Assembly (NCBI RefSeq): GCF_000526495.1
Contig: NZ_JAGE01000001.1
Coordinates: forward strand, 434,001-498,000
Length of the DNA stretch: 64,000 nucleotides
Direction of reading: 5' to 3'
DNA from: Ruminiclostridium josui JCM 17888
Lineage (GTDB): Bacteria > Bacillota > Clostridia > Acetivibrionales > DSM-1351
The notes under the pieces were generated by a model. It searched no databases and was not told where the DNA came from. It saw only the letters and a program-made list of their open reading frames with translations. Below are positions 1 to 64,000 of the stretch, one piece after another. Every line of letters starts with the position of its first letter. The first letter of the stretch is position 1. A program made the position numbers and the translations under genes.

Positions 1-268
1 TTGCAATAGCATTGTCGGACAAAAAGGTTTTTGCAATAAACTGTTTTGTCATTGAATTCCAGACCATTCCCGTGGCTGTTCTTTTTACATTGTCAAAGGG
101 TCCGTAGAATATGAGTAGCGGTGTTGTTATTGTCAGAAATATAAACTCAAAAATTAGAAAACCCAAAAGGCTTCTAAGCTTGCCTTTTTTCTTTTTCTTC
201 TTTTTGGCAGACTTTTTTTGTATAGTCTTTACCTGCTTTTCATTTAAAGAAATAGTATCGTAATTCAT
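1..268 (-). CDS. Phosphodiester glycosidase family protein, N-terminal part (truncated by window)
   Basis: Only the first 89 codons are in the window; the gene runs off the left edge. The start ATG at 268 follows an AGGGGGA ribosome site. The protein opens with a very lysine-rich cytoplasmic stretch (about residues 12-28) and then one hydrophobic membrane anchor (about 33-52). After the anchor comes a YGPF segment and then KTFLSD, an arrangement I associate with membrane-anchored NAGPA-type phosphodiester glycosidases (exopolysaccharide/wall-related) of clostridia. The catalytic domain is outside the window, so the family call rests on the N-terminus alone. Confidence 0.55.
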   Translation of the reverse strand, partial: MNYDTISLNEKQVKTIQKKSAKKKKKKKGKLRSLLGFLIFEFIFLTITTPLLIFYGPFDNVKRTATGMVWNSMTKQFIAKTFLSDNAIA

Positions 269-355
269 TAGTCCCCCTAGAATAAACTCAAGCTAAAAAT
301 CATGTTCCTAGCCTGAGAACCCCACTTTCCCAATAATTTCCCTCACAACAAAAAA

Positions 356-376
356 GTATACACATATTGTGTATAC
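356..376. promoter_or_regulatory. 21-bp palindrome upstream of a membrane-anchored protein gene
   Basis: Two perfect 9-bp arms (GTATACACA / TGTGTATAC) flank a TAT centre, in the AT-rich gap between the 447-935 gene and the gene starting at 268. This size and symmetry suit a dimeric repressor operator. No T tract follows on either strand, so a terminator is less likely. Confidence 0.4.
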
Positions 377-446
377 TATAGTTATACTAATTTTATATTA
401 TAATGTGCAAGTGTAATATTTTCAAACATTTAATATAAATGTAATA

Positions 447-935
447 TTAATTTTTAGTTCTTTCCTTAATTAAGATTCTATCAAGGGTTTTATGAACCCT
501 TTCAAAAAGCAGACCAGCTATAAACCATGCAGGTGCATAGTCGATTCGCACAAGTCCTTCTACAGCAAATCTGCCATAATATCTCCATGGATATACATGA
601 AGTATATTCAGCAATATTTTACCTGTAGAGTATTCTATTCCCCATATTATGACAACCCAAATGATACCTCTCAAAAATATATTCCAACTTTGGATTATAT
701 CATGTATAGGCTCCAGGAAAACAGCACTTCCATATATAAAAAACATCCATAGGCTGGTATAAGCTTCAAGACTGGCATTGCCATGTGTTAAGGAATAAAG
801 CCCTGTCCAGACTATTTCCATGCTCCAGCCAACTATTCCATAAATAAAAAATCTCTTAATCATGCTATTATTATTTTCACAAACAGATATTTTATTTACT
901 CTTTTTGGTACTTTTGCACATGTATTATTTTCCAT
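447..935 (-). CDS. Putative ABC-transporter-type IV membrane protein (PF06541-like)
   Basis: 162 aa, with several hydrophobic segments from about residue 27 onward (FFIYGIVGWSMEIVWTG, MFFIYGSAVFLEP, IIWVVIIWGIEY, then a C-terminal APAWFIAGLLFERVH). The glycine-rich first segment with a GWxxEI pattern and the W-R-YYGRF region resemble the small 'putative ABC transporter permease' family. No ATPase partner is adjacent. There is no strong ribosome site at 935; an internal ATG at 866 (MIKRFFIYG) is a possible alternative start that removes a polar leader. Function unknown. Confidence 0.6.
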   Translation of the reverse strand: MENNTCAKVPKRVNKISVCENNNSMIKRFFIYGIVGWSMEIVWTGLYSLTHGNASLEAYTSLWMFFIYGSAVFLEPIHDIIQSWNIFLRGIIWVVIIWGIEYSTGKILLNILHVYPWRYYGRFAVEGLVRIDYAPAWFIAGLLFERVHKTLDRILIKERTKN

Positions 936-1041
936 ATAATTGAAGGTTAATTTTTTGTAAATACTACCATTAAGGTTTTCAATATGTTATGATTACAAAA
1001 AAGCATTTCTGGAAAACAGTACTTAGGTTAGGAGGATGAGT

Positions 1042-3603
1042 ATGTATCTAGTCGGTAAAATCAACGTAATATCTACCCTACCAGAAAAATTCAAGAGATT
1101 GAATGATATCGCTTATAATTTGTGGTGGACATGGAATTCGGAGGCTATTGACCTTTATAGAGAAATTGATTTGGATTTATGGGAAAAGGTAGACAAAAAT
1201 CCTGTCCGTTTTTTACAGGAAGTAAGTCAGAAAAAACTTCAATCTAAACTTTCTGATGAAGAATATTTGAGCCGCCTTGATAAAGTAGTTGCTTCCTTTG
1301 ACAGCTATATGTCTGAAAGTAATACCTGGTTTTCACAAAATTATCCAGAACATACAGATAAAAAAGTAGCATATTTTTCTGCCGAATATGGATTAAGCGA
1401 AGTCCTTCCCATATATTCCGGCGGTTTAGGTGTTTTGTCAGGAGACCATTGCAAGTCGGCAAGCGATTTGGGTATACCATTTACAGCAATAGGACTGTTT
1501 TACAAACAAGGTTACTTTAGACAGAGAATCAATAAAGACGGTTGGCAGGAAACCTGCTTTAACGATTTAAATATATCTCAGCTTCCCATGCTGCCTGCCC
1601 TGAACTCCAATGGTGAACAGGTTCGCATAAGTATAACTTTTGCAGGCCGCACTGTGTATGCGATTGTTTGGAAAGTACAAATCGGCAGGATAAACCTTTA
1701 TCTTATGGATACAGATGTTGCTGAAAACAGTCCCGCTGACAGGTCATTGACATCCAGACTGTACGGCGGAGATCAGGAAACAAGAATTCAGCAGGAAATT
1801 TTTCTTGGTATAGGCGGTATACGTGTACTTGATGCCCTTGGCATACAGGCAAATGTATATCATATGAACGAAGGACACTCATCCTTTATGGGACTTGAAT
1901 TAATAAGAAAATTGATTAATGAAAAACATCTTAATTTCAACGAGGCAAAGGAGGTAGTGGCGAATTCCACAATATTTACCACTCACACTCCAGTTCCCGC
2001 AGGAAATGATGTTTTTCCTCTATTTATGATGGATAAATACTTTGGAGATTTCTGGGGACAACTGGGTATAAGCAGATATGATTTTCTTGAGCTGGGTCTT
2101 AAATATCCAGAAGACCAGAATTTTAACATGACTGTTCTGGCACTTACTCTTGCAGGTAGAAAAAATGGTGTAAGCAGACTTCATGGCGCAGTATCAAGAA
2201 AAATATTCGGTGACGTATGGCCTGAAGTACCTGAGGATGATGTTCCAATAACCTATGTTACAAATGGAATTCATACCCTTACATGGCTTTCTCCAAAAAT
2301 AAAAGCTCTGTATGATAAATATCTAGAGCAAGACTGGCAAAAGAAAATTTATTCTGAAGAGACCTTTGCCAGAATCAATAATATACCTGACGAAGAATTA
2401 TGGGCTACTCATGTTGAACTTAAAAACAAGCTTATAAACTTTATAAGGGACAGATTGAAGAAGCAAAAACTTGCCAACGGAGAATCCATGGAAGCAGTAA
2501 GACAAGTAGACAACTTTTTGGATCCAAAGGCACTTACCATTGGTTTTGCCAGAAGATTTGCAACATACAAACGTGCCAACTTGATTTTTAGAAATCTGGC
2601 AAGAATTCAGAAGATACTAAACGACCCAGAAAGGCCAATTCAAATTATTTTTGCAGGAAAGGCTCACCCTGCTGACGGTCCTGCCCATGACGTTATTAAG
2701 AATATAAATGATATTGCTAAAATGGAAGGCTTTTACGGCAAGGTAATCCTACTTGAAAACTATAATATGACAGTAGCCAGAAATCTGGTGCAAGGTGTAG
2801 ACGTTTGGATGAATAATCCCAGAAGGCCTCTTGAAGCCAGCGGTACCAGCGGCCAAAAGGTTTGTATCAACGGAGTTATAAACTTTAGTATACTGGACGG
2901 ATGGTGGTGTGAAGGCTACAACGGTGAAAACGGTTGGGTAATTGGTGATGAATCCGAATTTGACAATGAACACATACAAGACAATACAGACAGCGAATCT
3001 ATTTATGATACACTTGAGCAGAAAATTATACCCCTTTTCTACAATGTTAATGAAAAGGGTATTCCTACTGAGTGGGTACGCATTATGAAAAACTCAATAG
3101 GCTCACTTGCATGGAATTACAGCACTGACAGAATGGTAAAGGAATATACCACACAAATGTATGTCCCAGCGATAACAGGAAGTTTAAAAATATGTGCGGA
3201 TGATTATAGTCTTGCAAGGTCTATGTGCGGCTTTAGGAGCCATTTAGCTTCAAACTGGCCTAACGTACAGATCTTTGCAGAAAAATCTGCTGGAGACCTC
3301 AAATATTACAAAACTGATTCATGTCATGAAATATATCTCTCATCAACTGTTTGCCTTGGCTATATAGACCCATCAAACGTAACTTTAGAGGTATACTATG
3401 GCACCCTTTCAAATGGGAAAATAGTAAATGCTCAAACTGCAGAAATGCACTGTGAGGAAAAAACAGGTGACGGTACCTATAGGTATTCCATAAGTCTTAA
3501 AATAGATGACGGAGGAGAATATGGCTATACCTTCCGTATAACGCCAAAGCATGAACATTTAATAAACAGATTTGATACCGGACTAATAAAATGGATTGTA
3601 TAA
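1042..3603 (+). CDS. glgP: Alpha-glucan (glycogen/maltodextrin) phosphorylase
   Basis: About 853 aa. It releases glucose-1-phosphate from alpha-1,4-glucans using pyridoxal phosphate. The N-terminal DUF3417-like region contains YNLWWTWN, followed by AYFSAEYGL and the SGGLGVLSGDH glycan-phosphorylase signature. The PLP-binding region has EASGTSGQK, with the lysine expected to carry the cofactor. Length and layout fit the clostridial/archaeal GlgP type rather than the short E. coli MalP type. I chose ATG 1042 because GGAGG (1031-1035) sits 6 nt upstream; an ATG at 1036 directly abuts the ribosome site. The gene stands alone on the plus strand and ends at a strong hairpin. Confidence 0.93.
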   Translation: MYLVGKINVISTLPEKFKRLNDIAYNLWWTWNSEAIDLYREIDLDLWEKVDKNPVRFLQEVSQKKLQSKLSDEEYLSRLDKVVASFDSYMSESNTWFSQNYPEHTDKKVAYFSAEYGLSEVLPIYSGGLGVLSGDHCKSASDLGIPFTAIGLFYKQGYFRQRINKDGWQETCFNDLNISQLPMLPALNSNGEQVRISITFAGRTVYAIVWKVQIGRINLYLMDTDVAENSPADRSLTSRLYGGDQETRIQQEIFLGIGGIRVLDALGIQANVYHMNEGHSSFMGLELIRKLINEKHLNFNEAKEVVANSTIFTTHTPVPAGNDVFPLFMMDKYFGDFWGQLGISRYDFLELGLKYPEDQNFNMTVLALTLAGRKNGVSRLHGAVSRKIFGDVWPEVPEDDVPITYVTNGIHTLTWLSPKIKALYDKYLEQDWQKKIYSEETFARINNIPDEELWATHVELKNKLINFIRDRLKKQKLANGESMEAVRQVDNFLDPKALTIGFARRFATYKRANLIFRNLARIQKILNDPERPIQIIFAGKAHPADGPAHDVIKNINDIAKMEGFYGKVILLENYNMTVARNLVQGVDVWMNNPRRPLEASGTSGQKVCINGVINFSILDGWWCEGYNGENGWVIGDESEFDNEHIQDNTDSESIYDTLEQKIIPLFYNVNEKGIPTEWVRIMKNSIGSLAWNYSTDRMVKEYTTQMYVPAITGSLKICADDYSLARSMCGFRSHLASNWPNVQIFAEKSAGDLKYYKTDSCHEIYLSSTVCLGYIDPSNVTLEVYYGTLSNGKIVNAQTAEMHCEEKTGDGTYRYSISLKIDDGGEYGYTFRITPKHEHLINRFDTGLIKWIV

Positions 3604-3616
3604 ACTGATTTTATAC

Positions 3617-3662
3617 AAAAACAGTCTGATATAAGTTATTAAGCTTACATCAGACTGTTTTT
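3617..3662. terminator. Bidirectional terminator between glgP and a lipoprotein gene
   Basis: A 14-bp perfect stem (3617-3630 with 3649-3662) has A-rich and T-rich flanks on its two sides, so it can act on both strands. It lies between convergent genes. Confidence 0.85.
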
Positions 3663-3681
3663 ATGTTATGTATTTTTATTT

Positions 3682-4230
3682 TCACGTATCCTTTTTAAAA
3701 GTAATTTCCCCTGTTTTAACAAATGTCCCTTTAAAATCATAGTATTTACCTACACAATCTTTTTTACCTTGTATAGTCAATACTACCTTTTCAATATCCG
3801 GAATATTTTGAAGAGTAACAACAAACTCATAGGTTAAAGCATCTGCTACTTGTTTACTTGATTCAAGCAAAGTTGCCACCTTTTCAGGAAGGTCAGCAGT
3901 TATACACTTGTTTTCCTTGTCAATTGTAGCATTGAGCAAGCTCAGCTCATCCGAAGAAAAAACTTCATTTAAAACATTTAACGTGTCTTTCTCTAACCTA
4001 TCCTTTTCAAAAACTAACAGCTCTGTTTCAGCGGGTTCATCTGTAACCCCTACATCATATTTGTACAATCTGATATTAATCTGTTCTGAACCTGCCATTT
4101 CTTTTACAACTTTATTTCCGTCATTCAAAGAGCTAGCATCCTGAGATTCCGAACAGGCAGATAATAAAAAGATACAAAAAGTAACCACAGTAAGAAGTAT
4201 GGTCAATGTCTTTTTACTATTTATTTTCAT
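3682..4230 (-). CDS. GerM-like (GerMN) lipoprotein
   Basis: 182 aa. A signal peptide with hydrophobic core LTILLTVVTFCIFLL ends in the lipobox LLSAC, so it is predicted to be lipid-anchored on the outer membrane face. The rest is a mixed alpha/beta domain with paired blocks (LNVLNEVF..., then EKVVLTIQGK...) typical of the GerMN 'sporulation and spore germination' fold. Single gene with AGGAGG just upstream of the start. The GerMN assignment is from pattern only. Confidence 0.6.
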   Translation of the reverse strand: MKINSKKTLTILLTVVTFCIFLLSACSESQDASSLNDGNKVVKEMAGSEQINIRLYKYDVGVTDEPAETELLVFEKDRLEKDTLNVLNEVFSSDELSLLNATIDKENKCITADLPEKVATLLESSKQVADALTYEFVVTLQNIPDIEKVVLTIQGKKDCVGKYYDFKGTFVKTGEITFKKDT

Positions 4231-4399
4231 ATAATCCTCCTTTTTCTAAAGTCAATAATTTTATTTTATAACAAATTATGGACTTTTAAAAGTATATTTG
4301 ACAACAAAATATTACCTTACTTAATTCATGAAAATTATGGACTATTTTTCAATGGGATATTTTATCTATTGAACAATTTAAGAATACATATAGAGTCAA

Positions 4400-4434
4400 A
4401 AATGTCCAAAGGCTAAGTTAACCCTTGGACATTT
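4400..4434. terminator. Terminator downstream of the ABC-F gene
   Basis: A 9-bp stem AATGTCCAA/TTGGACATT, extended by GC pairs, is flanked by A and T runs. It follows the stop of the minus-strand ABC-F gene at 4461 and could also terminate plus-strand transcripts. Confidence 0.75.
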
Positions 4435-4460
4435 TTTATGTGAATTTTCTAATTGATTTT

Positions 4461-6155
<1,695 letters not shown>

Positions 6156-6181
6156 TTACTTGTAAAAAACAGCATAAAATA

Positions 6182-6206
6182 AGAAAAGCATAGTTAGTGC
6201 TTTTCC
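6182..6206 (-). terminator. Terminator of the nadD-yqeK-LytR_C-rsfS cluster
   Basis: An 8-bp stem GAAAAGCA/TGCTTTTC with a short loop is followed on the minus strand by CTTATTTT. It sits downstream of rsfS and closes the minus-strand cluster. Confidence 0.65.
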
Positions 6207-6238
6207 CAATAATATTAAAGCACAATTTTTTACAATGT

Positions 6239-6583
6239 TCAATATCTAATGCTGGTCATTTCTCCATCAGACCATAACCTTTCCAAATTGTAAAATTCTC
6301 TGTCTTCCTGATGGAAAACATGTATTACAACATCAGCATAGTCCATCAGAATCCATCTTGCAGAATCATATCCTTCCTTGTGGTGTGCCTCCAGCCCAAT
6401 TTCAGCCAATTTGAAGTCTATTTCATCGGCTATAGCCTTTATATGAGTGGAGGATGTACCGCTGCATATAACAAAATAATCGGCAATAATAGTAATATCA
6501 TGAATATCAATTATGCTTATATCCTTTGCCTTCTTATCTTCCATAACCGCAACGATTTTGTCTACCAATGTTTTTGAATCCAA
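6239..6583 (-). CDS. rsfS: Ribosome silencing factor RsfS (YbeB/iojap)
   Basis: 114 aa. RsfS binds ribosomal protein L14 and blocks subunit joining when nutrients are low. Visible family features are DYFVICSGTS, EIDFKLAE, the GYDSARWILMDYADVVIHVF core and a terminal REFYNLERLW. I chose the TTG at 6583 because GAGGTG lies 7 nt upstream; the ATG at 6598 overlaps that ribosome site. It is last in the nadD-yqeK-LytR_C-rsfS order common in Firmicutes. Confidence 0.92.
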   Translation of the reverse strand: MDSKTLVDKIVAVMEDKKAKDISIIDIHDITIIADYFVICSGTSSTHIKAIADEIDFKLAEIGLEAHHKEGYDSARWILMDYADVVIHVFHQEDREFYNLERLWSDGEMTSIRY

Positions 6584-6615
6584 TATTTTGCACCTCATCT
6601 TCTGATTGTTTTATA

Positions 6616-7119
6616 TTAGGGATTATAATCATTTCCAAGTATAATCGTAATATCAAAATAAGGCTCAGCCTGTATTTCTTCTGAAACCTTTGATATTTTT
6701 AGCATGTTGCTTATTGCACCAGTCTTTATGCCCTTCTTCCTTACAATTATTTGAGACGTACTTTGAATATTGCCCGTTTCTGCAGTTGCCTCAAATCCCT
6801 GTGCCACAAGCATAGTCTTAACCTCTCCTGCAAGACCATTTTTACCAGTACAGTTAACAACCTGTACTCTGGTTTTTCCGCTCTTCTTTGTAGTTTCTGC
6901 CGAATCTTTAGCAGAACCCTCAACAGGCTTACTATCCACTACGATTTTCCCTGGTGTCTTTGATGCAGGTGTAGAATTAACAGGTTGCTTTTTTACTTCA
7001 ACAACCTTTTTATCAAAAACACCTGAATCTTTATAAAAATTTACTCCTACTATAATTGATGAAAATAGTAGTAAAAATGTTCCTACTGCATAAAATACGA
7101 ATTTAATAAATTTCCCCAT
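6616..7119 (-). CDS. LytR C-terminal domain protein with N-terminal membrane anchor
   Basis: 167 aa. One N-terminal transmembrane segment (FVFYAVGTFLLLFSSIIVGVNF) is followed by a low-complexity Lys/Pro/Ser linker and a C-terminal LytR_C-type domain (VQVVNCTGKNGLAGEV..., then ...YFDITIILGND). The catalytic LCP domain of full LytR proteins is absent. ATG 7119 follows GGAGAT; a TTG at 7131 is upstream of it. It lies between yqeK and rsfS, where LCP-family genes are often found. Probable wall-associated role, not certain. Confidence 0.75.
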   Translation of the reverse strand: MGKFIKFVFYAVGTFLLLFSSIIVGVNFYKDSGVFDKKVVEVKKQPVNSTPASKTPGKIVVDSKPVEGSAKDSAETTKKSGKTRVQVVNCTGKNGLAGEVKTMLVAQGFEATAETGNIQSTSQIIVRKKGIKTGAISNMLKISKVSEEIQAEPYFDITIILGNDYNP

Positions 7120-7139
7120 TTTTATCTCCAAAACTATTT

Positions 7140-7715
7140 TTACTCGTTTTTTTGTTTCAATAATAATATACTGTTTCTTGCCTCAATAGTAAATGGATGA
7201 ATTAAGCCATTATGGCTAATAACGTATTTTATTACACTGTTAAAAGCACTAATCAAAGCACGATCCAAATCAATGAATGCCAAATTCCGGGCTTCCTCTA
7301 CATCACTGTGATTTCTTCCCGGCTCAATGTAATCGGCCAAAAAAATTATTTTATCCATTGTACTCATTTCCGCAAATCCGGTAGTATGATACTTAATAGC
7401 ATTTAATACATCAGAGTCTTCAACACCGTACTTTTCCCTTGCCAGTACAGCTCCTACTGCTCCATGCATGAGGAATAACTGCTTTTCCTCAATAGGAGTA
7501 AGTTCTATGTGATTTTCAATACAATACTGTTTTATTTCATTATCTTCAAGATTCTTTGCACAATCATGCAAAAGTCCTGCCACTTTAGCCTTTTCTACAT
7601 CCTCACCATAATGTTGAGCCAATTCTACAGCAACTTTCATAGTATTAACAGAATGAATGTACCGGCCTGGTTTCAGGGACTTTTTAAGCAGCATATCCAT
7701 TTCACTAAAATTCAT
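7140..7715 (-). CDS. yqeK: YqeK, HD-domain symmetrical Ap4A hydrolase
   Basis: 191 aa. An HD phosphohydrolase that in this family splits diadenosine tetraphosphate to 2 ADP. Metal-binding motifs are visible: H near VNTMKVAVELA, then AGLLHDCAK (HD), LMHGAVGA and KYHTTG, followed by DKIIFLADYIEPGR, a YqeK hallmark. Start ATG 7715 follows GAGG with 7-nt spacing. The gene lies 11 nt downstream of nadD and is probably co-transcribed. Confidence 0.92.
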   Translation of the reverse strand: MNFSEMDMLLKKSLKPGRYIHSVNTMKVAVELAQHYGEDVEKAKVAGLLHDCAKNLEDNEIKQYCIENHIELTPIEEKQLFLMHGAVGAVLAREKYGVEDSDVLNAIKYHTTGFAEMSTMDKIIFLADYIEPGRNHSDVEEARNLAFIDLDRALISAFNSVIKYVISHNGLIHPFTIEARNSILLLKQKNE

Positions 7716-7726
7716 TTTTCATCCTC

Positions 7727-8341
7727 TTAAATGTACAAATTATTTTCTTTTATATAGCGCTCAACGGACTCGGTTATAAAATATTTAACAGATTTACCAT
7801 TTCTTACTCTATCTCTTATAAAAGTTGATGAAATTTCAATCAAGGGCGCTTCATACCCTATAATATTAACGCCATATTCACTCTTTAAATAATTTAATCG
7901 GGTCTTAAATTCTTCATCATGGAAACCGGGCCGCATTAGTGCTATAAAACTTGTTAGTTTAAATACCTCTTCCGGACTTTTCCACTTCAGAAGATCCATT
8001 ACAACATCCGCACCAATTATATAATAAAACTCCGTCCCCTTAGGATAAAGTTCATGCAGTTGTTTAAGAGTATCTACCGTATACGTGTACCCTGGACGTT
8101 CTATTTCAATAGAAACAGCTTCAAAATTTGGATTGGTACTGATTGCACATTGTACCATATTCAATCTGTGAATAGGATCAGTTACTGAAGCAATATCTTT
8201 GTGAGGCGGTTTTCCCGATGGTATAAATAATACCTTATCAAGTGCAAATTCGCATCGTACCATCTCAGCAACTGCCAAATGTCCAACATGCACAGGATCG
8301 AATGTGCCTCCGCAAATACCTATTTTCTTACCATTATCCAA
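7727..8341 (-). CDS. nadD: Nicotinate-nucleotide adenylyltransferase
   Basis: 204 aa. It adenylates nicotinate mononucleotide in NAD synthesis. The nucleotidyltransferase signature GGTFDPVHVGHL is near the N-terminus, followed by FIPSGKPPHK and a C-terminal ISSTFIRDR (the second conserved ISST-R motif). The TTG at 8341 is preferred because AAAGGA sits 8 nt upstream and this gives the usual ~200-aa length; an upstream TTG (8386) would add 15 non-conserved residues. First gene of the nadD-yqeK-LytR_C-rsfS cluster. Confidence 0.93.
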   Translation of the reverse strand: MDNGKKIGICGGTFDPVHVGHLAVAEMVRCEFALDKVLFIPSGKPPHKDIASVTDPIHRLNMVQCAISTNPNFEAVSIEIERPGYTYTVDTLKQLHELYPKGTEFYYIIGADVVMDLLKWKSPEEVFKLTSFIALMRPGFHDEEFKTRLNYLKSEYGVNIIGYEAPLIEISSTFIRDRVRNGKSVKYFITESVERYIKENNLYI

Positions 8342-8460
8342 ATTAAACGTCCTTTCAGAATATATATTGTTATTATTTTGCTGCAATATAATCTACATTA
8401 TAGCATAAAATATTTAACTGTTTATTACAAATGTAAAAGTTTATCTAGAAAATATTACAC

Positions 8461-8505
8461 AAGAAAAGGAGCTGTCACCAAATAGAATTCAACAGCCCTT
8501 TTCTT
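8461..8505 (-). terminator. Hairpin terminator after the SPFH / RHH gene pair
   Basis: A long stem AAGAAAAGG-GCTGT (one bulged base) closes 13 nt past the stop of the 8518-8703 gene and is T-rich on the minus side. Confidence 0.7.
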
Positions 8506-8517
8506 TTCTTAACTTAA

Positions 8518-8703
8518 TCAATCATCAGCTTCTTCCTTGTCGGAATCTTTTTTCGAGGCTGATTTATTTCGTTTACGAAGTGCTTCACTGATTATATATT
8601 CTATTTGACCATTTACAGAGCGAAATTCATCATCAGCCCACTTCGATATTTCTTCCCACATTTTAGGACTGAGCCTAAGCAAAATTGTCTTTTTTTCCGC
8701 CAT
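8518..8703 (-). CDS. Small ribbon-helix-helix (Arc-like) protein
   Basis: 61 aa. The N-terminal TILLRLSPKMWEEISKWADDE... with IEYIISEALRKR has the strand-helix-helix pattern of Arc/CopG DNA-binding proteins, followed by a charged tail. It lies 16 nt downstream of the SPFH gene and is probably co-transcribed; such a pairing recurs in clostridia and suggests autoregulation of the pair. Confidence 0.7.
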   Translation of the reverse strand: MAEKKTILLRLSPKMWEEISKWADDEFRSVNGQIEYIISEALRKRNKSASKKDSDKEEADD

Positions 8704-8719
8704 AGTACCATCGCCTTTT

Positions 8720-9595
8720 TTAATTATGCAATGTTCCGGTGTTTATTACCGGCTGCGTATTTTTCTCTCCACATAATACCACTAATAAGTTGCTAACCAT
8801 TGCAGCTTTTCTTTCTTCGTCAAGTTCCACTATTTCATTTTCACTGAGCTTATTAAGCGCCATCTGAACCATTCCAACAGCACCCTCAACAATTTTCTGT
8901 CTTGCTGCAATAATGGCAGCCGCCTGCTGTCTTTGAAGCATTGCTGCAGCTATTTCCGGTGCATATGCCAAATGAGACAACCTTGCTTCTTCTACAATTA
9001 CACCTGCTTTTCCAAGTCTTTGCTGAAGTTCGTTTTTAAGTGCTTCTGCAACCTCATCAGTACTTCCTCTTAATGAAATTGTGTGAGTATCTTCGGTATT
9101 GTCATATGGATACATTCCTGCCAAATGTCTCAAAGCAGACTCACTCTGAACATTTACATAGTCAACATAATTATCAACGTCAAATATAGCCTCAGCGGTA
9201 TTTTCAACTCTCCACACGATTACTGCCGCTATTTCAATAGGATTACCCATTTCATCGTTAACCTTTATCTTTTCACCGTTTATGTTTCTTGACCTTAATG
9301 AAATCTTTTTCTTTGAATAAAAAGGATTAGCCCAGTGCCAACCTTCCTTTTTAATAGTTCCCGCATACTTTCCAAAAAGAATCAAAACCATGGCTTGATT
9401 TGGCTGAATAGTAAAAAATCCCGGGAGTATAAATATAAATACCGTAAACAGTACAACGCTAAGTGCAATTAACAGTGTAGTGGTCTTAGTTACTCCTATT
9501 CCAAAAGTCACTACGCTCAAAATAAGAATAAGAATGGACAACAGAAGAATGGGACCTCCCGAAGCAGTTTTTCCATCAATCTCTTTCATAATCAT
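8720..9595 (-). CDS. SPFH/Band 7 (flotillin/prohibitin-like) membrane protein
   Basis: About 291 aa. Two adjacent N-terminal hydrophobic segments (about 14-60) are followed by an SPFH domain ([22 protein letters not shown]..., [27 protein letters not shown]) and a helical, Ala-rich C-terminus ([21 protein letters not shown]). Such proteins form membrane scaffolds. Start ATG 9595 follows AGGGGG; further ATGs lie within three codons, so the exact start is uncertain by a few residues. Confidence 0.85.
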
Positions 9596-9620
9596 CAAAC
9601 CCCCTAAAAAAATAGTAAAT

Positions 9621-9661
9621 TAATATTAATATGATATCTAAATGATATCATATTAATATTA
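9621..9661. repeat. 18-bp perfect AT-rich inverted repeat upstream of the SPFH gene
   Basis: 18-bp arms (9621-9638 and 9644-9661) flank a 5-nt centre. On the minus strand a T-rich run (TTTACTATTTTTTT) follows, so it may terminate the Crp/Fnr transcript. Because it lies directly in front of the SPFH start, it could instead be a regulator target. Confidence 0.55.
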
Positions 9662-9687
9662 TAATTTCAATATTTTCCATACAAAAA

Positions 9688-10401
9688 TTATTCTTCAATC
9701 ATGCGTATTAATTTTTCAACATCAATTATTTTTATTGCTTCCTTATGAAATTCAATAATCCCCTTGTCCCTCATTATTCCCATTTCTCTTGACATGGAAG
9801 GTCTTGATATATTTAAGAATTCCGCCATTTCATTTCTGTTTACGGGAAGTCTAAAAGTGTTACTGCCTGCCTTTTCCATGTATTCAAGTAAAAAGCTTGC
9901 AATTTTTGAGTTAATTCCTTTCATTGAAAGATATTCTACTCTTCTGTTAAGCATAATTGCTCTTGTAGAAACGCTTTTCAAAAGGTTCCTTATAAGCTGT
10001 GAATGATGAGAACAAGCTTCACTGCATTGATTTAATATCATTTCATTTTCTATAAACATTACACGGCAATTGGTTTGAGCCTGAACGTTTGAAGGCCACT
10101 TTTCCGTACCGGAAAATGCTATGACCTCACCAAAAATACTTCCCGGTTTGATAAGATTCATCATTACACGGTTCCCTGCCGCATTTTCCTTTGTCACAAC
10201 TCCGTTACCCTCAAGAAGTATACCCATCCCATGATATCTACTCCCTGCCATTACAATATAATCCCCCTTATTATAGCTATAAATCTTAGGGTTGAAGCAT
10301 TCAAGGATTGATATAATTTTTTCACTACTAAAGTTCTCAAACAGCTCACAATTGAGAAGAACTTCCGTTATATTTTCGATTTCACCTTTGTTTAATATCA
10401 T
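9688..10401 (-). CDS. Crp/Fnr family transcriptional regulator
   Basis: 237 aa. An N-terminal cyclic-nucleotide-binding-like beta barrel (SYNKGDYIVMAGSRYHGMGILLEG..., PGSIFGEV) is followed by a dimer helix and a C-terminal winged helix (LPVNRNEMAEFLNISRPSMSREM). No Cys cluster typical of oxygen-sensing FNR is present, although a few Cys are scattered. Start ATG follows AAGGAGG. It is divergent from a ferredoxin protein 115 bp away, a likely target. Confidence 0.88.
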   Translation of the reverse strand: MILNKGEIENITEVLLNCELFENFSSEKIISILECFNPKIYSYNKGDYIVMAGSRYHGMGILLEGNGVVTKENAAGNRVMMNLIKPGSIFGEVIAFSGTEKWPSNVQAQTNCRVMFIENEMILNQCSEACSHHSQLIRNLLKSVSTRAIMLNRRVEYLSMKGINSKIASFLLEYMEKAGSNTFRLPVNRNEMAEFLNISRPSMSREMGIMRDKGIIEFHKEAIKIIDVEKLIRMIEE

Positions 10402-10516
10402 AGCTTCCTCCTTTTGTATCCCCAGATACCGAACATAGTATAATTATACCTTATAATCATTACATAATCATTTAGACGGCAATCAAATAAAATCTATATT
10501 TATGGAGGATTATATT
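10402..10516. promoter_or_regulatory. Divergent promoter region, Crp/Fnr gene and ferredoxin gene
   Basis: This AT-rich gap of about 115 bp separates divergent starts. It contains the self-complementary TATAATTATA near 10440 and repeated AATCAT/TAATCATT elements that could serve as regulator half-sites. No canonical FNR box (TTGAT-N4-ATCAA) is present. Confidence 0.35.
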
Positions 10517-11248
10517 ATGAAGAGAAATATTATAAAGATAGATGAAGAAAAATGCAACGGATGCGGGCTGTGTGTCACTGCATGTCATGAAGGTGCCCTG
10601 GTTATAGAAAACGGCAAAGCAAAGCTTATATCCGACAGTTACTGTGACGGACTTGGCAATTGCCTGCCCGAGTGTCCCACAAATGCAATAACCATTGAAG
10701 AACGTGAAGCAGATGCTTACGATGAAGAACTTGTCAAAAAGAATATAGCAATGAAAGCTGCTAAACAAACTCCCTCGGTACAGCACCACATGCATGGGGG
10801 ATGTCCTGGTTCAAGAGCCATGGCAATAAAGAAAACTCCAGCAGCAGAACCTGTAACAAACGCAGCTTCAGTTCCGGCAGTATCAGAGCTTATGCAGTGG
10901 CCATGTCAAATCAAGCTGGTTCCGGTAAACGCACCATACTTTGACAACTGTGATCTGCTGATTGCAGCCGACTGTACAGCATATGCATATGCAAACATTC
11001 ACAAGGATTTTATGAAAAACAGAATTACTCTTATAGGATGTCCTAAGTTGGACGAAGGTGATTATTCCGAGAAACTTACAGCAATTATTGCAAATAATAA
11101 CATTAACAGTGTGAAAGTTCTCAGAATGGAAGTCCCTTGCTGCGGAGGAATTGTAAATGCGGTTAAAACTGCCTTGATTAATTCTGGAAAAATGCTTCCT
11201 TGGAGTATTGTAACAATAGGTACTAACGGAGAAGTACTGCAAAGTTAA
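10517..11248 (+). CDS. 2[4Fe-4S] ferredoxin-domain iron-sulfur protein
   Basis: 243 aa. The N-terminal cluster motifs are CNGCGLCVTAC and CDGLGNCLPECP, a bacterial 2[4Fe-4S] pattern with an enlarged second motif. After a linker, the C-terminal domain has FDNCDLLIAADCTAYAYANIHKDF, LIGCPKLD and VPCCGGIV, seen in clostridial proteins that accompany redox regulators. ATG 10517 is chosen because GGAGG (inside an earlier ATG at 10502) is correctly spaced from it. It sits opposite a Crp/Fnr regulator. Electron carrier or sensor; partner unknown. Confidence 0.8.
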   Translation: MKRNIIKIDEEKCNGCGLCVTACHEGALVIENGKAKLISDSYCDGLGNCLPECPTNAITIEEREADAYDEELVKKNIAMKAAKQTPSVQHHMHGGCPGSRAMAIKKTPAAEPVTNAASVPAVSELMQWPCQIKLVPVNAPYFDNCDLLIAADCTAYAYANIHKDFMKNRITLIGCPKLDEGDYSEKLTAIIANNNINSVKVLRMEVPCCGGIVNAVKTALINSGKMLPWSIVTIGTNGEVLQS

Positions 11249-11293
11249 TTAGTGGAATTGGTGGTTTAAATTGAATATTTTTTCCATTATAAT

Positions 11294-11331
11294 AGGTCTG
11301 TAGGCAAATTGTATGCCTGCAGGCCTTTTAA
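11294..11331 (+). terminator. Terminator after the ferredoxin gene
   Basis: Stem AGGTCTGTAGGCA / TGCCTGCAGGCCT with a 7-nt loop and TTTTAATTT after it, just before mtnN. Confidence 0.75.
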
Positions 11332-11353
11332 TTTATAAATAGGAGGATTATTT

Positions 11354-12115
11354 ATGCTTATAGGAATAATTGGAGCTATGGAACAGGAGATAAAGCTGTT
11401 GGCAGAAAGCATGCTTATAAACGAAACAAAAATTATTGCCATGCGTGAATATTATATCGGTAAACTATTTGGTAAAGACGTTGTTCTAGTTTTCTCAAAG
11501 TGCGGCAAGGTCGCAGCAGGTTCAACCGTTACTACACTTATAGAAACTTTTAAGGTTGATGTTGTTCTTTTTACTGGCGTTGCCGGAGGTGCAGACAAAA
11601 ATCTAAAAATTGGCGATATAGTTGTTGCGGACAAGCTTGTTCAGCATGACATGGATGCAAGCTCCTTGCCTGGATTCAGCAAATTCGAAATACCTCTTTT
11701 AGGTGTGGGAACATTTATTGCTCCCTCTCATATGGTGTCGCTGGGTAAAAAATCTGCTGAGTTTTATGTATCTACTTGCTTAAAAACAGATGTAGATGAA
11801 AGCATATTAAAAGAGTTTAATATCTCTACTCCAAATATTGTAACAGGTACTGTGGCGAGTGGCGACCAATTTATTGCTGACAGCAGCAAGGTTTTAAGCC
11901 TTACACAAGAAATAGAAAATCTAAAGTGCATCGAAATGGAAGGTGCAGCTGTGGCTCAGGTTTGTTACGAACATGGTGTAGATTATATTATATTCCGTGT
12001 TATTTCCGACAAAGCAGATGAGCATGCAAATATTAACTTCCCCAGATTTATTGAAGAGGCAGCCTCTCATTTTACCAGAGGAATTATAGAACACTTTGTT
12101 TCAGAAATTGCATAA
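11354..12115 (+). CDS. mtnN: 5'-methylthioadenosine / S-adenosylhomocysteine nucleosidase
   Basis: 253 aa. It cleaves adenine from MTA and SAH, recycling SAM by-products. Features are GIIGAMEQEI at the N-terminus, FTGVAGG, ASGDQFI, the ribose-binding IEMEGAAVAQV and a FRVISDKAD segment carrying the catalytic Asp. It is longer than the usual ~230 aa because of inserts around residues 110-160. Start ATG follows AGGAGG. A GC-rich hairpin (12118-12141) closes the gene. Confidence 0.9.
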   Translation: MLIGIIGAMEQEIKLLAESMLINETKIIAMREYYIGKLFGKDVVLVFSKCGKVAAGSTVTTLIETFKVDVVLFTGVAGGADKNLKIGDIVVADKLVQHDMDASSLPGFSKFEIPLLGVGTFIAPSHMVSLGKKSAEFYVSTCLKTDVDESILKEFNISTPNIVTGTVASGDQFIADSSKVLSLTQEIENLKCIEMEGAAVAQVCYEHGVDYIIFRVISDKADEHANINFPRFIEEAASHFTRGIIEHFVSEIA

Positions 12116-12117
12116 AT

Positions 12118-12141
12118 TAAAGCCGGATTAAACCGGCTTTT
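12118..12141 (+). terminator. Terminator after mtnN
   Basis: Stem AAAGCCGG/CCGGCTTT with a 6-nt loop, followed by TTGTTTTCTCTTTTT. Confidence 0.85.
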
Positions 12142-12333
12142 GTTTTCTCTTTTTCATAAAATTAATTAACGTATTTGTTTTACATAATATATACCACTTC
12201 TTTTAAATATATCACATTTCAGTATAGTATCTGGATTTGAAATAAATTATATCTAGATATTATGTAACACCAATCACATAATCTTAATATAATACTAATG
12301 TGAATTAAGAAAATTATTTTTAGGTGATTTAAT

Positions 12334-12777
12334 ATGCCATTATCAGACCGAGAACTACTTGCAAGATTAATACGATGTGAAGCTGAAGGCGAAGGAGACG
12401 ATGGTATGAGAGGGGTCGCCTCTGTCGTTATGAACCGAGTAACTGTCCCTTATGGCGAATTTTACAGACTAGTTCATGGCAATATCAGAGCTGCTATTTT
12501 TCAGCCCCGCCAGTTTACTTGTGTAATGGAAGTCGTTAATGGTCAATATAACCCTCAAAACATATATAATATGACTCCATTGCAAATACATTACGATATA
12601 GCCGATTGGGCTATGGCAGGGAACACTCTTGGTGCTGTAGTAAACTCTTTATGGTATTTCAATCCGTTCAAGCCCTCTTGTACTTCCTTTTTCCCTCCCG
12701 GTGAAAACGGAACGTTTTTGACTAGGATAAAACAGCACTGTTACTATATTCCAACTCAAAAATATGCACGTACCTAA
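12334..12777 (+). CDS. cwlJ: Cell wall hydrolase, SleB/CwlJ-type spore cortex-lytic enzyme
   Basis: 147 aa, a single catalytic domain without a signal peptide, as in CwlJ. It has the family start LLARLIRCEAEGEGDDGMRGVASVVMNRV with the catalytic Glu in CEAEGE, then FQPRQFTCV and NSLWYFNP. It acts on spore cortex muramic-delta-lactam during germination. gerQ lies 35 nt downstream; in Bacillus GerQ anchors CwlJ in the coat, so the pair makes functional sense. Confidence 0.85.
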   Translation: MPLSDRELLARLIRCEAEGEGDDGMRGVASVVMNRVTVPYGEFYRLVHGNIRAAIFQPRQFTCVMEVVNGQYNPQNIYNMTPLQIHYDIADWAMAGNTLGAVVNSLWYFNPFKPSCTSFFPPGENGTFLTRIKQHCYYIPTQKYART

Positions 12778-12812
12778 ATTTCAATGAATCTTAAAGAAAG
12801 GAAGTAAAGTAA

Positions 12813-13295
12813 ATGAAAAGCTCACATACTCCATATTACAACATACCGGATTGCTATTTTGACGACCGGCAGAATAACAATATGATAAACCCCGGAAGTT
12901 TTCCTACCGGAATACCTACAGGCGGCCCTTATGGCTCTACAGCTATGGGCTCTACATCGACTAGTCAGACAATACCATTTATGAATACTCAAAACCAACC
13001 AATGACACAACCTCCAACTGTAAATCAGCAGCTAAATCCATTAGCACCCATTACCCCTACAACCGAAGCCCAGCCGATGACAACTCAAAGTATTGAGTAT
13101 ATGAACGGATTCTTAAGAACACAGATAGGTAAAACCGTTAGGGTAGAATTTCTTATCGGAACAGGAACGCTTATAGATAAATTCGGCACATTGCTTGCTG
13201 TTGGTGCTAACTATCTTGTATTAAGGCAGGCTGAAACCGATGATATCGTTGTTTGTGATTTCTTTACCATTAAATTTGTTACATTTTACCTTTAA
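12813..13295 (+). CDS. gerQ: Spore coat protein GerQ
   Basis: 160 aa. A disordered Asn/Pro/Gln/Gly/Thr-rich N-terminal half (to about residue 95) is followed by the conserved GerQ domain with SIEYMNGFLRTQIGKTVRVEF and VGANYLVLRQAETDDIVVCDF. Needed in Bacillus for CwlJ localization. Start ATG follows AAAGGAAG. Same strand as the cwlJ-like gene and probably one sporulation operon. Confidence 0.9.
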   Translation: MKSSHTPYYNIPDCYFDDRQNNNMINPGSFPTGIPTGGPYGSTAMGSTSTSQTIPFMNTQNQPMTQPPTVNQQLNPLAPITPTTEAQPMTTQSIEYMNGFLRTQIGKTVRVEFLIGTGTLIDKFGTLLAVGANYLVLRQAETDDIVVCDFFTIKFVTFYL

Positions 13296-13335
13296 TCTAA
13301 AGTAAAATACTCCACTTCATTGATTAGAATAATGC

Positions 13336-13387
13336 AAGGTACAAATTGTATATTGATAATACATACTCAATATTCAATTTGTACCTT
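13336..13387 (+). terminator. Probable terminator of the cwlJ-gerQ operon
   Basis: 13-bp perfect arms AAGGTACAAATTG / CAATTTGTACCTT, with a 26-nt loop that can itself pair, followed by ATATTTTAT. Confidence 0.55.
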
Positions 13388-13456
13388 ATATTTTATGTAT
13401 CTATAATGACTGTTATTGGCATTATATGAATATATAAATGTTTTTTGGAGGGTAAA

Positions 13457-14251
13457 GTGAAAGATCAAAAACTCTGGAGATACTATGACTTGATAAAATT
13501 TCTGACATTGATTAACGGCGAGTTATATTTTGCACGTGCAGACAGTTTTAAAGATAAATATGAAGGTGCAATACCCAAGCAAACTTTTCAAAGTATGATA
13601 GAAAATTTCAAAGATTACAGCACTGCCAAAAACAAAGATGATATAATACTTGAATTCCAAAAAATTTTCAATGAAAAAAGAAAAAAAGCTGCAATAAGCT
13701 GCTGGCATATCAATGATACCGAATCTGCTGCAATGTGGGAATTATATTCAAAAGCTGGCTTTGGAATTGCAGTCAATACTACTATAGAAAAGCTGGCAAA
13801 TTCATTGGTTATTCCCGAGGGATATAAAATGATTATGTCACAAGTAAACTATATAGATTTTGACAAGGAAAACAATACCGACTACATTTATAATGAACTT
13901 CTTCCTTTTAAAAATAAAAGAAAAGAATTTATTTACGAAAATGAGTTCAGAATTATTCTTTATAAGGAAAGTAAAGACTCAACCTCTGTTTCCTCTTACC
14001 CTGATAAAACCATTCTTGCTGACAAAGTGAGGCAAAGGTTTCATTTTGGGCTTGAAAATCTCCCCTCAGAAGGGATAAAAGTTAAAGTAGATCCTTCTAA
14101 AATCATTCTAGAGATACTGGCTTCGCCCTATATGAAAAATTACGAGGTAAAAGAAATCAAAAGACTTCTTGATATTATAAACAGCCACAATAACACGAAC
14201 TTCACAATACGCCATTCTAACATTTATGACAATTTAAATTATTCAAAGTAA
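13457..14251 (+). CDS. DUF2971 domain protein
   Basis: 264 aa with GTG start 13457 preceded by GGAGGG (a TTG at 13445 lies inside the ribosome site). DUF2971 features are an N-terminal LINGELYFARADSFKDKYEG, the central ISCWHINDTESAAMWELYSKAGFGIAV and a late F-K-KRKEFIYENEFRI. Function is not established for the family; members are often near mobile elements and defense loci. It is the last host gene before attL. Confidence 0.8.
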   Translation: MKDQKLWRYYDLIKFLTLINGELYFARADSFKDKYEGAIPKQTFQSMIENFKDYSTAKNKDDIILEFQKIFNEKRKKAAISCWHINDTESAAMWELYSKAGFGIAVNTTIEKLANSLVIPEGYKMIMSQVNYIDFDKENNTDYIYNELLPFKNKRKEFIYENEFRIILYKESKDSTSVSSYPDKTILADKVRQRFHFGLENLPSEGIKVKVDPSKIILEILASPYMKNYEVKEIKRLLDIINSHNNTNFTIRHSNIYDNLNYSK

Positions 14252-14410
14252 AAGTGGTTGTTGCAAAACATAAAGCTTTTTGATTTAATACCTGTACTCC
14301 CGTATAAAATTGTACCAATGATTTTTTTCAAAATCACATCCTGTGATTTGATTTTTCTAAAATTAAAAAAAGTACGAAAAATATTCTTTGAAAATAGCCT
14401 GAGAACGCCA

Positions 14411-14437
14411 AAAAACTCGCTAACATAGCGAGTTTTT
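14411..14437 (-). terminator. Original terminator of the tRNA-Arg transcript, now displaced
   Basis: 11-bp stem AAAAACTCGCT/AGCGAGTTTTT with a 5-nt loop and a T run on the minus strand. Reading leftward from the tRNA 3' end copied in attL, it lies 10 nt beyond the CCA. Before phage insertion it would have terminated the tRNA-Gly/tRNA-Arg transcript. It may also serve the plus-strand DUF2971 gene. Confidence 0.75.
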
Positions 14438-14447
14438 AGACAAATTG

Positions 14448-14497
14448 TGGCGTGCCCATGGGGATTCGAACCCAAGACCTACGGCTTAGAAGGCCGT
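14448..14497. repeat. attL
   Basis: 50-bp copy of the 3' half of tRNA-Arg, from the encoded CCA (TGG on plus) to the anticodon stem, identical to 61967-62016. Flanking bases differ at both ends (g/a on the left, a/t on the right), which fixes the repeat limits. Confidence 0.95.
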
Positions 14498-14625
14498 AAA
14501 ATCGCGTTTTACTCAATTTATTGTGAACCACTTGATACTACTGCACTTTATAATTATTTGTTTTAACCCATTTTGTTGAGTATTTGACAACTTTTAAATT
14601 ACTCAATAAGTAATTAAATACGATT

Positions 14626-14808
14626 TTAAAGTTTGGATGGGCAAATTTCACGGCATAAAACCATGTATCTTTCTAGTGAGTTAACAACATTTCTAAGATG
14701 AATTATTTCGATATCTTTATCTGTCATTTTATCGGATAATTCATTATATGCAGATGAATATTCATCCCATGCTTTTATTGCTTCTGTATTTTGTTGATTG
14801 CCATTCAT
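14626..14808 (-). CDS. Small prophage protein, unknown
   Basis: 60 aa, acidic and helical (EAIKAWDEYSSAYNELSDKMTDKDIEIIHLRNVVNSLERYMVL), probably a short coiled coil. GGAGAG precedes the ATG. It is the leftmost gene of the prophage, divergent from the predicted small RNA promoter. No family recognized. Confidence 0.55.
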   Translation of the reverse strand: MNGNQQNTEAIKAWDEYSSAYNELSDKMTDKDIEIIHLRNVVNSLERYMVLCREICPSKL

Positions 14809-14842
14809 AATACTTTTCTCTCCTAAATTTTAAATTTGGAGG

Positions 14843-14877
14843 AATGTGCAAAAATATAACATAAATAATGTGCCAAA
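14843..14877 (+). repeat. Direct repeat AATGTGC(C)AAA upstream of the small RNA promoter
   Basis: AATGTGCAAAA (14843-14853) and AATGTGCCAAA (14867-14877) repeat with a 24-bp period, ending 6 bp before the -35 box. This is the geometry of an activator bound as direct repeats; the nearby LytTR regulator is an obvious candidate but the link is untested. Confidence 0.4.
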
Positions 14878-14883
14878 TTGTTT

Positions 14884-14912
14884 TTGACATAGGTAAAATT
14901 CTACAGTAAAAT
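14884..14912 (+). promoter_or_regulatory. Near-consensus sigma-A promoter (small RNA)
   Basis: TTGACA (14884-14889), 17-bp spacer, TAAAAT (14907-14912). The predicted start is about 14919. Confidence 0.7.
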
Positions 14913-14918
14913 TAAATG

Positions 14919-15023
14919 TGAAATGTATGTCTATTCGTACATTTCTTGCACATACCTCGATATGGGGTGTGCTTAAAAGAGAGTTTATCCTATACTTCGC
15001 CGTGTAGTAAACTCTCTTTTTTT
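14919..15023 (+). ncRNA. Predicted three-hairpin small RNA of the prophage
   Basis: Between the promoter and a strong terminator lies about 105 nt with three consecutive stems. Hairpin 1 is GAAATGTA/TACATTTC (14920-14945), hairpin 2 GCACATACC/GGGGTGTGC (about 14948-14972), and the third is a terminator of 13 bp (14975-14987 with 15008-15020), extended by a 6-bp inner stem and a seven-T run. The only open frame is a 17-codon one without a ribosome site, so a non-coding role is favoured. It sits about 270 bp upstream of the agr regulator gene. Confidence 0.6.
14975..15023 (+). terminator. Intrinsic terminator of the predicted small RNA
   Basis: 13-bp perfect stem AAAAGAGAGTTTA/TAAACTCTCTTTT ending in TTTTTTT. 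Nothing protein-coding is transcribed into it from the left. Confidence 0.85.
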
Positions 15024-15296
15024 AACTCCCTTTCCAGTGCAATTTTCCTGATAAGTTATCACCTCCCCTAATAAATTTTTATTAAAATTGTGTTTTGAAT
15101 GTTTTAATGAAAGAGTAATGTAATTTAATAAAAATATTTACCAAATATTGTTGTCAAAGTATATAATTAAATGTTACGATAATATTATAACAATTGGTAC
15201 AAATTTTTCCATACATATATTTCTACAAAATTATATAAAATTCTATTTTTTATGTGCTTATATTACCTTGTATGGGGATAGTAACTGGAGGTTAAC
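15024..15296. other. Leader region of the agr regulator operon
   Basis: AT-rich DNA with no supported gene. It presumably holds the promoter for the plus-strand regulator/kinase pair; no site matching the promoter consensus stands out. GGAGG lies immediately before the ATG at 15297. Confidence 0.35.
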
Positions 15297-16010
15297 ATGA
15301 TAAACATTGCCGTTTTAGAAGATGATCCGAAAATTATTTCGGATTATGAAAAGAATCTGCCATGTATTTTAGAAAAAAATAATATTGAAGGAGAATTGAT
15401 TGTTGTAACAGATTCACCAGATAGATTTATTGATAAAGTCAAAAAAAGTATTGTCAACGTCTGTATAATTGATATCAATCTTCGAACAAACACAACTGGA
15501 ATGCACATTGCTGAACTTATACGTGAAGAAGGAATAAATTGTGAAATAATATTTATGACCGGTCACCTGGAATATATGCAACAGGCTTTTAGCGTAAAAG
15601 CATTTAATTTTATAACGAAGCCAGGTTGGTCAGCATTGGAAACAACACTAGTAAAAATATCAAGAGAGCAATCTAAGGGGCTAAGGTCGTGTATAGATAT
15701 AAAATGTAATTCTCAAATTTTTTTTATTTCTATCAACGATATTTATTATATAGAACGAATTCAAACAAAAACTTATATATATACTAAAAATGATATTTAT
15801 TCCACATATGAAGGGTTAGAGGAACTTGCCGCAAGAATAAACGATCCCCGAATTAAACGTTGTCATAGATCTATTTTTGTCAATATCGAATATATTCATT
15901 GTCTAGATATGAAAAGTAAGATTCTGACACTAACTAATGGAGTTAACTGTAATATAGGCCCCAAATACTATAATAATTTAAAAGATTGGAGGGACTTTTT
16001 ATGTTTGTAG
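15297..16010 (+). CDS. agrA: LytTR-type response regulator (AgrA-like)
   Basis: 237 aa. N-terminal receiver domain with acidic pair ED-D at residues 8-10, phosphoacceptor Asp59 in CIIDINLR, MTGH near 88 and Lys108 in ITKPG. C-terminal LytTR DNA-binding domain (about 135-237) with YYIERIQTKTYIY and RCHRSIFVNIEYIH. AgrA proteins of this type activate promoters carrying paired direct repeats. It overlaps the kinase gene by 10 nt, so the two are co-translated. It is the response arm of a prophage-borne peptide quorum-sensing system. Confidence 0.9.
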   Translation: MINIAVLEDDPKIISDYEKNLPCILEKNNIEGELIVVTDSPDRFIDKVKKSIVNVCIIDINLRTNTTGMHIAELIREEGINCEIIFMTGHLEYMQQAFSVKAFNFITKPGWSALETTLVKISREQSKGLRSCIDIKCNSQIFFISINDIYYIERIQTKTYIYTKNDIYSTYEGLEELAARINDPRIKRCHRSIFVNIEYIHCLDMKSKILTLTNGVNCNIGPKYYNNLKDWRDFLCL

Positions 16011-17296
16011 GCGTTTTATTAGTTAATACTTTTTTCGCTATGGTCACAGCATGGCTAATATTTTATTTTATTAAATCAACCTTTGTTATAAACATTACAC
16101 AATCAAAATTGATTTGTTTTATTTTTAGTTTTGGTATTTTAAACGGTTCTGTATCATCTTTATGGACTAAATATATTAACTTCTCACAGAGTATTCAGCT
16201 AATAAAACCAATTTTATTACTAGTCTTAAGTGTTGTGCTTATAAAATTTCTTTTAAAGGCAGAATGGTTACAGGTAATTTTATCATTTTGCTTTATATCA
16301 TTAATCATGGGCATATCAAACTTTTTGGTTCCAACGATTATTAAAGTTACTGTTGAAGATACCCAAACGGATTTTAAAACTTTTTTATTAGTTAATATAC
16401 TAATAAACTTGTTAACTACACTAATTGTAGTTTTTACTCCTTACATAAAAAACATTGGTAAAGCCAAAAATCTTAATCCAATAGCATTTTTACTTTTACT
16501 TACTTTTGTAATAATGGCATTAAATTTTGGTGTCCACTATGTATCAAGTTTTAATCCGATTACTTTTACTGCTGCTTTGATATCATCGCTTGCTTATTTT
16601 TTATCTACGCTTATATACATATCTAGGTTTAGTAAATATGAACTTAAAATGGAAGAGCAAAAGCAACAAGCATTTTATAATGAATCACTGTCTACTTCCC
16701 TTCAAGATTTGCGAAGATTCAAGCATGACCAGAACAATCATTTGTCTGTCATCGAGGGTATGTTGAGGATGGGAAAAAGTCAGGAAGCATATTCTTATTT
16801 ACAAGAGATAACGTCATCAAGTGATAATAATATAAATACAGCAATATTTAACTTAAGGAATGCAGGACTTTTTTCTATAATATCATCAAAGATGGATAGA
16901 GCAAAAAAATGTGAAGTAGATTTTAAATTAAATACTATTGGTGTTATTGACTCAATAGATAATATAAAGATATCCGACCTGTGTGAAATTATCGGTATTT
17001 ATCTAGACAATGCAATCGAAGCTGCCTCCGAAAGTGATATGAAACAGGTTGAAGTATTGGTTATAAGTTCTGATACTAGTATAGACATAACTATTAAAAA
17101 TAGTTGTAAACAGTCTCCTGTGATGCACAAAATAAAAATAGATGGATATTCATCAAAAACTGGTACTGATAGAGGTCATGGTCTATCTATAGTAGATAAA
17201 ATCCTTCAAAAATATAAAAACGTATTGAATAATATAAATTTTGATGAAAATGCAATGCAATTCGTTCAAATGCTAAAGATTGAAAAAGGCTCATAA
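16001..17296 (+). CDS. agrC: GHKL sensor histidine kinase (AgrC-like)
   Basis: 431 aa. The N-terminal half has six or so membrane helices (about 1-205), typical of peptide-sensing AgrC proteins. Then comes a dimerization helix with the phospho-acceptor in LRRFKHDQNNHL and a GHKL ATPase domain with the N-box EIIGIYLDNAIEAA and G-box GTDRGHGLSIV. ATG 16001 follows GGAGGG (a TTG at 15986 lies within that ribosome site). Predicted to sense the cyclic peptide made from the convergent agrB/agrD genes. Confidence 0.9.
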   Translation: MFVGVLLVNTFFAMVTAWLIFYFIKSTFVINITQSKLICFIFSFGILNGSVSSLWTKYINFSQSIQLIKPILLLVLSVVLIKFLLKAEWLQVILSFCFISLIMGISNFLVPTIIKVTVEDTQTDFKTFLLVNILINLLTTLIVVFTPYIKNIGKAKNLNPIAFLLLLTFVIMALNFGVHYVSSFNPITFTAALISSLAYFLSTLIYISRFSKYELKMEEQKQQAFYNESLSTSLQDLRRFKHDQNNHLSVIEGMLRMGKSQEAYSYLQEITSSSDNNINTAIFNLRNAGLFSIISSKMDRAKKCEVDFKLNTIGVIDSIDNIKISDLCEIIGIYLDNAIEAASESDMKQVEVLVISSDTSIDITIKNSCKQSPVMHKIKIDGYSSKTGTDRGHGLSIVDKILQKYKNVLNNINFDENAMQFVQMLKIEKGS

Positions 17297-17306
17297 AGCC
17301 TTTTTC
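17282..17306. terminator. Shared bidirectional terminator between agrC and agrD
   Basis: 10-bp perfect stem GAAAAAGGCT/AGCCTTTTTC with a 5-nt loop, overlapping the agrC stop. The arms supply A and T runs for both directions, separating the two convergent agr transcripts. Confidence 0.8.
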
Positions 17307-17328
17307 CGATTCTTAGCATTTTTTCTGA

Positions 17329-17472
17329 TTATTTTATTAATGACTCCGGGCATTTTCTTTGATGCATAGACCAAAGCCAACATCCGTTTGCTGAAGCAGT
17401 TGAAAAGAATAAACTAATCATTGTTATCCCTAAAAGAACGAATAGTTTGATTTTATGTGGTCTTATCTTCAT
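17329..17472 (-). CDS. agrD: AgrD-like cyclic-lactone autoinducer precursor peptide
   Basis: 47 aa. An amphipathic, membrane-targeting N-terminus (KIKLFVLLGITMISLFF) is followed by STASANGCWLWSMHQRKCPESLIK. This matches the layout of clostridial AgrD: a Cys a few residues before aromatic residues, then a charged PESL tail recognized by AgrB. The predicted thiolactone would form through the Cys in NGCWLW; a second Cys (KCPE) is unusual. GGAGGTGGAAATC places a good ribosome site before ATG 17472. The gene overlaps the 3' end of agrB by 20 nt, so translation is coupled. Confidence 0.88.
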   Translation of the reverse strand: MKIRPHKIKLFVLLGITMISLFFSTASANGCWLWSMHQRKCPESLIK

Positions 17473-18058
17473 GATTTCCACCTCCTTGATTAGACAACGT
17501 ATTGCCCGTTATTTTATAAACAATTGGTGTCAACATCAGGGATACAATTAAAGAATTCAAACAAATAAGATTGCTAAATTCACTAGGTACAAAAAATGAT
17601 ATTGAAAATAGTATCAATAATGATGTCAGTCCGAAAATCCTTAGTTTCTTTCTGTGATATTTAGAGCGAACAGGTTTGCATGGCAAATCAGCAGGAGCAT
17701 ATATAAACGATAGAATTATAGCAATAGGAAAGCCTACCAAATTGATATGCGGAATGTTAAACATTAAAGATAAATAAATGCTACCATATATGAAAATAGG
17801 ATAGGTAATAATGCATTGTATCTGAGTTTTTGAATGTATTCCTCCTAAAAAAACTCGAAGCATCCCAAAGGTAACTATGGCTACCAGTACATGTGTTAAT
17901 AGATTAAGGGGCAAAGAGATAAGTATCAAGGCTAATACTTTAGGAGTATCACTCAAAGCCATATAAAGACCGTATTCAATACGTTCGGCCTTATCTTGAT
18001 ATTCAGGTAAACTTTGAACAATTTCATTAGTAATACTTTTTGTAATACTTTCTAACAT
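17453..18058 (-). CDS. agrB: AgrB-like peptide-processing membrane protease
   Basis: 201 aa with several membrane helices. AgrB cleaves and cyclizes the AgrD peptide at the membrane. The catalytic His and Cys occur as GGIHSKTQIQC, with the H-x6-C spacing of known AgrB enzymes, preceded by RVFL. ATG 18058 is chosen from AGGGTGA upstream; the GTG at 18067 lies inside that site. A candidate promoter on the minus strand reads TCGACA-N17-TAAAAT about 20-45 bp upstream. Confidence 0.9.
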   Translation of the reverse strand: MLESITKSITNEIVQSLPEYQDKAERIEYGLYMALSDTPKVLALILISLPLNLLTHVLVAIVTFGMLRVFLGGIHSKTQIQCIITYPIFIYGSIYLSLMFNIPHINLVGFPIAIILSFIYAPADLPCKPVRSKYHRKKLRIFGLTSLLILFSISFFVPSEFSNLICLNSLIVSLMLTPIVYKITGNTLSNQGGGNHEDKTT

Positions 18059-18172
18059 TAAAATCACCCTATATTATTTTATACCATAAGGGATTATTTG
18101 TCGATTATTGTTTTTTAAAACATTATTTTGTATTTTGTTAATCATTTTCCAACCAATGTTCAACATCAACCT

Positions 18173-18193
18173 CCCCTGACAATCTGCCAGGGG
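18173..18193. repeat. Short hairpin between the zinc-ribbon gene and agrB
   Basis: Arms CCCCTGACA/TGCCAGGGG (one wobble) with a 3-nt loop. There is no T run on either side, so it is a weak terminator candidate or an mRNA structure. Confidence 0.4.
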
Positions 18194-18207
18194 AATATCA
18201 GAAAATC

Positions 18208-18426
18208 TTACTGCTTAGTCCCGCAATTCATGCATATAAAATCTGTAGTAGTTGTAATTTTCCCTTTTGAACCTCCCCGGATCAGTGGAACTATTATCCA
18301 TAAACCAAGTGTCATAATTGTAAGAAAAATATGTACTAGAGTCATTAAGCAACCTCTCTTTTTAATCTTACCATGAGTATTGGCAATAGCTTGAATATTT
18401 TGGCTCCCACATTTTTTACATATCAT
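18208..18426 (-). CDS. Small zinc-ribbon membrane protein
   Basis: 72 aa. CKKC near the N-terminus and CMNC at the C-terminus form one split zinc ribbon flanking a hydrophobic helix (MTLVHIFLTIMTLGLWIIVPLI). A GAGGATG ribosome site precedes the ATG. It is upstream of agrB on the same strand and may be co-transcribed with it. Function unknown. Confidence 0.65.
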   Translation of the reverse strand: MICKKCGSQNIQAIANTHGKIKKRGCLMTLVHIFLTIMTLGLWIIVPLIRGGSKGKITTTTDFICMNCGTKQ

Positions 18427-18764
18427 AAAATCATCCTCGTATATATATTTATATATAATTTAACATTAAATGTAATTAAATACAATATTCAACTAATATA
18501 TTGGCTATTGATAAATTCAATAAAGTTATATGTATTGTATTATTTTGTAATATATTGTATAATTTTATTATCATTTCTTGATTCACATCAAAAATTTGAA
18601 AATTTCTTGATTACACAAAAGACGGGCTTCGGCTCGTTTTTTGTTTGCATGCTATTTCAGGCTTATGCGAACTAACATTTGCGAGTAAACAAATACTGCA
18701 TACTTTTTAAATATGCAGCTAATTTAAGTTGTTTTATATAAATAATCTTAACTAAAATTGGAAT
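18427..18764. other. Intergenic, possible small transcript and terminator
   Basis: No protein gene seen. A strong GC hairpin (ACGGGC-TTCG-GCTCGT, 18619-18640) with TTTTTTG on the plus strand and CTTTTG on the minus strand could terminate both ways; on the minus strand it would end the 18765-19634 gene. Upstream on plus, TTGTAT-N17-TATAAT and the doubled element TTTCTTGATT hint at another short RNA, but the AT content makes chance likely. Confidence 0.4.
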
Positions 18765-19634
18765 TTAGTATTTAGGAACAAAGTAATATTCCATTGGATT
18801 TTTTTCTTTATCTAACTTACTACGGCTACAAACCAATATGTTCTTAAATAGAATTGATCTTTGGTCTCCAAGTATTACATTATGATATGTTAATGGATCA
18901 GCTTCCTTTACACGCGATGTATCGAACAATTGTACATAGATATTTTGACTATTCCCTTTTAAGCAATTATAAGCACAAGTAGGTGACATAGGAAACACCT
19001 TGCAAAAGCACATTTGTGCCACCAATACATTTAATTCCTTACCTGCATTCTTCCTTTTGTCAAAACTTCTTTCGTATACTTTATAGTTTCTTTCTATAAA
19101 TGTTCGTTGAACAGTTGGATATATATATACTGAATAGTTCTCTTTATCCTCTTGTACTAAACTTAGTTGAATATTATCATCATTTGTATTTTCGTTTTCA
19201 TTCCAAGCAAAAAGGGTATTAAAAAAATCGTTTCCTACCAACTTATCAGAAAAACCAAACCCAAGAAATAAATCTCGCTCATTAGTTGCCATTATCATCC
19301 CTGTCCATTTGTTACCATCCCAATTTTGGGGCAAAGGCTGAACCAACATTATCGTATGTATAAAGATTATTTGTTCAAAAATTTGATCTATAAAAAATAG
19401 AGCTATCGAGAAAAGCATTGAATGATACCAAGTTGAAAAAGCAATGACAGACGATGCGATACCGATTATTGTTAATAATCTCAATATCCACTTTACGCTT
19501 TTTTCATTCTTCTCGTTTACTTTTATATGTGGCATTTTGTCTTGTATCACCACATCGAATTTAGAACGAATATAGTGCAACTTAACTTGCATTCTCCGTA
19601 TGTTCCTACGAAATTTATTTAATATACTTTGCAT
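18765..19634 (-). CDS. Membrane-anchored protein of unknown function (accessory)
   Basis: 289 aa. A basic N-terminus (KFRRNIRRMQVKLHYIR) is followed by two close hydrophobic segments (about 50-95), then a soluble C-terminal domain of about 190 residues with scattered Cys and a FLGFGFSDKLVGNDFFNTLF segment. No family recognized. It is divergent from the P-loop ATPase gene across a 305-bp gap. Its place in the prophage cargo region makes an exclusion or defense role possible, but nothing in the sequence proves it. Confidence 0.6.
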   Translation of the reverse strand: MQSILNKFRRNIRRMQVKLHYIRSKFDVVIQDKMPHIKVNEKNEKSVKWILRLLTIIGIASSVIAFSTWYHSMLFSIALFFIDQIFEQIIFIHTIMLVQPLPQNWDGNKWTGMIMATNERDLFLGFGFSDKLVGNDFFNTLFAWNENENTNDDNIQLSLVQEDKENYSVYIYPTVQRTFIERNYKVYERSFDKRKNAGKELNVLVAQMCFCKVFPMSPTCAYNCLKGNSQNIYVQLFDTSRVKEADPLTYHNVILGDQRSILFKNILVCSRSKLDKEKNPMEYYFVPKY

Positions 19635-19939
19635 ATTTATCTCCCCAACAGTTTATTTAGAACAATAAATTCCTATTTAACATTGCACCGAGATTTCAAA
19701 CTGTTATTTACTACTACTTATTTTATAATATAATGCTAAAAAATGGAATATAAATGACTTATATTAGACTATTGCGATCTAATTTTTTGGTAAATATTCT
19801 TAGAATAAATATATAAATTAGAAGGTTTTTACAAAATATAGTAGAATATTAAGAATATTACAAATATTTATTATGGACATATAATGGGATGTTAGAAATA
19901 ATACGTAAATTAGAACTATTGATAATTTAAGGAGTAAAA
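19635..19939. promoter_or_regulatory. Divergent intergenic region (membrane protein / ATPase)
   Basis: A 305-bp, very AT-rich gap between divergent genes that must hold both promoters. Several TATAAT-like stretches occur but none has a clear -35 partner. No gene seen. Confidence 0.35.
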
Positions 19940-21619
19940 ATGGATATATTTAATAAAAGGCCTTTTAAAACTATAAATGCAGATAAGTTTGATTTAGAAG
20001 AAGTAATAAAAATGTTTGTTAATCCATTAGATGCACTAGGTGATCCATTTAGTTTTGAAAGCAGTATCATAAAAGGTGAGATGGGAACTGGCAAGACAAT
20101 GTATTTACGTGCGAATCATGCTATTTATGATTATCAGTTATTGCAATCAATGATAAATGGAGAACCTTTAATCATTCCTATATATATTAAATTGAGTGAT
20201 TTTTCTGATAGCAAAGACCCTCGTACAATATATCAAAATATAATTAAAAAGCTTATTTCAGAACTCTCAAAAATGTATAAGAAATTTGCGGATAAAGAGA
20301 ATTTTGCGAATATACATAAAGGTATAGTAAATTTGCCAAGTACCTACTTTAATTATGGTGTTCTATCAAAAATTGAAGAAAAAGTTCGGAAGTTAGATGT
20401 TGAGCAGTATAAGGAGAAAATATTAAAACAGTTGGATACTAAATGTGGATTGGAGCATCAGCTTATTAAAGCATCTGCTTCTTACCATAATGAAAAATTA
20501 GTTGAAATTACTGAACGCAAAGATGTTAGTTTTGCTGATCTGGAAAAAGCATACGAATGGATTTTAAGAGAAGGGACAGATAGGATATTATTTCTGTTTG
20601 ATGAAGCTGGTTCTTTGTCTACAAAGTTTTTTAATGAAGAGGGGGATTCGTACTTTGAAATTTTAATGAACCAACTTAGAACTTTAAAAGAATCCGAAAT
20701 TAAAATTGCTGTTTACCCTCATACTGCTTCTGATAAGTTGAAAAATGTTAAGTTTGGACAACCTATAGTTCTAAAAGAAAACATATATAATATTGATGGT
20801 TACAAAAAGTTTAGAAATAAAGTAATAGAATTAGTAGACCGATATTTGGAGAATTATTCCATAAATTGTAAGTTACATGCAAACAACATTTTTGAAATGC
20901 ATGAATCGAATGAGTTTGGTGATTCTATTGAACAATTAATCTTTGGATCCAATGGCGTTATGAGATACTTTGTTTATTATGCAGATATAGCTATGAAAAT
21001 ATGTGACTCAAAAAATAAAAGTAAAATTGATAAACAAGATGCTATAGCTGCTTTAACAGAAGCAGGTAATGAAACGAAAGGACGTTATGGCGATAGGGAT
21101 CAAGAATTTTTAGACAATATTGAAAAAAGACTTCGTGCAAATAAAGGAACATTTAAATTTAGATATCTGTATAAATCTCTTCAGCTACAAAAATTCATTG
21201 ATAAAAATAATAATCAGAGCATAATAAGAACTGTCGACTCATCTTCTAAAAAAAAGGGTACAGTATATTCTCTCGATTATGCATATTGTGTTTCACAAAA
21301 TATAGCTACACATTACGAAAAGAATTCTCAAAAGATTGATCGAGAAAGAAGCTATTTAACTGGTGAGTGGATTTCAAGACTTGTTACAATAAAGGATAAT
21401 AAAGATGATATTTTCGAGGCCGACGTAATATTAATAGGCACTATAAACTTTTTGCTTGAAGATAAAACATATGTTATATGTGAAAACGGTGAAAAATATC
21501 TATTATTAAAAGATAATATATTAAATATTGAAAAGGGATTAAAAATCGGTAAACAAATTGAATTTACTCCCCTTGAAATAGATGGCGTAAAATACTGTAG
21601 CCACGCAAAAATTTTGTAA
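19940..21619 (+). CDS. P-loop ATPase with C-terminal cold-shock-like domain (candidate defense protein)
   Basis: 559 aa. Walker A GEMGTGKT at residues 46-53 and Walker B ILFLFDEAG near 217-225, with YPHT where sensor residues are expected, place it with ORC/STAND-like AAA ATPases. The last ~65 residues (GTINFLLEDKTYVICENG ... LKIGKQIEFTP) follow the beta-strand pattern of a cold-shock OB fold, suggesting nucleic-acid contact. GGAG precedes the ATG. It has no viral structural role that I recognize; with the nearby TIR gene it looks like anti-phage cargo. Low GC matches the island. Confidence 0.65.
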   Translation: MDIFNKRPFKTINADKFDLEEVIKMFVNPLDALGDPFSFESSIIKGEMGTGKTMYLRANHAIYDYQLLQSMINGEPLIIPIYIKLSDFSDSKDPRTIYQNIIKKLISELSKMYKKFADKENFANIHKGIVNLPSTYFNYGVLSKIEEKVRKLDVEQYKEKILKQLDTKCGLEHQLIKASASYHNEKLVEITERKDVSFADLEKAYEWILREGTDRILFLFDEAGSLSTKFFNEEGDSYFEILMNQLRTLKESEIKIAVYPHTASDKLKNVKFGQPIVLKENIYNIDGYKKFRNKVIELVDRYLENYSINCKLHANNIFEMHESNEFGDSIEQLIFGSNGVMRYFVYYADIAMKICDSKNKSKIDKQDAIAALTEAGNETKGRYGDRDQEFLDNIEKRLRANKGTFKFRYLYKSLQLQKFIDKNNNQSIIRTVDSSSKKKGTVYSLDYAYCVSQNIATHYEKNSQKIDRERSYLTGEWISRLVTIKDNKDDIFEADVILIGTINFLLEDKTYVICENGEKYLLLKDNILNIEKGLKIGKQIEFTPLEIDGVKYCSHAKIL

Positions 21620-22066
21620 TTTGATAAACAAATATATCTTTTGAACCATTTCAGGGAAAAATGGCAAATAAGAACGGATGCATAATATAAAGAATTGATT
21701 TAGGGGTTACACTACAAGAAATCTCGTATTTTTATGTAGAATAGGAATTGTCGAAATTTGCATAACGTGTAATTATCTTGGTCAATGAGAAAGCAATGTA
21801 TTTATTTTGAGTAATCGATTACTTGATCTCATATTTCAGAAAGACCCAGCTATAAAAAGCCTAGGGGTTAAATAAGCTTTTTAAGGGGTTAAATAAGCTT
21901 TTTAAATTGTGCAATGAGCATTACCTGAAAGTTACCAACTGTGAACCGGAGTACCGTTTATTTATATTTTGAAACGTGGGATGTGTGGCTCTATGTGCTT
22001 ATTTTGGATTATATCAGTTATTATAGATTAATTATTTCAATAAAAAAATATAGGGGGAATAAAACT
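21620..22066. other. Intergenic with tandem repeat
   Basis: 447 bp without a supported gene. It holds the 21-bp tandem repeat at 21863-21904, and a GGGGTTA copy of part of that unit near 21702. The real TIR start is at 22067. Confidence 0.4.
21863..21904. repeat. Tandem 21-bp direct repeat
   Basis: The unit begins AGGGGTTAAATAAGC and is repeated exactly twice head to tail upstream of the TIR gene. Each unit contains AAGCTTTTTA. Could be regulator half-sites or a slippage duplication. Confidence 0.8.
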
Positions 22067-22780
22067 ATGTCAAGATGTACAGCACCAGTTAACGGTCATC
22101 GCACAGCAAGTGGAAGGGCAAACTGCCCAGTATGTGGAGGGGGAGGTCGTTATGGAGGTTACAACCCTTATCCATCATATTCTGGACCGTATTCTTCATC
22201 ATCACCGTATTCTTCATCATCAAACATTTCTACAAGTCGTAGTAGTTATGGCGGACAAACTAAGACTAAAGCACGTTGGTCTTCAGTTGGTTCTACTATT
22301 TTATATACTCCTGCGGAAATTCGAACACTTACCCCTGTGCGTGAAAATGTTGAGAAGCGTTCGAAATTACCAGATTTACGAGATGTTTTTCTTTGTCACG
22401 CTTGGGATGACCGTAAAGGCGCAGCTAAAGAATTACACGATTTACTTGAATCAAAAGGTGTAACTATTTGGTTTAGTGAAAAGGATGTTCCTTTAGGTTC
22501 ATCTTTACTTCGTGAAATTGATAAAGGGTTGGCAAAATCTCGTGTCGGTATTGTATTGGTTACACCTTCGTTTCTTAAACGTATTGAGGGAGAAGGAATA
22601 GCAGATAAAGAACTTTCAGCTTTGCTAGCTCGTGATTTGCTTATCCCTATTGTACATAATACGACTTTTGAGAATTTACGTGAAGTTAGTCCGTTACTTG
22701 GCTCGCGAAGTGGCTTAAGTACTATTGAAGAATCAATGGTAGATGTTGCGGCTAAAATAGCGGAATTGGTTACTACATAA
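22067..22780 (+). CDS. TIR-domain protein with N-terminal Cys/His motif
   Basis: 237 aa. ATG 22067 follows TAGGGGGAATAA; a longer in-frame extension to 21941 has no family features. The N-terminus has CTAPVNGHRTASG...CPVCGG, a short conserved Cys/His motif seen at the start of many bacterial TIR proteins. A Ser/Tyr-rich linker follows. The TIR domain (about 100-235) has DVFLCHAWDD, GVTIWFSEKDVPLG, and the catalytic-region Glu in IADKELSALLARD. Bacterial TIRs usually cleave NAD+ or make signals in anti-phage defense. No Thoeris ThsA-like partner is adjacent. Confidence 0.82.
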   Translation: MSRCTAPVNGHRTASGRANCPVCGGGGRYGGYNPYPSYSGPYSSSSPYSSSSNISTSRSSYGGQTKTKARWSSVGSTILYTPAEIRTLTPVRENVEKRSKLPDLRDVFLCHAWDDRKGAAKELHDLLESKGVTIWFSEKDVPLGSSLLREIDKGLAKSRVGIVLVTPSFLKRIEGEGIADKELSALLARDLLIPIVHNTTFENLREVSPLLGSRSGLSTIEESMVDVAAKIAELVTT

Positions 22781-22802
22781 ACGATATAAAAAATCAAACT
22801 CT

Positions 22803-22990
22803 ATGGATGAATAGCACTGCCGATAACGAGCGGTTTGGCATAACGGCTGCACTAACCCTGCAGAAAAGGTAGTTTGAAATTGAGAGTTTATAGCTCGCTT
22901 GAAAGGAAGTGCCGCCGGACGTTGTAGGCAATGGACAAGTTTAGTAAAAGCAAACTCAGCAGTTCGAACTATTTTATGAACTGCCAATGA
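22803..22990. other. GC-richer structured segment after the TIR gene
   Basis: This non-coding stretch is visibly less AT-rich than its surroundings. GCATAAC...GGCTGCACT near 22840 can pair imperfectly with AGTGCCGCC...GTTGTAGGC near 22910-22930, resembling the outer boxes of an integron attC site (RYYYAAC ... GTTRRRY). One mismatch and unequal spacers make it a weak match. Confidence 0.3.
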
Positions 22991-23026
22991 TGTTTATAAT
23001 CACAAAACTAAATATGTTTTGATATT

Positions 23027-23063
23027 AGTTGAACTGCCCTCAAATACTGAGGGCAGTTCAACT
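23027..23063. repeat. 16-bp perfect inverted repeat beside the methylase stop
   Basis: Arms 23027-23042 and 23048-23063 (AGTTGAACTGCCCTCA and complement) flank a 5-nt loop, ending 3 bp from the stop of the 23066-23821 gene. There is no T run on the minus side; the plus side is AATTAATAATT. Very stable RNA hairpin. Confidence 0.85.
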
Positions 23064-23065
23064 AA

Positions 23066-23821
23066 TTAATAATTCCTAATTATAACTTCCCCATACCGCC
23101 TATCTCCATCTGAATACCTTGAAGTAAGGTTGTGGTTCCTTTCAACACCTTCTATTATAAAGTCCTTGTATAGCTCCCGGACAAATCCACAATCATTATA
23201 TGATAATATGAACTTGCCTTTCAGGTTCTTAAGTACTTTACAGAGTCGCTCATGATCCTCCTGGGCAAACTGTGCCTGATAATACTTTTCGGTGCCGTAG
23301 TAAGGCGGGTCCAAGTAAAAAAGAGCTGAAGGCTTATCATAAACCTTTATCAATGATTCGAAGTCCTTGTTTTCGACAACTACCCTAGACAGTCGTTCCT
23401 GAATCCGGTTTAAATACTCTACAGACGTTGAAGTATCTCTTTTTATACATCCATAGGAGCTCACGTTACAACCATAGCTCGTTTTTATAAGCATAAAAAA
23501 TCTTGCTGCCCTTTGTATATCCGTCATGCCTCTGATATTATACTGGGCCTTGAAATCCTCAAAGAGCTCCCTGGAATTAAGCATACAGGAAAGCTCCCGC
23601 TGCAGCTCCTGACAGTGGTATTTAATACACCGATATAAATTAACCAGGTCACTGTTGTAGTCATTATATACTTCCATTTCAGCATGCTTGTCGCTGTAGA
23701 ATAACACCCAGGCAGCTCCTCCGAACACCTCTATATACCTATCAAAATTATCCGGAAACCGTTTTACAATCTCCTTCCTTAAAAGTTTCTTACCGCCTAT
23801 CCATCCAATAAAACTATTCAT
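23066..23821 (-). CDS. D12-class DNA adenine N6-methyltransferase (Dam-like), copy 1
   Basis: 251 aa. SAM-binding motif FIGWIGGKKLLRKEI at the start, VFGGAAWVLF, and catalytic DPPY in LFYLDPPYYGTEKYY identify a D12-class (Dam/DpnM-type) enzyme. ATG 23821 follows GGAGGG; the TTG at 23839 lies inside that site. It is the most downstream gene of the late block, after the endolysin. It is only distantly similar to the second Dam-type enzyme at 51588-52400. Probably protects phage DNA from host restriction. Confidence 0.9.
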   Translation of the reverse strand: MNSFIGWIGGKKLLRKEIVKRFPDNFDRYIEVFGGAAWVLFYSDKHAEMEVYNDYNSDLVNLYRCIKYHCQELQRELSCMLNSRELFEDFKAQYNIRGMTDIQRAARFFMLIKTSYGCNVSSYGCIKRDTSTSVEYLNRIQERLSRVVVENKDFESLIKVYDKPSALFYLDPPYYGTEKYYQAQFAQEDHERLCKVLKNLKGKFILSYNDCGFVRELYKDFIIEGVERNHNLTSRYSDGDRRYGEVIIRNY

Positions 23822-23901
23822 AAAATAAAATCCCTCCAAAGTTATTGTTAGGGATGCCGTGGAAATTTATCGTAGTACTATAGTTGTTAACACCCTATTA
23901 T

Positions 23902-23933
23902 AAAAAGTCACCCCCAGGAGTTAACCCTGAAGG
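23902..23933 (-). terminator. Terminator after the lysis genes
   Basis: Stem CCTTCAGG/CCTGGGGG (two G-U pairs) followed on the minus strand by GACTTTTTATAA. It lies between the 23943 gene and the methylase. Confidence 0.55.
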
Positions 23934-23942
23934 TTTAATGAA

Positions 23943-24269
23943 TTAATGCCCTGTACCATTTACTTTGCCATCATCCAAGCTGTCTTTTATCAGGTCAAAC
24001 CATTCCTGAAGCTTTCGCTCAAGTAGACTTCTAGGTATAAAAAATCTAAGCCAAGTCGGGATCATACTGTATAATTGAGATAACACAAAACCAAACCGTT
24101 CTTGCCCCATTTTTGTACCTGTGATGGCTTTTTCAGCTTGAAGAATTAAATTATATGCTAATTCCCTTAATTTTATCCAACGGCGTTTTACAGCCAAATA
24201 GACTATGTATTCAACTAGACAAATGCCAACCACAATAATAAACCAATTGTTTAATAGAAACTCTCGCAT
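23943..24269 (-). CDS. Holin-like one-helix membrane protein (phage)
   Basis: 108 aa. A single N-terminal membrane helix (NWFIIVVGICLVEYIVYLAV) is followed by a basic patch and an amphipathic soluble tail with AEKAITGTKMGQERFGFVLS and WLRFFIPRSLLERKLQEWFD, a pattern seen in LLH-type clostridial phage holins. Its ATG overlaps the stop of the endolysin gene, so the two are coupled. Confidence 0.65.
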   Translation of the reverse strand: MREFLLNNWFIIVVGICLVEYIVYLAVKRRWIKLRELAYNLILQAEKAITGTKMGQERFGFVLSQLYSMIPTWLRFFIPRSLLERKLQEWFDLIKDSLDDGKVNGTGH

Positions 24270-24964
24270 TATGCCATCCCTCCCAATCTTTTTACTATGT
24301 TCATCACAAAGGCCGCAAAGTACTTCTCTGATTTAAGTTTTGGTGTCCACTCTTCAGGCTTAGTTTGGGTAGCCTTTATAACTTCTTCAGCAGTATTAAA
24401 ATTGTTTCCCAAGATATCCTGACAACACATCAATACTTCCATTGCTTTTGCCTTTGTTATAGGGCCAGCAATGCCGTCTGCTTTTAGTCCTGTCATGCTC
24501 TGAAATGTTTTTATATTCATTCCTATATTCACTCCTCTCAATACACTGTTTCTGATTGCTTCCTTTTGGGACAGACTTATACCGTTATGTTCAATCAACT
24601 GCACATGCCATGGCTCATAGCTCATCGGCTTAACAAGTCCATATTTCTTCAGTTCATCGTTTCCAAGTGACTTGAACCAGCTGTCTCCTATATCCATTGC
24701 AATGCAGTAACAATGATTACTTTTACCATAAGCTGCAGCAAGGCACTCTCCGTTTTTACTGTACACAGAGCCGTCAGCCCGCTGTTTGCTCCCTGGATTG
24801 TCAGCAAGTACCTGCCTTGCTATAATCTTTTGCTTCTCCACACTCCTGAATCCTGATGTACAGAGACAATCCCTGCCTTTTGCTACACACAGCGTGTTGA
24901 CTGCTACAATTAATTTTGGATAAACCGAGGTTTCATCAAGATACTTAAATTTTACTTGGGGCAT
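24269..24964 (-). CDS. Endolysin: M15 peptidase with peptidoglycan-binding domain
   Basis: 231 aa. The N-terminal two thirds is a VanY/M15 zinc DD-peptidase: TSGFRSVEKQ, then KSNHCYCIAMDIGDSW (His and Asp metal ligands, SxH...D) and EPWHVQL (Glu and third His). The C-terminal third (MNIKTFQSMTGLKADGIAGPITKAKAM) is a peptidoglycan-binding repeat. ATG 24964 is favoured, with AAAGGAG 9 nt upstream. It sits between two holin-like genes, forming the lysis cassette. Confidence 0.88.
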   Translation of the reverse strand: MPQVKFKYLDETSVYPKLIVAVNTLCVAKGRDCLCTSGFRSVEKQKIIARQVLADNPGSKQRADGSVYSKNGECLAAAYGKSNHCYCIAMDIGDSWFKSLGNDELKKYGLVKPMSYEPWHVQLIEHNGISLSQKEAIRNSVLRGVNIGMNIKTFQSMTGLKADGIAGPITKAKAMEVLMCCQDILGNNFNTAEEVIKATQTKPEEWTPKLKSEKYFAAFVMNIVKRLGGMA

Positions 24965-25310
24965 AGTTCTCATCTCCTTTAACGATCTGTCTTTTAGTCT
25001 TCACTGGTAATTCTTTTAATTCATCTACAAGCTTTGTAACTGTTCCGTTACCCCCTAGCTTGTGGTACGCATCATACATTGCTAAAACGCTTTCCAGACC
25101 GTGTATAGAGATATGTCCACGGTCAATATACATGTCATAGCACCTTATTATTTCACTTCTTAAAAGTGATTGTGTACCTTCTTTAAGAGCCTTTTGATCA
25201 CATGATTGCCTATGTATACGTTTTGACAATATTTTATACGCCGCTCCCAACCCTCCCGATGCAATTCCAAACAGCACTTGCATCCAATATTTGATAATAA
25301 AATCTTTCAT
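24945..25310 (-). CDS. Phage holin-like / lysis-accessory membrane protein
   Basis: 121 aa. One N-terminal membrane helix (YWMQVLFGIASGGLGAAYKIL) is followed by a charged domain with LLRSEIIRCYDMYIDRGHISIHGLESVLAMYDAYHKLGGNGTV, the signature of a common Firmicute phage protein beside endolysins. AGGAGG-type site upstream. It overlaps the endolysin start by about 20 nt. Confidence 0.75.
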   Translation of the reverse strand: MKDFIIKYWMQVLFGIASGGLGAAYKILSKRIHRQSCDQKALKEGTQSLLRSEIIRCYDMYIDRGHISIHGLESVLAMYDAYHKLGGNGTVTKLVDELKELPVKTKRQIVKGDENYAPSKI

Positions 25311-25343
25311 TTTATGTCCTCCTTAAAGATGTTTTGAGTAAAG

Positions 25344-25373
25344 TAAAAGGACTACCCATTTCTGAGTAATCCT
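25344..25373 (-). terminator. Terminator upstream of the lysis cassette
   Basis: Stem AGGATTACTC/GGGTAGTCCT (two G-U pairs) followed by TTTTACTTT on the minus strand, between the 25522-26226 gene and the holin gene. Lysis genes downstream would need read-through or their own promoter. Confidence 0.65.
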
Positions 25374-25521
25374 CTTTGTACATATTAACATGCTAATACA
25401 TCCATATAAATTTGGTTCAAGGTAACAAAAAAATGATAACTTTACATTTAAATTTTTATAGCAGTTCGCCTAATTCTATCTAATATTTCTCAATCGTATT
25501 AACTAAGAATACAAAAAGGCC

Positions 25522-26226
25522 TTATAGTTCAGCGTGATTCTTTTCATTAATAACTCTCAACCCCTTTACCATATCTATTAACGAACAAATATAGTGTGCT
25601 GTTAATAAAGGTATATTAGCTGTTTCAAAATTATTAATTAATATATAATATTCCGGCGAGCTTTCTATTAGGTGTAGTAGATCCCGTATTTCCACATCTA
25701 TTTGATTGTTATAGTGTGATATTATTTTATTACTTCCTTCGTTAGCATAATATATAATCTTATCAAACAATTCTTTTCTCTTGATTGTATAGGTAATATC
25801 ACTTACTGAAATTTCAACGTCTGATTCCCAAAAGCCCTCTTTAGTTATGATTTTACCTATTTCACCATTTTTCATACTTAAAATATTAATTCTTCCATTA
25901 GGCTTGCTTATATTACCCTTTGCTAATAACCTTTCTAATAGTCCTTCCATATTCTCACAGTACATTTCCATATACTGTATTGCTATATCTTTAACTTTAC
26001 TTTCTTGTCTTCTATATCTTTCTGAAGCCAAAAAATCTATAAAATATATTGTAACCAGAACACCTAAAAATTCAGCTAAATAATTATCAGCATTGCTACT
26101 ATGTATCCTCCATATAACAAGTGGTATAGATATAAACAAAATAAGTATTGAGGTAACCAGTCCTAGGCTTTTTATATGCACAAAAAACCTTTTTGCTATT
26201 TTTCCGAATATCTTTACAAGATTCAT
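25522..26226 (-). CDS. Two-helix membrane protein, unknown (possible superinfection exclusion)
   Basis: 234 aa. Two N-terminal membrane helices (LVTSILILFISIPLVIW and FLGVLVTIYFIDFLAS) are followed by a soluble, Glu/Ile-rich domain of about 160 residues with helices around MEMYCENMEGLLERLL. No family recognized. It is placed between tail fibre genes and the lysis cassette, a usual place for phage cargo. GGAGG precedes the ATG. Confidence 0.6.
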   Translation of the reverse strand: MNLVKIFGKIAKRFFVHIKSLGLVTSILILFISIPLVIWRIHSSNADNYLAEFLGVLVTIYFIDFLASERYRRQESKVKDIAIQYMEMYCENMEGLLERLLAKGNISKPNGRINILSMKNGEIGKIITKEGFWESDVEISVSDITYTIKRKELFDKIIYYANEGSNKIISHYNNQIDVEIRDLLHLIESSPEYYILINNFETANIPLLTAHYICSLIDMVKGLRVINEKNHAEL

Positions 26227-26320
26227 TTCTCCTCCATTGACCTCCTACCTAGAGAACGTATATATATTCTATCTCCCTATTTTAACATTAATTTCCATGT
26301 AGTTGAAGAGTTTTACATAT

Positions 26321-26437
26321 TTATCCTATAATCTTCGCCTTCTGTCCTTCAGTTATCCATCCTTTACTTACTGCAATATCCAGCTGCTTTTCAGTTAGTT
26401 CATTTTCCTTATATAAGTACCTCAACCTTTCAAACAT
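26321..26437 (-). CDS. xkdX: XkdX family small phage protein
   Basis: 38 aa (MFERLRYLYKENELTEKQL...GWITEGQK). XkdX proteins follow tail fibre genes in PBSX-like and many clostridial phages; function unknown. GGAGGGATAAAGT precedes the ATG. Confidence 0.8.
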   Translation of the reverse strand: MFERLRYLYKENELTEKQLDIAVSKGWITEGQKAKIIG

Positions 26438-26440
26438 ACT

Positions 26441-26734
26441 TTATCCCTCCTGTAAATTTGATGTGATGAGAGTGTCAATTTGTGCCTGCATATTAAGATT
26501 ATCCAAGATTAATGTATCAACCATTTTCTGTAGCTTTTCAATTTCTGTTTTCTCTGCAATAAGTTTTACTCCATCTCTATAGAAATAACCGTCTTGATAT
26601 GTATCACCAATTCCAACCGGTGTATTCCCGCACATAATTGCACCAATGCTGTAAGCAAAAGATTGATCAGCTATTATTATATTTTCTACAGTTATTCCAT
26701 CCTGTGCTAGTATCGCACATCTTAAATTTTCCAT
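26441..26734 (-). CDS. Tail-fibre-associated small protein
   Basis: 97 aa. The N-terminal half is beta-rich with VGIGDTYQDGYFYRDG, and the C-terminus is a short coiled coil (EIEKLQKMVDTLILDNLNMQAQIDTL). ATG 26734 follows GAGGAGGG. It overlaps nothing essential and sits between the glycine-rich fibre and XkdX. The pattern resembles short fibre accessory proteins; specific role unknown. Confidence 0.6.
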   Translation of the reverse strand: MENLRCAILAQDGITVENIIIADQSFAYSIGAIMCGNTPVGIGDTYQDGYFYRDGVKLIAEKTEIEKLQKMVDTLILDNLNMQAQIDTLITSNLQEG

Positions 26735-26745
26735 GATACCCTCCT

Positions 26746-27615
26746 CTAATAACCCCATCTTACGATAACTATACCTGAACCACCAGTTCCACCAGTTCCT
26801 CTAGTACTACTTCCATAGCCACCGCCTCCTCCACCGCCGCCGTAGCCACCTCCTCCATTACCTCCAGAACATCCCATAACTCCTACACTACCCGTTTGAC
26901 CAGCATTTCCAGACCCAGCTGTAAAAGATGATGTTCCGGGGTCTCCAGACGCTCCTACACCAGTTGAAGTATTACCTCCTGCACCACCAGCTCCACCTCC
27001 GGCATGTATCCTACCCCAAAAATCTGTAGTAGGTGTACCTTGTCCCGTACCATTGGAACCTGCTCCAGAAGAACCATTAATATAATATGCGGGAGTACCA
27101 TTGCCACCATTAGAACCTGCTACACCACCCGCAGACCATGTACTAGATGATAAAATCATGCCACCTCCACCAGCACTGCCACCATTTGCTCCATTACTGC
27201 TATTTGCACCATTACCGCCGGAAGCTGGAGTAAGTCCGGGAAACGAGGTTGAGCCTCCGGCCTGACCTGCAGTTCCTCCCGAACCAATGTAAATATTTGC
27301 GGTTTCAGGAGTAGACACTTTTGTATATGTTTTTGTGTATCCTCCTGCACCACCACCGCCACCTGTATATGTACTACCTAAACTGCTTCCGCCTCCACCG
27401 GCTCCGACAAGGAAAACATCTATGTAGGGCGGGAAAATATCATTTTTACCTTTTTCAAATATAATCAATCCTGATGTATAGCATTCAATGTACCCCCTTG
27501 AAGCTGTTTCATATACAATTTTACAGGAACCTGAGTAGGATACACTTACTGAACTGGTTCCCTTATTCTGCAAGGGCTGTGGACGGGGAAATCCAATATC
27601 AAAATTTCTACGCAT
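26746..27615 (-). CDS. Glycine-rich phage tail fibre / receptor-binding protein
   Basis: 289 aa. After a 60-residue N-terminus comes DVFLVGAGGGGSS and a long glycine/serine/threonine-rich region with many GGGG and GGxGG blocks, ending in GSGIVIVRWGY. This is the known 'glycine-rich domain' of tail fibre adhesins, where polyglycine helices form the receptor-binding tip. The segment is visibly GC-richer than neighbours because of Gly codons. It overlaps the next gene upstream by one base. Confidence 0.8.
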   Translation of the reverse strand: MRRNFDIGFPRPQPLQNKGTSSVSVSYSGSCKIVYETASRGYIECYTSGLIIFEKGKNDIFPPYIDVFLVGAGGGGSSLGSTYTGGGGGAGGYTKTYTKVSTPETANIYIGSGGTAGQAGGSTSFPGLTPASGGNGANSSNGANGGSAGGGGMILSSSTWSAGGVAGSNGGNGTPAYYINGSSGAGSNGTGQGTPTTDFWGRIHAGGGAGGAGGNTSTGVGASGDPGTSSFTAGSGNAGQTGSVGVMGCSGGNGGGGYGGGGGGGGYGSSTRGTGGTGGSGIVIVRWGY

Positions 27616-28058
27616 TAGAAGTCTCCTCCCATGAATAAAACAGAGTAGCCGGATGCAACCGTTGTTCCCAACGAAATATACAGTTTCTGTCCTGATTTTA
27701 AAGCCGGAGGTAAAACTCCTCGCCCATCATTGGCGAAATTTATAGGTAAAAGAATAATATCGCTCCCGGTTACGTTTGCTGTTTGTGCGGTAGTTGCCGG
27801 TAATAGAACCTCATGTATAAGTTGAAAATTTGATTCACCTATTCCTGTTCCGTCATTCCAAAATATTCTTAGTACAGTAGCCACATTTGCTCCAAGGGAC
27901 CTTACAGTAATTGCATCTATTCTTGTCCCGTTTTCTCCTGCCGTGGCTAAAATGACACCATTCGTTACGGGAGCCTTTAAATTCGTATCCGCCACCTGAA
28001 TGATTTTCCCTGAAAGATTAGGATTTACTGGATAAATCGGCTTTGTATTTGCTGGCAT
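27615..28058 (-). CDS. Phage tail-region protein, unknown
   Basis: 147 aa, beta-rich, with NLKAPVTNGVILATAGENGTRIDAI, VLRIFWNDG and LKSGQKLYISLGT. It looks like a compact beta-sandwich structural protein of the fibre complex. It overlaps the collar-fibre gene by one base (ATG/TAA). No named family recognized. Confidence 0.6.
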   Translation of the reverse strand: MPANTKPIYPVNPNLSGKIIQVADTNLKAPVTNGVILATAGENGTRIDAITVRSLGANVATVLRIFWNDGTGIGESNFQLIHEVLLPATTAQTANVTGSDIILLPINFANDGRGVLPPALKSGQKLYISLGTTVASGYSVLFMGGDF

Positions 28059-28705
28059 TATAATGCACCCCCTATATTTTGATAAGCGTAAAGATCAGCG
28101 GCAACATGAGATGTATCCGAAAGATGTGAATCAAGTTCAGCTGACAATTGTTCAATACTTCCCTGTAACAATTCAATTTTGCTATCTGTGTAGTCTTTTG
28201 CAACTGTTTCCAATCCGTCTATTTGATTTTGTAAATCCACGATGTCTGATTGGTTTGCATATATTAAAGACTGATCTATTACAGCTGTGATATTTGAAGC
28301 ATTACCCACCAATGTTATTACATTTATCTTCCTCTCAAGTATCCCAGTACCGCCCTGAGCGGGTATGTACTCGGCTAAAGCTCCGGCATTTCCATAACAA
28401 TATAAAATTTCACCAACGTCCGGATCCTGTGCAAACACTCCCAATTCACGCCAATAAAAACCAGTTGCTAATCCTTGATTGGTCAGGACTCCTCCCACCT
28501 TTGCTTGGTATCCAGATATTTTTTCTAATTCATTAATGTTCAGGCTTTTTACTTCATGGATAAGCCCAACTAATTCCTCTGTTACCTGTCCGGAAAGCTG
28601 GCCGTCTCCGACCGCAATTCGGGTAAATTTTAATTGTGTTCCGATTGCAGCCTTTACCTGTAATACCCTTCCCCTGTTTGTAAATGCTATCATTCCAAAG
28701 CTCAT
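28058..28705 (-). CDS. Tail-collar fibre protein (DUF3751-like)
   Basis: 215 aa. The N-terminus (FGMIAFTNRGRVLQVKAAIG...FTRIAVGDGQL) is the phage tail-collar fibre domain that attaches fibres to the baseplate. REIGVFA-type WRELGVFAQDPDVGEILYCYGN follows, and a helical C-terminus (IELLQGSIEQLSAELDSHLSDTSHV). This is the P2 gpH N-terminal equivalent. Confidence 0.85.
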   Translation of the reverse strand: MSFGMIAFTNRGRVLQVKAAIGTQLKFTRIAVGDGQLSGQVTEELVGLIHEVKSLNINELEKISGYQAKVGGVLTNQGLATGFYWRELGVFAQDPDVGEILYCYGNAGALAEYIPAQGGTGILERKINVITLVGNASNITAVIDQSLIYANQSDIVDLQNQIDGLETVAKDYTDSKIELLQGSIEQLSAELDSHLSDTSHVAADLYAYQNIGGAL

Positions 28706-28708
28706 TTA

Positions 28709-29269
28709 TTACACCACCTGTTCTACTGTATATACATCACCTATATGTAGGACATTACCATAATAAATAGGTAACTCTGCAGCCATTTCCACTATTACCT
28801 GATCCAGTACGGTACTTTTTCTTTTAACCTTTTCAATTGCCTTTGTAAAACGTTCTGCCAACTCTGACGTAGCCGATGAGTTACTGGTTACTACCCGGAA
28901 ATGAAATGGTTCTCCATCATACTGGAACCATTCCTCAACATACCCGTCTCCGAAATAATCCTGAACCACCTGCTCCACTGAGTACGGTGTTCCCATATAC
29001 ATATGAACCTTATCACTGTTTTTTATAAGTTCCCGCTTTATACTAATGTCCGCTGTGGCATCATACCAGTCCACAAGTAATTCATGTGCCAATGCATCCA
29101 GGACTGCCTCCGGTAACTCCTGTACCCTTGCAAGCAACATACAGTTTTTTATGATTCCGGCAATACCTTGTAGTTGTGGAGTTAAGGCTGCACAAAATCC
29201 CTGGGTGGTTTTATCACCCAGCATGAATTTAGTCTGAAGCTTTAGGAGGTCTATATTTCCAAGCTGCAT
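28709..29269 (-). CDS. Baseplate/tail protein I (P2 gpI-like)
   Basis: 186 aa. MQLGNIDLL..., then LPEAVLDALAHELLVDWYDA and a YMGTPYSVEQVVQDYFGDGYVEEWFQY segment typical of P2 gpI-type baseplate proteins. It follows gpJ directly with one-base overlap, as in P2 (J-I-H order). Confidence 0.85.
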   Translation of the reverse strand: MQLGNIDLLKLQTKFMLGDKTTQGFCAALTPQLQGIAGIIKNCMLLARVQELPEAVLDALAHELLVDWYDATADISIKRELIKNSDKVHMYMGTPYSVEQVVQDYFGDGYVEEWFQYDGEPFHFRVVTSNSSATSELAERFTKAIEKVKRKSTVLDQVIVEMAAELPIYYGNVLHIGDVYTVEQVV

Positions 29270-30396
29270 TATATCAATCCCCCATAATTAATAGTCATAG
29301 TTCCGCAAGCGGCAACTGCATCTGCTCCGATTTCAGTATATACAGGGCTTGTTATGTCAGCTCTGAATGCACCGACATTTAACAAAAGCTGCTTTAAACT
29401 ATCCGGATTTATTGCACGTCCGAGCTTCCCGCTCTGCCATATCTTATACTGTTCAACAACTCCCCCGGAATTCTCTATTGCAGCACGAATTGAATTTACT
29501 TCTGCTGCCCTGTCTCGGCTGACATAATAGGTTAGGTCTATGTTATATGTAACAGTCTCCGGAGCTGCAGTAATAACCTGATCAGTGAGCGGCCTAACCT
29601 TTTTGTTATTACAGGTCTCATATACCTTGTCCAACACAGCCTGTGACGGGATTTCGCCATCTTGCATAAGTACTGTTATTTTAACTTGACCGGCTGAAGG
29701 AGATGTTATTGAAATATCAGATATATTCTGGTCAGCAGTTTTTGCCCAATACATATAAGCATCTTCCGGGCCTGCCGTGGACATTTTTGCCGGTGACTGA
29801 CGGATCCTTTCCCGGTACCCGGACCATGTATTTATTCCATCATCATCAGGCTCTAAATCCGCACCGCCGGAGCTTGTATCAATATTTACTACTGTGGACA
29901 CATAAGCAACCGGATCAACAAGTTTACTTATCTGCCCGGGAGTGAACCCGTTATATGAGGCTCCAGCTTCCACACTCAATGAAGCTACATCACCTGTCAA
30001 GCTACCTGCAGGTATAACAAGTGTGTCCTTAGTTGCAAAATATATTTTACCGTCCGGAGTTACCCGGGTACCTGCGGCAATCGTTATATTGTTTGTCTGA
30101 GCTGCTGATAAGGTAAAACGCATTATTACACTGGCCTTCTGTGGCTGAAGCCTTGGGGTATCCGTTCTCTCTCCTAATGCATCCAGGAGTTCACCTGTGG
30201 CATATCTTAAAAGATTCTGCCTACCGGTGTTGTTAATGGAGCTATATATTGCAACAATAGCGGGAGCCATATTACTTAAAAATTGCCTTCTTTCATCCCC
30301 GGGGTAAAAGACTTCGCCTGTAGATTCTTCAAATAAGCTTATCAAGCTGTCAATTAACCGGGTACTATCAATCTCAACAAAATTAATATTGTTCAT
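29269..30396 (-). CDS. Baseplate protein J (gp47-like)
   Basis: 375 aa. YPGDERRQFLSNMAPAIVAIYSSIN and YATGELLDALGERTDTPRL, then FTLSAAQ...AGTRVTPDG and ARINPDSLKQLLLN near the C-terminus match the baseplate J/gp47 family, the wedge arm of contractile tails. Overlaps the gp25-like gene by 4 nt. Confidence 0.92.
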   Translation of the reverse strand: MNNINFVEIDSTRLIDSLISLFEESTGEVFYPGDERRQFLSNMAPAIVAIYSSINNTGRQNLLRYATGELLDALGERTDTPRLQPQKASVIMRFTLSAAQTNNITIAAGTRVTPDGKIYFATKDTLVIPAGSLTGDVASLSVEAGASYNGFTPGQISKLVDPVAYVSTVVNIDTSSGGADLEPDDDGINTWSGYRERIRQSPAKMSTAGPEDAYMYWAKTADQNISDISITSPSAGQVKITVLMQDGEIPSQAVLDKVYETCNNKKVRPLTDQVITAAPETVTYNIDLTYYVSRDRAAEVNSIRAAIENSGGVVEQYKIWQSGKLGRAINPDSLKQLLLNVGAFRADITSPVYTEIGADAVAACGTMTINYGGLI

Positions 30397-30692
30397 ATAT
30401 CTACCACCACCTTGAATTGCATGTTTCCGTTTTCATCTGTACCGGCATACAATACTTCTATCAGTTCAGCCCTTGGTTCTCGAGTTGATATTAAATCAGA
30501 AATTTCTGCTGTTATTATTGCAATTGCTTCATCGGACGGCTTATCAATAAAATCTCCTGACAGGCCTAATGTCCTGTCATATGCAACCTCATATTTGTGT
30601 GTATTAAGCAGGTTAATAATGTTTTGTACTATTCGGTCGTTACCTTTGGATGCCCAACTAATACCCTTTGACGTGTCAATTATTACTTCCAT
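30393..30692 (-). CDS. Baseplate wedge protein gpW/gp25-like
   Basis: 99 aa. GISWASKGNDRIVQNIINLLNTHKYEVAYDRTLGL is the gp25-like pattern; FIDKPSDEAIAIITAEISDLI follows. A longer in-frame ORF exists upstream, but the proper start is ATG 30692 just after AAAGGAGAT. Part of the baseplate wedge with gpJ. Confidence 0.85.
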   Translation of the reverse strand: MEVIIDTSKGISWASKGNDRIVQNIINLLNTHKYEVAYDRTLGLSGDFIDKPSDEAIAIITAEISDLISTREPRAELIEVLYAGTDENGNMQFKVVVDI

Positions 30693-30705
30693 GGCATAAT
30701 CTCCT

Positions 30706-31281
30706 TTACTTCTTAGCACCCTTCGAAACTGCAGCTGAAGCATTTGTATTATTTCTCTTTTGAGATGCCTTCTCTCCAGATATAAGTGAATTAAGAATAT
30801 TTTTATCGCTTTGAGAAACTCCCTTTGAAGTACTCTTTTTAGATTTACTTTTTGTCGAAGTACTACTTTTGGAGGCTGAAGCTGCTCCTGCCCGGACATA
30901 TTCCTCAAATTGGAGCTGTAATTTTGCCTTTGTCATAGTCCCTTTTTTATCAATTATCGTGTCACTAAGGGCTACACTGGTAAGTAACCATTTGCCACCT
31001 ACAGGCTTGTTTCCTAATATAAACCTATAGGCCTTTTGTGCCGCCATTATAGCCTTCCAACTGTCATATTCGTACAGGACGTTATTGCCGAAGGTTATAC
31101 TAAGAGGAATCGTGAAGCTCATGGTATCAAGGTCAGGGCCTTTTATATATGTGCTTGGCTTTTTGCCGGCAACGTCTTGCTTTTCTGTCTGCAGGGCGGT
31201 ACCTGTAGAAAATTCATCAAAGGTATATATTTTTTTGCTACTTACTTGGAACGTTTTATTTGCAAATGCTGCAATGGCCAT
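30706..31281 (-). CDS. Phage tail/baseplate protein (gpU-like position)
   Basis: 191 aa. The N-terminal two thirds (YTFDEFSTGTAL..., KPSTYIKGPDLDTMSFTIPL, FILGNKPVGGKWLLTSVALSDTIID) is a compact beta protein common in clostridial myophages at the tail-hub position. The last third is Ser/Lys-rich and probably disordered (SKSSTSTKSKSKKSTSKG). Exact role not known. Confidence 0.65.
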   Translation of the reverse strand: MAIAAFANKTFQVSSKKIYTFDEFSTGTALQTEKQDVAGKKPSTYIKGPDLDTMSFTIPLSITFGNNVLYEYDSWKAIMAAQKAYRFILGNKPVGGKWLLTSVALSDTIIDKKGTMTKAKLQLQFEEYVRAGAASASKSSTSTKSKSKKSTSKGVSQSDKNILNSLISGEKASQKRNNTNASAAVSKGAKK

Positions 31282-31294
31282 CTCTCACACCCCC

Positions 31295-31492
31295 TCAGAA
31301 TTTTGCTATGACCAGGCTGTCTGAGAAATTATCTGAAAATACAGCTACAACAACCATATCGTTTACTGCAAGATTACCAACATGCGGAGCAACAGGGATT
31401 TCAGGAGTTATGTTGTTGTCTCTGTCAACGAGTATTATTCTTGCTTTCCTGTTTTCGTTGTTTACAGTTGAAACCTGTCCTTTCAGTACCAT
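31295..31492 (-). CDS. Small OB-like baseplate protein (spike/gpV-like fragment)
   Basis: 65 aa. KGQVSTVNNENRKARIILVDRDNNITPEIPVAPH is the OB-fold pattern seen at the start of gpV/gp5 spike proteins, but here the protein stops after the OB part. It overlaps the hub gene by one base. Possibly the cap or core of the baseplate spike. Confidence 0.6.
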   Translation of the reverse strand: MVLKGQVSTVNNENRKARIILVDRDNNITPEIPVAPHVGNLAVNDMVVVAVFSDNFSDSLVIAKF

Positions 31493-32421
31493 TAATATCC
31501 CTCCAGAGGTTTTCTCAAGCTGAGAATTGTCTTCTTTTCTTTAAGACTATGTACTGCCCAGTCAATAAAATATTTACCATCTGCCAAACCAATTCCGGAT
31601 ATATCCACACAACTTCCTGCTGCAAGCTCCGGATCCAATTCTAGCTTAATTCGGCCTATGTTTTCAGTTTTGTTTGAATACCTTAACAAGCCCCTGCAGT
31701 ATCGTTCTGCTTCTGCCAAATTGCTGACGAACATTTTCTGTTTCAATATTGGGCCGACCGGAGCTGTGGAGGGCTTAAACTCTTTTGTTATGGTTTCGGA
31801 AACAGTAACGGAGGTTATGCTGCAGGAACTGAATAACCCTGATGAAACTGTTTTGAATTCATAGTCACCGTCCAGCTGCTCCAAAATTATTTCTTTTACC
31901 GGTTCTTTTCTTTCGTATGTTTGTTCATCATAAATAATAACCTTGCCATCCCATATCTTTAAGACATATCCCTCCAGCATGCACCGATAAGACAGAAACT
32001 CAAAATCAGCCTGGTTGATCTGATCTATTCTTTCATACAGATAATCATTAACGCCACCATATGTTTCAAGAACAAATCCATATCTACCGGCAATTTCTTT
32101 TGCCATACCGAGTAGTCGAATACTTTCCCATGCCTTAGTTTTTGTTGTCTTTGCCTCAAGTGGAATTGACAGGCCTTTGAGCCTTATGCTCCCCCTACTC
32201 TGACTAATATAGTCAGTAAACATTGTTCCGGAAGAAAAACCGCCTTCCAGGACATTTATTTTATGTCCCTTCAGCGGTTTCCACTTACTCCATAGGCCTT
32301 CTGTGTCAGCAAACCTTAAATCAATGCTATCCGCAATACCTCCGGCATTATCTATAATGTCTGCCTTACTTACTTCAATACTATCTGTAATGTCCACACC
32401 TTCATAAATTATATTCATCAT
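31492..32421 (-). CDS. Baseplate hub protein (P2 late-control gpD-like)
   Basis: 309 aa. NIIYEGVDITDSIEV, then DSIDLRFADTEGLWSKWKPLKGHKI and VLETYGGVNDYLYERIDQINQADFEFL match the GPD/gp27-type hub. ATG 32421 overlaps the stop of the gpX-like gene (ATGA), and GGAAGG precedes it. Forms the trimeric tail hub that carries the spike. Confidence 0.88.
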   Translation of the reverse strand: MMNIIYEGVDITDSIEVSKADIIDNAGGIADSIDLRFADTEGLWSKWKPLKGHKINVLEGGFSSGTMFTDYISQSRGSIRLKGLSIPLEAKTTKTKAWESIRLLGMAKEIAGRYGFVLETYGGVNDYLYERIDQINQADFEFLSYRCMLEGYVLKIWDGKVIIYDEQTYERKEPVKEIILEQLDGDYEFKTVSSGLFSSCSITSVTVSETITKEFKPSTAPVGPILKQKMFVSNLAEAERYCRGLLRYSNKTENIGRIKLELDPELAAGSCVDISGIGLADGKYFIDWAVHSLKEKKTILSLRKPLEGY

Positions 32422-32669
32422 TTCACCTTCCAAGGAGGTAATGTTTCAGGAGAAGATTCCTCTACAATAGGTATCTTGAGGACCACTCCTGATTCAAAAA
32501 TTATTACCTTACAGTATTCAGGATTAGCTTCTATTATTTTTGATGCATAGGCTTCATCATCGTAAAAGTCCAGGGCGATCATGTCGAATGTATCGCCCTG
32601 GAGTGTTGTGTACTCATAATATTCATTGTTAAGCAAAGGACACACGCTCCCTATCCTCAAAGTATTCAT
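32418..32669 (-). CDS. LysM-like tail protein X (P2 gpX)
   Basis: About 83 aa. YYEYTTLQGDTFDMIALDFYDDEAYASKIIEANPEY is the LysM-like gpX pattern (Tyr-x-x-x-QGDT-D-IA). The start is ambiguous: ATG 32669 overlaps the tape measure gene by 41 nt, whereas GTG 32645 has a GGAG just upstream. Binds the hub in P2-type tails. Confidence 0.75.
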   Translation of the reverse strand: MNTLRIGSVCPLLNNEYYEYTTLQGDTFDMIALDFYDDEAYASKIIEANPEYCKVIIFESGVVLKIPIVEESSPETLPPWKVK

Positions 32670-34551
32670 TAAGCCATGCAAAGAATTTTTCTTTGTCAGT
32701 ATCCAGAAGGGCTTGAATTTCAGCCTTATTCCCCCCGTTAATAACTGGTGCATATGTCAAACTTATTTGTTGTCCTCCGCCTTGATCTGCACCTAAAGCT
32801 CTGGCAGTTTTATTTAAAAGTGACAGACTTCGAGGATTTTTATATTTTATAGGGATGGCAGCTTCAAGACCTGCCTCACCGAATATTGACGGTTGGTTTG
32901 CAAAACCACCTTGGGCAAATGTGTCTATCTCCGGAATAGTAAATCCTAATGATTTACCTCCGATACCCGGAACCCAGTCAGGAGCCTTTACATTTATAAG
33001 CTTATTGACACCCCGTATCCCATTATTAATCATTGCTATAATTACATTAATTACACCCTTTAGAACAGAACCAATTGAACTGAATATACCTACAAAAATA
33101 TCCTTTACTCCCTGCCATGCCAGACTCCAATTACCAGAAAATACTCCTGTAATAAAATCAATTACTCCACTTAGTGTTGTTAGTAACCCGCTTACTACAC
33201 CGCCTATAGTGTCTACCGCAATAGTAACCAGCTGACTGATGTATGGCCAATAGGTATTAAAAGCTGCCATTACTTTTCCCGCCAACAAAATAGCTAAATT
33301 AAAAGCACTTCCGATTACTGCCTGAATCTTTGGCATCCACATACTCACAATGTTCCCGACCTTGGGTATTATGGTATCAGCAAAGAACGATATTACTTTC
33401 ATTGCAGGTGGAAGTACTGCTGTTCTGATAAAGTCAAAAGCTTTAGATATATTAGGTACCATAATGTCTACAAAACCGGATACGATTCTTTTTACAATCG
33501 GCAGTACCTTGCCTGTATAAGTATTAAAACTCTTACTTACAAAAGGCAAAACAGACTGTCCCAATTTCATTGCAGACGGTCCCAAGCCGTCAAATATTTT
33601 AACTCCCTCGGACTTAAAGAAATTCATTTGTTTTTTAATTTCCGGAAAAACCTTTTTGGTTATAGAACCAACGCCGGCAAATGATATATTCATCTTACCT
33701 AATTTACTTACAAAGTTATTTGCATACTGAGCTCCTTTAGCCAGATATGGAATTAATCCTGAAGCCATTCTTGCTGTGAGCTGCTTGATATTCGTTTGTA
33801 AAAGCCTCATTTGATTTGCATAGCCGCCTTGTGTTTTTGCAAAATCCCCCTGTGCATCCTTTGATACGTTCATCAGATATGCATACCTTAATGCGGTTTG
33901 TGATGCCTGATCCATTTTGCTATAAGAAGCCTTTATACCTTTGGACAATGCGAAGGCTTCCATGTTGGCAACTGACATGTTGATACCTAATTGCTTCAAT
34001 GGCTCTGTCTCTCCCGAAATACCAGCACGAATTTTTTCAAAAGCATCTTCTTGGGATACATTATAAAAAGATGATATGTCTCCGGATAGGCCTGTAAGTT
34101 TCTCTGACATGGTAACAAGTGAATCACCTGTAATGCCACTGCTTTTTAGCATTGCACCCAGGGTACCGTTGAACTGTTTTGCCTGCAACTCCGAAAGTCC
34201 AAAGGAATTCAATGCTGTTTGAGCGAATTTGTTAATTTCTTTTGCACTGCCACCGAAGGTTGTATCTACGACATTCTGTACTTCGGAAAGGTCTGAAGCC
34301 AGTTGTATACCTTCTTTTCCAAGTTCCAATATCTTTGTTCCAATTTTGCTTACAGCACCGGAAATAAGGTTTCCTGCAAAAACTCCCTTGATTATGCTCC
34401 CTGTATTTGACAGGCTTGAGCCTGACTTCTCAGCACTTTTTGATAGTTTTGTGGTTTCACCTTGAGCCATCCTTAAAGCTTTTCGAAGTGATGGATCAAT
34501 CTTACCGGCAAGGGTAATTAATGCCTGTAGTTCTCTTTTGCCTGCTGCCAA
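32629..34551 (-). CDS. Tail tape measure protein
   Basis: 640 aa, TTG start at 34551 with AAAGGATGG upstream. An N-terminal helical region is followed by a TP901-like tape-measure core (LSEVQNVVDTTFGGSAKEINKFAQTA) and DISSFYNVSQEDAFEKIRAGISGETEPLKQLG. Several hydrophobic helices (430-520) follow, then a C-terminal FAQGGFANQPSIFGEAGLEAAIPI. At about 1.5 angstrom per residue a tail near 95 nm would be expected. Confidence 0.92.
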   Translation of the reverse strand: MAAGKRELQALITLAGKIDPSLRKALRMAQGETTKLSKSAEKSGSSLSNTGSIIKGVFAGNLISGAVSKIGTKILELGKEGIQLASDLSEVQNVVDTTFGGSAKEINKFAQTALNSFGLSELQAKQFNGTLGAMLKSSGITGDSLVTMSEKLTGLSGDISSFYNVSQEDAFEKIRAGISGETEPLKQLGINMSVANMEAFALSKGIKASYSKMDQASQTALRYAYLMNVSKDAQGDFAKTQGGYANQMRLLQTNIKQLTARMASGLIPYLAKGAQYANNFVSKLGKMNISFAGVGSITKKVFPEIKKQMNFFKSEGVKIFDGLGPSAMKLGQSVLPFVSKSFNTYTGKVLPIVKRIVSGFVDIMVPNISKAFDFIRTAVLPPAMKVISFFADTIIPKVGNIVSMWMPKIQAVIGSAFNLAILLAGKVMAAFNTYWPYISQLVTIAVDTIGGVVSGLLTTLSGVIDFITGVFSGNWSLAWQGVKDIFVGIFSSIGSVLKGVINVIIAMINNGIRGVNKLINVKAPDWVPGIGGKSLGFTIPEIDTFAQGGFANQPSIFGEAGLEAAIPIKYKNPRSLSLLNKTARALGADQGGGQQISLTYAPVINGGNKAEIQALLDTDKEKFFAWLNEYFEDRERVSFA

Positions 34552-34553
34552 TG

Positions 34554-35029
34554 TTAACCACCATCCTTTTTCATTTGCTTTCGTGATTGCTCGACTACAT
34601 CTGCCAGATCTTCATAAAATTGAATGAAATCAACAAGGGGCATGCTCATGCATTCACCCCTTGTTGTTGACGTATTCATAGTTATTTGTGCTACTGCCTG
34701 TCGAAGGTACTCTTCGCTTACATATCCTCCGAACCGAAGAAGAAAAAATTCCTCACCAACTTCTCCGCTCTGGCAGCATCCCTGGCACTTAACAATGTAA
34801 TAACTTCATTCTGATCAATTTCAGAATCCGCTTTTGCAACTGCCTCTGCAAAAATATATAAATGATAATCACTGTCCAGCTCCTCTACAGAGATTACATT
34901 TCCGGTTTTCTTATATGCCTTACCGGCGTTGATTTTGTCCTGTGCTGTCATGTTATCAAAGTCATACTTTATTTCATTTACTTCAGAACCGTTAATCATA
35001 ATTGGTTTTTTTAGTTTTAAGCTGTCCAT
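34554..35029 (-). CDS. Tail assembly chaperone, -1 frameshift fusion product
   Basis: The 103-aa frame (34718-35029) contains a U-UUU-UUC slippery heptamer (34742-34748) near its end. Slipping back one base continues through a second open frame without a stop to 34554, adding about 66 residues including GGYVSEEYLRQAVAQITM and MPLVDFIQFYEDLADVVEQSRK. This short/long pair between tube and tape measure genes is the P2 E/E+E' (lambda G/GT) arrangement. Confidence 0.75.
34718..35029 (-). CDS. Tail assembly chaperone, short form
   Basis: 103 aa. MINGSEVNEIKYDFDNMTAQDKINAGKAYKKTG with an acidic helical remainder is the phage tail assembly protein family (Phage_TAC type). Sits between the tube and the tape measure genes and is expected to bind the tape measure during assembly. 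Ends VRNFFFFGSEDM at the frameshift region. Confidence 0.85.
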   Translation of the reverse strand: MDSLKLKKPIMINGSEVNEIKYDFDNMTAQDKINAGKAYKKTGNVISVEELDSDYHLYIFAEAVAKADSEIDQNEVITLLSARDAARAEKLVRNFFFFGSEDM

Positions 35030-35074
35030 ATTAATCCTCCATTTATATGAAAATTGGGAAAATAAAAAGCAACT

Positions 35075-35605
35075 CTATGATAGAGCCGCCCTTGTTTTTT
35101 CCATGTAATCTATGCCGTTCACGACATATTTACAATTGAGCTTGTCAATCAGGAGTACTTCCACTCCGTTTACAAGCTTCCGATAGTAGAATATTTCAAA
35201 CTCACTTGAGCCATCCGATGCAGCACCAACCTCGACCTTACCGGGGTCATACTTTTTATTCATGCCTGTCATAAACACCTTATTGACCTGAACACTTGCA
35301 CTCATATTACTTGAATCAATATTGTCATTAGTCCACACTACTTCAAACTTTATTGTCCCTGGTCTTGATAACATGGAATACCTTGGATTATCAGCTCTAT
35401 TGTTTATAGTAAATGTCATACTTCCTATTTGGCCATAAACAGGCAAATCAATCTCACCCATTATTCCGGAACCCTTTATGGTGTCCGTTATTTTTTCAAT
35501 TGAGGGCAATTGAATATCTGCTGCATCATCAATAAGAGTCATTTTATCTTTTGTGTCTGTTGCCTTCATCTTGTAATCTATTGTTTTATTACTGATTTTT
35601 GGCAT
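35075..35605 (-). CDS. Phage major tail tube protein (P2 FII-like)
   Basis: 176 aa. LPSIEKITDTIKGSGIMGEIDLPVYGQIGSMTFTINNR... is the family start, followed by MSASVQVNKVFMTGMNKKYDPGKVEVG. Forms the inner tube of the contractile tail. Overlaps the sheath gene by one base. Confidence 0.92.
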   Translation of the reverse strand: MPKISNKTIDYKMKATDTKDKMTLIDDAADIQLPSIEKITDTIKGSGIMGEIDLPVYGQIGSMTFTINNRADNPRYSMLSRPGTIKFEVVWTNDNIDSSNMSASVQVNKVFMTGMNKKYDPGKVEVGAASDGSSEFEIFYYRKLVNGVEVLLIDKLNCKYVVNGIDYMEKTRAALS

Positions 35606-36843
35606 TATCCTTCACCTCCCGTTATTGAATTAAGTCCTTCAGTAGTGTACTGGACCTTAAATGTGAGGCTCTTACCCGGCGGTGTAGTGGTGGTCCTTAT
35701 ATCAAACTCAAAGTCACCTTCGACTATGCTGCTTACCGGATTGCTTGATTCATTAAATTTGATTTCTGCAAAAAGCATTCTTCCGTCACTCACCAGACTG
35801 TTAAGCCATACTTGAGCATCATTCAAAATTGAGTCTACTCTTGCCCGATTAAGCGGCTGATCAACACTATTCATGTACTGCACCTGAAATGAATTTGTCA
35901 GGTATATCATCATCCTGATATTGCAGTCGAACCTGTCCCGTGGGTCTATCTCCGCAGTATATTTATAGTTACCGTTGTGCGGTCCCCAAAGCACCCAACT
36001 CCCGGCACGATATATTACTGTTGTTATACCCTCACTATTAAGGTCATTCGCCTGTATTTCATCAAAGTTAATTAAAGCTCCATCCCCCAGGATGGTTCCG
36101 GTTATATCGATAGGCTTGTTGGAGGGACTTTCGTAAGGTATACCCTCATTGGCATAATCAGTCTGGCACATCCTGACTACAGTCAATGTTGACAGCCAGA
36201 ACTTTTTATCACCGCTTACCACCCTTGGCCAGCATACTTTTTCAAGTTTTGAGATATATGAATTAGTCTGTTTCCAGTTCTTTGCGGCTAAAATTGTTTT
36301 TGCTGCAGCTGAATCTACGTCAACTGCACATACCGCATCCCAATGGCCATTAATTTTCTGACATTTCTCCAACAATGCAGCCTCTACAGAAGGCTTATGA
36401 CTCCATCCGGGGGCAGCAAGCAAAACGGGAATCATGTTGTACATCTGATAAATAAGGTCAACACATGCAAGGCCTGTTCTCTTGCCGTTTTCGTCGATAC
36501 CACCGATTATATCTGTTTCATCCAGCGGATTCTCCTCCGTGTGGACAATAGGATCGAATACATTAATAACAATAATAGGCCCTATACTTCCTATTTTGTT
36601 TTTAAAATGTGCATACACAGACTCACAAAGAGTGTATTTATCCCAATCATCACTATAGCCTATTTTTGCTTTTGCATCCTCGTAACTGCTTAATAATACA
36701 GGTGTATTAATCGCATTTGCATGGTCAGTCAGCTGTTCTACAGGTGCCGTTCCTATGTATACCGGTAGAGTTCCGGCTCCAGATAACGGTATATCATCCT
36801 GAGTCGGCAGCTGTTTGCCATACACGCCATGATAATATGGCAT
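35605..36843 (-). CDS. Phage tail sheath protein (P2 FI-like)
   Basis: 412 aa. VYGKQLPTQDDIPLSGAGTLPVYIGTAPV at the start, PVLLSSYEDAKAKIGYSDDWDKYTLCESVYAHF, and C-terminal FQVQYMNSVDQPLNRARVDSIL with EGDFEFDIRTTTTPPGKSLTFKVQYT match contractile sheath proteins. Its presence defines a myovirus. A GTG at 36852 is a possible alternative start; AAAAAGGAT lies upstream. Confidence 0.93.
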   Translation of the reverse strand: MPYYHGVYGKQLPTQDDIPLSGAGTLPVYIGTAPVEQLTDHANAINTPVLLSSYEDAKAKIGYSDDWDKYTLCESVYAHFKNKIGSIGPIIVINVFDPIVHTEENPLDETDIIGGIDENGKRTGLACVDLIYQMYNMIPVLLAAPGWSHKPSVEAALLEKCQKINGHWDAVCAVDVDSAAAKTILAAKNWKQTNSYISKLEKVCWPRVVSGDKKFWLSTLTVVRMCQTDYANEGIPYESPSNKPIDITGTILGDGALINFDEIQANDLNSEGITTVIYRAGSWVLWGPHNGNYKYTAEIDPRDRFDCNIRMMIYLTNSFQVQYMNSVDQPLNRARVDSILNDAQVWLNSLVSDGRMLFAEIKFNESSNPVSSIVEGDFEFDIRTTTTPPGKSLTFKVQYTTEGLNSITGGEG

Positions 36844-36859
36844 ATTCTTCACATCCTTT

Positions 36860-37393
36860 TTAAATATATTGGTCTAATAACCCGGGTACATAAGTCATCG
36901 AGGCACATGATATTTTAAATTTCAGCCATCCCATCCAATGCGGATAAGGCTGTTCCTCATACATTCCCCATGTAAAAGGCTGTTGTACGGTAGCTTTCCC
37001 ACCAATTACAGCAGCCTTTGCAAGTTGTTCCCGGGTTAACGTTCTTAAATTGTTTATATCTTTGTACCCCTCAAAATTGGGAATAAGCTTACCCTTTGAA
37101 ACAAGTCCGGGGTTATACGTTACGAAAGTCAACCGAATATCCATACTTGCACTTTTCCCGTCATCCTCGCCATTATCTGTTCCAACAACAATACAAGGTA
37201 TCGCCGGCACATCCTTTATCTGTTCCTCCGGTCTCATGTTTTCCGGAAGCTTTGGAGGAATCCATCCCACATGAACAGACGGATTAACCAGCACATATGA
37301 TTTATCTTCAGTAGGCTTCTGCAGCTTGATTTTTGATGCAACGTTTTCCTGAAGAAATTTCTGAAGTACCTCAAGAATAATATTTTCTGTCAT
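36860..37393 (-). CDS. Tail completion/terminator-position protein
   Basis: 177 aa, with NPSVHVGWIPPKLP and DVPAIPCIVVGTDNGEDDG, and an ending PFTWGMYEEQPYPHWMGWLKFKI. It occupies the slot between the gpZ-like protein and the sheath, where tail terminators lie in related phages. No named family seen. Confidence 0.6.
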   Translation of the reverse strand: MTENIILEVLQKFLQENVASKIKLQKPTEDKSYVLVNPSVHVGWIPPKLPENMRPEEQIKDVPAIPCIVVGTDNGEDDGKSASMDIRLTFVTYNPGLVSKGKLIPNFEGYKDINNLRTLTREQLAKAAVIGGKATVQQPFTWGMYEEQPYPHWMGWLKFKISCASMTYVPGLLDQYI

Positions 37394-37397
37394 ACAG

Positions 37398-38009
37398 TTA
37401 ACCTCTCACCGATTTTTGAAGCTTGGAAAGCCTGAAGTCAACCTCATGCTTTATACGCTCATCCATTTTGTCCTGAGCTATCTTTTGTATGTTTTCTCCT
37501 ACGCTTTGACTTGTAATCATTTGAGGCACTGACAGGGTACGCAAGACTACAATGGGTGTTCTCTCCTGGCCTACACGCATAAAGATGTTTGTTGCACCAT
37601 TTGATTTTTGTAAAAAAGCTTTTGGCGAAACGTTCATTTGCCGCATCGAACCCTTTTTAATCTTAACCTTTACCTGAGCCTTTGCATGTTTTACGCCAAG
37701 TGATCTGGCTATTACTGTTGTCTCCGGTTTATGAGGGAAATGCACCAAGGACAGGGTATGCCCTACAGACTTTAATCCTGCAGATAAATCTCCCTTTTTA
37801 GCCTTGTATTTTTTTATAGTCTTTTTGACATCACCTGTTTTTATTGCATAAACACTTGTAACGAGCTTTCCAAGCCTTGTATTCACATGATCCAATGTTC
37901 TGTTAAGAGCTGATGCAACAGCACCTGCAATTTCCTTTTCAAAATGTTTTGTTCCAATAACAAGCCTTTTTAACTCCTTTGTGTTCACGGTTATATCAAC
38001 ATTTTTCAT
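37398..38009 (-). CDS. Minor tail protein Z-like (head-tail joining)
   Basis: 203 aa. EKEIAGAVASALNRTLDHVNTRLGKLV, then YAIKTGDVKKTIKKYKAKKGDLSAGL and SLVHFPHKPE fit the prophage minor tail protein Z family. ATG 38009 is chosen for GAGG upstream; ATG 38024 would overlap the previous gene. Very basic protein. Confidence 0.75.
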   Translation of the reverse strand: MKNVDITVNTKELKRLVIGTKHFEKEIAGAVASALNRTLDHVNTRLGKLVTSVYAIKTGDVKKTIKKYKAKKGDLSAGLKSVGHTLSLVHFPHKPETTVIARSLGVKHAKAQVKVKIKKGSMRQMNVSPKAFLQKSNGATNIFMRVGQERTPIVVLRTLSVPQMITSQSVGENIQKIAQDKMDERIKHEVDFRLSKLQKSVRG

Positions 38010-38013
38010 TTTC

Positions 38014-38325
38014 TCAACCCTCATTTCCTGATAGAGTAATCAGATACTCCCCGCCATCATTCTTAATATCAATAACAATCATCACAGTATTGTCATACTC
38101 TTGGTACTCATTTATTCTTGGAGGATTACCATAAACTGATGCAGGCACCGAATAAGCAATAGTATCCGAGGCTAACCCCAGATACTTTATATGCTTCTTT
38201 AGTTCTTCACCGTCCAAGGGTACAATAGCTATTGTCCGGCCATTGATTAAATGTTCTTCCCCCAGCTCGGCGGGGTTATAAAAAGTATTCATGTCTGATT
38301 CCAGATAATCCTTAAATCCCGGCAT
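38014..38325 (-). CDS. Head closure / head-tail connector protein
   Basis: 103 aa. MPGFKDYLESDMNTFYNPAELGEEHLINGR followed by a beta domain ending DNTVMIVIDIKNDGGEYLI resembles small head-closure proteins (gpFII/ATP-binding sugar-type) of lambda-like heads. Assigned mainly from position and the N-terminal motif. Confidence 0.65.
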   Translation of the reverse strand: MPGFKDYLESDMNTFYNPAELGEEHLINGRTIAIVPLDGEELKKHIKYLGLASDTIAYSVPASVYGNPPRINEYQEYDNTVMIVIDIKNDGGEYLITLSGNEG

Positions 38326-38328
38326 AGC

Positions 38329-38766
38329 TTACTTTTTTACTCCCTTTTGTTTTTTAGTGTCAGAACCTCCGACATACGCTTCAGCATCAAACTTAATTGA
38401 CACAGTTCCTTCATTCTTAACCGGCTCCAATTCGGGCTGTGCTTCAGGCTGTAGTTCTGGTTCTTCATCTTTCTGTTCTTCCTCAGTATCAATCTCCGGT
38501 TTATTGCCTACGAGTTCATCATTTGTGGGAACGCTGGAAACAATATCGGATACTTTATCACAAGGATCCTCTTTATCTTGGTTGATATCGTCAGGATCCG
38601 TTTCCACTTTCTCATCTTCCTGATGAGCTTTCACCATTCCCCAAGGCTCAGCAACCTTTAAGGATAAAAGAGCAGCCTCATCTTCTTCAGAGAGGCTGCT
38701 AATGATTTGACCAGGCTTAAAACTTTTCCCATTTACTTTTACGGTACCTTTAATAACTTTTATCAT
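38329..38766 (-). CDS. Acidic head-region protein, unknown
   Basis: 145 aa. A 40-residue N-terminal domain (KVNGKSFKPGQIISSLSEEDEAALLSLKVAE) is followed by a long Glu/Asp/Pro-rich disordered stretch (EEEQKDEEPELQPEAQPELEP) and a short basic tail. It lies directly after the capsid gene. The N-terminal unit resembles small domains found in head-region proteins of Firmicute phages. Function unknown. Confidence 0.6.
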   Translation of the reverse strand: MIKVIKGTVKVNGKSFKPGQIISSLSEEDEAALLSLKVAEPWGMVKAHQEDEKVETDPDDINQDKEDPCDKVSDIVSSVPTNDELVGNKPEIDTEEEQKDEEPELQPEAQPELEPVKNEGTVSIKFDAEAYVGGSDTKKQKGVKK

Positions 38767-38778
38767 ATATGGTCCTCC

Positions 38779-39843
38779 TTATAGCACCTTCATAGTTACC
38801 CAAGATGATACATCATAAGGCTTTGGTATCGGCCTTGATGCAAGTCTGTACTTCATAGTATCGTTACCAATGTTGGCTATAATTTTTGGTATTCTGGTAC
38901 CTTCATACGTATGGTATCTCTCATCCTTTTCCAATTGGGTTATAGCTGCATACTCCATGGAACCAAGACTTGAAGGCAGAATGGATATCCTATCAACAGG
39001 AAAGATTGGTTTTACTGTATTGTCATAATCGAGAAACCATGCGTAATATACCCATAGTTCAAGTCCCATTTCTGGCAAGTTTCCGATGTATTTTAATCCA
39101 TTTCCGTTTTGTGTCCTCAACTCAGGCTTGAACATTCCAATATCAAGCATCCTGTTATCAAGCATCTTCATAAACTTATCATCTTTTCTCAATTGAGCCC
39201 AGGCACTTTGTCCTAATATTCCGTAAGCTGGATTATATCCTGATTTTAAAACTATCTCTGTTGCTCCCTCAAGTGTCTCATACTTGGATTTTGCTGTAGT
39301 TTGATCCCATTTATCCTCTCCGGAAAGATAAATAAGATTTTCGGCTGGTAGCTGGTAATTGATATCATCATCAACGTAATTATTCAAATTATCGTCTATG
39401 TATCCCCTTACTCTTATTTCCCCATTTGCTATTAGTTCAGCACACATAACCTCCTCTCTTCTTGTTATAGAATCATCAAGCTCTCTGACGTCTTGCTCTA
39501 TAAAGTGGTCCTGTCTTTCTTCAGGGGTCATTGCCGAATGCACAGTTTCTCCCATGGAACGTGGTTCTAAAACTTCCGGGCTTAGCACCCTCTCAGGCGC
39601 AATTCTTGGCGGACTGTATGTCTTTGTTTCAAAACCTTTTCTCCCCATATTGATACCGCCAACCCTTTGTGCAACGAAGGGAGCTACCATATAGCTTCCT
39701 TTTCTAAAGTCCATATCAATCTTATCTGTTGGATAAGTATTAACCGTAGGGAAAAAAGTGTCTCTGAAAAAAGTAGTCACCGGCATATTTTTTTCAAATG
39801 ACGGTGACATGCTTCTTGGTGTATTATTGTCTATTAAAGCCAT
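38779..39843 (-). CDS. Major capsid protein (lambda gpE family)
   Basis: 354 aa. FFRDTFFPTVNTYPTDKIDMDFRKGSYMVAPFV and GFETKTYSPPRIAPERVLSPEVL, then RREEVMCAELIANGEI are hallmark segments of the Phage_cap_E family (HK97 fold). Downstream of the decoration protein, as in lambda (D-E order). Confidence 0.93.
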   Translation of the reverse strand: MALIDNNTPRSMSPSFEKNMPVTTFFRDTFFPTVNTYPTDKIDMDFRKGSYMVAPFVAQRVGGINMGRKGFETKTYSPPRIAPERVLSPEVLEPRSMGETVHSAMTPEERQDHFIEQDVRELDDSITRREEVMCAELIANGEIRVRGYIDDNLNNYVDDDINYQLPAENLIYLSGEDKWDQTTAKSKYETLEGATEIVLKSGYNPAYGILGQSAWAQLRKDDKFMKMLDNRMLDIGMFKPELRTQNGNGLKYIGNLPEMGLELWVYYAWFLDYDNTVKPIFPVDRISILPSSLGSMEYAAITQLEKDERYHTYEGTRIPKIIANIGNDTMKYRLASRPIPKPYDVSSWVTMKVL

Positions 39844-39859
39844 TACTGATCATCTCCTT

Positions 39860-40225
39860 TTATAATTCATCTTTCAGAAATATTCCGGCATTCCTTAACT
39901 CATCTTCGTGGTCTTCAGCTGTGCTTAGTCCCCCGAATTTGAGTGCTCCCCTGTTAAACAGGCCTGTCTTGTAGCAAACAGCCATAACGTCAGAATCTGT
40001 TGTATCCACATCCTGAATAACAACATATTTTGCAACCTGGCTCCCATCGGTATTAGCCTTGTCTGTTACCTTCCCTTTACCAGTAGTAGAAACTTTTCCG
40101 ATAACAGTTCCTCTTTTGACAACTCCCTGGCCTGCAGCCAGAGTAACACCGGTTGTTAATAATTCAATCTCAGTTCCTGCAATGAGATTATCATAAGTTA
40201 CTGATCCTAAAACTTCATAACCCAT
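39860..40225 (-). CDS. Head decoration protein (lambda gpD-like)
   Basis: 121 aa. LAAGQGVVKRGTVIGKVSTTGKGKVTDK, YVVIQDVDTTDSDVMAVCYKTGLFNRGAL match the small trimeric decoration proteins that stabilize the expanded head. Sits between protease and capsid genes with one-base overlap. Confidence 0.85.
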   Translation of the reverse strand: MGYEVLGSVTYDNLIAGTEIELLTTGVTLAAGQGVVKRGTVIGKVSTTGKGKVTDKANTDGSQVAKYVVIQDVDTTDSDVMAVCYKTGLFNRGALKFGGLSTAEDHEDELRNAGIFLKDEL

Positions 40226-41418
40226 TATGTATTCACTCCTCTCCTACGAGCATCAAAATTAGCCGCAATATTCATTAATTTGTCTTTTGTTGTCTTAGGC
40301 TTCGGATCACTACCTTCAGCGGAAGCTGCAGGTACTTCTCCGGTTCCTGAAGCCTGTGCATCTTTTTTTGCATTTTCAAGGTACTGCTGTCCTTTCTGAC
40401 CATCAGACTGTAGTGCTTTAAATGCTAGTTCCTTTGCATCCACAGGCTCAGTAAACTTTGCCTTATCGACCAGCTCCGGATCGATATTTGCAGATATTTT
40501 TTCAATATCCTGAATCCTTTGCCTTTCTGCCTCTGCTCCTGCAGCTCTGGCTGCATCCTCAATTTGTTTGACCAAATCAGGACAGGTATTTCTCAGTTCC
40601 TCAACTGTTTTTGGAATCATGAAATCATCCCCCTTGTTGTTAATTTCTTTATTTGCATCAGGCTGCTGCGAAGCTTGGGCCTGTTGTGCACTTGACTTTC
40701 TGTTTGCCAGATCCATTTTATTCAGTTCAAAAAATTCTTTAAATGATGCATTTGCAGCATTTTGTATAGCCATTACCTGACTGAATCTAAGATTAAGGAG
40801 ATTGTCGACTTCCGTAACATCGGGACTATCATCGGAATAAAGCATGCCGGTTGCGAATCCTTCTTTTACCGCTGTCTTTGCACTCATATAGGTTTCATCA
40901 TCCATCATTTGTGATATCTTCGCTCTTGACCTCTTTGTACTAAGCTGATATGCATTTATTATTGTTTCCTTTACTTCGTCAAGCACGTCTGCCGTTTTTC
41001 TCAAATCAGAAGCATATCCATATACTTCAGTGAGTGGATTGTGCATCATATGTATTGCCACCGGTGACATTAACCGTTCATCACCCGCTGCAAAAATAAC
41101 GGTTGCTGCACTCATAACCTTGCTGTCAGCCTTTGTTGTAACTTTTGCACCTGTCTTTTTATGCTCCATCAATGAGTTATATATACCGGCAGCGGCGAAC
41201 ACACTTCCTCCATAGCTATCAATCCACACTGTTATGTTTTTGCCTTTATATTGATTGAGTTCTTCTTTAAATGCATTTGGTGATGTTGCCGGAATCTGAA
41301 ACCATTCATACAACCAAGCATAATCATTGTCAATGATTTCACCTTCAATCCTCAGCTCAATATCCTCTGTATTGGTTTCACCATTCGTATTTACAATAAA
41401 GTTCCAAAATCTAGCCAT
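40225..41418 (-). CDS. Head maturation protease, ClpP-like, with scaffold-like C-terminus
   Basis: 397 aa. N-terminal ClpP-type serine protease: IDSYGGSVFAAAGIYNSL carries the oxyanion Gly region, SAATVIFAAGDERLMSP the serine, and AIHMMHNPLT the histidine. A helical Ala/Gln/Lys-rich C-terminus (from about 240, starting QQAQASQQPD) resembles a scaffold, as in lambda gpC/Nu3. Overlaps the portal gene by 8 nt. An internal ATG near 40622 (MIPKTVEELRN) with a GGGGGAT site could give a separate scaffold, as Nu3 does. Confidence 0.88.
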   Translation of the reverse strand: MARFWNFIVNTNGETNTEDIELRIEGEIIDNDYAWLYEWFQIPATSPNAFKEELNQYKGKNITVWIDSYGGSVFAAAGIYNSLMEHKKTGAKVTTKADSKVMSAATVIFAAGDERLMSPVAIHMMHNPLTEVYGYASDLRKTADVLDEVKETIINAYQLSTKRSRAKISQMMDDETYMSAKTAVKEGFATGMLYSDDSPDVTEVDNLLNLRFSQVMAIQNAANASFKEFFELNKMDLANRKSSAQQAQASQQPDANKEINNKGDDFMIPKTVEELRNTCPDLVKQIEDAARAAGAEAERQRIQDIEKISANIDPELVDKAKFTEPVDAKELAFKALQSDGQKGQQYLENAKKDAQASGTGEVPAASAEGSDPKPKTTKDKLMNIAANFDARRRGVNT

Positions 41419-43051
41419 TTGTATCAGCTCCCTCAGAATTTGTTTTATTCATTTGGTTATTTGCCGGAAATGCTTTTTGCTTCAGTTCATTTTCCCTGGC
41501 AACTTGTACAATATTCTTGTCCCAGTCACCGCCTGTAAGTTCTATAGTCTCCCTTTCGCGAGTAGAGTAACCCTCTTGTACCCTGAGAGTTGCTGCCTGT
41601 ACCTCTTTTACAGGATCAATCTGCCCCGGTGATGGACCATTCCAATCAGCTTTACACCAAGCCTTTTTCTTTGCGGGATCATTGAAAAAGCCTGGAGCAT
41701 TAATCCTCCCTCTTGCAACTGCTTCAGATAACCACAATTCATAAACCGGCTGGCAAAAATCATTAGCAAACCATGTTCTCCTCATCCTGAAAGCTTTCCA
41801 TGCCTCAAGTAACGCTGCCCTTGATGCAGAATAACTGGCCATAAATGATTTGATAAGTAATTCATACGGTATTTCAAGTGCTGCACCAGTGTATTTAGCC
41901 ATAGCAGAAACAAAAGCATCAAATTGTGCCGTTGGCTGTTTGGGTTCCCCGAACTCAACATCCTCTCCAGGTCTCAAAACGTTTATCGTACCTGCACCAA
42001 GTTCATAGCTTACTTCATTGTCAGAATCATCCTCGACCTGTTCCTCCCTTGGTACAGTACTACCAAAGAGACCATCTCCCCCGGGTACTTCAGATTTAAT
42101 GAATGCAGTAAAAAACGACTGCACAACCGCAGCCGTTAATGTCGCTTCCGTATATCTAGTTATTTGCTTGAGGCACTCAATAACCGGTGCCAAATATGGA
42201 ACTCCTCTATACTGTTCACATCGTTCCTGCTCCATCAGGTGCAAGATGTTAGGATTTCCCGTTTTCTCCCCAAAGGCTTCTACTCGGGTCCAGTCTTTTG
42301 TTATTCCCTTAAAATTGCTATTTGGATATTGATTACATACCCAATAAGCAACAACTGCTCCTGAAGCCTTATCAACTTCAACCCCGTTGTAAATCGGATT
42401 TTTGTTGTTAGTATTTACCCCAAGTACATTAACTCTTGACGGTAAAAAGCTTGCAGCCCTATATACAGCATTGGGAGTACAAACACGGTCAGACTCAATC
42501 AAATGTATTCTCAAACTATATGGCATCCAGTTGCTTGGGGCATCTTGCTTTATTAAACCAAACCCGTCACCGTTCATGAGCCAGCTCATTAATGCAAGTT
42601 GCTGAAGTTCATAGAAATTGTTAAGCCTAAGGGTATCACACCATACAGACTCTGCCCAAAGTCCAAATTCCCGTTCGGTATTCATTTCCCACTTATCAGC
42701 TTGCTCTCTGGTTATTCCCAAGTATTCAAAATCAATCCTAGCCTTTAGCTTTAATCCGGAGCCGACAACATTTGTCCTGTTGGTTTTAATAGCAGAAGTG
42801 GCAAGTGGAGCAGACATATATAAGTCTCTGGATCGCTGTCTTAAAGTATCAAGATTTTTATCTATATCCTCCTGGGGGCTCTTACTTTTTGCAGTCCATC
42901 CCTTCATAGACTTTTTAGTCCGGCTTGCACCACTTTCCGAGTATCCTGAATTAGCAAATGTTCTGACTGCATCCTCTTGAAGCCTAGCCATAGACCTTTT
43001 TAATCCTGAATGTGGACTGAAATAATTTATTATTTTGTCAACTGTATTCAA
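41411..43051 (-). CDS. Portal protein (lambda gpB family)
   Basis: About 546 aa. YSESGASRTKKSMKGW, LRQRSRDLYMSAPLATSAIKTNRTNVVGSGLKLKA, DGFGLIKQD and IHLIESDRVCTPN match lambda-type portals. The C-terminus is rich in Lys/Asn and disordered. The start is uncertain: TTG 43051 has AGGGGG about 10 nt upstream, whereas GTG 43063 abuts it. Confidence 0.92.
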   Translation of the reverse strand: MNTVDKIINYFSPHSGLKRSMARLQEDAVRTFANSGYSESGASRTKKSMKGWTAKSKSPQEDIDKNLDTLRQRSRDLYMSAPLATSAIKTNRTNVVGSGLKLKARIDFEYLGITREQADKWEMNTEREFGLWAESVWCDTLRLNNFYELQQLALMSWLMNGDGFGLIKQDAPSNWMPYSLRIHLIESDRVCTPNAVYRAASFLPSRVNVLGVNTNNKNPIYNGVEVDKASGAVVAYWVCNQYPNSNFKGITKDWTRVEAFGEKTGNPNILHLMEQERCEQYRGVPYLAPVIECLKQITRYTEATLTAAVVQSFFTAFIKSEVPGGDGLFGSTVPREEQVEDDSDNEVSYELGAGTINVLRPGEDVEFGEPKQPTAQFDAFVSAMAKYTGAALEIPYELLIKSFMASYSASRAALLEAWKAFRMRRTWFANDFCQPVYELWLSEAVARGRINAPGFFNDPAKKKAWCKADWNGPSPGQIDPVKEVQAATLRVQEGYSTRERETIELTGGDWDKNIVQVARENELKQKAFPANNQMNKTNSEGADTNG

Positions 43052-43071
43052 GTATGTGTTCACCCCCTATC

Positions 43072-43308
43072 TTATAAATCTCTCAGAGTAATCCGGAAGG
43101 CTTTTCTCCTCCCCCTGATTTTACGGAGGGCCTCCAGCTCCTCAACCTCTCTTTTCCACATCTGTATTTCTTCTCTGATCTGGTACAAGTTTGCTCTGTC
43201 AAGCCTCCTACCGTTTATTTGATATGACTGACCTGTAGCAACAGCGGCTTCAGCATCAAGCCACATCTTCAACCTTGCCCTTGCTTCCTCTAAAGTCCAA
43301 GCCGGCAT
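43072..43308 (-). CDS. gpW-position head-tail connector (DUF6148-like)
   Basis: 78 aa. TLEEARARLKMWLDAEAAVATGQSYQINGRRLDRANLYQIREEIQMWKREVEELE is a helical small protein that lies between terminase and portal, the place of gpW in lambda-like phages. RRLTRANL-type motif is typical of this group. Confidence 0.8.
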   Translation of the reverse strand: MPAWTLEEARARLKMWLDAEAAVATGQSYQINGRRLDRANLYQIREEIQMWKREVEELEALRKIRGRRKAFRITLRDL

Positions 43309-43326
43309 TGAGTACCCCTCCTTTTA

Positions 43327-45240
43327 TTAAATATCTATTCCCTTTTTAACACAGCCCGCCTTCCGCTTTTTGGTTCCAGTAGCTGTTTTCTTAGGCTTAT
43401 CTGTCTGGACATTTAAGGTCTCGTTATGTTTTGCCTCAAGTAGATTAAAGTCCACATTCAGGAGCTTTAATGCAGCATAAGCATAATTCCTCATATCAAG
43501 AGGCTCGTTCCGGGCATTTTCATTTATCTTTTGCCATTGAGGTACCGTCCTGCCTTTTTGTTTGATATATACAATCTTTTCAGATATAAGGCCCTTAAAG
43601 TAAACTTGATCATAGCCTTTGTCATCGTTATCAGGAAAATGGCAGTAACCGTCTCCCTTATCCTTTATTTTCAGGCTTGACATTATTTTTGATTTTCCGG
43701 AATCTACACCGAGAATAATCAGGACACAATTTTCTTTATCTCTGTTTACTGTCTTTGCCTTTTTCTTATTTTTACTACTGTCAGGCTTTGTCCTTGTAAC
43801 TTTATATACCAAAGGATATCCGGGACCACCCATACCTTTTATTGCAAATATAAATTTCCCTTGTGACTGCTTCTTCTTGCAGTACTTATATACCGCCGAG
43901 GTACTGTGTCCACCTGAATCAATAAAGGTACAGGCAATATGCCTTGACAAGTCATTTGAAAAACTGAACTGTCTCTCCAGCACTTCATCAAGCTTATTCC
44001 AAGTTACATCAAGCTCCGGATCCGAAAGAATAAACCCTCTGAGTATCCCCCAGCTTTCCTCTCCTTTTCCCCAGCCGACAATTTCATATTCAAGACGGTC
44101 TCCCTGGACATCGACTCCGCAGGTCAATATCAGTACTCCATGAGGGATATCTGCCTCATATGTTTCACGGCGTTTCAGCAGAATATCCTCGGTTTCTATC
44201 TCACCCTTATCCTCAAAAGAAATACCTAATACTGTATTTGTAAAAACTTTATACAAATCAGCATCATGTTTGGACTGCAGATAATTAATTATTATTTCTT
44301 CCCAGGTCCACCATGGAGAAACAAAAGCATTAAGGTGAAAGCTTCTTGTTCCTTTAGCCAGTGGATTATCGGCAATCCATGCCCCCGGCTGATTTCCCCA
44401 AGTATATTCATTAAAGGATTCAAAGCAACATGGACACTGAAAAGTAATGTCCCATACAGTGTAATTTCCATGCTCATCTTTCTCATATTGGTACTTAACA
44501 CCTTGGATATTTATATATACAAATGCCCCACAGTGGGGGCATTCTTTTTTCCATTTTTCCCGGGTACCTTTCAGGTACTCCTCTTCAATTCTTGAGGCTC
44601 CCTTGATAGTTGGAGTGGATACCTTTATTTTTTTCCTATTAGAAAATGTAATTGTTCTTTTTTCCGATAATGCAAGTGGGTCACCTTCCTTGCCGGCACT
44701 GGCCGGGAACCCGTCAATTTCATCAGCAATCACTACTTGGATTGGTTTGGAGGCCAACCCCCTTGGACTATTAGCACCTACAAGAACAAGCAATCCTCCC
44801 GGGAAGCTCTTTGATAATATGGTGTTGTTGCTATCCCTGCTTTTTGCATCGGATATTTTTTCTGCTAGAGCCTTTGTATCCCTTATCAATGGAGCTAGCC
44901 GTCTTTTCGAATAATCCTCTGCAAGCTCTAAAGTAGGTTCAATCAAAAGAATTGGGCAAGGATCAATGTCAACATAGTATCCGATAATGTTATTTATAAT
45001 CTCGTTCTTACCAATCTGGCTGCAGGACATGACAACAATGTCTTCAATCTCAGGATCATTGACAGCATCCATTATTTCTATTTGGTATGGAGCTGTGTCA
45101 TTTCTCCATTTACCGGGAGCCGAGGATGATTCTTTACTAAGTACCCGATTTTCTTCCGCCCACTGGCTTACTTTTATGTCGGGTGCCGGGGCAAAGGATT
45201 TCAAAGTATCTTGAAATAAAGCTACTGTTTTATCATCCAC
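43327..45240 (-). CDS. terL: Terminase large subunit (lambda gpA family)
   Basis: 637 aa. WAEENRVLSKESSSAPGKWRNDTAPYQIEIMDAVND and the ATPase segment MSCSQIGKNEIINNIIGYY (Walker A-like) are followed by VVIADEIDGFP (Walker B). The C-terminal nuclease has ILTCGVDVQGDRLEYEIVGWG and TFIDSGGHSTSAVYKYC. Packages DNA into proheads; lambda-type enzymes cut at cos. Overlaps the small subunit by 8 nt. Confidence 0.93.
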   Translation of the reverse strand: MDDKTVALFQDTLKSFAPAPDIKVSQWAEENRVLSKESSSAPGKWRNDTAPYQIEIMDAVNDPEIEDIVVMSCSQIGKNEIINNIIGYYVDIDPCPILLIEPTLELAEDYSKRRLAPLIRDTKALAEKISDAKSRDSNNTILSKSFPGGLLVLVGANSPRGLASKPIQVVIADEIDGFPASAGKEGDPLALSEKRTITFSNRKKIKVSTPTIKGASRIEEEYLKGTREKWKKECPHCGAFVYINIQGVKYQYEKDEHGNYTVWDITFQCPCCFESFNEYTWGNQPGAWIADNPLAKGTRSFHLNAFVSPWWTWEEIIINYLQSKHDADLYKVFTNTVLGISFEDKGEIETEDILLKRRETYEADIPHGVLILTCGVDVQGDRLEYEIVGWGKGEESWGILRGFILSDPELDVTWNKLDEVLERQFSFSNDLSRHIACTFIDSGGHSTSAVYKYCKKKQSQGKFIFAIKGMGGPGYPLVYKVTRTKPDSSKNKKKAKTVNRDKENCVLIILGVDSGKSKIMSSLKIKDKGDGYCHFPDNDDKGYDQVYFKGLISEKIVYIKQKGRTVPQWQKINENARNEPLDMRNYAYAALKLLNVDFNLLEAKHNETLNVQTDKPKKTATGTKKRKAGCVKKGIDI

Positions 45241-45700
45241 TATTATCCCTCACAAACAATTTCGCATCATACTCGGCCAGTTCGTTTAGAGCGAATTTCA
45301 CTTCCTTTGTCAGAATATCCATAATAACGTTTTGATTGCTTTGATTCACAAGCTTCTTGGCTACCATTGCAGGCATAGCAAGAAGTTTGTTCCTGCAGGT
45401 TATAATCATTCCACACAGAGCAAGCTTCACATCCTCTGCCCGATGAACCTCACCTTTAAGTTCTGCAAGCTCAATTTCAGCAGTTTCTCTTTTAATCTTT
45501 TCGAGCATAGCATGTTCCTGCTCATAATTAATCCCTGCTTCAACTCCGCTTTTATTTTTATAATAATCAACTATGACTTGCATAACATTATACTGGCCAT
45601 CAGGTTCCTTTCCGATCACGCCCTCGGATACAAGCTGATTAATACGCCGCTCACTAAGATCCATTATTTTTGCCATTGTTTTTGCATTAACCCTCATCAT
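45233..45700 (-). CDS. terS: Terminase small subunit (Nu1-like)
   Basis: 155 aa. The N-terminal winged helix MRVNAKTMAKIMDLSERRINQLVSEGVI is a Nu1/DUF1441-type DNA-recognition domain, followed by long helices (EQEHAMLEKIKRETAEIELAELKGEVHRAEDV). AGGTGA precedes ATG 45700. Confidence 0.85.
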   Translation of the reverse strand: MMRVNAKTMAKIMDLSERRINQLVSEGVIGKEPDGQYNVMQVIVDYYKNKSGVEAGINYEQEHAMLEKIKRETAEIELAELKGEVHRAEDVKLALCGMIITCRNKLLAMPAMVAKKLVNQSNQNVIMDILTKEVKFALNELAEYDAKLFVRDNSG

Positions 45701-45759
45701 ATTCCATCACCTGATTTCCATAAAATTTCCCTTGCATAAATTAAAGTACAAAGTGCCGT

Positions 45760-45870
45760 GTGGAAGGAAATCCAAAAAAAACTTTTTACCTAGCGTTTTT
45801 TTGGGGTTCGCCAGCACCGCAGGCTTTTTTGACTTCCCGGAAGTACCTTTTTACCCTTTGTTCAGTATTT
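45760..45870. other. Candidate cos/packaging region
   Basis: A GC-rich patch directly upstream of the terminase small subunit. It holds GGGGTTCGCCAGCACCGCAG (near 45802-45821) and the palindrome ACTTCC-C-GGAAGT (45832-45844) between poly-T runs. Lambda-type terminases cut at a GC-rich site just upstream of terS; no cut site can be fixed from sequence alone. Confidence 0.35.
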
Positions 45871-45876
45871 TAACAA

Positions 45877-45900
45877 CAAAAAAGAGCCCAAAGGCTCTCT
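45877..45900 (-). terminator. Hairpin with T run (minus strand)
   Basis: Stem AGAGCC/GGCTCT with a 4-nt loop then TTTTTTG on the minus strand. Lies between the remnant frame at 45914-46018 and the cos-like region. Confidence 0.75.
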
Positions 45901-45913
45901 TATGTTTTAATAA

Positions 45914-46018
45914 TTACTTACCTAAATGTTTTCTTACTACTGCGGCAGATGTTCCAACTGCAGCAACTGCTGCTTTTAATTGTGCTTCTGTGCCGTTAAG
46001 GTCATCACAGGAAATTCC
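45914..46018 (-). pseudogene. Remnant of a DUF3606-like small protein
   Basis: An open frame of 34 codons with no start codon reads ...DDLNGTEAQLKAAVAAVGTSAAVVRKHLGK then stop, which looks like the C-terminal half of a DUF3606-type protein. A TAG stop lies immediately upstream in frame (46019-46021). It is probably a truncated relic in the gap before the terminase genes. Confidence 0.45.
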
Positions 46019-46035
46019 CTACAATTTAGACAGCT

Positions 46036-46068
46036 AAAAGGGAGATAGTATCCGTCTATCTCCCTTTT
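46036..46068 (-). terminator. Terminator after the secreted protein gene
   Basis: 13-bp perfect stem AAAAGGGAGATAG/CTATCTCCCTTTT with a 7-nt loop, closing 18 nt past the stop at 46086. Confidence 0.65.
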
Positions 46069-46085
46069 GAAATCAAAATATTTAG

Positions 46086-46457
46086 TTAACTTATAGTAAA
46101 TGTAGCTGATAGATTAACTGTATTCCATGGATAATTAGAAGATGTAATACTGAACGTAAAAGGATGGCTACCTATTGTGGCCGGTCCACAATTATACGTA
46201 TAAATAAAACCGGTAACAGGTGATGACCCTATGTATTCAATATCATAATCATTAACAGTATTACCGTCCCAAGTAGCACGACGTGTACTGCCATAACCCG
46301 TTACTTCTACGGCGATATACACGTTTCCATCATCGCCAATGTAAGCATCGTAAAATTGTGCACTTGATACTGGTGGTGCAGGTGCTGCAAAAGCAGTTGT
46401 TGAAAATGCAATGAGTAAGATACATACAACTGACAAAACCCTTAATGTTCTTTTCAT
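46086..46457 (-). CDS. Small exported protein carried by the prophage
   Basis: 123 aa. A Sec signal peptide (MKRTLRVLSVVCILLIAFSTTAFA, cleavage after AFA) precedes a beta-rich mature part with two Tyr/Gly-rich strands (YIGDDGNVYIAVEVTGYGS, GFIYTYNCGPATIG). AGGAGG lies before the ATG. It has its own terminator and sits between early and late blocks, so it is likely a moron. Function unknown. Confidence 0.65.
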   Translation of the reverse strand: MKRTLRVLSVVCILLIAFSTTAFAAPAPPVSSAQFYDAYIGDDGNVYIAVEVTGYGSTRRATWDGNTVNDYDIEYIGSSPVTGFIYTYNCGPATIGSHPFTFSITSSNYPWNTVNLSATFTIS

Positions 46458-46702
46458 ATAAGGACCTCCTAAATAATTATTTTAGTAAATATTACCATAA
46501 GAATACTTTGTTGTCAAATTATCCCATCACATTTATTGCACGTAGAAGATGTGTAACATTCGTCTACCAACCCACACCCTATTCCACACTACATGGCTGC
46601 TTTCGTGTCTATAGTAAATTTTCTGTGTTAATAGATTTGACCATTTCCCTATAGCATTTGCTTTAATGTGTTGTTCAACGTGGCCACTTCTCATTTAATT
46701 AC

Positions 46703-46731
46703 AAAAAAAGTAGCTAGCCTTGGCCAACTAC
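46703..46731 (-). terminator. Terminator separating early and late blocks
   Basis: Stem GTAGTTGGCC/GCTAGCTAC (two wobbles) with TTTTTTTG after it on the minus strand. It follows the late regulator gene, so early transcription ends here; the late regulator may act at or past this site. Confidence 0.7.
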
Positions 46732-46820
46732 TCATTATTAAGTCTTAAGTTTCATTATAAAAATATTATCATATGTAAAACTGATAGTCTAGTGCATGAT
46801 TTAGGCACGAAATGTGCATT

Positions 46821-47405
46821 TTAATTATTCAGCGCATCTGCTCCAAACAACATAATTTTTAATTTGTTTATCAGTCTGTTTTTATTTCTTCTGCATGTTG
46901 ATTCATCTTTATCCAATTGTTCCGCTATATCCTGAAAGTTCATTTCATCAAAGTACTTATACTCAATTATGCAGTAGTATGCATCTTCTTTTATAGTTTC
47001 CAGTGCCCTTTCTATTCGCAACACTTCCTGTTTTGTACGCATCATTGATGATTTTACACCCTGAGTATATCTATCTATATCTAACCCGTGTCCCCTAGAC
47101 GATGAAGAAAATCTAACTATATCTTTAGATTTCCGTTTATCAGGAGTTGCTTCAGCGTCAGGATTATATAAAAATTCCTCATCCTGTGCTACTTTCAGTT
47201 TTAATGCAGGGTAATTATATAATAGGATTTCCGTTTCCTTAAAGTAGTTCTTACCCTCTTCCTGGTGTTTGTTATCCTGTATAGCTTTTATTGTTGTTTC
47301 CATTTCTTCTTTCCTGTACTCCCTTATAGCTTCAAGTGCTGCTTCCTTTAATACTTGCTTCATATCAATTGTAGATTCTTTTACTCCTGTTGCAGTTTGG
47401 CTCAA
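46821..47405 (-). CDS. ArpU/RinA-like late transcription regulator (sigma-like)
   Basis: 194 aa. The C-terminal half (LRIERALETIKEDAYYCIIEYKYFDEMNFQDIAEQLDKDESTCRRNKNRLINKLKIMLF) has the sigma-70 region-4/ArpU helix-turn-helix pattern of phage late-gene activators, which are placed at the end of the early operon just before terminase. TTG 47405 is chosen with GGAGG 7 nt upstream. Predicted to turn on the late operon. Confidence 0.8.
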   Translation of the reverse strand: MSQTATGVKESTIDMKQVLKEAALEAIREYRKEEMETTIKAIQDNKHQEEGKNYFKETEILLYNYPALKLKVAQDEEFLYNPDAEATPDKRKSKDIVRFSSSSRGHGLDIDRYTQGVKSSMMRTKQEVLRIERALETIKEDAYYCIIEYKYFDEMNFQDIAEQLDKDESTCRRNKNRLINKLKIMLFGADALNN

Positions 47406-47578
47406 TTTAATCCCTCCGTTTCCTCTTCCTTTACTTTCATTTACTTCGGCCCACACTTTCTGTAAGTACTTTTATACTGTTCTGTATGTGTCGCATATAT
47501 TTTTTGGAGCTTGGTTGCCCTATCCATCCTTATACCACTTAGTCCTCTTCTTTATGCGGATTATATTCAAATTACGTC

Positions 47579-47758
47579 TTAGTCCTTAATGTCTGTTTCA
47601 AGCCATTCCTTAATTATTTCTTCTCTGGTTCCAAAACAATGTCCGCTGCATCTATGGCTATTTCCAACTGCACATATTTCACATAAATCTTCTGATTTAG
47701 CAAGTAACTCTAGCATTTCATCAAAGGTCATTTGCTTTATATTTTCATAGTTTTTCAT
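47579..47758 (-). CDS. Small Cys-rich phage protein
   Basis: 59 aa. Four Cys and His residues (LCEICAVGNSHRCSGHCFG) form a probable zinc knuckle, with an acidic C-terminus. TTTGAAAT lies before the ATG, so the ribosome site is weak. No family known. Confidence 0.55.
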   Translation of the reverse strand: MKNYENIKQMTFDEMLELLAKSEDLCEICAVGNSHRCSGHCFGTREEIIKEWLETDIKD

Positions 47759-47791
47759 ATTTCAAACCTCACTTTCTATTCATTATGTGAA

Positions 47792-48130
47792 TTAATAAAT
47801 TTCTTTTTCTGCATAGATAATATAATTATCTAACCACTTTGCAAAATGCTTAAATTCAATATTTAATGGCTCTTCTTCGATAAATTCATTTACACGATTT
47901 TTAATTTCTCGCATGTGCTTTTCGTGAAGTTTTTTTATGTTATTAATTTCAGCTACCGTCACAGGCTGTGAACCATCTATTTCGTCAATCTGTTTTTCAA
48001 TACGACAGATTTTCTTATAATAGCTATCTCTACCTGTGTCGGCATAATTAGCTTTTGCATCTTTTAATTGTTTTGATAACTTCTGGCGTTCTTTCTCTTT
48101 CAAAACATTAATTTTTTCGATTAAACTCAT
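47792..48130 (-). CDS. Coiled-coil phage protein, unknown
   Basis: 112 aa, strongly charged and helical (EKINVLKEKERQKLSKQLKDAKANY..., KLHEKHMREIKNRVNEFIEEEPLNIEF). Ends with an aromatic segment KHFAKWLDNYIIYAEKEI. No family recognized. Confidence 0.55.
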   Translation of the reverse strand: MSLIEKINVLKEKERQKLSKQLKDAKANYADTGRDSYYKKICRIEKQIDEIDGSQPVTVAEINNIKKLHEKHMREIKNRVNEFIEEEPLNIEFKHFAKWLDNYIIYAEKEIY

Positions 48131-48385
48131 ATCTATACCTCAACTTTCTGCACCTACTTGATGCGTAATAGACTTATATAATCCACTTAACCCTCTTTAG
48201 GTACTTCCGGTAACAGCGTTGTGTATACCGACACCTACAACAATTAACATAGTTATTACTATAGATAGGTTCGTTCCTGCAGAGACTAATTCTCCTGTGG
48301 ATTATGACTTTAAACTTTAAACCTAATTCTTTTGTACTTCATTCTGATGTATCTTTTTAGCTTTCTCATACTTTACTCTATCTTT

Positions 48386-48553
48386 TCAAACTAACACTAC
48401 TGGTTCATTATTTTTAATTGGGTACTGCTGCAATATAGCACTTTCCATATCTGACTTCGAATGTCTCTCGAAGTACGGTTCCCATGGAACATAATCCTTT
48501 ATTGTGTATGTAATCTGTGATTTATCCTTAAAGACTATTTTCAGTTTCTTCAT
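48386..48553 (-). CDS. Small phage protein, unknown
   Basis: 55 aa (MKKLKIVFKDKSQITYTIKDYVPWEP...). Start ATG 48553 lies 3 nt from the stop of the upstream HNH gene (48557), supporting operon membership. The 255 bp between this gene and 48130 contains an open Cys-rich frame (48174 to about 48330, CRNEPIYSNNYVNCCRC) with no usual start codon. Confidence 0.6.
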   Translation of the reverse strand: MKKLKIVFKDKSQITYTIKDYVPWEPYFERHSKSDMESAILQQYPIKNNEPVVLV

Positions 48554-48556
48554 CCT

Positions 48557-48904
48557 TTACACGACCCTTTCAAAATAAAACTTCCCGTCAAAAGGCTTTA
48601 TATTTACAATCCCGTGGTCAATGGCTACCTTTACTATGTAAATGTCAGAAATTCGTTTATGAAGGGTCAGCATTGTTTCCCTGAATGCCTCTAAATTATC
48701 TGCTCGTTTGTAATGGTTGCACCTTCTACAGGATGGGTTAAGATTTTCAAAGCTATTAATTTCTTCACGGGTTTTTGACTTATCCCAATTCCTTTGAGGT
48801 TCGATGTGGTCTACTTGCATGTCTTTTATTGCTATCTCTTTACCACAATAGGCACAATGACCGTCATATTTACGGTGTACAGCCTGCCTGATTTCTTTTT
48901 TCAT
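48557..48904 (-). CDS. HNH endonuclease
   Basis: 115 aa. GHCAYCGKEIAIKDMQVDHIEPQRNWD then NLNPSCRRCNHYKRADNLEAFR is a full HNH motif with two CxxC zinc pairs. It is distant from the terminase here, so it may be a homing or a host-DNA nuclease rather than a packaging helper. One-base gap to the YopX gene upstream. Confidence 0.88.
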   Translation of the reverse strand: MKKEIRQAVHRKYDGHCAYCGKEIAIKDMQVDHIEPQRNWDKSKTREEINSFENLNPSCRRCNHYKRADNLEAFRETMLTLHKRISDIYIVKVAIDHGIVNIKPFDGKFYFERVV

Positions 48905-49294
48905 TCACACCACCCCCTCTAGTAGTTCAGGGTTATCGTATATGTTACCCAGTACTTCAAGTTCGGCAACATCGTCTCCTAATGAAGTCCCGTCTTTCCT
49001 ATCAAGGCTTTCAATTACAAAAGCAGCCATTAAAAACTTCACAACCCCTGTAAATCCATCGTATTCATCTCCTAATAGTCCAGATGTCCTTTTAACGATA
49101 TCGCCCGTATATATTGTAGTGCCGTTTATATCTTTTTCACCTGTAGATTCGCCAAGAGTATTAATTTCAATATCACACATGTATTCGCATCCGTCTGAAT
49201 CATAAAAATGTATGTACGGTGGCAAGCTGCCTTTACGGCTAACTAAATCACCATAAACCCAAGAACCAAGACTTTTACCTCTATAATTTCTCAT
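48905..49294 (-). CDS. YopX-like phage protein, copy 1
   Basis: 129 aa. TTIYTGDIVKRTSGLLGDEYDGFTGVVKF and VLGNIYDNPELL are YopX hallmarks (GDI...; GN(I/V)-DNPELL). ATG 49294 follows GGAG. Tandem with a second YopX-like gene of different N-terminus. Function unknown; common in Firmicute phages. Confidence 0.8.
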   Translation of the reverse strand: MRNYRGKSLGSWVYGDLVSRKGSLPPYIHFYDSDGCEYMCDIEINTLGESTGEKDINGTTIYTGDIVKRTSGLLGDEYDGFTGVVKFLMAAFVIESLDRKDGTSLGDDVAELEVLGNIYDNPELLEGVV

Positions 49295-49721
49295 TATCTT
49301 CACTCTCCTTCATCAGTTCGGGGTTGTCGTGTATGTTGCCGATGACTTCGACTTGCATCGTATGTAATGCAGATGGTTTTATCATAAAATTACTACTTTT
49401 ATTGCGAAGCCTATAGCCTATTTGAGTAAAGCTCTGCCAATACTCAACAACATAATTTTTAAATTTATGCTCATAATCACCTTTTGCCATGTCGAACCCG
49501 CACCTGATACGAGCTTTTAATATATCCCCCTCATAAATCTCCTTGCCGTTCTTGTCGTGCAGGCCTGTGTATTGCATAAAAATAAATCTTTGGTCACTAA
49601 AATAATTCATGGTGATTTCACTTAATTCTCTATAGTCTCCCATTTTTATAAAAGCTCTATCATTCCATTTAACAAGTCGTCCAAATTCTTTATCCCAAGC
49701 CCTAAATTTAATCTCCCTCAA
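49281..49721 (-). CDS. YopX-like phage protein, copy 2
   Basis: About 146 aa. IKFRAWDKEFGRLV, FMQYTGLHDKNGKEIYEGDILKAR and EVIGNIHDNPELM are classic YopX segments. The start is ambiguous between GTG 49730 and TTG 49721; GAGGGAG upstream favours the latter. Overlaps copy 1 by 14 nt. Confidence 0.85.
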   Translation of the reverse strand: MREIKFRAWDKEFGRLVKWNDRAFIKMGDYRELSEITMNYFSDQRFIFMQYTGLHDKNGKEIYEGDILKARIRCGFDMAKGDYEHKFKNYVVEYWQSFTQIGYRLRNKSSNFMIKPSALHTMQVEVIGNIHDNPELMKESEDNEKL

Positions 49722-50019
49722 CGTCCTCACTCCCTCTCTGCTCCTGTATTTCTAACTCTATCAACGTCATAATGCAGTAATTTGCCATGTCTTTAAACGT
49801 GTCTTTCAGGCTTTCATCCATGACTTTGTTTTCAGCCCCGGTGGATAGTGCCTTGATTCGATTAAATTTGTCGTACATACGGGTTACTGCTGATATCACA
49901 CCGAGTTCCTGAAATGTTTTGCCGAAGCTGTCACCGTAAGCTATGTTTTTATCCTTGTAAACTTCGTTCAGTTCTTCGCATAATTGTTTATGTCTATCAA
50001 ATTTATTTTTATTATTCAT
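49708..50019 (-). CDS. Nucleotide modification associated domain (DUF1599) protein
   Basis: 103 aa. HKQLCEELNEVYKDKNIAYGDSFGKTFQELG, AVTRMYDKFNRIKAL and DTFKDMANYCIMTLIELE match the DUF1599/Nmad1-type family, a helical domain linked to phage base-modification or nucleotide pools. Good match in length and order. Confidence 0.82.
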   Translation of the reverse strand: MNNKNKFDRHKQLCEELNEVYKDKNIAYGDSFGKTFQELGVISAVTRMYDKFNRIKALSTGAENKVMDESLKDTFKDMANYCIMTLIELEIQEQRGSEDVEGD

Positions 50020-50035
50020 TCATCCTCACCCTTTC

Positions 50036-50128
50036 CTAAAATACAACTTCAAATAAAGCTGAAACCGCAATTGATGTTACTGCAGAAGCCAATACAGATA
50101 TAACGATAACTTGGATTTTATCTCTCAT
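50036..50128 (-). CDS. 30-aa single-helix membrane peptide
   Basis: A basic start (MRDK) is followed by one membrane helix (VIVISVLASAVTSIAVSALF). AGGAGGTCTAAA before the ATG is a strong ribosome site. Small phage membrane peptide, role unknown. Confidence 0.6.
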   Translation of the reverse strand: MRDKIQVIVISVLASAVTSIAVSALFEVVF

Positions 50129-50138
50129 TTTAGACCTC

Positions 50139-50534
50139 CTACTCTTCCCAATACGACATTTCAGTTTCTATTATTTCGTTTAGCTCATCTATACTAGTTA
50201 TGTCTGGCTCTTCTTGGTCAAATATATTAAATTCTTCTTCAAGCAATCCGACCTCTTGCAAAATCTGTATGTTGTATAATAACCTTGAAAGTCTACTCAT
50301 TTTAGATTTATCTTTCCACTCATAAGCCTTGCAAAGCTCTCTAAAATCAGCAGCTAATGCCCATATTGTTTTACCTTTAGTGTCAGTTATAACATTGTCC
50401 TTCTTGATTCCTAAAAATGTATTTTCTACTGGATAAACACTTTCAACCCAAATGAATGTTTCATTTTCTAAACTTTTAACTTCTTCAAAACTAAGTTGTT
50501 TTCCAAAAGCTATTTTCTTCATATTGTCTTTCAT
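50139..50534 (-). CDS. Phage protein, unknown
   Basis: 131 aa, acidic. MKKIAFGKQLSFEEVKSL then FIWVESVYPVENTFLGIKKDN and an acidic C-terminus (EEEFNIFDQEEPDITSIDELNEIIETEM). ATG 50534 after AAAGGGTGG is preferred to a longer frame. No family recognized. Confidence 0.6.
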   Translation of the reverse strand: MKDNMKKIAFGKQLSFEEVKSLENETFIWVESVYPVENTFLGIKKDNVITDTKGKTIWALAADFRELCKAYEWKDKSKMSRLSRLLYNIQILQEVGLLEEEFNIFDQEEPDITSIDELNEIIETEMSYWEE

Positions 50535-50562
50535 AAATCCACCCTTTCCGGCCTCTGGCCTA

Positions 50563-50679
50563 TCACTCCCATGTGTACCAATCACATTCTATACATTCAT
50601 ACCGTTTGATTTCTCTACCCTCATAATCTTCGTCTGCATCTGTTTCAATCACAGGGCTGCTACATTTTGGACAAACCAT
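50563..50679 (-). CDS. Zinc-ribbon peptide
   Basis: 38 aa with CPKC...CIEC spaced as a zinc ribbon (MVCPKCSSPVIETD...YECIECDW). AAAGGGTGAAAGAA precedes the ATG at 50679. Confidence 0.65.
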   Translation of the reverse strand: MVCPKCSSPVIETDADEDYEGREIKRYECIECDWYTWE

Positions 50680-50721
50680 TTCTTTCACCCTTTCTTGTGC
50701 GGATTACCTCTATATTCCGAA

Positions 50722-51588
50722 CTAACTTGCTCTATAATCCTGCCACTTAACTGTTTTAAAAATAGCCTTGTGATTAACCCATCTTGCAAACTTTTTTTGA
50801 TACTTATTCTTTTTATCAAATGGCATTACAAACGGGTCAATTCCTAACTCCCTTAGTTTTTCTACTCTGTATAAATCTTCTTCTGGAGTACTCCAAAACC
50901 CAATTAGCACATAGCACATTAATTTATATGGTTTTATGTATTTGGTAATCTGCTGCAACGTTTCTGTCAAATCAACTCTTGGATCATCCCACGCTATATG
51001 TATTTGTTTGTAATGCTTCATTTTGTTTAGATACCAGGCATGTTCCTCAGTCATTATCCTGGCATCTACACCATGAAGGTTTACAGGCTGTTCCCATGCT
51101 ATGAGTTGTTCTGCTGCTGATTTCCACTCTGGATTCCCGAAAAAGCTATTGTCAAATACCTCTATATGCTTACCCCTTGGATTCAGTTTGTATGGCTCCA
51201 CTGGATGGATTAAACCTTCTTTACGTTTTACAACACAGAAAGGGCATTTCCGCTCTTTGATACAGCCCCGGCTGAAAAACTGTATTGAATAATCACATTT
51301 AGGATAAATAGAGTAGTCAAGTTTGGTGATTCTTTCAATCTCCGGCGGTAGTTTGGAGTATATATCATATCCTGTTCCACCTTTAATTATTTTGCAGTCC
51401 GGGAAGTATAGGTAGTCATCCGAGAAGTCAAACAGTTTGCTTGCATAAACCAGATCAGGCTTTTCTTCTTCATCCATCATTGGATTATGCCAATCAACAT
51501 CATCACCTAACTTTTTGTGATATTTAGATACTTGCATCAGAGGTATTATTGGCATTATCCCGTCAACATCAACAAGTCTAACCTTCAC
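50722..51588 (-). CDS. Radical-SAM-like phage protein with unusual Cys spacing
   Basis: 288 aa. The central part (FFSRGCIKERKCPFCVVKRKEG) aligns with the iron-sulfur loop of a family of phage radical SAM proteins, and the HVHGVDARIMTEEHAWYL / IHIAWDDPR / CYVLIGFWSTPEED segments continue the barrel. The Cys spacing is C-x5-C-x2-C rather than C-x3-C-x2-C. One-base overlap with the Dam-like methylase upstream, so co-expressed with it. Substrate unknown, perhaps DNA base modification. Confidence 0.7.
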   Translation of the reverse strand: MKVRLVDVDGIMPIIPLMQVSKYHKKLGDDVDWHNPMMDEEEKPDLVYASKLFDFSDDYLYFPDCKIIKGGTGYDIYSKLPPEIERITKLDYSIYPKCDYSIQFFSRGCIKERKCPFCVVKRKEGLIHPVEPYKLNPRGKHIEVFDNSFFGNPEWKSAAEQLIAWEQPVNLHGVDARIMTEEHAWYLNKMKHYKQIHIAWDDPRVDLTETLQQITKYIKPYKLMCYVLIGFWSTPEEDLYRVEKLRELGIDPFVMPFDKKNKYQKKFARWVNHKAIFKTVKWQDYRAS

Positions 51589-52400
51589 TACATCCTCCCC
51601 CCTAACAAACTTAGTTGTTGCTGTGGTGGTTCATAGTTCATCCAGATAACTTCTTTCCTGTCAGTACCGTAATATTCCGCACGTCCTGCAATACTCATTT
51701 GGTACCAGCCTTTTAAAGTTTTGTCGTATAATTCACTTGGGTACCCGGACAAAATAACTTTCCCTTTGTGCTGCATGAATGTTTCAAGTAGTTCAACATG
51801 ATCCTGTTCCGTCATTTCATGCTTGTATTGCTTTGCTGTCCGGGTATTAAGTAAATATGGAGGGTCTGCGTAGATAAGTACGTTTGAAAAGTTGAACCTT
51901 TTTATAACTTCTATGGCCGAACGGTTTTCAATTTGAACCTGTTTGAGCCTATCAACAATATTTAAAATCCATTCCGGCAATCGGTACCAGTTACTTACCG
52001 CATACATATTTTCACGGCCTTGCACATCATTCTTCCATCCAACTTTATAACCATTTGTCCTGAATCCGTGTCCCTGCCAACACCTGATTAAAAACTGCCT
52101 TGCTTTTTCAACTTGTTCTGTAGGTACCGTGTCAAAACTTATATCATATGTTTTCCGGCCATATGGTGTCATTGTTATAACTCTGGACAATTCCGTAGCA
52201 TTATCCCGAATGCAAGTGAAAAGGTTTATAACATCATCGTCCAAGTCGTTTATAGTTTCTATATTGCTGGGTACCTTGGAGAAGAAAACCGCACCGCTAC
52301 CGAAGTATGGTTCAACATACGAATGATGTTTTGGAAAGTTTGAAATTATCCAGTCTGCCATGCTCCACTTACTCCCCGGATACTTTAATACTGTGTTCAT
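51588..52400 (-). CDS. D12-class DNA adenine N6-methyltransferase, copy 2
   Basis: 270 aa. VLKYPGSKWSMADWII (SAM-binding), YVEPYFGSGAVFF, and catalytic DPPY in VLIYADPPYLLNTR. Longer TRD-like region than copy 1 at 23066 and little direct similarity. Next to the cytosine methylase; both probably mask phage DNA. Confidence 0.92.
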   Translation of the reverse strand: MNTVLKYPGSKWSMADWIISNFPKHHSYVEPYFGSGAVFFSKVPSNIETINDLDDDVINLFTCIRDNATELSRVITMTPYGRKTYDISFDTVPTEQVEKARQFLIRCWQGHGFRTNGYKVGWKNDVQGRENMYAVSNWYRLPEWILNIVDRLKQVQIENRSAIEVIKRFNFSNVLIYADPPYLLNTRTAKQYKHEMTEQDHVELLETFMQHKGKVILSGYPSELYDKTLKGWYQMSIAGRAEYYGTDRKEVIWMNYEPPQQQLSLLGGRM

Positions 52401-52414
52401 TCTTCACCTTCTCC

Positions 52415-53731
52415 CTATCCCACTGCCCAGTTTTCATCCCTGACCTGGAATGCATCACCACGCTGTATAATACTTGCCGGATAATTGCTGTTTGCCACTT
52501 GCATTGCGTATTTGTCTATTTCGTAGGCATAATACCTGATATTCCTGTAACCAAGCTTATCAAAGCAATACCGCCCGGTTGCGATACCGTCATACATGGA
52601 TAATACTATAATTTCTTCATCCCTCGGTATGTTCATGTGTCGCAGGATATGGATAATTACTTCTGCTGTCCAGCCGTTGCCGAGGCCCTTATAAGCCTGT
52701 AAATTTGACACCGCCCTACAATAATCATCAGGCAAAGTTTGCAGTCTGCAACATTCTGTTACTGTCAATTTGCGTATTATGTAGTAGCCATCAGCAAGTT
52801 TTATAGGATACTGTTTATCTTTGATTGTAATAAGTCCGTTTCTAACTTCATATACCGGTTGTTGTTTCCCGTTTCTATCTACAAGGCAAGCATACAGTCC
52901 TGTTTTTGCTCCTGCTCCACCACCTTGACCACATATTGAGACTGATTTACCATTCGGAGAATAAATCCTATTTGATTGTGCCTCGCTGCCAATAGTCCCT
53001 ATTCGTATTGGTTCGGCTATCATATTATCTTTGGTAACTGTAGTAACTGCATTCGTCTTTTGCGGATTTTCATTTACTTCGTACCGCTGAATATGTTCAA
53101 TGTTTTCATTGTAATCATCCCTGTGGCCTTGTTCATTAATTCTTCGCCCAACTATTCGCCCGGCAACCGGTTCAGCTATCATACTCCTTTGCCCGCGTTC
53201 AAGTGTATTTTCAAGCATAGGCCCTTTGTAATATGTGCTTGTCAAGCAATATGCCTTCCCATCAGCGGTTATCCCAACGGGTTCCGCAGCCATATGCCGC
53301 GAGTATGAATGTTGGCTTTTAGGGTTATATGTCCCGGCAGTTTTATAATAATTTGCATCAAGTGTATATGATTTTTCTTTCCACGCTTCACCAGTTTCCA
53401 GAATATCTCTTAACAATATTCCTCTGTCCTCCGGCTGTGGTACGCCTTGTATATTATGAGCATAAAACCTTTGCCTGTTTTGAGCGGATACCAAAGCACT
53501 GTTTATATACTGTAGCGGCACCCCTAATTCAATGCTTATTTGGTCTTTAATGGGCTGTGCTGCGGATTTGTTGTTTTCGTAAAGGAAATAGTCTGGCTGA
53601 AACTTTTCTTTGGCTATCAGGTAATTCTTAAAGAGTTCCCATCCGATTCCCTCGGCTGTTGTTTCTCTGTTATTTTTCTGTGCGATACTCCAATGTGTAC
53701 ATGGACTACCGCCAATTAATATCTTTTTCAA
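52415..53731 (-). CDS. DNA (cytosine-5) methyltransferase, circularly permuted
   Basis: 438 aa with TTG start 53731 after GGAGG. The order of motifs is rotated: the protein begins with motif IV LIGGSPCTHWSIAQ (catalytic Cys), then VI ENN, VIII QNRQRFYA, a long target-recognition region, IX LTVTECCRLQTLPDDY, X GLGNGWTAEVI, and only then motif I VLSMYDGIATG and II YEIDKYAMQVANSN. The break lies between motifs III and IV. All key residues are present, so it is probably active. The PPC-like GSPC/DGIATG wording resembles the DNMT3-like branch. Confidence 0.88.
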   Translation of the reverse strand: MKKILIGGSPCTHWSIAQKNNRETTAEGIGWELFKNYLIAKEKFQPDYFLYENNKSAAQPIKDQISIELGVPLQYINSALVSAQNRQRFYAHNIQGVPQPEDRGILLRDILETGEAWKEKSYTLDANYYKTAGTYNPKSQHSYSRHMAAEPVGITADGKAYCLTSTYYKGPMLENTLERGQRSMIAEPVAGRIVGRRINEQGHRDDYNENIEHIQRYEVNENPQKTNAVTTVTKDNMIAEPIRIGTIGSEAQSNRIYSPNGKSVSICGQGGGAGAKTGLYACLVDRNGKQQPVYEVRNGLITIKDKQYPIKLADGYYIIRKLTVTECCRLQTLPDDYCRAVSNLQAYKGLGNGWTAEVIIHILRHMNIPRDEEIIVLSMYDGIATGRYCFDKLGYRNIRYYAYEIDKYAMQVANSNYPASIIQRGDAFQVRDENWAVG

Positions 53732-53736
53732 TTTAA

Positions 53737-53763
53737 CCTCCACGTCTGGAGGCACGGCCGTGC
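53737..53763. promoter_or_regulatory. Hairpin over the ribosome site of the cytosine methylase
   Basis: CCTCCA-CGTC-TGGAGG (53737-53752) forms a 6-bp stem that on the mRNA hides the GGAGG Shine-Dalgarno, and it is preceded in the mRNA by the palindrome GCACGGCCGTGC (53752-53763). Strong candidate for translational control. Confidence 0.55.
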
Positions 53764-53819
53764 TAATTAACTAGTATTACTCCGATTTTATTTAGTTCGC
53801 AATATTTTGCTATTGTCTA

Positions 53820-53975
53820 CTACCATGTTCCGTAGTTCCCTTTTGCAAAGTACTCGGTTTTACCCTCTTCATTCGCCTTTATTAGATTATTGATTGCCTT
53901 TATTCGTTTACGCTGTTTTTGCTTTTTCAAGATTAGTGTTTTAACCTCTTCCACACTCAATTTCCTCTCAGCCAT
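53820..53975 (-). CDS. Small basic phage protein
   Basis: 51 aa (MAERKLSVEEVKTLILKK...KGNYGTW), helical and Lys/Arg-rich. The ATG overlaps the end of the ParB fusion gene by 8 nt, so it is translationally coupled. Function unknown. Confidence 0.65.
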   Translation of the reverse strand: MAERKLSVEEVKTLILKKQKQRKRIKAINNLIKANEEGKTEYFAKGNYGTW

Positions 53976-55137
53976 CCTCACAGATACCTCCTAACTGTAA
54001 GATTTTCTTTCCTAGCTGCTTTGCAAGTTCTTTCTGATGCAACATATCCTGTGTAATTTCTCCATCCTCTTCAAACACCCAAACTTCATCGACAATCCTT
54101 ATCATTTCAAACCCTACCTGTAGCATGTTAAGCATTCGTTCGTAATGCCCACCATCTAATATCCCATGCAACATGACAGCACTTGAAAAAGGAATATGCC
54201 CTTGTGCAACTACATGCTTGCAGTACCTAACTGCTTTAAGATAGTCTTCATCTTCTCCGCTATAAGCACTACATACATATACATTAAGTAACCTGTCAGG
54301 TGTTAACTGTTCCGGCTCTTTTTGTGTGACCTCTTCCGTGATTGTTGTTTTGGTAATTACTGTTGTTGACGGGTTTGGGGTTGGGTTGGATTGTGATTTC
54401 TGCTTGGTCTTCTTGCTTTTGACCTCATCTGCAGATATGCTGCCTTTGTCGGTATATGCCTGATACGCTGTCTGCTGTTCTTCTGGTGGTAATTTTGCCA
54501 GTTCAATCGCAGTTGACATGTTTATGTTTTGTTCTTTTAGTTCTTGCTTGAATTCGTTTGAAAGGTTCTTTGATACACTATCCCGCCTCTGAACCTGTGT
54601 TGTTGATGTGTCTAATATTTTAGCTATAAGCTCACGCATACGACCAGGTATGTTTTCTCTTTTCTTGTATTCCTTTAGTACAGCTGTTAGCCTTTCAACT
54701 TCCTGAATTTTGTCGTAATCCGTTTTTTCTCTTTGACTGTTTGTTAGGATCAGCAGAAGTTCTTCCCTCAATGCCTGTGCTTTCGCATCCTCTTCCGTTT
54801 CCTCTACACAGCAGGGTAACATTTCAAATTCCTTCTTACCCTCTTCAACTAATTGCCACGATGCCATACAGCGGCGGTGTCCTGCTACAACTCTATATTT
54901 ACCATTGCCGAGAGGAAAAACATTAAGGTTTTGCAACACACGACCAGCAAGCTCTATTGTTGTTTTCAATTCCTGTATTTGCTCCATTGAATAGAAATTG
55001 CCCTCTGACGGTACCAGATCATGTATGCTTATGTACTTAAAGTTTGAAATTGTATTTTTCAATTCCTCTTCGGCTTTTTCAGCTATGTTTTCCTGATTTA
55101 CCTGAGCGAGAATATTACTCAAACTTAATCTGGACAT
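53968..55137 (-). CDS. parB: ParB-like protein fused to a deoxyribosyltransferase-like (DUF7768/DUF4406) domain
   Basis: 389 aa. N-terminal ParB/Srx-type domain: ISIHDLVPSEGNFYSMEQIQELKTTIE, LGNGKYRVVAGHRR, then the DNA-binding helices LIAKILDTSTTQVQRRDSVSKNLSNEF. A Lys/Thr/Pro linker (about 240-275) leads to a C-terminal Rossmann-like domain (LNVYVCSAYSGEDEDYLKAVRYCKHVVAQGHIPFSS... VDEVWVFEEDGEIT) of the nucleoside 2-deoxyribosyltransferase-like group. ATG 55137 follows GGAGG. Adjacent to parA. Confidence 0.85.
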   Translation of the reverse strand: MSRLSLSNILAQVNQENIAEKAEEELKNTISNFKYISIHDLVPSEGNFYSMEQIQELKTTIELAGRVLQNLNVFPLGNGKYRVVAGHRRCMASWQLVEEGKKEFEMLPCCVEETEEDAKAQALREELLLILTNSQREKTDYDKIQEVERLTAVLKEYKKRENIPGRMRELIAKILDTSTTQVQRRDSVSKNLSNEFKQELKEQNINMSTAIELAKLPPEEQQTAYQAYTDKGSISADEVKSKKTKQKSQSNPTPNPSTTVITKTTITEEVTQKEPEQLTPDRLLNVYVCSAYSGEDEDYLKAVRYCKHVVAQGHIPFSSAVMLHGILDGGHYERMLNMLQVGFEMIRIVDEVWVFEEDGEITQDMLHQKELAKQLGKKILQLGGICEDG

Positions 55138-55174
55138 TACTCTACCTCCATTTGTGACCAATTTGGTCACATTT

Positions 55175-55933
55175 TTAACTCAATAATTCTTTTGCAAAGT
55201 CTAAATAATCCCTAGATGCTGAACAAGTTCTTGAATACTCTAAGATAGGCATATCATGATCTGTACTTTCATCTACTTTGGGAGTACGCCTGATACGAGT
55301 TTTATAAACAGGGTATTTGTAACTGTTTCTTAATTCCTCTTCCTTATTTTTGGTGTATTCAGAATTATAGAACTGAGTTATGAGGTAGCCTCCGATTCTG
55401 AGCTTTGGGTTTGAATCTTCTTTTGTAAACTCAATTTGCTCTGTCAATTCATTAATTCCGTCAAAGGAGTATTTATCCATTTTTACTGGTATGATAACTT
55501 CATCTGTAGCCACAAGTGCATTTTGTGTCGACATGTTTAAATCCGGGGCATTATCTATTATGCAGAAATCATATTCATCCTGAATTTCATCTAATGCAGT
55601 CGCTAGTCTCTTATCCCTGTTACCGGTCATATTGAGCAACATTTTCATATTAGCCTCAACTAATTTCATATTTGCCGGTATCAAATGAAGATTTTCATAT
55701 TTCGTTGGTAATATGACATCATGAATATTGATGTTTCTTTCTATGAGTAAGTCGGATATGCTTTTTCGTTCTTCACTATGTAATTCGAAGCTTTTTGTTG
55801 CATTGCCCTGTTTATCATTGTCAATTATTAAAACTCTGAATTTAAATACTACTGAAAGGATATATGCCAAACATATGGCTGTTATGGTTTTTGCCACTCC
55901 ACCTTTAAAGCTCATTATTGATATTACCTGCAT
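55175..55933 (-). CDS. parA: ParA-family partition ATPase
   Basis: 252 aa. Deviant Walker A MSFKGGVAKT at the N-terminus, VLIIDNDKQGNATKS (Walker A'), FCIIDNAPDLN (Walker B) and VIIPVKMDKYSFDGINEL. GGAG-like site before the ATG. With the adjacent ParB it forms a segregation pair, usual for plasmids and plasmid-prophages rather than for a tRNA-integrated phage. Confidence 0.9.
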   Translation of the reverse strand: MQVISIMSFKGGVAKTITAICLAYILSVVFKFRVLIIDNDKQGNATKSFELHSEERKSISDLLIERNINIHDVILPTKYENLHLIPANMKLVEANMKMLLNMTGNRDKRLATALDEIQDEYDFCIIDNAPDLNMSTQNALVATDEVIIPVKMDKYSFDGINELTEQIEFTKEDSNPKLRIGGYLITQFYNSEYTKNKEEELRNSYKYPVYKTRIRRTPKVDESTDHDMPILEYSRTCSASRDYLDFAKELLS

Positions 55934-55936
55934 AAT

Positions 55937-56329
55937 CTACGCTCCTTTTAACTTTAAGTAGTTTTCTATCACTTTTGCTGCCTCTTCCCAACCATAGCAA
56001 ATATGTGTACAATAACCCTGTTCTCCTAACCTCTTCAACCATTTGTCCTGATCATCAGTAGTTTTATTTTTGTTAACTTTAAGTTCAATGTATAAGCCGT
56101 GAAAATGACCTTTGGGAACTGGAAGGCATAAGTCTGGTACACCTGCTTTCAAACCTTGTCTTTTTTGCTTTGCTCCTGCTGCAAGGCTTCGTTTCCCTTC
56201 ATTCGGAATATGATGCAGCAACCACAGTTCCGGGAGAATACATTCCTGCCGTGCTGCCCATTGAAATAGATATCCTTGCTCTACATCTTCATGGGCATGT
56301 TTTGGCATTTTATATTCCTGTGCTTTCAT
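55937..56329 (-). CDS. VRR-NUC domain nuclease
   Basis: 130 aa. LLHHIPNEGKRS, GLKAGVPDLCLPVPKGHFHGLYIELKVNKNKTTDDQDKWLKRLGEQGY show the VRR-NUC pattern with PD...ELK catalytic residues. ATG 56329 follows GGAGG; the longer frame upstream overlaps ssb. Junction-resolving nuclease type, common in phage replication modules. Confidence 0.9.
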   Translation of the reverse strand: MKAQEYKMPKHAHEDVEQGYLFQWAARQECILPELWLLHHIPNEGKRSLAAGAKQKRQGLKAGVPDLCLPVPKGHFHGLYIELKVNKNKTTDDQDKWLKRLGEQGYCTHICYGWEEAAKVIENYLKLKGA

Positions 56330-56336
56330 AATTTTT

Positions 56337-56735
56337 TTACCTCCATGTCTTTCTATCATCATCTGGTAAAGGTGTGTAACCCTCTGGATAATCTTCATAT
56401 GCTTCGCCTTTTTGGTCTCTCTTGGCTTCTGCAAAATATGTTTCTTCTGCCACAACCTCGGTTAGATAATGTCTTTTCCCTTCGTTATCATCCCATGTTC
56501 TACTCTGAATCCTACCTACCACAACTATCTGCATACCTTTGGTAAAGTATTTGCCACAAAACTCAGCAGACTTGTCCCATGCAACTACATTGATAAAATC
56601 TGCTTGTTGCTGACCTTCTTTGGCAAAACGCCTGTTTACTGCTAATGTAAAGCTTGCAACCGCTGTAGTGTTTCCGCTTGTATACCTTAAATCAGGGTCT
56701 TTGGTTAAACGGCCCATTAATACTACTTTATTCAT
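56337..56735 (-). CDS. ssb: Single-stranded DNA-binding protein
   Basis: 132 aa. MNKVVLMGRLTKDPDLRYTSGNTTAVASFTLAVNR is the OB-fold start, with INVVAWDKSAEFCGKYFTKGMQIVVVGRIQSRTW. Acidic C-terminal tip ends DDDRKTWR rather than the usual DDIPF, so partner binding may differ. GAGG precedes ATG 56735. Confidence 0.92.
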   Translation of the reverse strand: MNKVVLMGRLTKDPDLRYTSGNTTAVASFTLAVNRRFAKEGQQQADFINVVAWDKSAEFCGKYFTKGMQIVVVGRIQSRTWDDNEGKRHYLTEVVAEETYFAEAKRDQKGEAYEDYPEGYTPLPDDDRKTWR

Positions 56736-56742
56736 TGATACC

Positions 56743-57084
56743 TCACCTCTCCAACTGTGGCTCTGGTTCACTATGTATTGTTACTTCCCATCCGCATTTA
56801 AGCATTATCCTATACATTGCTTGAACTGCTCTTTGCCGGGAGCTTCTTTGTCCACATTTGGGAGGACTGATAAAATATCTTTTGCCCATGTATTCATGCG
56901 GGCCAGTAGCAGTAAGTCCAGCTATCTTTACTGCTTCCATTATTTTATTTTTGTTCGCTTTCGGTATAATGATTGCAAGCGTATCAAGATTAATGTTCCC
57001 TGTGTCCTCTCCAACTGCTTCTTTAAATGCTGCTACCCTAGAAATCCTTAAATCCATTGCTAAATTTGAATAGTTTACTTTCAT
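56743..57084 (-). CDS. Phage replication-region protein, unknown
   Basis: 113 aa, basic. NYSNLAMDLRISRVAAFKEAVGEDTGNI, then YMGKRYFISPPKCGQRSSRQRAVQAMYRIM. It lies between the HUH initiator and ssb. No family recognized. Confidence 0.55.
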   Translation of the reverse strand: MKVNYSNLAMDLRISRVAAFKEAVGEDTGNINLDTLAIIIPKANKNKIMEAVKIAGLTATGPHEYMGKRYFISPPKCGQRSSRQRAVQAMYRIMLKCGWEVTIHSEPEPQLER

Positions 57085-57101
57085 GGTTTCGCCCCTTCCT
57101 T

Positions 57102-58004
57102 CTACTCTCGTTTTGGTATTACTCCGTTACTCTTTTTCTTTTGGTTCTGTTTTCGCTTTGGTACTGTTTTTGGTTGCTTCCTCCACATTTTTAAGTAAAT
57201 ATGCCATCCTGTATCTTTGTAGTATTCTGGTTTAATAGATGTAATGTTGTAGTCCGGGAACTTTCTTTCAAAAAATTCTCTTCCTGCATCTGGTGACTTA
57301 GCCAACTTTTCTACCTGTGCTCTACTATATTTATGGTCTGCCGGATTACGGGGAAGGGGTCTTACAAGGTTCCTGCTACTTGACCACCTTTTTTTACCCT
57401 TCGGGTTTTTTGTTATATACTTGCATAGTCCTTCGATGCCATTTTCATTCATTTGTAATCTGTCCGCATTTACCCATCCTATAAGTCTGCTGTATAACCA
57501 TTCCCTATATTCCTTGTCACTTTCGTACCTTTTCCAGTTAATACGCTCCTTTGTCCACATTACTTCTATTTCTTCTCTTTTTATTCCACCGTTCATGATA
57601 ATGTGATGATGTATTCGTGTGAGTGTATTCCCGTCTTTGTCAAATTCATATTCTGTTACAAGTATGTACTTCATAGGTTCTTCTAGTTGTAGTTTGCTCT
57701 GGCGGTATGCGATACGGCGTATATAATTGGTAACTATTTTCTCTGCCTCTTCGACTGTTTTAGGATAATTCTTATCATCATAGGTACATGATATGTGTAA
57801 GTCTCCTATCTTAAAGTTTCCATTCCCAAGTTGTACCAGATAACGCCTTGCATTTTTATCATTGAGGTCTTTTTGTTTGGGTTCAGTTTCCTTCTCCCGT
57901 TTTTTTCTTTTCCCCCTTACTGCCCTTTCTGCATTATCTGTTCTTGGTATTATGTCCACTTCTCTGTAGTCGGTGCAATCAATTTTCTTTTCTCTGATAA
58001 ACAC
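57102..58004 (-). CDS. HUH-superfamily replication initiator (rolling-circle Rep, phage)
   Basis: 300 aa, very basic at both ends. The HUH metal motif is RIHHHIIMNGG (about 132-140) and the nicking tyrosine lies in EGLCKYITKNPKGKKRW (Tyr about 196). A conserved upstream strand KYILVTEYEF completes the fold. This is the REP_ORF2/G2P-like type seen in filamentous and single-stranded phages and in some clostridial phages. GTG 58004 is chosen with AAGGAG 8 nt upstream. It would start rolling-circle replication of the phage. Confidence 0.8.
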   Translation of the reverse strand: MFIREKKIDCTDYREVDIIPRTDNAERAVRGKRKKREKETEPKQKDLNDKNARRYLVQLGNGNFKIGDLHISCTYDDKNYPKTVEEAEKIVTNYIRRIAYRQSKLQLEEPMKYILVTEYEFDKDGNTLTRIHHHIIMNGGIKREEIEVMWTKERINWKRYESDKEYREWLYSRLIGWVNADRLQMNENGIEGLCKYITKNPKGKKRWSSSRNLVRPLPRNPADHKYSRAQVEKLAKSPDAGREFFERKFPDYNITSIKPEYYKDTGWHIYLKMWRKQPKTVPKRKQNQKKKSNGVIPKRE

Positions 58005-58074
58005 CCGGCACACTCCTTCTGATTTTTATATACCTTTGTAGTGCATAATAGTGTACATAATATTTAGGGTCCTA

Positions 58075-58130
58075 CTTTCGCAGGAATGTTATTACCCCAT
58101 ACAAGCCCCAAAACTGGTACATAAACCAGT
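58075..58130 (-). other. Structured leader upstream of the HUH initiator gene
   Basis: On the minus strand, ACTGG...CCAGT followed by TTTT (58110-58130) resembles a weak attenuator, and CCTGC-GAAA-GTAGG (near 58072-58086) forms a GNRA-capped hairpin. These lie between the antisense RNA and the rep start; either could be a leader control element or part of an origin. Confidence 0.4.
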
Positions 58131-58171
58131 GATATAAAGGGCTTCTATATTTATTTTTTAACTATGCTAAT

Positions 58172-58200
58172 TTGACGAATTGTCGCATTTGGTATATAAT
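58172..58200 (+). promoter_or_regulatory. Near-perfect sigma-A promoter, antisense to the rep leader
   Basis: TTGACG (58172-58177), 17-bp spacer, TATAAT (58195-58200). No plus-strand protein gene follows before the terminator at 58239-58281. Confidence 0.75.
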
Positions 58201-58205
58201 AGAAG

Positions 58206-58281
58206 TGTAAATTTTAAATTTAATGCGACTTTTCGTGGTCGGTTTACATTAAGGTCTAAGTTAATGTAAACCGATTTTTTT
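58206..58281 (+). ncRNA. Predicted counter-transcribed small RNA of the rep region
   Basis: From the promoter start to the terminator is about 75 nt with a 14-bp perfect terminal stem (58239-58252 with 58261-58274) and seven Ts. It is transcribed opposite to the rep operon, and its 3' arm overlaps the stop of the minus-strand 58261-58494 gene. Antisense RNAs placed like this control rep expression in rolling-circle plasmids. GTCGCATT/AATGCGAC arms straddle the promoter. Confidence 0.6.
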
Positions 58282-58494
58282 ATGTCCAATTACCTCCCTT
58301 TCTTTTTTTATTCTTTGGTTATATGTACAGCGTGCCAAGCTCATTGATTTGTCGAGGTAGTCACATTTGTTATAGCAGTGAGCCATACAAATAGGTGTAT
58401 TACCATGCTTCGGACATTGTACCGTTGCCCCTGCTGCTCCTAACTTCTTTAAGCATTCAGGGCATAGTTGAATCACTTTTCTTTTCTCTGGCAT
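58261..58494 (-). CDS. Small zinc-finger protein (rep leader gene)
   Basis: 77 aa. CPECL...CPKHG...CMAHCYNKC gives seven or more Cys/His in zinc-finger spacing. It lies upstream of the HUH initiator on the same strand. Its 3' end is antisense to the small RNA. Confidence 0.6.
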   Translation of the reverse strand: MPEKRKVIQLCPECLKKLGAAGATVQCPKHGNTPICMAHCYNKCDYLDKSMSLARCTYNQRIKKEREVIGHKKIGLH

Positions 58495-58573
58495 ATGTTT
58501 TGTTATATTTATTTGTTAATTTCTCCTTTCATGTAATATTATGGTATAATCTTCCATAGAGGGAGGTGATAAT

Positions 58574-58975
58574 ATGTCTTTAGAAGTTAAAATCACAGCA
58601 ATTCATAACAACCCTGTTGGAAAAGATACTAAAGAGAAACTTAATGATGAATATATTGTTATTAAGAACACAGGAGATGTTTCTGTAAGTATGGACAATT
58701 GGCAGGTAACTGATTGGAGACCAGAACAAAAGCACATTCATACATATACATTTCCTCCATTCATTGATTCATCTACTTGGACACTTGACCCTGGGGAATA
58801 CATCTTCTTAATGACTGGTAAAGGAACAAATGTGTTTATTCCTGAAAAAGATGATAAACCTCCACAGTTTCATTTTTACTGGAATAAAGATTGGTTTGTA
58901 TGGAATAATACCGGCGATACAGCTTGTTTGTATAATTCTTCAGGTAATCTTGTCCATTCTCTTAATGTTTTGTAA
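58574..58975 (+). CDS. Lamin-tail-like (LTD) domain protein, prophage moron
   Basis: 133 aa. The immunoglobulin-like LTD pattern is visible: DEYIVIKNTGDVSVSMDNWQVTDWRPEQKHIHTYTFP and WTLDPGEYIFLMTGKG, then FVWNNTGDTACLYNSSGNLVHSL. No signal peptide. It is on the plus strand inside a minus-strand operon, with its own TATAAT box (58545-58550), GAGGGAGG site and terminator (58981-59000), so it is an independent moron unit. Role unknown. Confidence 0.75.
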   Translation: MSLEVKITAIHNNPVGKDTKEKLNDEYIVIKNTGDVSVSMDNWQVTDWRPEQKHIHTYTFPPFIDSSTWTLDPGEYIFLMTGKGTNVFIPEKDDKPPQFHFYWNKDWFVWNNTGDTACLYNSSGNLVHSLNVL

Positions 58976-58979
58976 ACAT

Positions 58980-59005
58980 GGGCTCCTGTATGGGAGCTCA
59001 ATTCT
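58980..59005 (+). terminator. Terminator of the LTD gene
   Basis: Stem GGGCTCC/GGGAGCTC with a 5-nt loop followed by AATTCTTTAATTTTT. Confidence 0.7.
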
Positions 59006-59099
59006 TTAATTTTTCGCATGGCCTTTTAGTAACGATTAGCTTGCCCTTACATTTTTTTTCAATGAACATTCTGCAATTTACACACTTGTTGTTAATCAT
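58998..59099 (-). CDS. 33-aa Cys-rich peptide
   Basis: MINNKCVNCRMFIEKKCKGK... with four Cys (CxxC plus two), probably zinc-binding. AAGGGA precedes the ATG, and the ATG overlaps the stop of the AbrB-like gene (ATGA), which supports translation. Confidence 0.65.
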   Translation of the reverse strand: MINNKCVNCRMFIEKKCKGKLIVTKRPCEKLKN

Positions 59100-59347
59100 A
59101 TATTCGTCCCTTCTTTCAAATCTTTCTTACATGCCGGACAAATATTCTTGCCCTTGTAATCCGTCACATTCTTTGCCTCTCCACAGAAAATACATACCAG
59201 CTGATACTTCTTTAAAATAACCATTTCTTCGTCAACAAAGATTTCTAATGAATCTTTCTCCGCAATGTCTAATGTCCTCCTGAGTTCGACCGGAAGACAT
59301 ACCCTCCCTAAATCATCAACTTTTCTAACAACACCTGTAGCTTTCAT
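59096..59347 (-). CDS. AbrB-like DNA-binding protein with zinc-ribbon tail
   Basis: 83 aa. KATGVVRKVDDLGRVCLPVELRRTLDIAEKDSLEIFVDEEMVILKKY is a SpoVT/AbrB swapped-hairpin domain; the tail has CIFCGEAK...CPAC, a zinc ribbon. ATG 59347 follows AAAGGA. A transition-state-like regulator carried in the phage early operon. Confidence 0.85.
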   Translation of the reverse strand: MKATGVVRKVDDLGRVCLPVELRRTLDIAEKDSLEIFVDEEMVILKKYQLVCIFCGEAKNVTDYKGKNICPACKKDLKEGTNI

Positions 59348-59516
59348 ACCATTTCCCATCCTTTCCTTTTTTTAAAATTCTAGTTTTTCTAACTTTCTTA
59401 TGTACTATATAAAGCTCATTTGGTAGAGCTTTAACCCTAAAATATTGACCAGGATTAATTCCTAGTTCCTCCAATATCTCTTTTTGCTTGACAGTCAGTC
59501 TCCGGTCATGTTTCAT
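59325..59516 (-). CDS. DUF6906-like small phage protein
   Basis: 63 aa. MKHDRRLTVKQKEILEELGINPGQYFRVKALPNELYIVHKKVRKTR matches the small KQK..L...GL-P....V..-E-L.IVH pattern of DUF6906. First small gene downstream of the Cro-like gene. Confidence 0.75.
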   Translation of the reverse strand: MKHDRRLTVKQKEILEELGINPGQYFRVKALPNELYIVHKKVRKTRILKKGKDGKWYESYRCC

Positions 59517-59593
59517 ACTTTCTGGCCTCCACGCTGTTACCTCAATTTATGATTTGAACCGTTTCTATCAGCATAAACATTATTTTGTTACGT

Positions 59594-59827
59594 TTACGAA
59601 ACTTTTTTGGTGCGAAAAATTTCAGGGCTTATTCCAAAATGGTCACACATAGTATTTATTTCCGTCATTGTATAGTCGGCTTTACCATGGTTTTTCATGC
59701 TTATAGTTTGAACTGTATGCCCAAATATATCTGCAATATCCTTGAGTTTTATCCTATTTTCCTTTAGGTATGCCATAAATTTATAATATGGCGGATGGTA
59801 TTGTTTTACAGTCTTTTTTCTTGGCAT
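59594..59827 (-). CDS. Cro-like HTH repressor
   Basis: 77 aa. YKFMAYLKENRIKLKDIADIFGHTVQTISMKNHGKADYTMTEINTMCDHFGISPEIF is an XRE-type helix-turn-helix. It is divergent from the CI-like gene, across a switch region with strong promoters. It is the first gene of the early (lytic) operon, the Cro position. Confidence 0.85.
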   Translation of the reverse strand: MPRKKTVKQYHPPYYKFMAYLKENRIKLKDIADIFGHTVQTISMKNHGKADYTMTEINTMCDHFGISPEIFRTKKVS

Positions 59828-60001
59828 TTTAATACCCCTTTCATAAAAAGTTACGTTTTGTACAACTTTGTGATTTTATTCTACAATCGACAAGTTTCGT
59901 TGTCAACCACTTTTTAATATTATTTATAAATTTTTGTTGCATTTTTGTAACTTTTAAATATAATAATAAATATAAGTTAATTAACAAAGGAGAATTATAT
60001 A
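59828..60001. promoter_or_regulatory. Lysis-lysogeny switch region with promoters and operators
   Basis: Minus-strand promoter PR-like: TTGACA (59901-59906), 17-bp spacer, TAGAAT (59878-59883). Plus-strand promoter for the CI-like gene: TTGCAT (59937-59942), 16-bp spacer, TATAAT (59959-59964). Operator-like repeats are GACAA-N6-TTGTC (59889-59904, overlapping the minus promoter), GTTGC-N6-GTAAC (59936-59951, at the plus -35) and GTTAC...ACAAC (59850-59866). A related GTTACGTTTAC lies at 59586. Confidence 0.8.
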
Positions 60002-60619
60002 ATGAGTAAGTTTGCTGATAGACTATTCTACTTAAGGACAGAAAATAAATTAACTCAGGAAGGTCTGTGCGATATTCTTAAAGAAAAATATAATCTTGAA
60101 ACTAACAAATCAATGATATCAAGATATGAAAAGGGCATTCATGAACCAGGATTCACTTTTATTGATTACACTGCTGATTATTTTGGTGTTACTATTGACT
60201 GGCTTATGGGCCGGTCAGACAATAAATACTATTCTGATAACTTACAAGTAAAAAAAATCCCTTTAGTTAGAACAGTAAATAGTAATGGGCAAATTGTTAA
60301 CACTGATAATATCGCTTCATATGAATATTCAAATGAAGATTGTGATTTTTGTTTTAAAGTAACAGATGATAATATGGCTGCTATTGGTATGAAATTAGGA
60401 TCTTTAGCATTTATCCATGTTCAGCACAGTTTAAATAATGGTGACGTTGGACTTTTTTTAATTGATGGTAGCCCATTGTTCTATAGGTTTTTTGAAGAAG
60501 ATAAATATATAATGCTAAAGCCTGAGAACCAGGTATGTACCCCCGCTATTTTTAGTAAAAAAGATTTTAAGCAGGTTTCAATAATAGGTAAAGTTATAAG
60601 CGTAAAATTTAGTTTATAA
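60002..60619 (+). CDS. CI-like repressor with degenerate S24 (LexA-type) domain
   Basis: 205 aa. The N-terminal HTH has MISRYEKGIHEPGF and the C-terminal domain has the S24 fold (FCFKVTDDNMAAIGM, SLNNGDVGLFLIDGS, IMLKPENQ). The catalytic Ser of the GDSM motif is replaced by Asn (DDNM) and the dyad Lys position (normally xVKRL) reads FYRF, so autocleavage looks lost. No Ala-Gly or Cys-Gly cleavage pair is seen in the hinge. GGAG before the ATG. Confidence 0.85.
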   Translation: MSKFADRLFYLRTENKLTQEGLCDILKEKYNLETNKSMISRYEKGIHEPGFTFIDYTADYFGVTIDWLMGRSDNKYYSDNLQVKKIPLVRTVNSNGQIVNTDNIASYEYSNEDCDFCFKVTDDNMAAIGMKLGSLAFIHVQHSLNNGDVGLFLIDGSPLFYRFFEEDKYIMLKPENQVCTPAIFSKKDFKQVSIIGKVISVKFSL

Positions 60620-60630
60620 GGAGGATTTTT

Positions 60631-61911
60631 ATGGCATATATACGTAAACGTAAGAATGGCTCTTACCAAGCAGCTGTTTACGTTGGCTTAAGTACTGAGA
60701 TAGATCCAAAGACCGGAAAACCTAAAAAACTTTATGAATATATAACTATGGAAGGCTTTAAGGAAATAAAAGAAGCTGCACGAAATTTAGAAAAAGATAT
60801 TGCTGACAAGACTTATTCAAATATGCAAAATTGCCTTTTTTCAATCTACTCAAAAAAATGGCTAGAAATAAATGAAAATCTTGTCTCACCAACTACCTTT
60901 GTAAAAAATTATAAAATGTATGTAGATAAACATTTTATCCCGTTCTTTGGCAGATTTAAACTCAAAGATATTACTGAATTTCAAGTAAAAGAATATATTA
61001 ACCTTAAATTGAAAACACTATCTCCTACAACAGTACGTAAACACTTTTACACTCTTAATAAAATGCTTTATGATGCATTAAAACTAAAAAATCCATGTAG
61101 AGATATCACCCCACCTGAAGAAGCTGAATATATCCCCCAGGTTCCAACCGATGAAGAATTTAAGTTATTGCATTACGCTGTAAAAGGTACATTTGACGAA
61201 CCTATTGTTTTATTGGCGGGATGGTGTGGGCTTAGAGAAGGTGAGATATTCTGCTTAAATACCGATGATATAGACGAAATTAACGGCACCGTGAGAATAG
61301 ATGAAAGTAAAGCTATTTCAGAGAATAAAAATATAAAAGAAAAGAAATTAAGTAATGAACAAACTGTTGAAAAACAAGCTATAAATAAAAAAGAACCAAA
61401 ACTTATTTATCAGTCCAAAGGCCCTAAATCTAAACGAGGTTTCAGAACACTAGTCGTAAAAGATTACCTTATGCAATTGCTTAAGAAACTAAAACATGAA
61501 CGACTAGCTGAATATGAAGTTGATAAAGTAATTGAGCTAAATAAAAAGCCTATACCATTATTTAGTATGAGGCCGGACAGTTATTCTTCAAGATTCTCAG
61601 ACATAATCAAGTTTCATAATGAAATGTTTGATATACGCAAAAAGTTTGGTCAAGCTGGTTTGGATAATTCATTAAAACCTCACACCAAAAAAAGTATCCG
61701 TAAAAATCTTAATTTGCAAAATAAAAAATTAAAGAATTTTAGGTTTCACGATCTGAGACATTATCATGTAACTGTAATGTATGAGAATGAAATTCCAGAC
61801 CAATATGCAGCAGAAAGATTAGGCGATGATATTAAAACAATGAAATCTGTATATCAACATCTAAGACTTGATAAGAGAAAAGAAATAGATACTAAGATTA
61901 AAAATATATAA
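60631..61911 (+). CDS. int: Tyrosine recombinase integrase
   Basis: 426 aa. N-terminal arm-type domain (RKRKNGSYQAAVYV), a core-binding domain and a catalytic domain with AGWCGLREGEIF (Arg), FRFHDLRHYHVT (His-x-x-Arg) and Tyr in KSVYQHLRL. The usual Gly-His before the tyrosine reads Gly-Asp (RLGDD). A Lys-rich insert of about 35 residues lies between the first Arg box and the His box. It is next to attR, as expected. RBS AAGGAGG before the ATG. Confidence 0.95.
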   Translation: MAYIRKRKNGSYQAAVYVGLSTEIDPKTGKPKKLYEYITMEGFKEIKEAARNLEKDIADKTYSNMQNCLFSIYSKKWLEINENLVSPTTFVKNYKMYVDKHFIPFFGRFKLKDITEFQVKEYINLKLKTLSPTTVRKHFYTLNKMLYDALKLKNPCRDITPPEEAEYIPQVPTDEEFKLLHYAVKGTFDEPIVLLAGWCGLREGEIFCLNTDDIDEINGTVRIDESKAISENKNIKEKKLSNEQTVEKQAINKKEPKLIYQSKGPKSKRGFRTLVVKDYLMQLLKKLKHERLAEYEVDKVIELNKKPIPLFSMRPDSYSSRFSDIIKFHNEMFDIRKKFGQAGLDNSLKPHTKKSIRKNLNLQNKKLKNFRFHDLRHYHVTVMYENEIPDQYAAERLGDDIKTMKSVYQHLRLDKRKEIDTKIKNI

Positions 61912-61913
61912 CA

Positions 61914-61961
61914 AAAGACATTAGATGGGCTACAGATGGGCTGTAGTAATCTAATGTCTTT
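61914..61961. terminator. Replacement terminator for int and tRNA-Arg
   Basis: 13-bp stem AAAGACATTAGAT/ATCTAATGTCTTT with an inner CTACAG/CTGTAG stem. It lies between int and attR, so it can stop int from the left and the tRNA transcript from the right. Confidence 0.8.
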
Positions 61962-61966
61962 GAAAA

Positions 61967-62016
61967 TGGCGTGCCCATGGGGATTCGAACCCAAGACCTA
62001 CGGCTTAGAAGGCCGT
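61967..62016. repeat. attR
   Basis: 50-bp repeat identical to attL, forming the 3' half of the intact tRNA-Arg. Confidence 0.95.
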
Positions 62017-62043
62017 TGCTCTATCCAGCTGAGCTATGGGCAC
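61967..62043 (-). tRNA. tRNA-Arg (anticodon TCT)
   Basis: 77 nt including an encoded CCA. Acceptor GTGCCCA/TGGGCAC, discriminator G, anticodon loop CTTCTAA. Its 3' 50 nt are supplied by the phage at attR, restoring a full gene. Confidence 0.97.
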
Positions 62044-62058
62044 ATATTAATTTTTTAG

Positions 62059-62132
62059 TGGAGCGGGTGATGGGAATCGAACCCACGCAATCAGCTTGGA
62101 AGGCTGATGTTCTACCATTGAACTACACCCGC
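62059..62132 (-). tRNA. tRNA-Gly (anticodon TCC)
   Basis: 74 nt including encoded CCA. Acceptor GCGGGTG/CACCCGC, anticodon loop CTTCCAA. It lies 15 nt upstream of tRNA-Arg on the same strand; both share a promoter. Confidence 0.97.
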
Positions 62133-62183
62133 AATACCTTGTTTTCTCAGCCTTTAGGACGTGTCCCCCAGCTGACTTTTACT

Positions 62184-62212
62184 ATTATACAAGGTACATT
62201 ATCGTTTGTCAA
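62184..62212 (-). promoter_or_regulatory. Consensus promoter of the tRNA-Gly/tRNA-Arg operon
   Basis: On the minus strand TTGACA (62207-62212), 17-bp spacer, TATAAT (62184-62189): a perfect sigma-A promoter about 50 bp upstream of tRNA-Gly. Confidence 0.9.
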
Positions 62213-62257
62213 CATTTTATTTTCATTTTTTTTTATGTTTTATATGCTTACTTTTTG

Positions 62258-62737
62258 CTAAATATAAAAAAACTCAGCATCTACTTTTTCAGGTGTTATA
62301 TCCAATATTGCATAGGACTCCGATAAATTACTTCTGGATTCACTTATGCTTCCCGGATTTAAAAGCATGCATTCAGAAACTTGCTCAATCAACGCTATAT
62401 GTGTATGACCATAAAGTGCAATATGCGCATTTTCTGACTCTGCCTTGGCAATAATACGCTCCAGATCCCACTTTACCGAATATTTGTGACCATGAGTCAA
62501 AAAAACTCTTCTGCCCTCAATTTCCAAAGTCTTTTCCACCTCAACGGTGCCAACGCCAAAGTCACTATTTCCGTAAACATACTCAAACTTTTTATCTGGA
62601 TATAGCTGTTCAAGATCTGCTACATCCCTACAATAGTCACCCAGATGAATAATCATTTCAACATCCGGGTTTTTCTCTATTGCTTTCATTGCATTAGTAA
62701 GATACCCGTGGGTATCACTCATAACAAGTACTTTCAT
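62258..62737 (-). CDS. YfcE/MJ0936-type metallophosphoesterase
   Basis: 159 aa. Metal-binding motifs DTHG (MSDTHGYL), HLGDYCRD (GD), YGNSD (GN..D), LTHGHKY and YGHTH, the full calcineurin-like set. It cleaves phosphodiesters. It lies between rdgB and the tRNAs, a common clostridial order rph-rdgB-yfcE. Confidence 0.92.
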   Translation of the reverse strand: MKVLVMSDTHGYLTNAMKAIEKNPDVEMIIHLGDYCRDVADLEQLYPDKKFEYVYGNSDFGVGTVEVEKTLEIEGRRVFLTHGHKYSVKWDLERIIAKAESENAHIALYGHTHIALIEQVSECMLLNPGSISESRSNLSESYAILDITPEKVDAEFFYI

Positions 62738-62776
62738 TACCTACATTCCCCCATACAGCAAAACCTGCTACAACGA

Positions 62777-63373
62777 TTAGTATAAATATTTCTGTAATTT
62801 TTCCTGCACTAATGCCAATGCCTTAGCGCGATGGCTTATTTTATTCTTCAAATCCGAATCTATTTCAGCCATAGTCTTATCAAATTGCTGTACAAAGAAA
62901 AGAGGGTCGTAACCAAAGCCATTACTGCCTTTACATTGAAAATCTATAAACCCCTCACATGTTCCTCTAACTACAAAGTGCCTGCCATCAGGAAATGCCA
63001 CTGCTATTGCACATACAAACCTTGCAGTTCTTTTCTCAAAGGGTACGTCCTTTAACATTTCCAATAACTTTTTATTTTTATCATCATCACTTGCTTCAGG
63101 CCCTGCAAATCTGGCAGAGTAAATTCCCGGAGCTCCGTCAAGATAATCAACTTCCAATCCTGAATCATCCGCTAGCACCATGCTTTTTGATACTTTACTT
63201 ATTTCAAGAGCCTTTTTCAGAGAGTTCTCTTCAAAAGTTTCTCCATCCTCAACTATATCAATATCAATACCTGCTTCATTCATTGATATAACATCAAGTG
63301 GCAGTCCTGATAATACCTGCTTGATTTCAACTATTTTTCCCTTATTTTTTGTAGCAACAATTAATCTTTCCAT
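62777..63373 (-). CDS. rdgB: XTP/dITP diphosphatase (RdgB/HAM1)
   Basis: 198 aa. [57 protein letters not shown] and SHRAKAL are diagnostic. It removes non-canonical purine triphosphates. ATG 63373 overlaps the rph stop by 13 nt, with GAGG upstream. Confidence 0.95.
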
Positions 63374-64000
63374 AAAACCTCATTCTGAGCCTTTATCAAC
63401 TCATGTATTCCAGATTCGGCTAAATTAAAAAGTTTATCCAGCTGTTTTTTACTAAAGCTTGACTTTTCACCGGTAGCCTGTATTTCGATGAATTCACCTT
63501 TATCCGTCATTATAACGTTCATATCAACCTCTGCATTGCTATCTTCAATGTAACAGAGGTCTAAAAGCTCCTCACCATTAACAATTCCTACACTAGTTGC
63601 AGCCACAGTTCCGATAATCGGCGTTTTTGAAATCAAGCCGTTTTTAGCCAGCGTATTACACGCATCTACCAATGCCACATATCCTCCTGTAATGGAAGCA
63701 GTTCTGGTTCCTCCGTCGGCTTGAATTACATCACAGTCAATGGTTATAGTTCTCTCACCCAAGAGTTTCAGGTCAACTATGGTTCTCAGTGACCTTCCTA
63801 TAAGTCTCTGGATTTCAGAACTTCTTCCATTAAGCTTTAATTTTGAAATATCTCTTTGATTCCTTACAGCAGTTGCTCTGGGAAGCATAGAATACTCAGC
63901 AGTTATCCAACCTTCTCCTGAATCCTTTTTGAAAGGAGGAATCCTCTCCTCAACAGAAGCCGTGCATATTACTTTTGTATCCCCAACTTCTATGAGAACT
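63361..64000 (-). CDS. rph: Ribonuclease PH (5' end cut by window)
   Basis: At least 212 codons; the frame stays open to the right edge, so the N-terminus is missing. [67 protein letters not shown] and [18 protein letters not shown] identify the phosphorolytic 3'-exonuclease that trims tRNAs. Confidence 0.95.

Follow-up and report, generated by a model that had tools for sequence, protein, structure and literature searches.

Agr quorum-sensing genes have been known in phages since phiCDHM1, a C. difficile phage for which AgrB, AgrD and AgrC genes were reported (PMC3901668). In the available portions of that report, the phiCDHM1 agr3 set has no response regulator gene and its AgrC has no identified receptor domain (PMC3901668), and the parts of the literature at hand describe phage agr sets as lacking agrA. 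Sets without a regulator of their own left the question of how phage-borne agr could act. Here, we describe a prophage of Ruminiclostridium josui whose four-part set, including its own agrA, would form a self-contained circuit. The original prediction had named phiCDHM1 as a precedent and had considered an agr set with its own AgrA-type regulator unusual; the published descriptions, as far as they are available, agree with both, and it is the agrA gene, not phage-borne agr itself, that is unusual here.

A complete agr system in a Ruminiclostridium prophage

The window, a 64,000-nt stretch of the R. josui genome, contains a 47.6-kb prophage with an exact 50-bp direct repeat of the 3′ end of a tRNA-Arg gene at its two ends. 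Terminase, portal, protease, capsid, sheath, tape-measure and baseplate genes lie between the repeats, confirming a myo-type prophage with Ruminiclostridium as host. Its boundary features are as follows.

14448–14497, no strand: attL, 50-bp copy of the tRNA-Arg 3′ end, exact repeat of 61967–62016 (ARAGORN)
60002–60619, + strand: HTH and S24 peptidase repressor (CI/LexA-like); PF00717 above cut-off, PF01381 just below
60631–61911, + strand: tyrosine integrase (Pfam PF00589, PF14659), adjoining the right att copy
61967–62016, no strand: attR, 50-bp repeat within the intact tRNA-Arg gene at 61967–62043 (− strand; ARAGORN)

All four agr genes are present and intact within the prophage, with starts picked from ribosome-binding sites.

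15297–16010, + strand: agrA-like response regulator, 237 aa; Response_reg PF00072 (9e-12), LytTR PF04397 (1.1e-19)
16001–17296, + strand: agrC-like membrane histidine kinase, 431 aa from ATG; HATPase_c_5 (1.7e-15), SPOB_a (1.4e-6)
17329–17472, − strand: agrD precursor, 47 aa from ATG, core ...NGCWLWSMHQRKCPESLIK; TIGR04223, 25 bits against a cut-off of 19 (scored with a 50-aa frame)
17453–18058, − strand: agrB processing protease/exporter, 201 aa from ATG; PF04647, 111 bits against a cut-off of 23

Rather than a single operon, the genes form an agrA-agrC pair, overlapping by 10 bp, that converges with an agrB-agrD pair overlapping by 20 bp. All 14 aligned AgrBs share the His-x6-Cys pair (H78, C85), and AgrD, which adjoins agrB, has the Cys core and Pro-containing tail of a precursor. 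AgrC combines a hydrophobic N-terminal half, as in a membrane sensor, with a GHKL kinase, and a search with its family profile finds the solved kinase module of S. aureus AgrC (4e-24). In AgrA, D59 is invariant in all nine aligned sequences, and the AgrA profile matches solved AgrA LytTR domains. Scored with the staphylococcal AgrC and AgrA models, the prophage proteins reach 74.6 and 49.2 bits, where the cut-offs are 500 and 400. Family models, att repeat and structural genes agree with the complete, att-bounded system first proposed, as do the catalytic pair and the gene overlaps.

The cassette sits in an accessory block on the attL side, beside genes for a ThsB-like TIR protein (3.8e-110) and an AAA ATPase. 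It adjoins the integrase gene only across attP in the circular phage, at a distance of ~0.9 kb; its other neighbors are cargo. The original prediction had listed, as a finding that would speak against it, that the agr island is a separate element inserted in the phage. A separate element finds no support, since no recombinase or long repeat of the cassette's own was found around the agr genes and related cassettes adjoin the integrase in other prophages.

Related cassettes lie beside integrase genes in other prophages

The nearest AgrB relatives, 53% (in genome G006) and 51% (in R. papyrosolvens C7) identical, are both encoded in prophages directly beside the integrase, in the order integrase, agrB-agrD, agrC-agrA, cI-like gene, the last lying upstream of agrA. 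In the AgrB tree, the three prophage proteins make up one clade (support 98/95); a different AgrB clade holds the agrBDC copies of the genus that lack agrA, together with the four-gene copies outside the three prophages. Unlike in the AgrB tree, the three cassettes are not grouped in the AgrA and AgrC trees. Compared with the regulators of two other prophage cassettes, the prophage AgrA shows 59% and 54% identity. The trees omit duplicate fetches, rows of <150 aa (including the AgrB fragment of G002) and hits weaker than the set E-values, which include three further AgrBs of this genome, where AgrB genes number five in total. Among 20 agrC-bearing loci fetched from eight genomes of the genus, three have a PF00589 recombinase within ~1.2 kb; by our own estimate (95 matches in ~39 Mb), ~0.1 would be expected by chance.

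The presence of the cassette varies within this phage type, since the nearest terminase relative (47%) is in a genome, G010, that lacks an AgrA of this clade. The G006 terminase is 33% identical to that of the window prophage, and G005 gave no match. Sets of agrA, agrC and agrD without agrB also occur, one in a prophage listed as a virus by IMG/VR and one on the second contig of the genome; in the relative at L061, an AgrB-less prophage set, agrA is retained. Across the order, AgrA-clade matches were found in 24 of 58 genomes and 12 of 30 genera, and at 22 of the 28 loci the fetched stretch also contains agrC and a match to agrB, one of them a fragment.

Searched with an alignment, genome contigs gave eight loci (seven titled Ruminiclostridium, one Hungateiclostridiaceae); the window AgrB alone matched none. 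In 50,697 phage records, the window AgrB gave no tblastn match at 1e-3, and the host AgrB gave one weak match (0.07). Megablast of 14400–26000 found no close phage relative. The prophage kinase had 21 phage-record matches, all of <32% identity and <60% coverage, and a plasmid search gave three weak AgrB matches. Peptide-pattern scans of IMG/VR with two AgrB alignments and the window AgrA found no match. Such scans can miss relatives, since a viral record with agr genes did turn up when the promoter was searched exactly (AgrC match in 1 of 34 stretches).

A promoter element shared by prophage, second contig and chromosome

Two features lie upstream of agrB.

18076–18122, − strand: agrB promoter, with block TGTTTTAAAAAACAATAATCGACAAAT at 18096–18122, −35 TCGACA, 17-nt spacer and −10 TAAAAT
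18171–18195, − strand: terminator-like hairpin; three such sites in 14450–20000, 1.6 expected

The exact 16-mer ACAATAATCGACAAAT occurs twice in the 4.47-Mb genome, at the prophage agrB promoter and at that of the orphan agrD on contig 2, and the core ATCGACAAA is also found upstream of the chromosomal host agrB. Across 11 genomes of the genus, ATCGACAAA together with TATAAT gave 11 matches, with 10 lying in promoters of agrB or agrD (reversed control, 4). The single non-agr match, in G006, falls between ORFs without an evident link. As searched, the core is absent at 6 of 17 distinct AgrB loci of the genus, including the G006 prophage and a G003 locus beside lysis genes. Three of the 11 genomes lack an AgrA of this clade; since one of these, G009, still has the core at agrB, another regulator may use it.

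The full promoter block is present once in the prophage, and no second copy was found in the window at ≤3 mismatches, so that agrBD is the one phage target to be seen and the case for a lysogeny output comes from gene position. By promoter motif, the putative AgrA target is agrBD itself. Looser searches gave 12 matches to the 16-mer with two mismatches (9 in the control), 5 to a relaxed promoter pattern, 3 of them at agr promoters (10 in the control), and 40 sites in a general promoter scan (37.8 expected), which adds nothing alone; the non-agr sites of the two former searches are not evidence of AgrA targets. AgrA-type operators consist of two 9-bp direct repeats 12 bp apart. A conserved block is present at −35 of the agr promoter, and inspection of the genus by eye found no second half-site 21 bp from ATCGACAAA. 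A pair of the TTCGAYAAR type can be seen at two loci (L102 and L103), which belong to another family.

The host agr locus

A comparison with host agr had been proposed as a check, and a chromosomal locus was found: the nearest is agrBDC, with no agrA alongside. In this genome, only the prophage and contig-2 regulators reach the AgrA-clade cut-off; the other five matches are ≤29% identical. The predicted peptide cores are CWLWSM (prophage) and CWFWSY (host), and the AgrD tails are CPESLI and CPKSLL, respectively. The sensor half of the prophage AgrC is 43.0% identical to that of the host but 25.7% and 28.4% identical to those of the other two prophages, whereas its kinase half is nearer the other prophages (57.8% and 60.7%) than the host (51.0%). 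The AgrC of L040, where no phage genes are visible, is 43.0% (sensor half) and 59.2% (kinase half) identical to that of the window.

Discussion

We consider it very probable that the phage owns a working agr-type circuit. From the sequence, we infer peptide production, a phosphorelay, AgrA binding and an output. AgrB would trim and cyclize AgrD and export a thiolactone peptide with a predicted ring around C-W-L-W-S-M, the end of the ring being placed by analogy. AgrC would sense the peptide, leading to phosphorylation of AgrA, which may act through the conserved block at −35 to activate the agrBD promoter. The circuit would in this way amplify itself as lysogens, and perhaps also cells with a similar signal, build up. 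The likeliest output would be lysogeny behavior, meaning whether the prophage state is kept or left, since related cassettes form part of the lysogeny module, with a cI-like gene on one side and the integrase on the other. As the main output, lysogeny control is a tentative assignment, to which we give somewhat less than an even chance; the explanation as a whole, a phage-owned, self-inducing circuit with lysogeny behavior as its most likely output, we favor slightly. We doubt a bolder version, in which agr is a dedicated lysogeny-communication module of Ruminiclostridium prophages, an agr-based counterpart of arbitrium placed between the cI-like gene and the integrase, with some phages having lost agrB and relying on AgrB from the host or another prophage, and all joined with the host in one peptide network through the common promoter element.

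How else might the cassette serve the phage? The original prediction had suggested that it could tie phage or cargo expression to host density, or eavesdrop on or jam host agr. Cross-talk with host agr is plausible on sequence grounds because of the shared promoter element and the host-like sensor domain. A possible, if somewhat questionable, main role is that of a device to overhear, amplify or jam the chromosomal system, with AgrA acting on the host agrB promoter. The host-type sensor half joined to a kinase half nearer the other prophages, the similar predicted cores, ATCGACAAA upstream of a host agrB that has no adjoining agrA, and the confinement of AgrA-clade regulators to the prophage and contig 2 are all consistent with this role. 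However, likeness of motifs does not amount to AgrA binding, G009 has the motif yet no AgrA of this clade, and the AgrD tails are unlike. Moreover, L040 is close on both halves, so the mosaic may lie in the sensors of the other prophages.

It is also conceivable, but unlikely, that agr acts in lysogenic conversion, timing accessory genes (TIR/ThsB-like, ATPase) or host behaviors to the benefit of dense lysogens. The cassette lies in the attL-side accessory block with just such neighbors and shares their low GC content (29.7% for agr and 30.4% for the cargo, compared with 40.0% for 23066–46000), and a core-like TTCGACAAT falls between the ATPase and TIR genes at 21747–21755 (−); four such sites occur in the window, a number matched by 10 of 100 shuffles. 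Yet the GC content of the repressor-integrase module is equally 30.4%, the full promoter block is not repeated among these genes or elsewhere in the window at ≤3 mismatches, and, by eye, the cassettes of the two nearest prophage relatives have no such cargo genes alongside. Least probable, in our estimation, is that phages acquired an ordinary chromosomal convergent cassette that has no phage-specific role. The abundance of the cassette type in the order and its absence from the genome of the nearest terminase relative would fit, but the AgrBs of the prophages are a clade of their own, none of the four genes is broken, and sets adjoining the integrase turn up again in other phages whose terminases are distant (G006) or gave no match (G005).

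Single-gene removals could test a phage-owned circuit, and the genus, a group of cellulose degraders, offers several related prophages. The promoter common to prophage, second element and chromosome makes phage-host agr cross-talk directly testable.

Among known systems, phiCDHM1 is similar in that the available text describes it as a temperate myophage, from a clostridial host, with genes for AgrB, AgrD and AgrC, and proposes an action on density signaling; by that description, the R. josui prophage differs in having agrA (15297–16010) and a kinase with a host-like sensor half. Paenibacillus phages Davies, Emery and Abouo are described as having integrases and predicted AgrB and AgrD; their reported AgrC candidates lack the kinase ATPase domain in the account available (PMC3901668). 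C. difficile prophages phiMMP01–03 are described, in the accessible part of the source, as carrying agrC and agrD without AgrB (PMC10778935). The L061 relative is likewise AgrB-less, but the relatives found here also have agrA. The chromosomal agr loci of Ruminiclostridium and the order share the genes and convergent layout, and in part of the genus the promoter core, but the AgrBs of the genus copies without agrA, and of the four-gene copies outside the three prophages, belong to a different clade. The S. aureus agrBDCA system has the same four components and domain make-up. There, agr is one operon, whereas here it is two convergent pairs. Finally, because relatives carry the cassette on the integrase side, an arbitrium-like role deserves a test beyond the AimR family. 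If lysogeny control, putative here, is the output, the system would be alike in purpose to arbitrium (AimR-AimP-AimX) of SPbeta-type phages, as outlined in the available descriptions, with phage peptide communication steering lysogeny through a membrane two-component system instead of a hexapeptide and an intracellular receptor.

A four-gene agr set at the left prophage end

The window covers positions 434001-498000 of contig 1 of a two-contig, 4.47-Mb genome, and the prophage spans 14448-62016, with the same 50 bp, the 3′ end of tRNA-Arg, repeated exactly at its two ends. Prophage genes include terminase, portal, protease, capsid, sheath, tape measure, baseplate, Rep and ParB, with a repressor and integrase at the right end; moving in from the left end, agr is the first set of genes to be recognised. 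From these coordinates, we infer that in the circular phage agr would face the integrase across attP, ~0.9 kb away. All four agr genes are intact where the original prediction had placed them, and its 47-aa AgrD precursor is borne out, each start being picked from the ribosome-binding site:

agrA, start 15297, rightward
agrC, ATG 16001, rightward
agrD, ATG 17472, leftward, 47 aa
agrB, ATG 18058, leftward

The genes overlap within each pair (agrA/agrC and agrB/agrD), and the pairs converge across a gap of ~30 bp. AgrB scores far over the PF04647 cut-off and has the H-x6-C pair, AgrD clears the TIGR04223 cut-off, SPOB_a and HATPase_c_5 domains are present in the kinase, and a receiver and a LytTR domain in the regulator. 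Solved AgrA LytTR domains were matched by the regulator family profile and the solved S. aureus AgrC kinase module by the kinase profile; the AgrB profile matched no solved structure. Neighboring agr are genes for a small zinc-ribbon-like protein, a protein carrying two hydrophobic stretches, an ATPase and a TIR protein resembling ThsB. Features of this and related regions are:

13445-14251 (+), DUF2971 protein just outside attL, resembling PADLOC candidate PDC-S31
18765-19634 (-), 289 aa, two hydrophobic segments; lies between agr and the ATPase and matches nothing in Pfam or PADLOC at the cut-offs applied
19940-21619 (+), AAA ATPase, prophage cargo block
21941-22780 (+), ThsB-like TIR protein (PADLOC 3.8e-110), adjoining the ATPase
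53968-55170 (-), prophage early region, ParB-like protein whose C-terminal part resembles nucleoside 2-deoxyribosyltransferase
L038:157-1278 (-), early region of another prophage, ParB-like with a C-terminal part of the same kind (read by eye)

Related cassettes lie in other prophages

The AgrBs nearest the prophage AgrB are those of L037 (G006; 53%) and L038 (G005, Ruminiclostridium papyrosolvens C7; 51%), both in prophage early regions. Their order, with phage genes identified partly by models and partly by eye, is integrase, agrB-agrD convergent with agrC-agrA, a cI-like HTH gene, and phage replication and partition genes; agrB and integrase starts are back to back across a short gap. In eight genus genomes searched for recombinases, 20 agrC-bearing loci were retrieved, and three of these (L037, L038 and the agrB-less L061) have a PF00589 match within ~1.2 kb, against a chance value that we estimate at ~0.1. 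In the AgrB tree, the three from prophages make up a clade (support 98/95), apart from the 13 other genus AgrBs included. Terminase matches occur in three of the 11 genus genomes: this one, G006 (33%), where the gene is downstream of the agr set, and G010 (47%), which lacks an AgrA of this clade. G003 (R. sufflavum) carries a four-gene agr set after tail, endolysin and holin genes.

Since agrA-agrC-agrD sets occur without agrB, AgrD and its receptor can move unaccompanied by the enzyme that processes AgrD; such sets presumably depend on another AgrB. L061 (G005) is flanked by a myo-type tail operon on one side and a XerC-like integrase and holin on the other, and an HTH gene precedes its agrA. 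A 45,661-base IMG/VR viral record, found via its promoter, has ORFs that by eye read the same as those of L061. Contig 2 of the R. josui genome holds another set (L060:7928-10148), with ORFs resembling transposases and a short integrase ORF close by. A third is found in G007 and in G005:C69, where an agrB lies ~4 kb away. L096:10711-17128 and L059:7919-11230 carry nearly identical agrB-less sets in two species; by eye, L059 has an HTH-like ORF preceding agrA and, close to the set, one that resembles a serine recombinase.

A shared promoter block

The prophage agrB is preceded by TGTTTTAAAAAACAATAATCGACAAAT, with a -35 of TCGACA and a -10 of TAAAAT, which we read as a putative AgrA-controlled promoter. 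Over 40 bp it shares 37 positions with the orphan agrD promoter of L060 and 34 with that of L061; agreement in the next 50 bp upstream is just 0-4 per 10. An exact 16-mer of the block has two copies in the genome, at the prophage agrB and on contig 2, and the block is single-copy in the prophage. ATCGACAAA plus TATAAT gave 11 matches in seven of the 11 genus genomes, 10 of which fall at promoters of agrB or agrD, against 4 matches for the reversed control. The window's own promoter, whose -10 departs from TATAAT, was picked up by a looser pattern with five matches, three at agr promoters, versus 10 in the control. As searched, the core lies upstream of agrB at 11 of 17 distinct genus AgrB loci and is absent from six. 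The short core WTCGACAAW occurs four times in the window (1.85 expected), once between the ATPase and TIR genes.

Host agr loci and the AgrC sensor

The genome has five AgrB genes. A chromosomal agr, for which the original prediction proposed a search, was found as the agrB-agrD-agrC locus L036; its AgrB is the closest to the prophage AgrB in this genome (48% identity), and no agrA lies beside it. The same arrangement, without agrA in the fetched stretch, occurs in eight further genomes among the 11, not always at the same genomic place:

L039, L040, L041 (agrC short), L042, L044, L045, L047, L050

In this genome, the 1e-40 cut-off for AgrA-clade membership is reached only by the regulator in the prophage and by another encoded on contig 2; three of the 11 genomes (G004, G009, G010) have no AgrA of this clade. 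A further AgrB gene in the genome (L051:6610-9274) lies downstream of a very large ORF that looks synthetase-like by eye, and a different AgrD-like peptide (ACCSSYYQPKAPKHL) is encoded ~2 kb away.

In trees, the window AgrA joins that of L037 (85/94), and the window AgrC does not group with those of L037 and L038. Its sensor half is 43.0% identical to the host AgrC versus 25.7% to L037 and 28.4% to L038. The kinase half shows 57.8% identity to L037 and 60.7% to L038 against 51.0% to the host, and this split would fit exchange of sensor domains. Because L040 is close on both halves, either side may be the one that was exchanged. The predicted AgrD cores, whose ring ends we take by analogy with clostridial peptides, agree with this pattern: CWLWSM in the window and CWFWSY in the host, versus CWLFGF and CWLFGY in the other two prophages.

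Function and comparison with known phage agr

The sequence supports a complete agr circuit that belongs to the phage and is probably self-amplifying. What might it control? Lysogeny control would be its output on the reading that we favor, because the relatives' cassettes sit in the lysogeny module. The host type of the prophage sensor and the promoter core common to prophage and host agr favor cross-talk with host agr, and the genes neighboring agr allow a role in cargo expression. Since lysogeny control, cross-talk and a cargo role are not mutually exclusive, their odds overlap.

phiCDHM1 is reported to have agrB, agrD and agrC and no regulator (PMC3901668), a 2021 article likewise describes AgrA as missing from phiCDHM1 (PMC7790227), and a 2025 review describes it as missing from the phage agr sets that it cites (PMC11945551); the prophage described here differs in carrying agrA, consistent with the original view that its own regulator is unusual. 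C. difficile prophages with just agrC and agrD are also reported (PMC10778935). Among the matches listed from the open-licence literature, we recognized no phage set with agrA and no agr in Ruminiclostridium prophages. Thus, the four-gene phage agr set and its recurrence beside integrase appear to be new.
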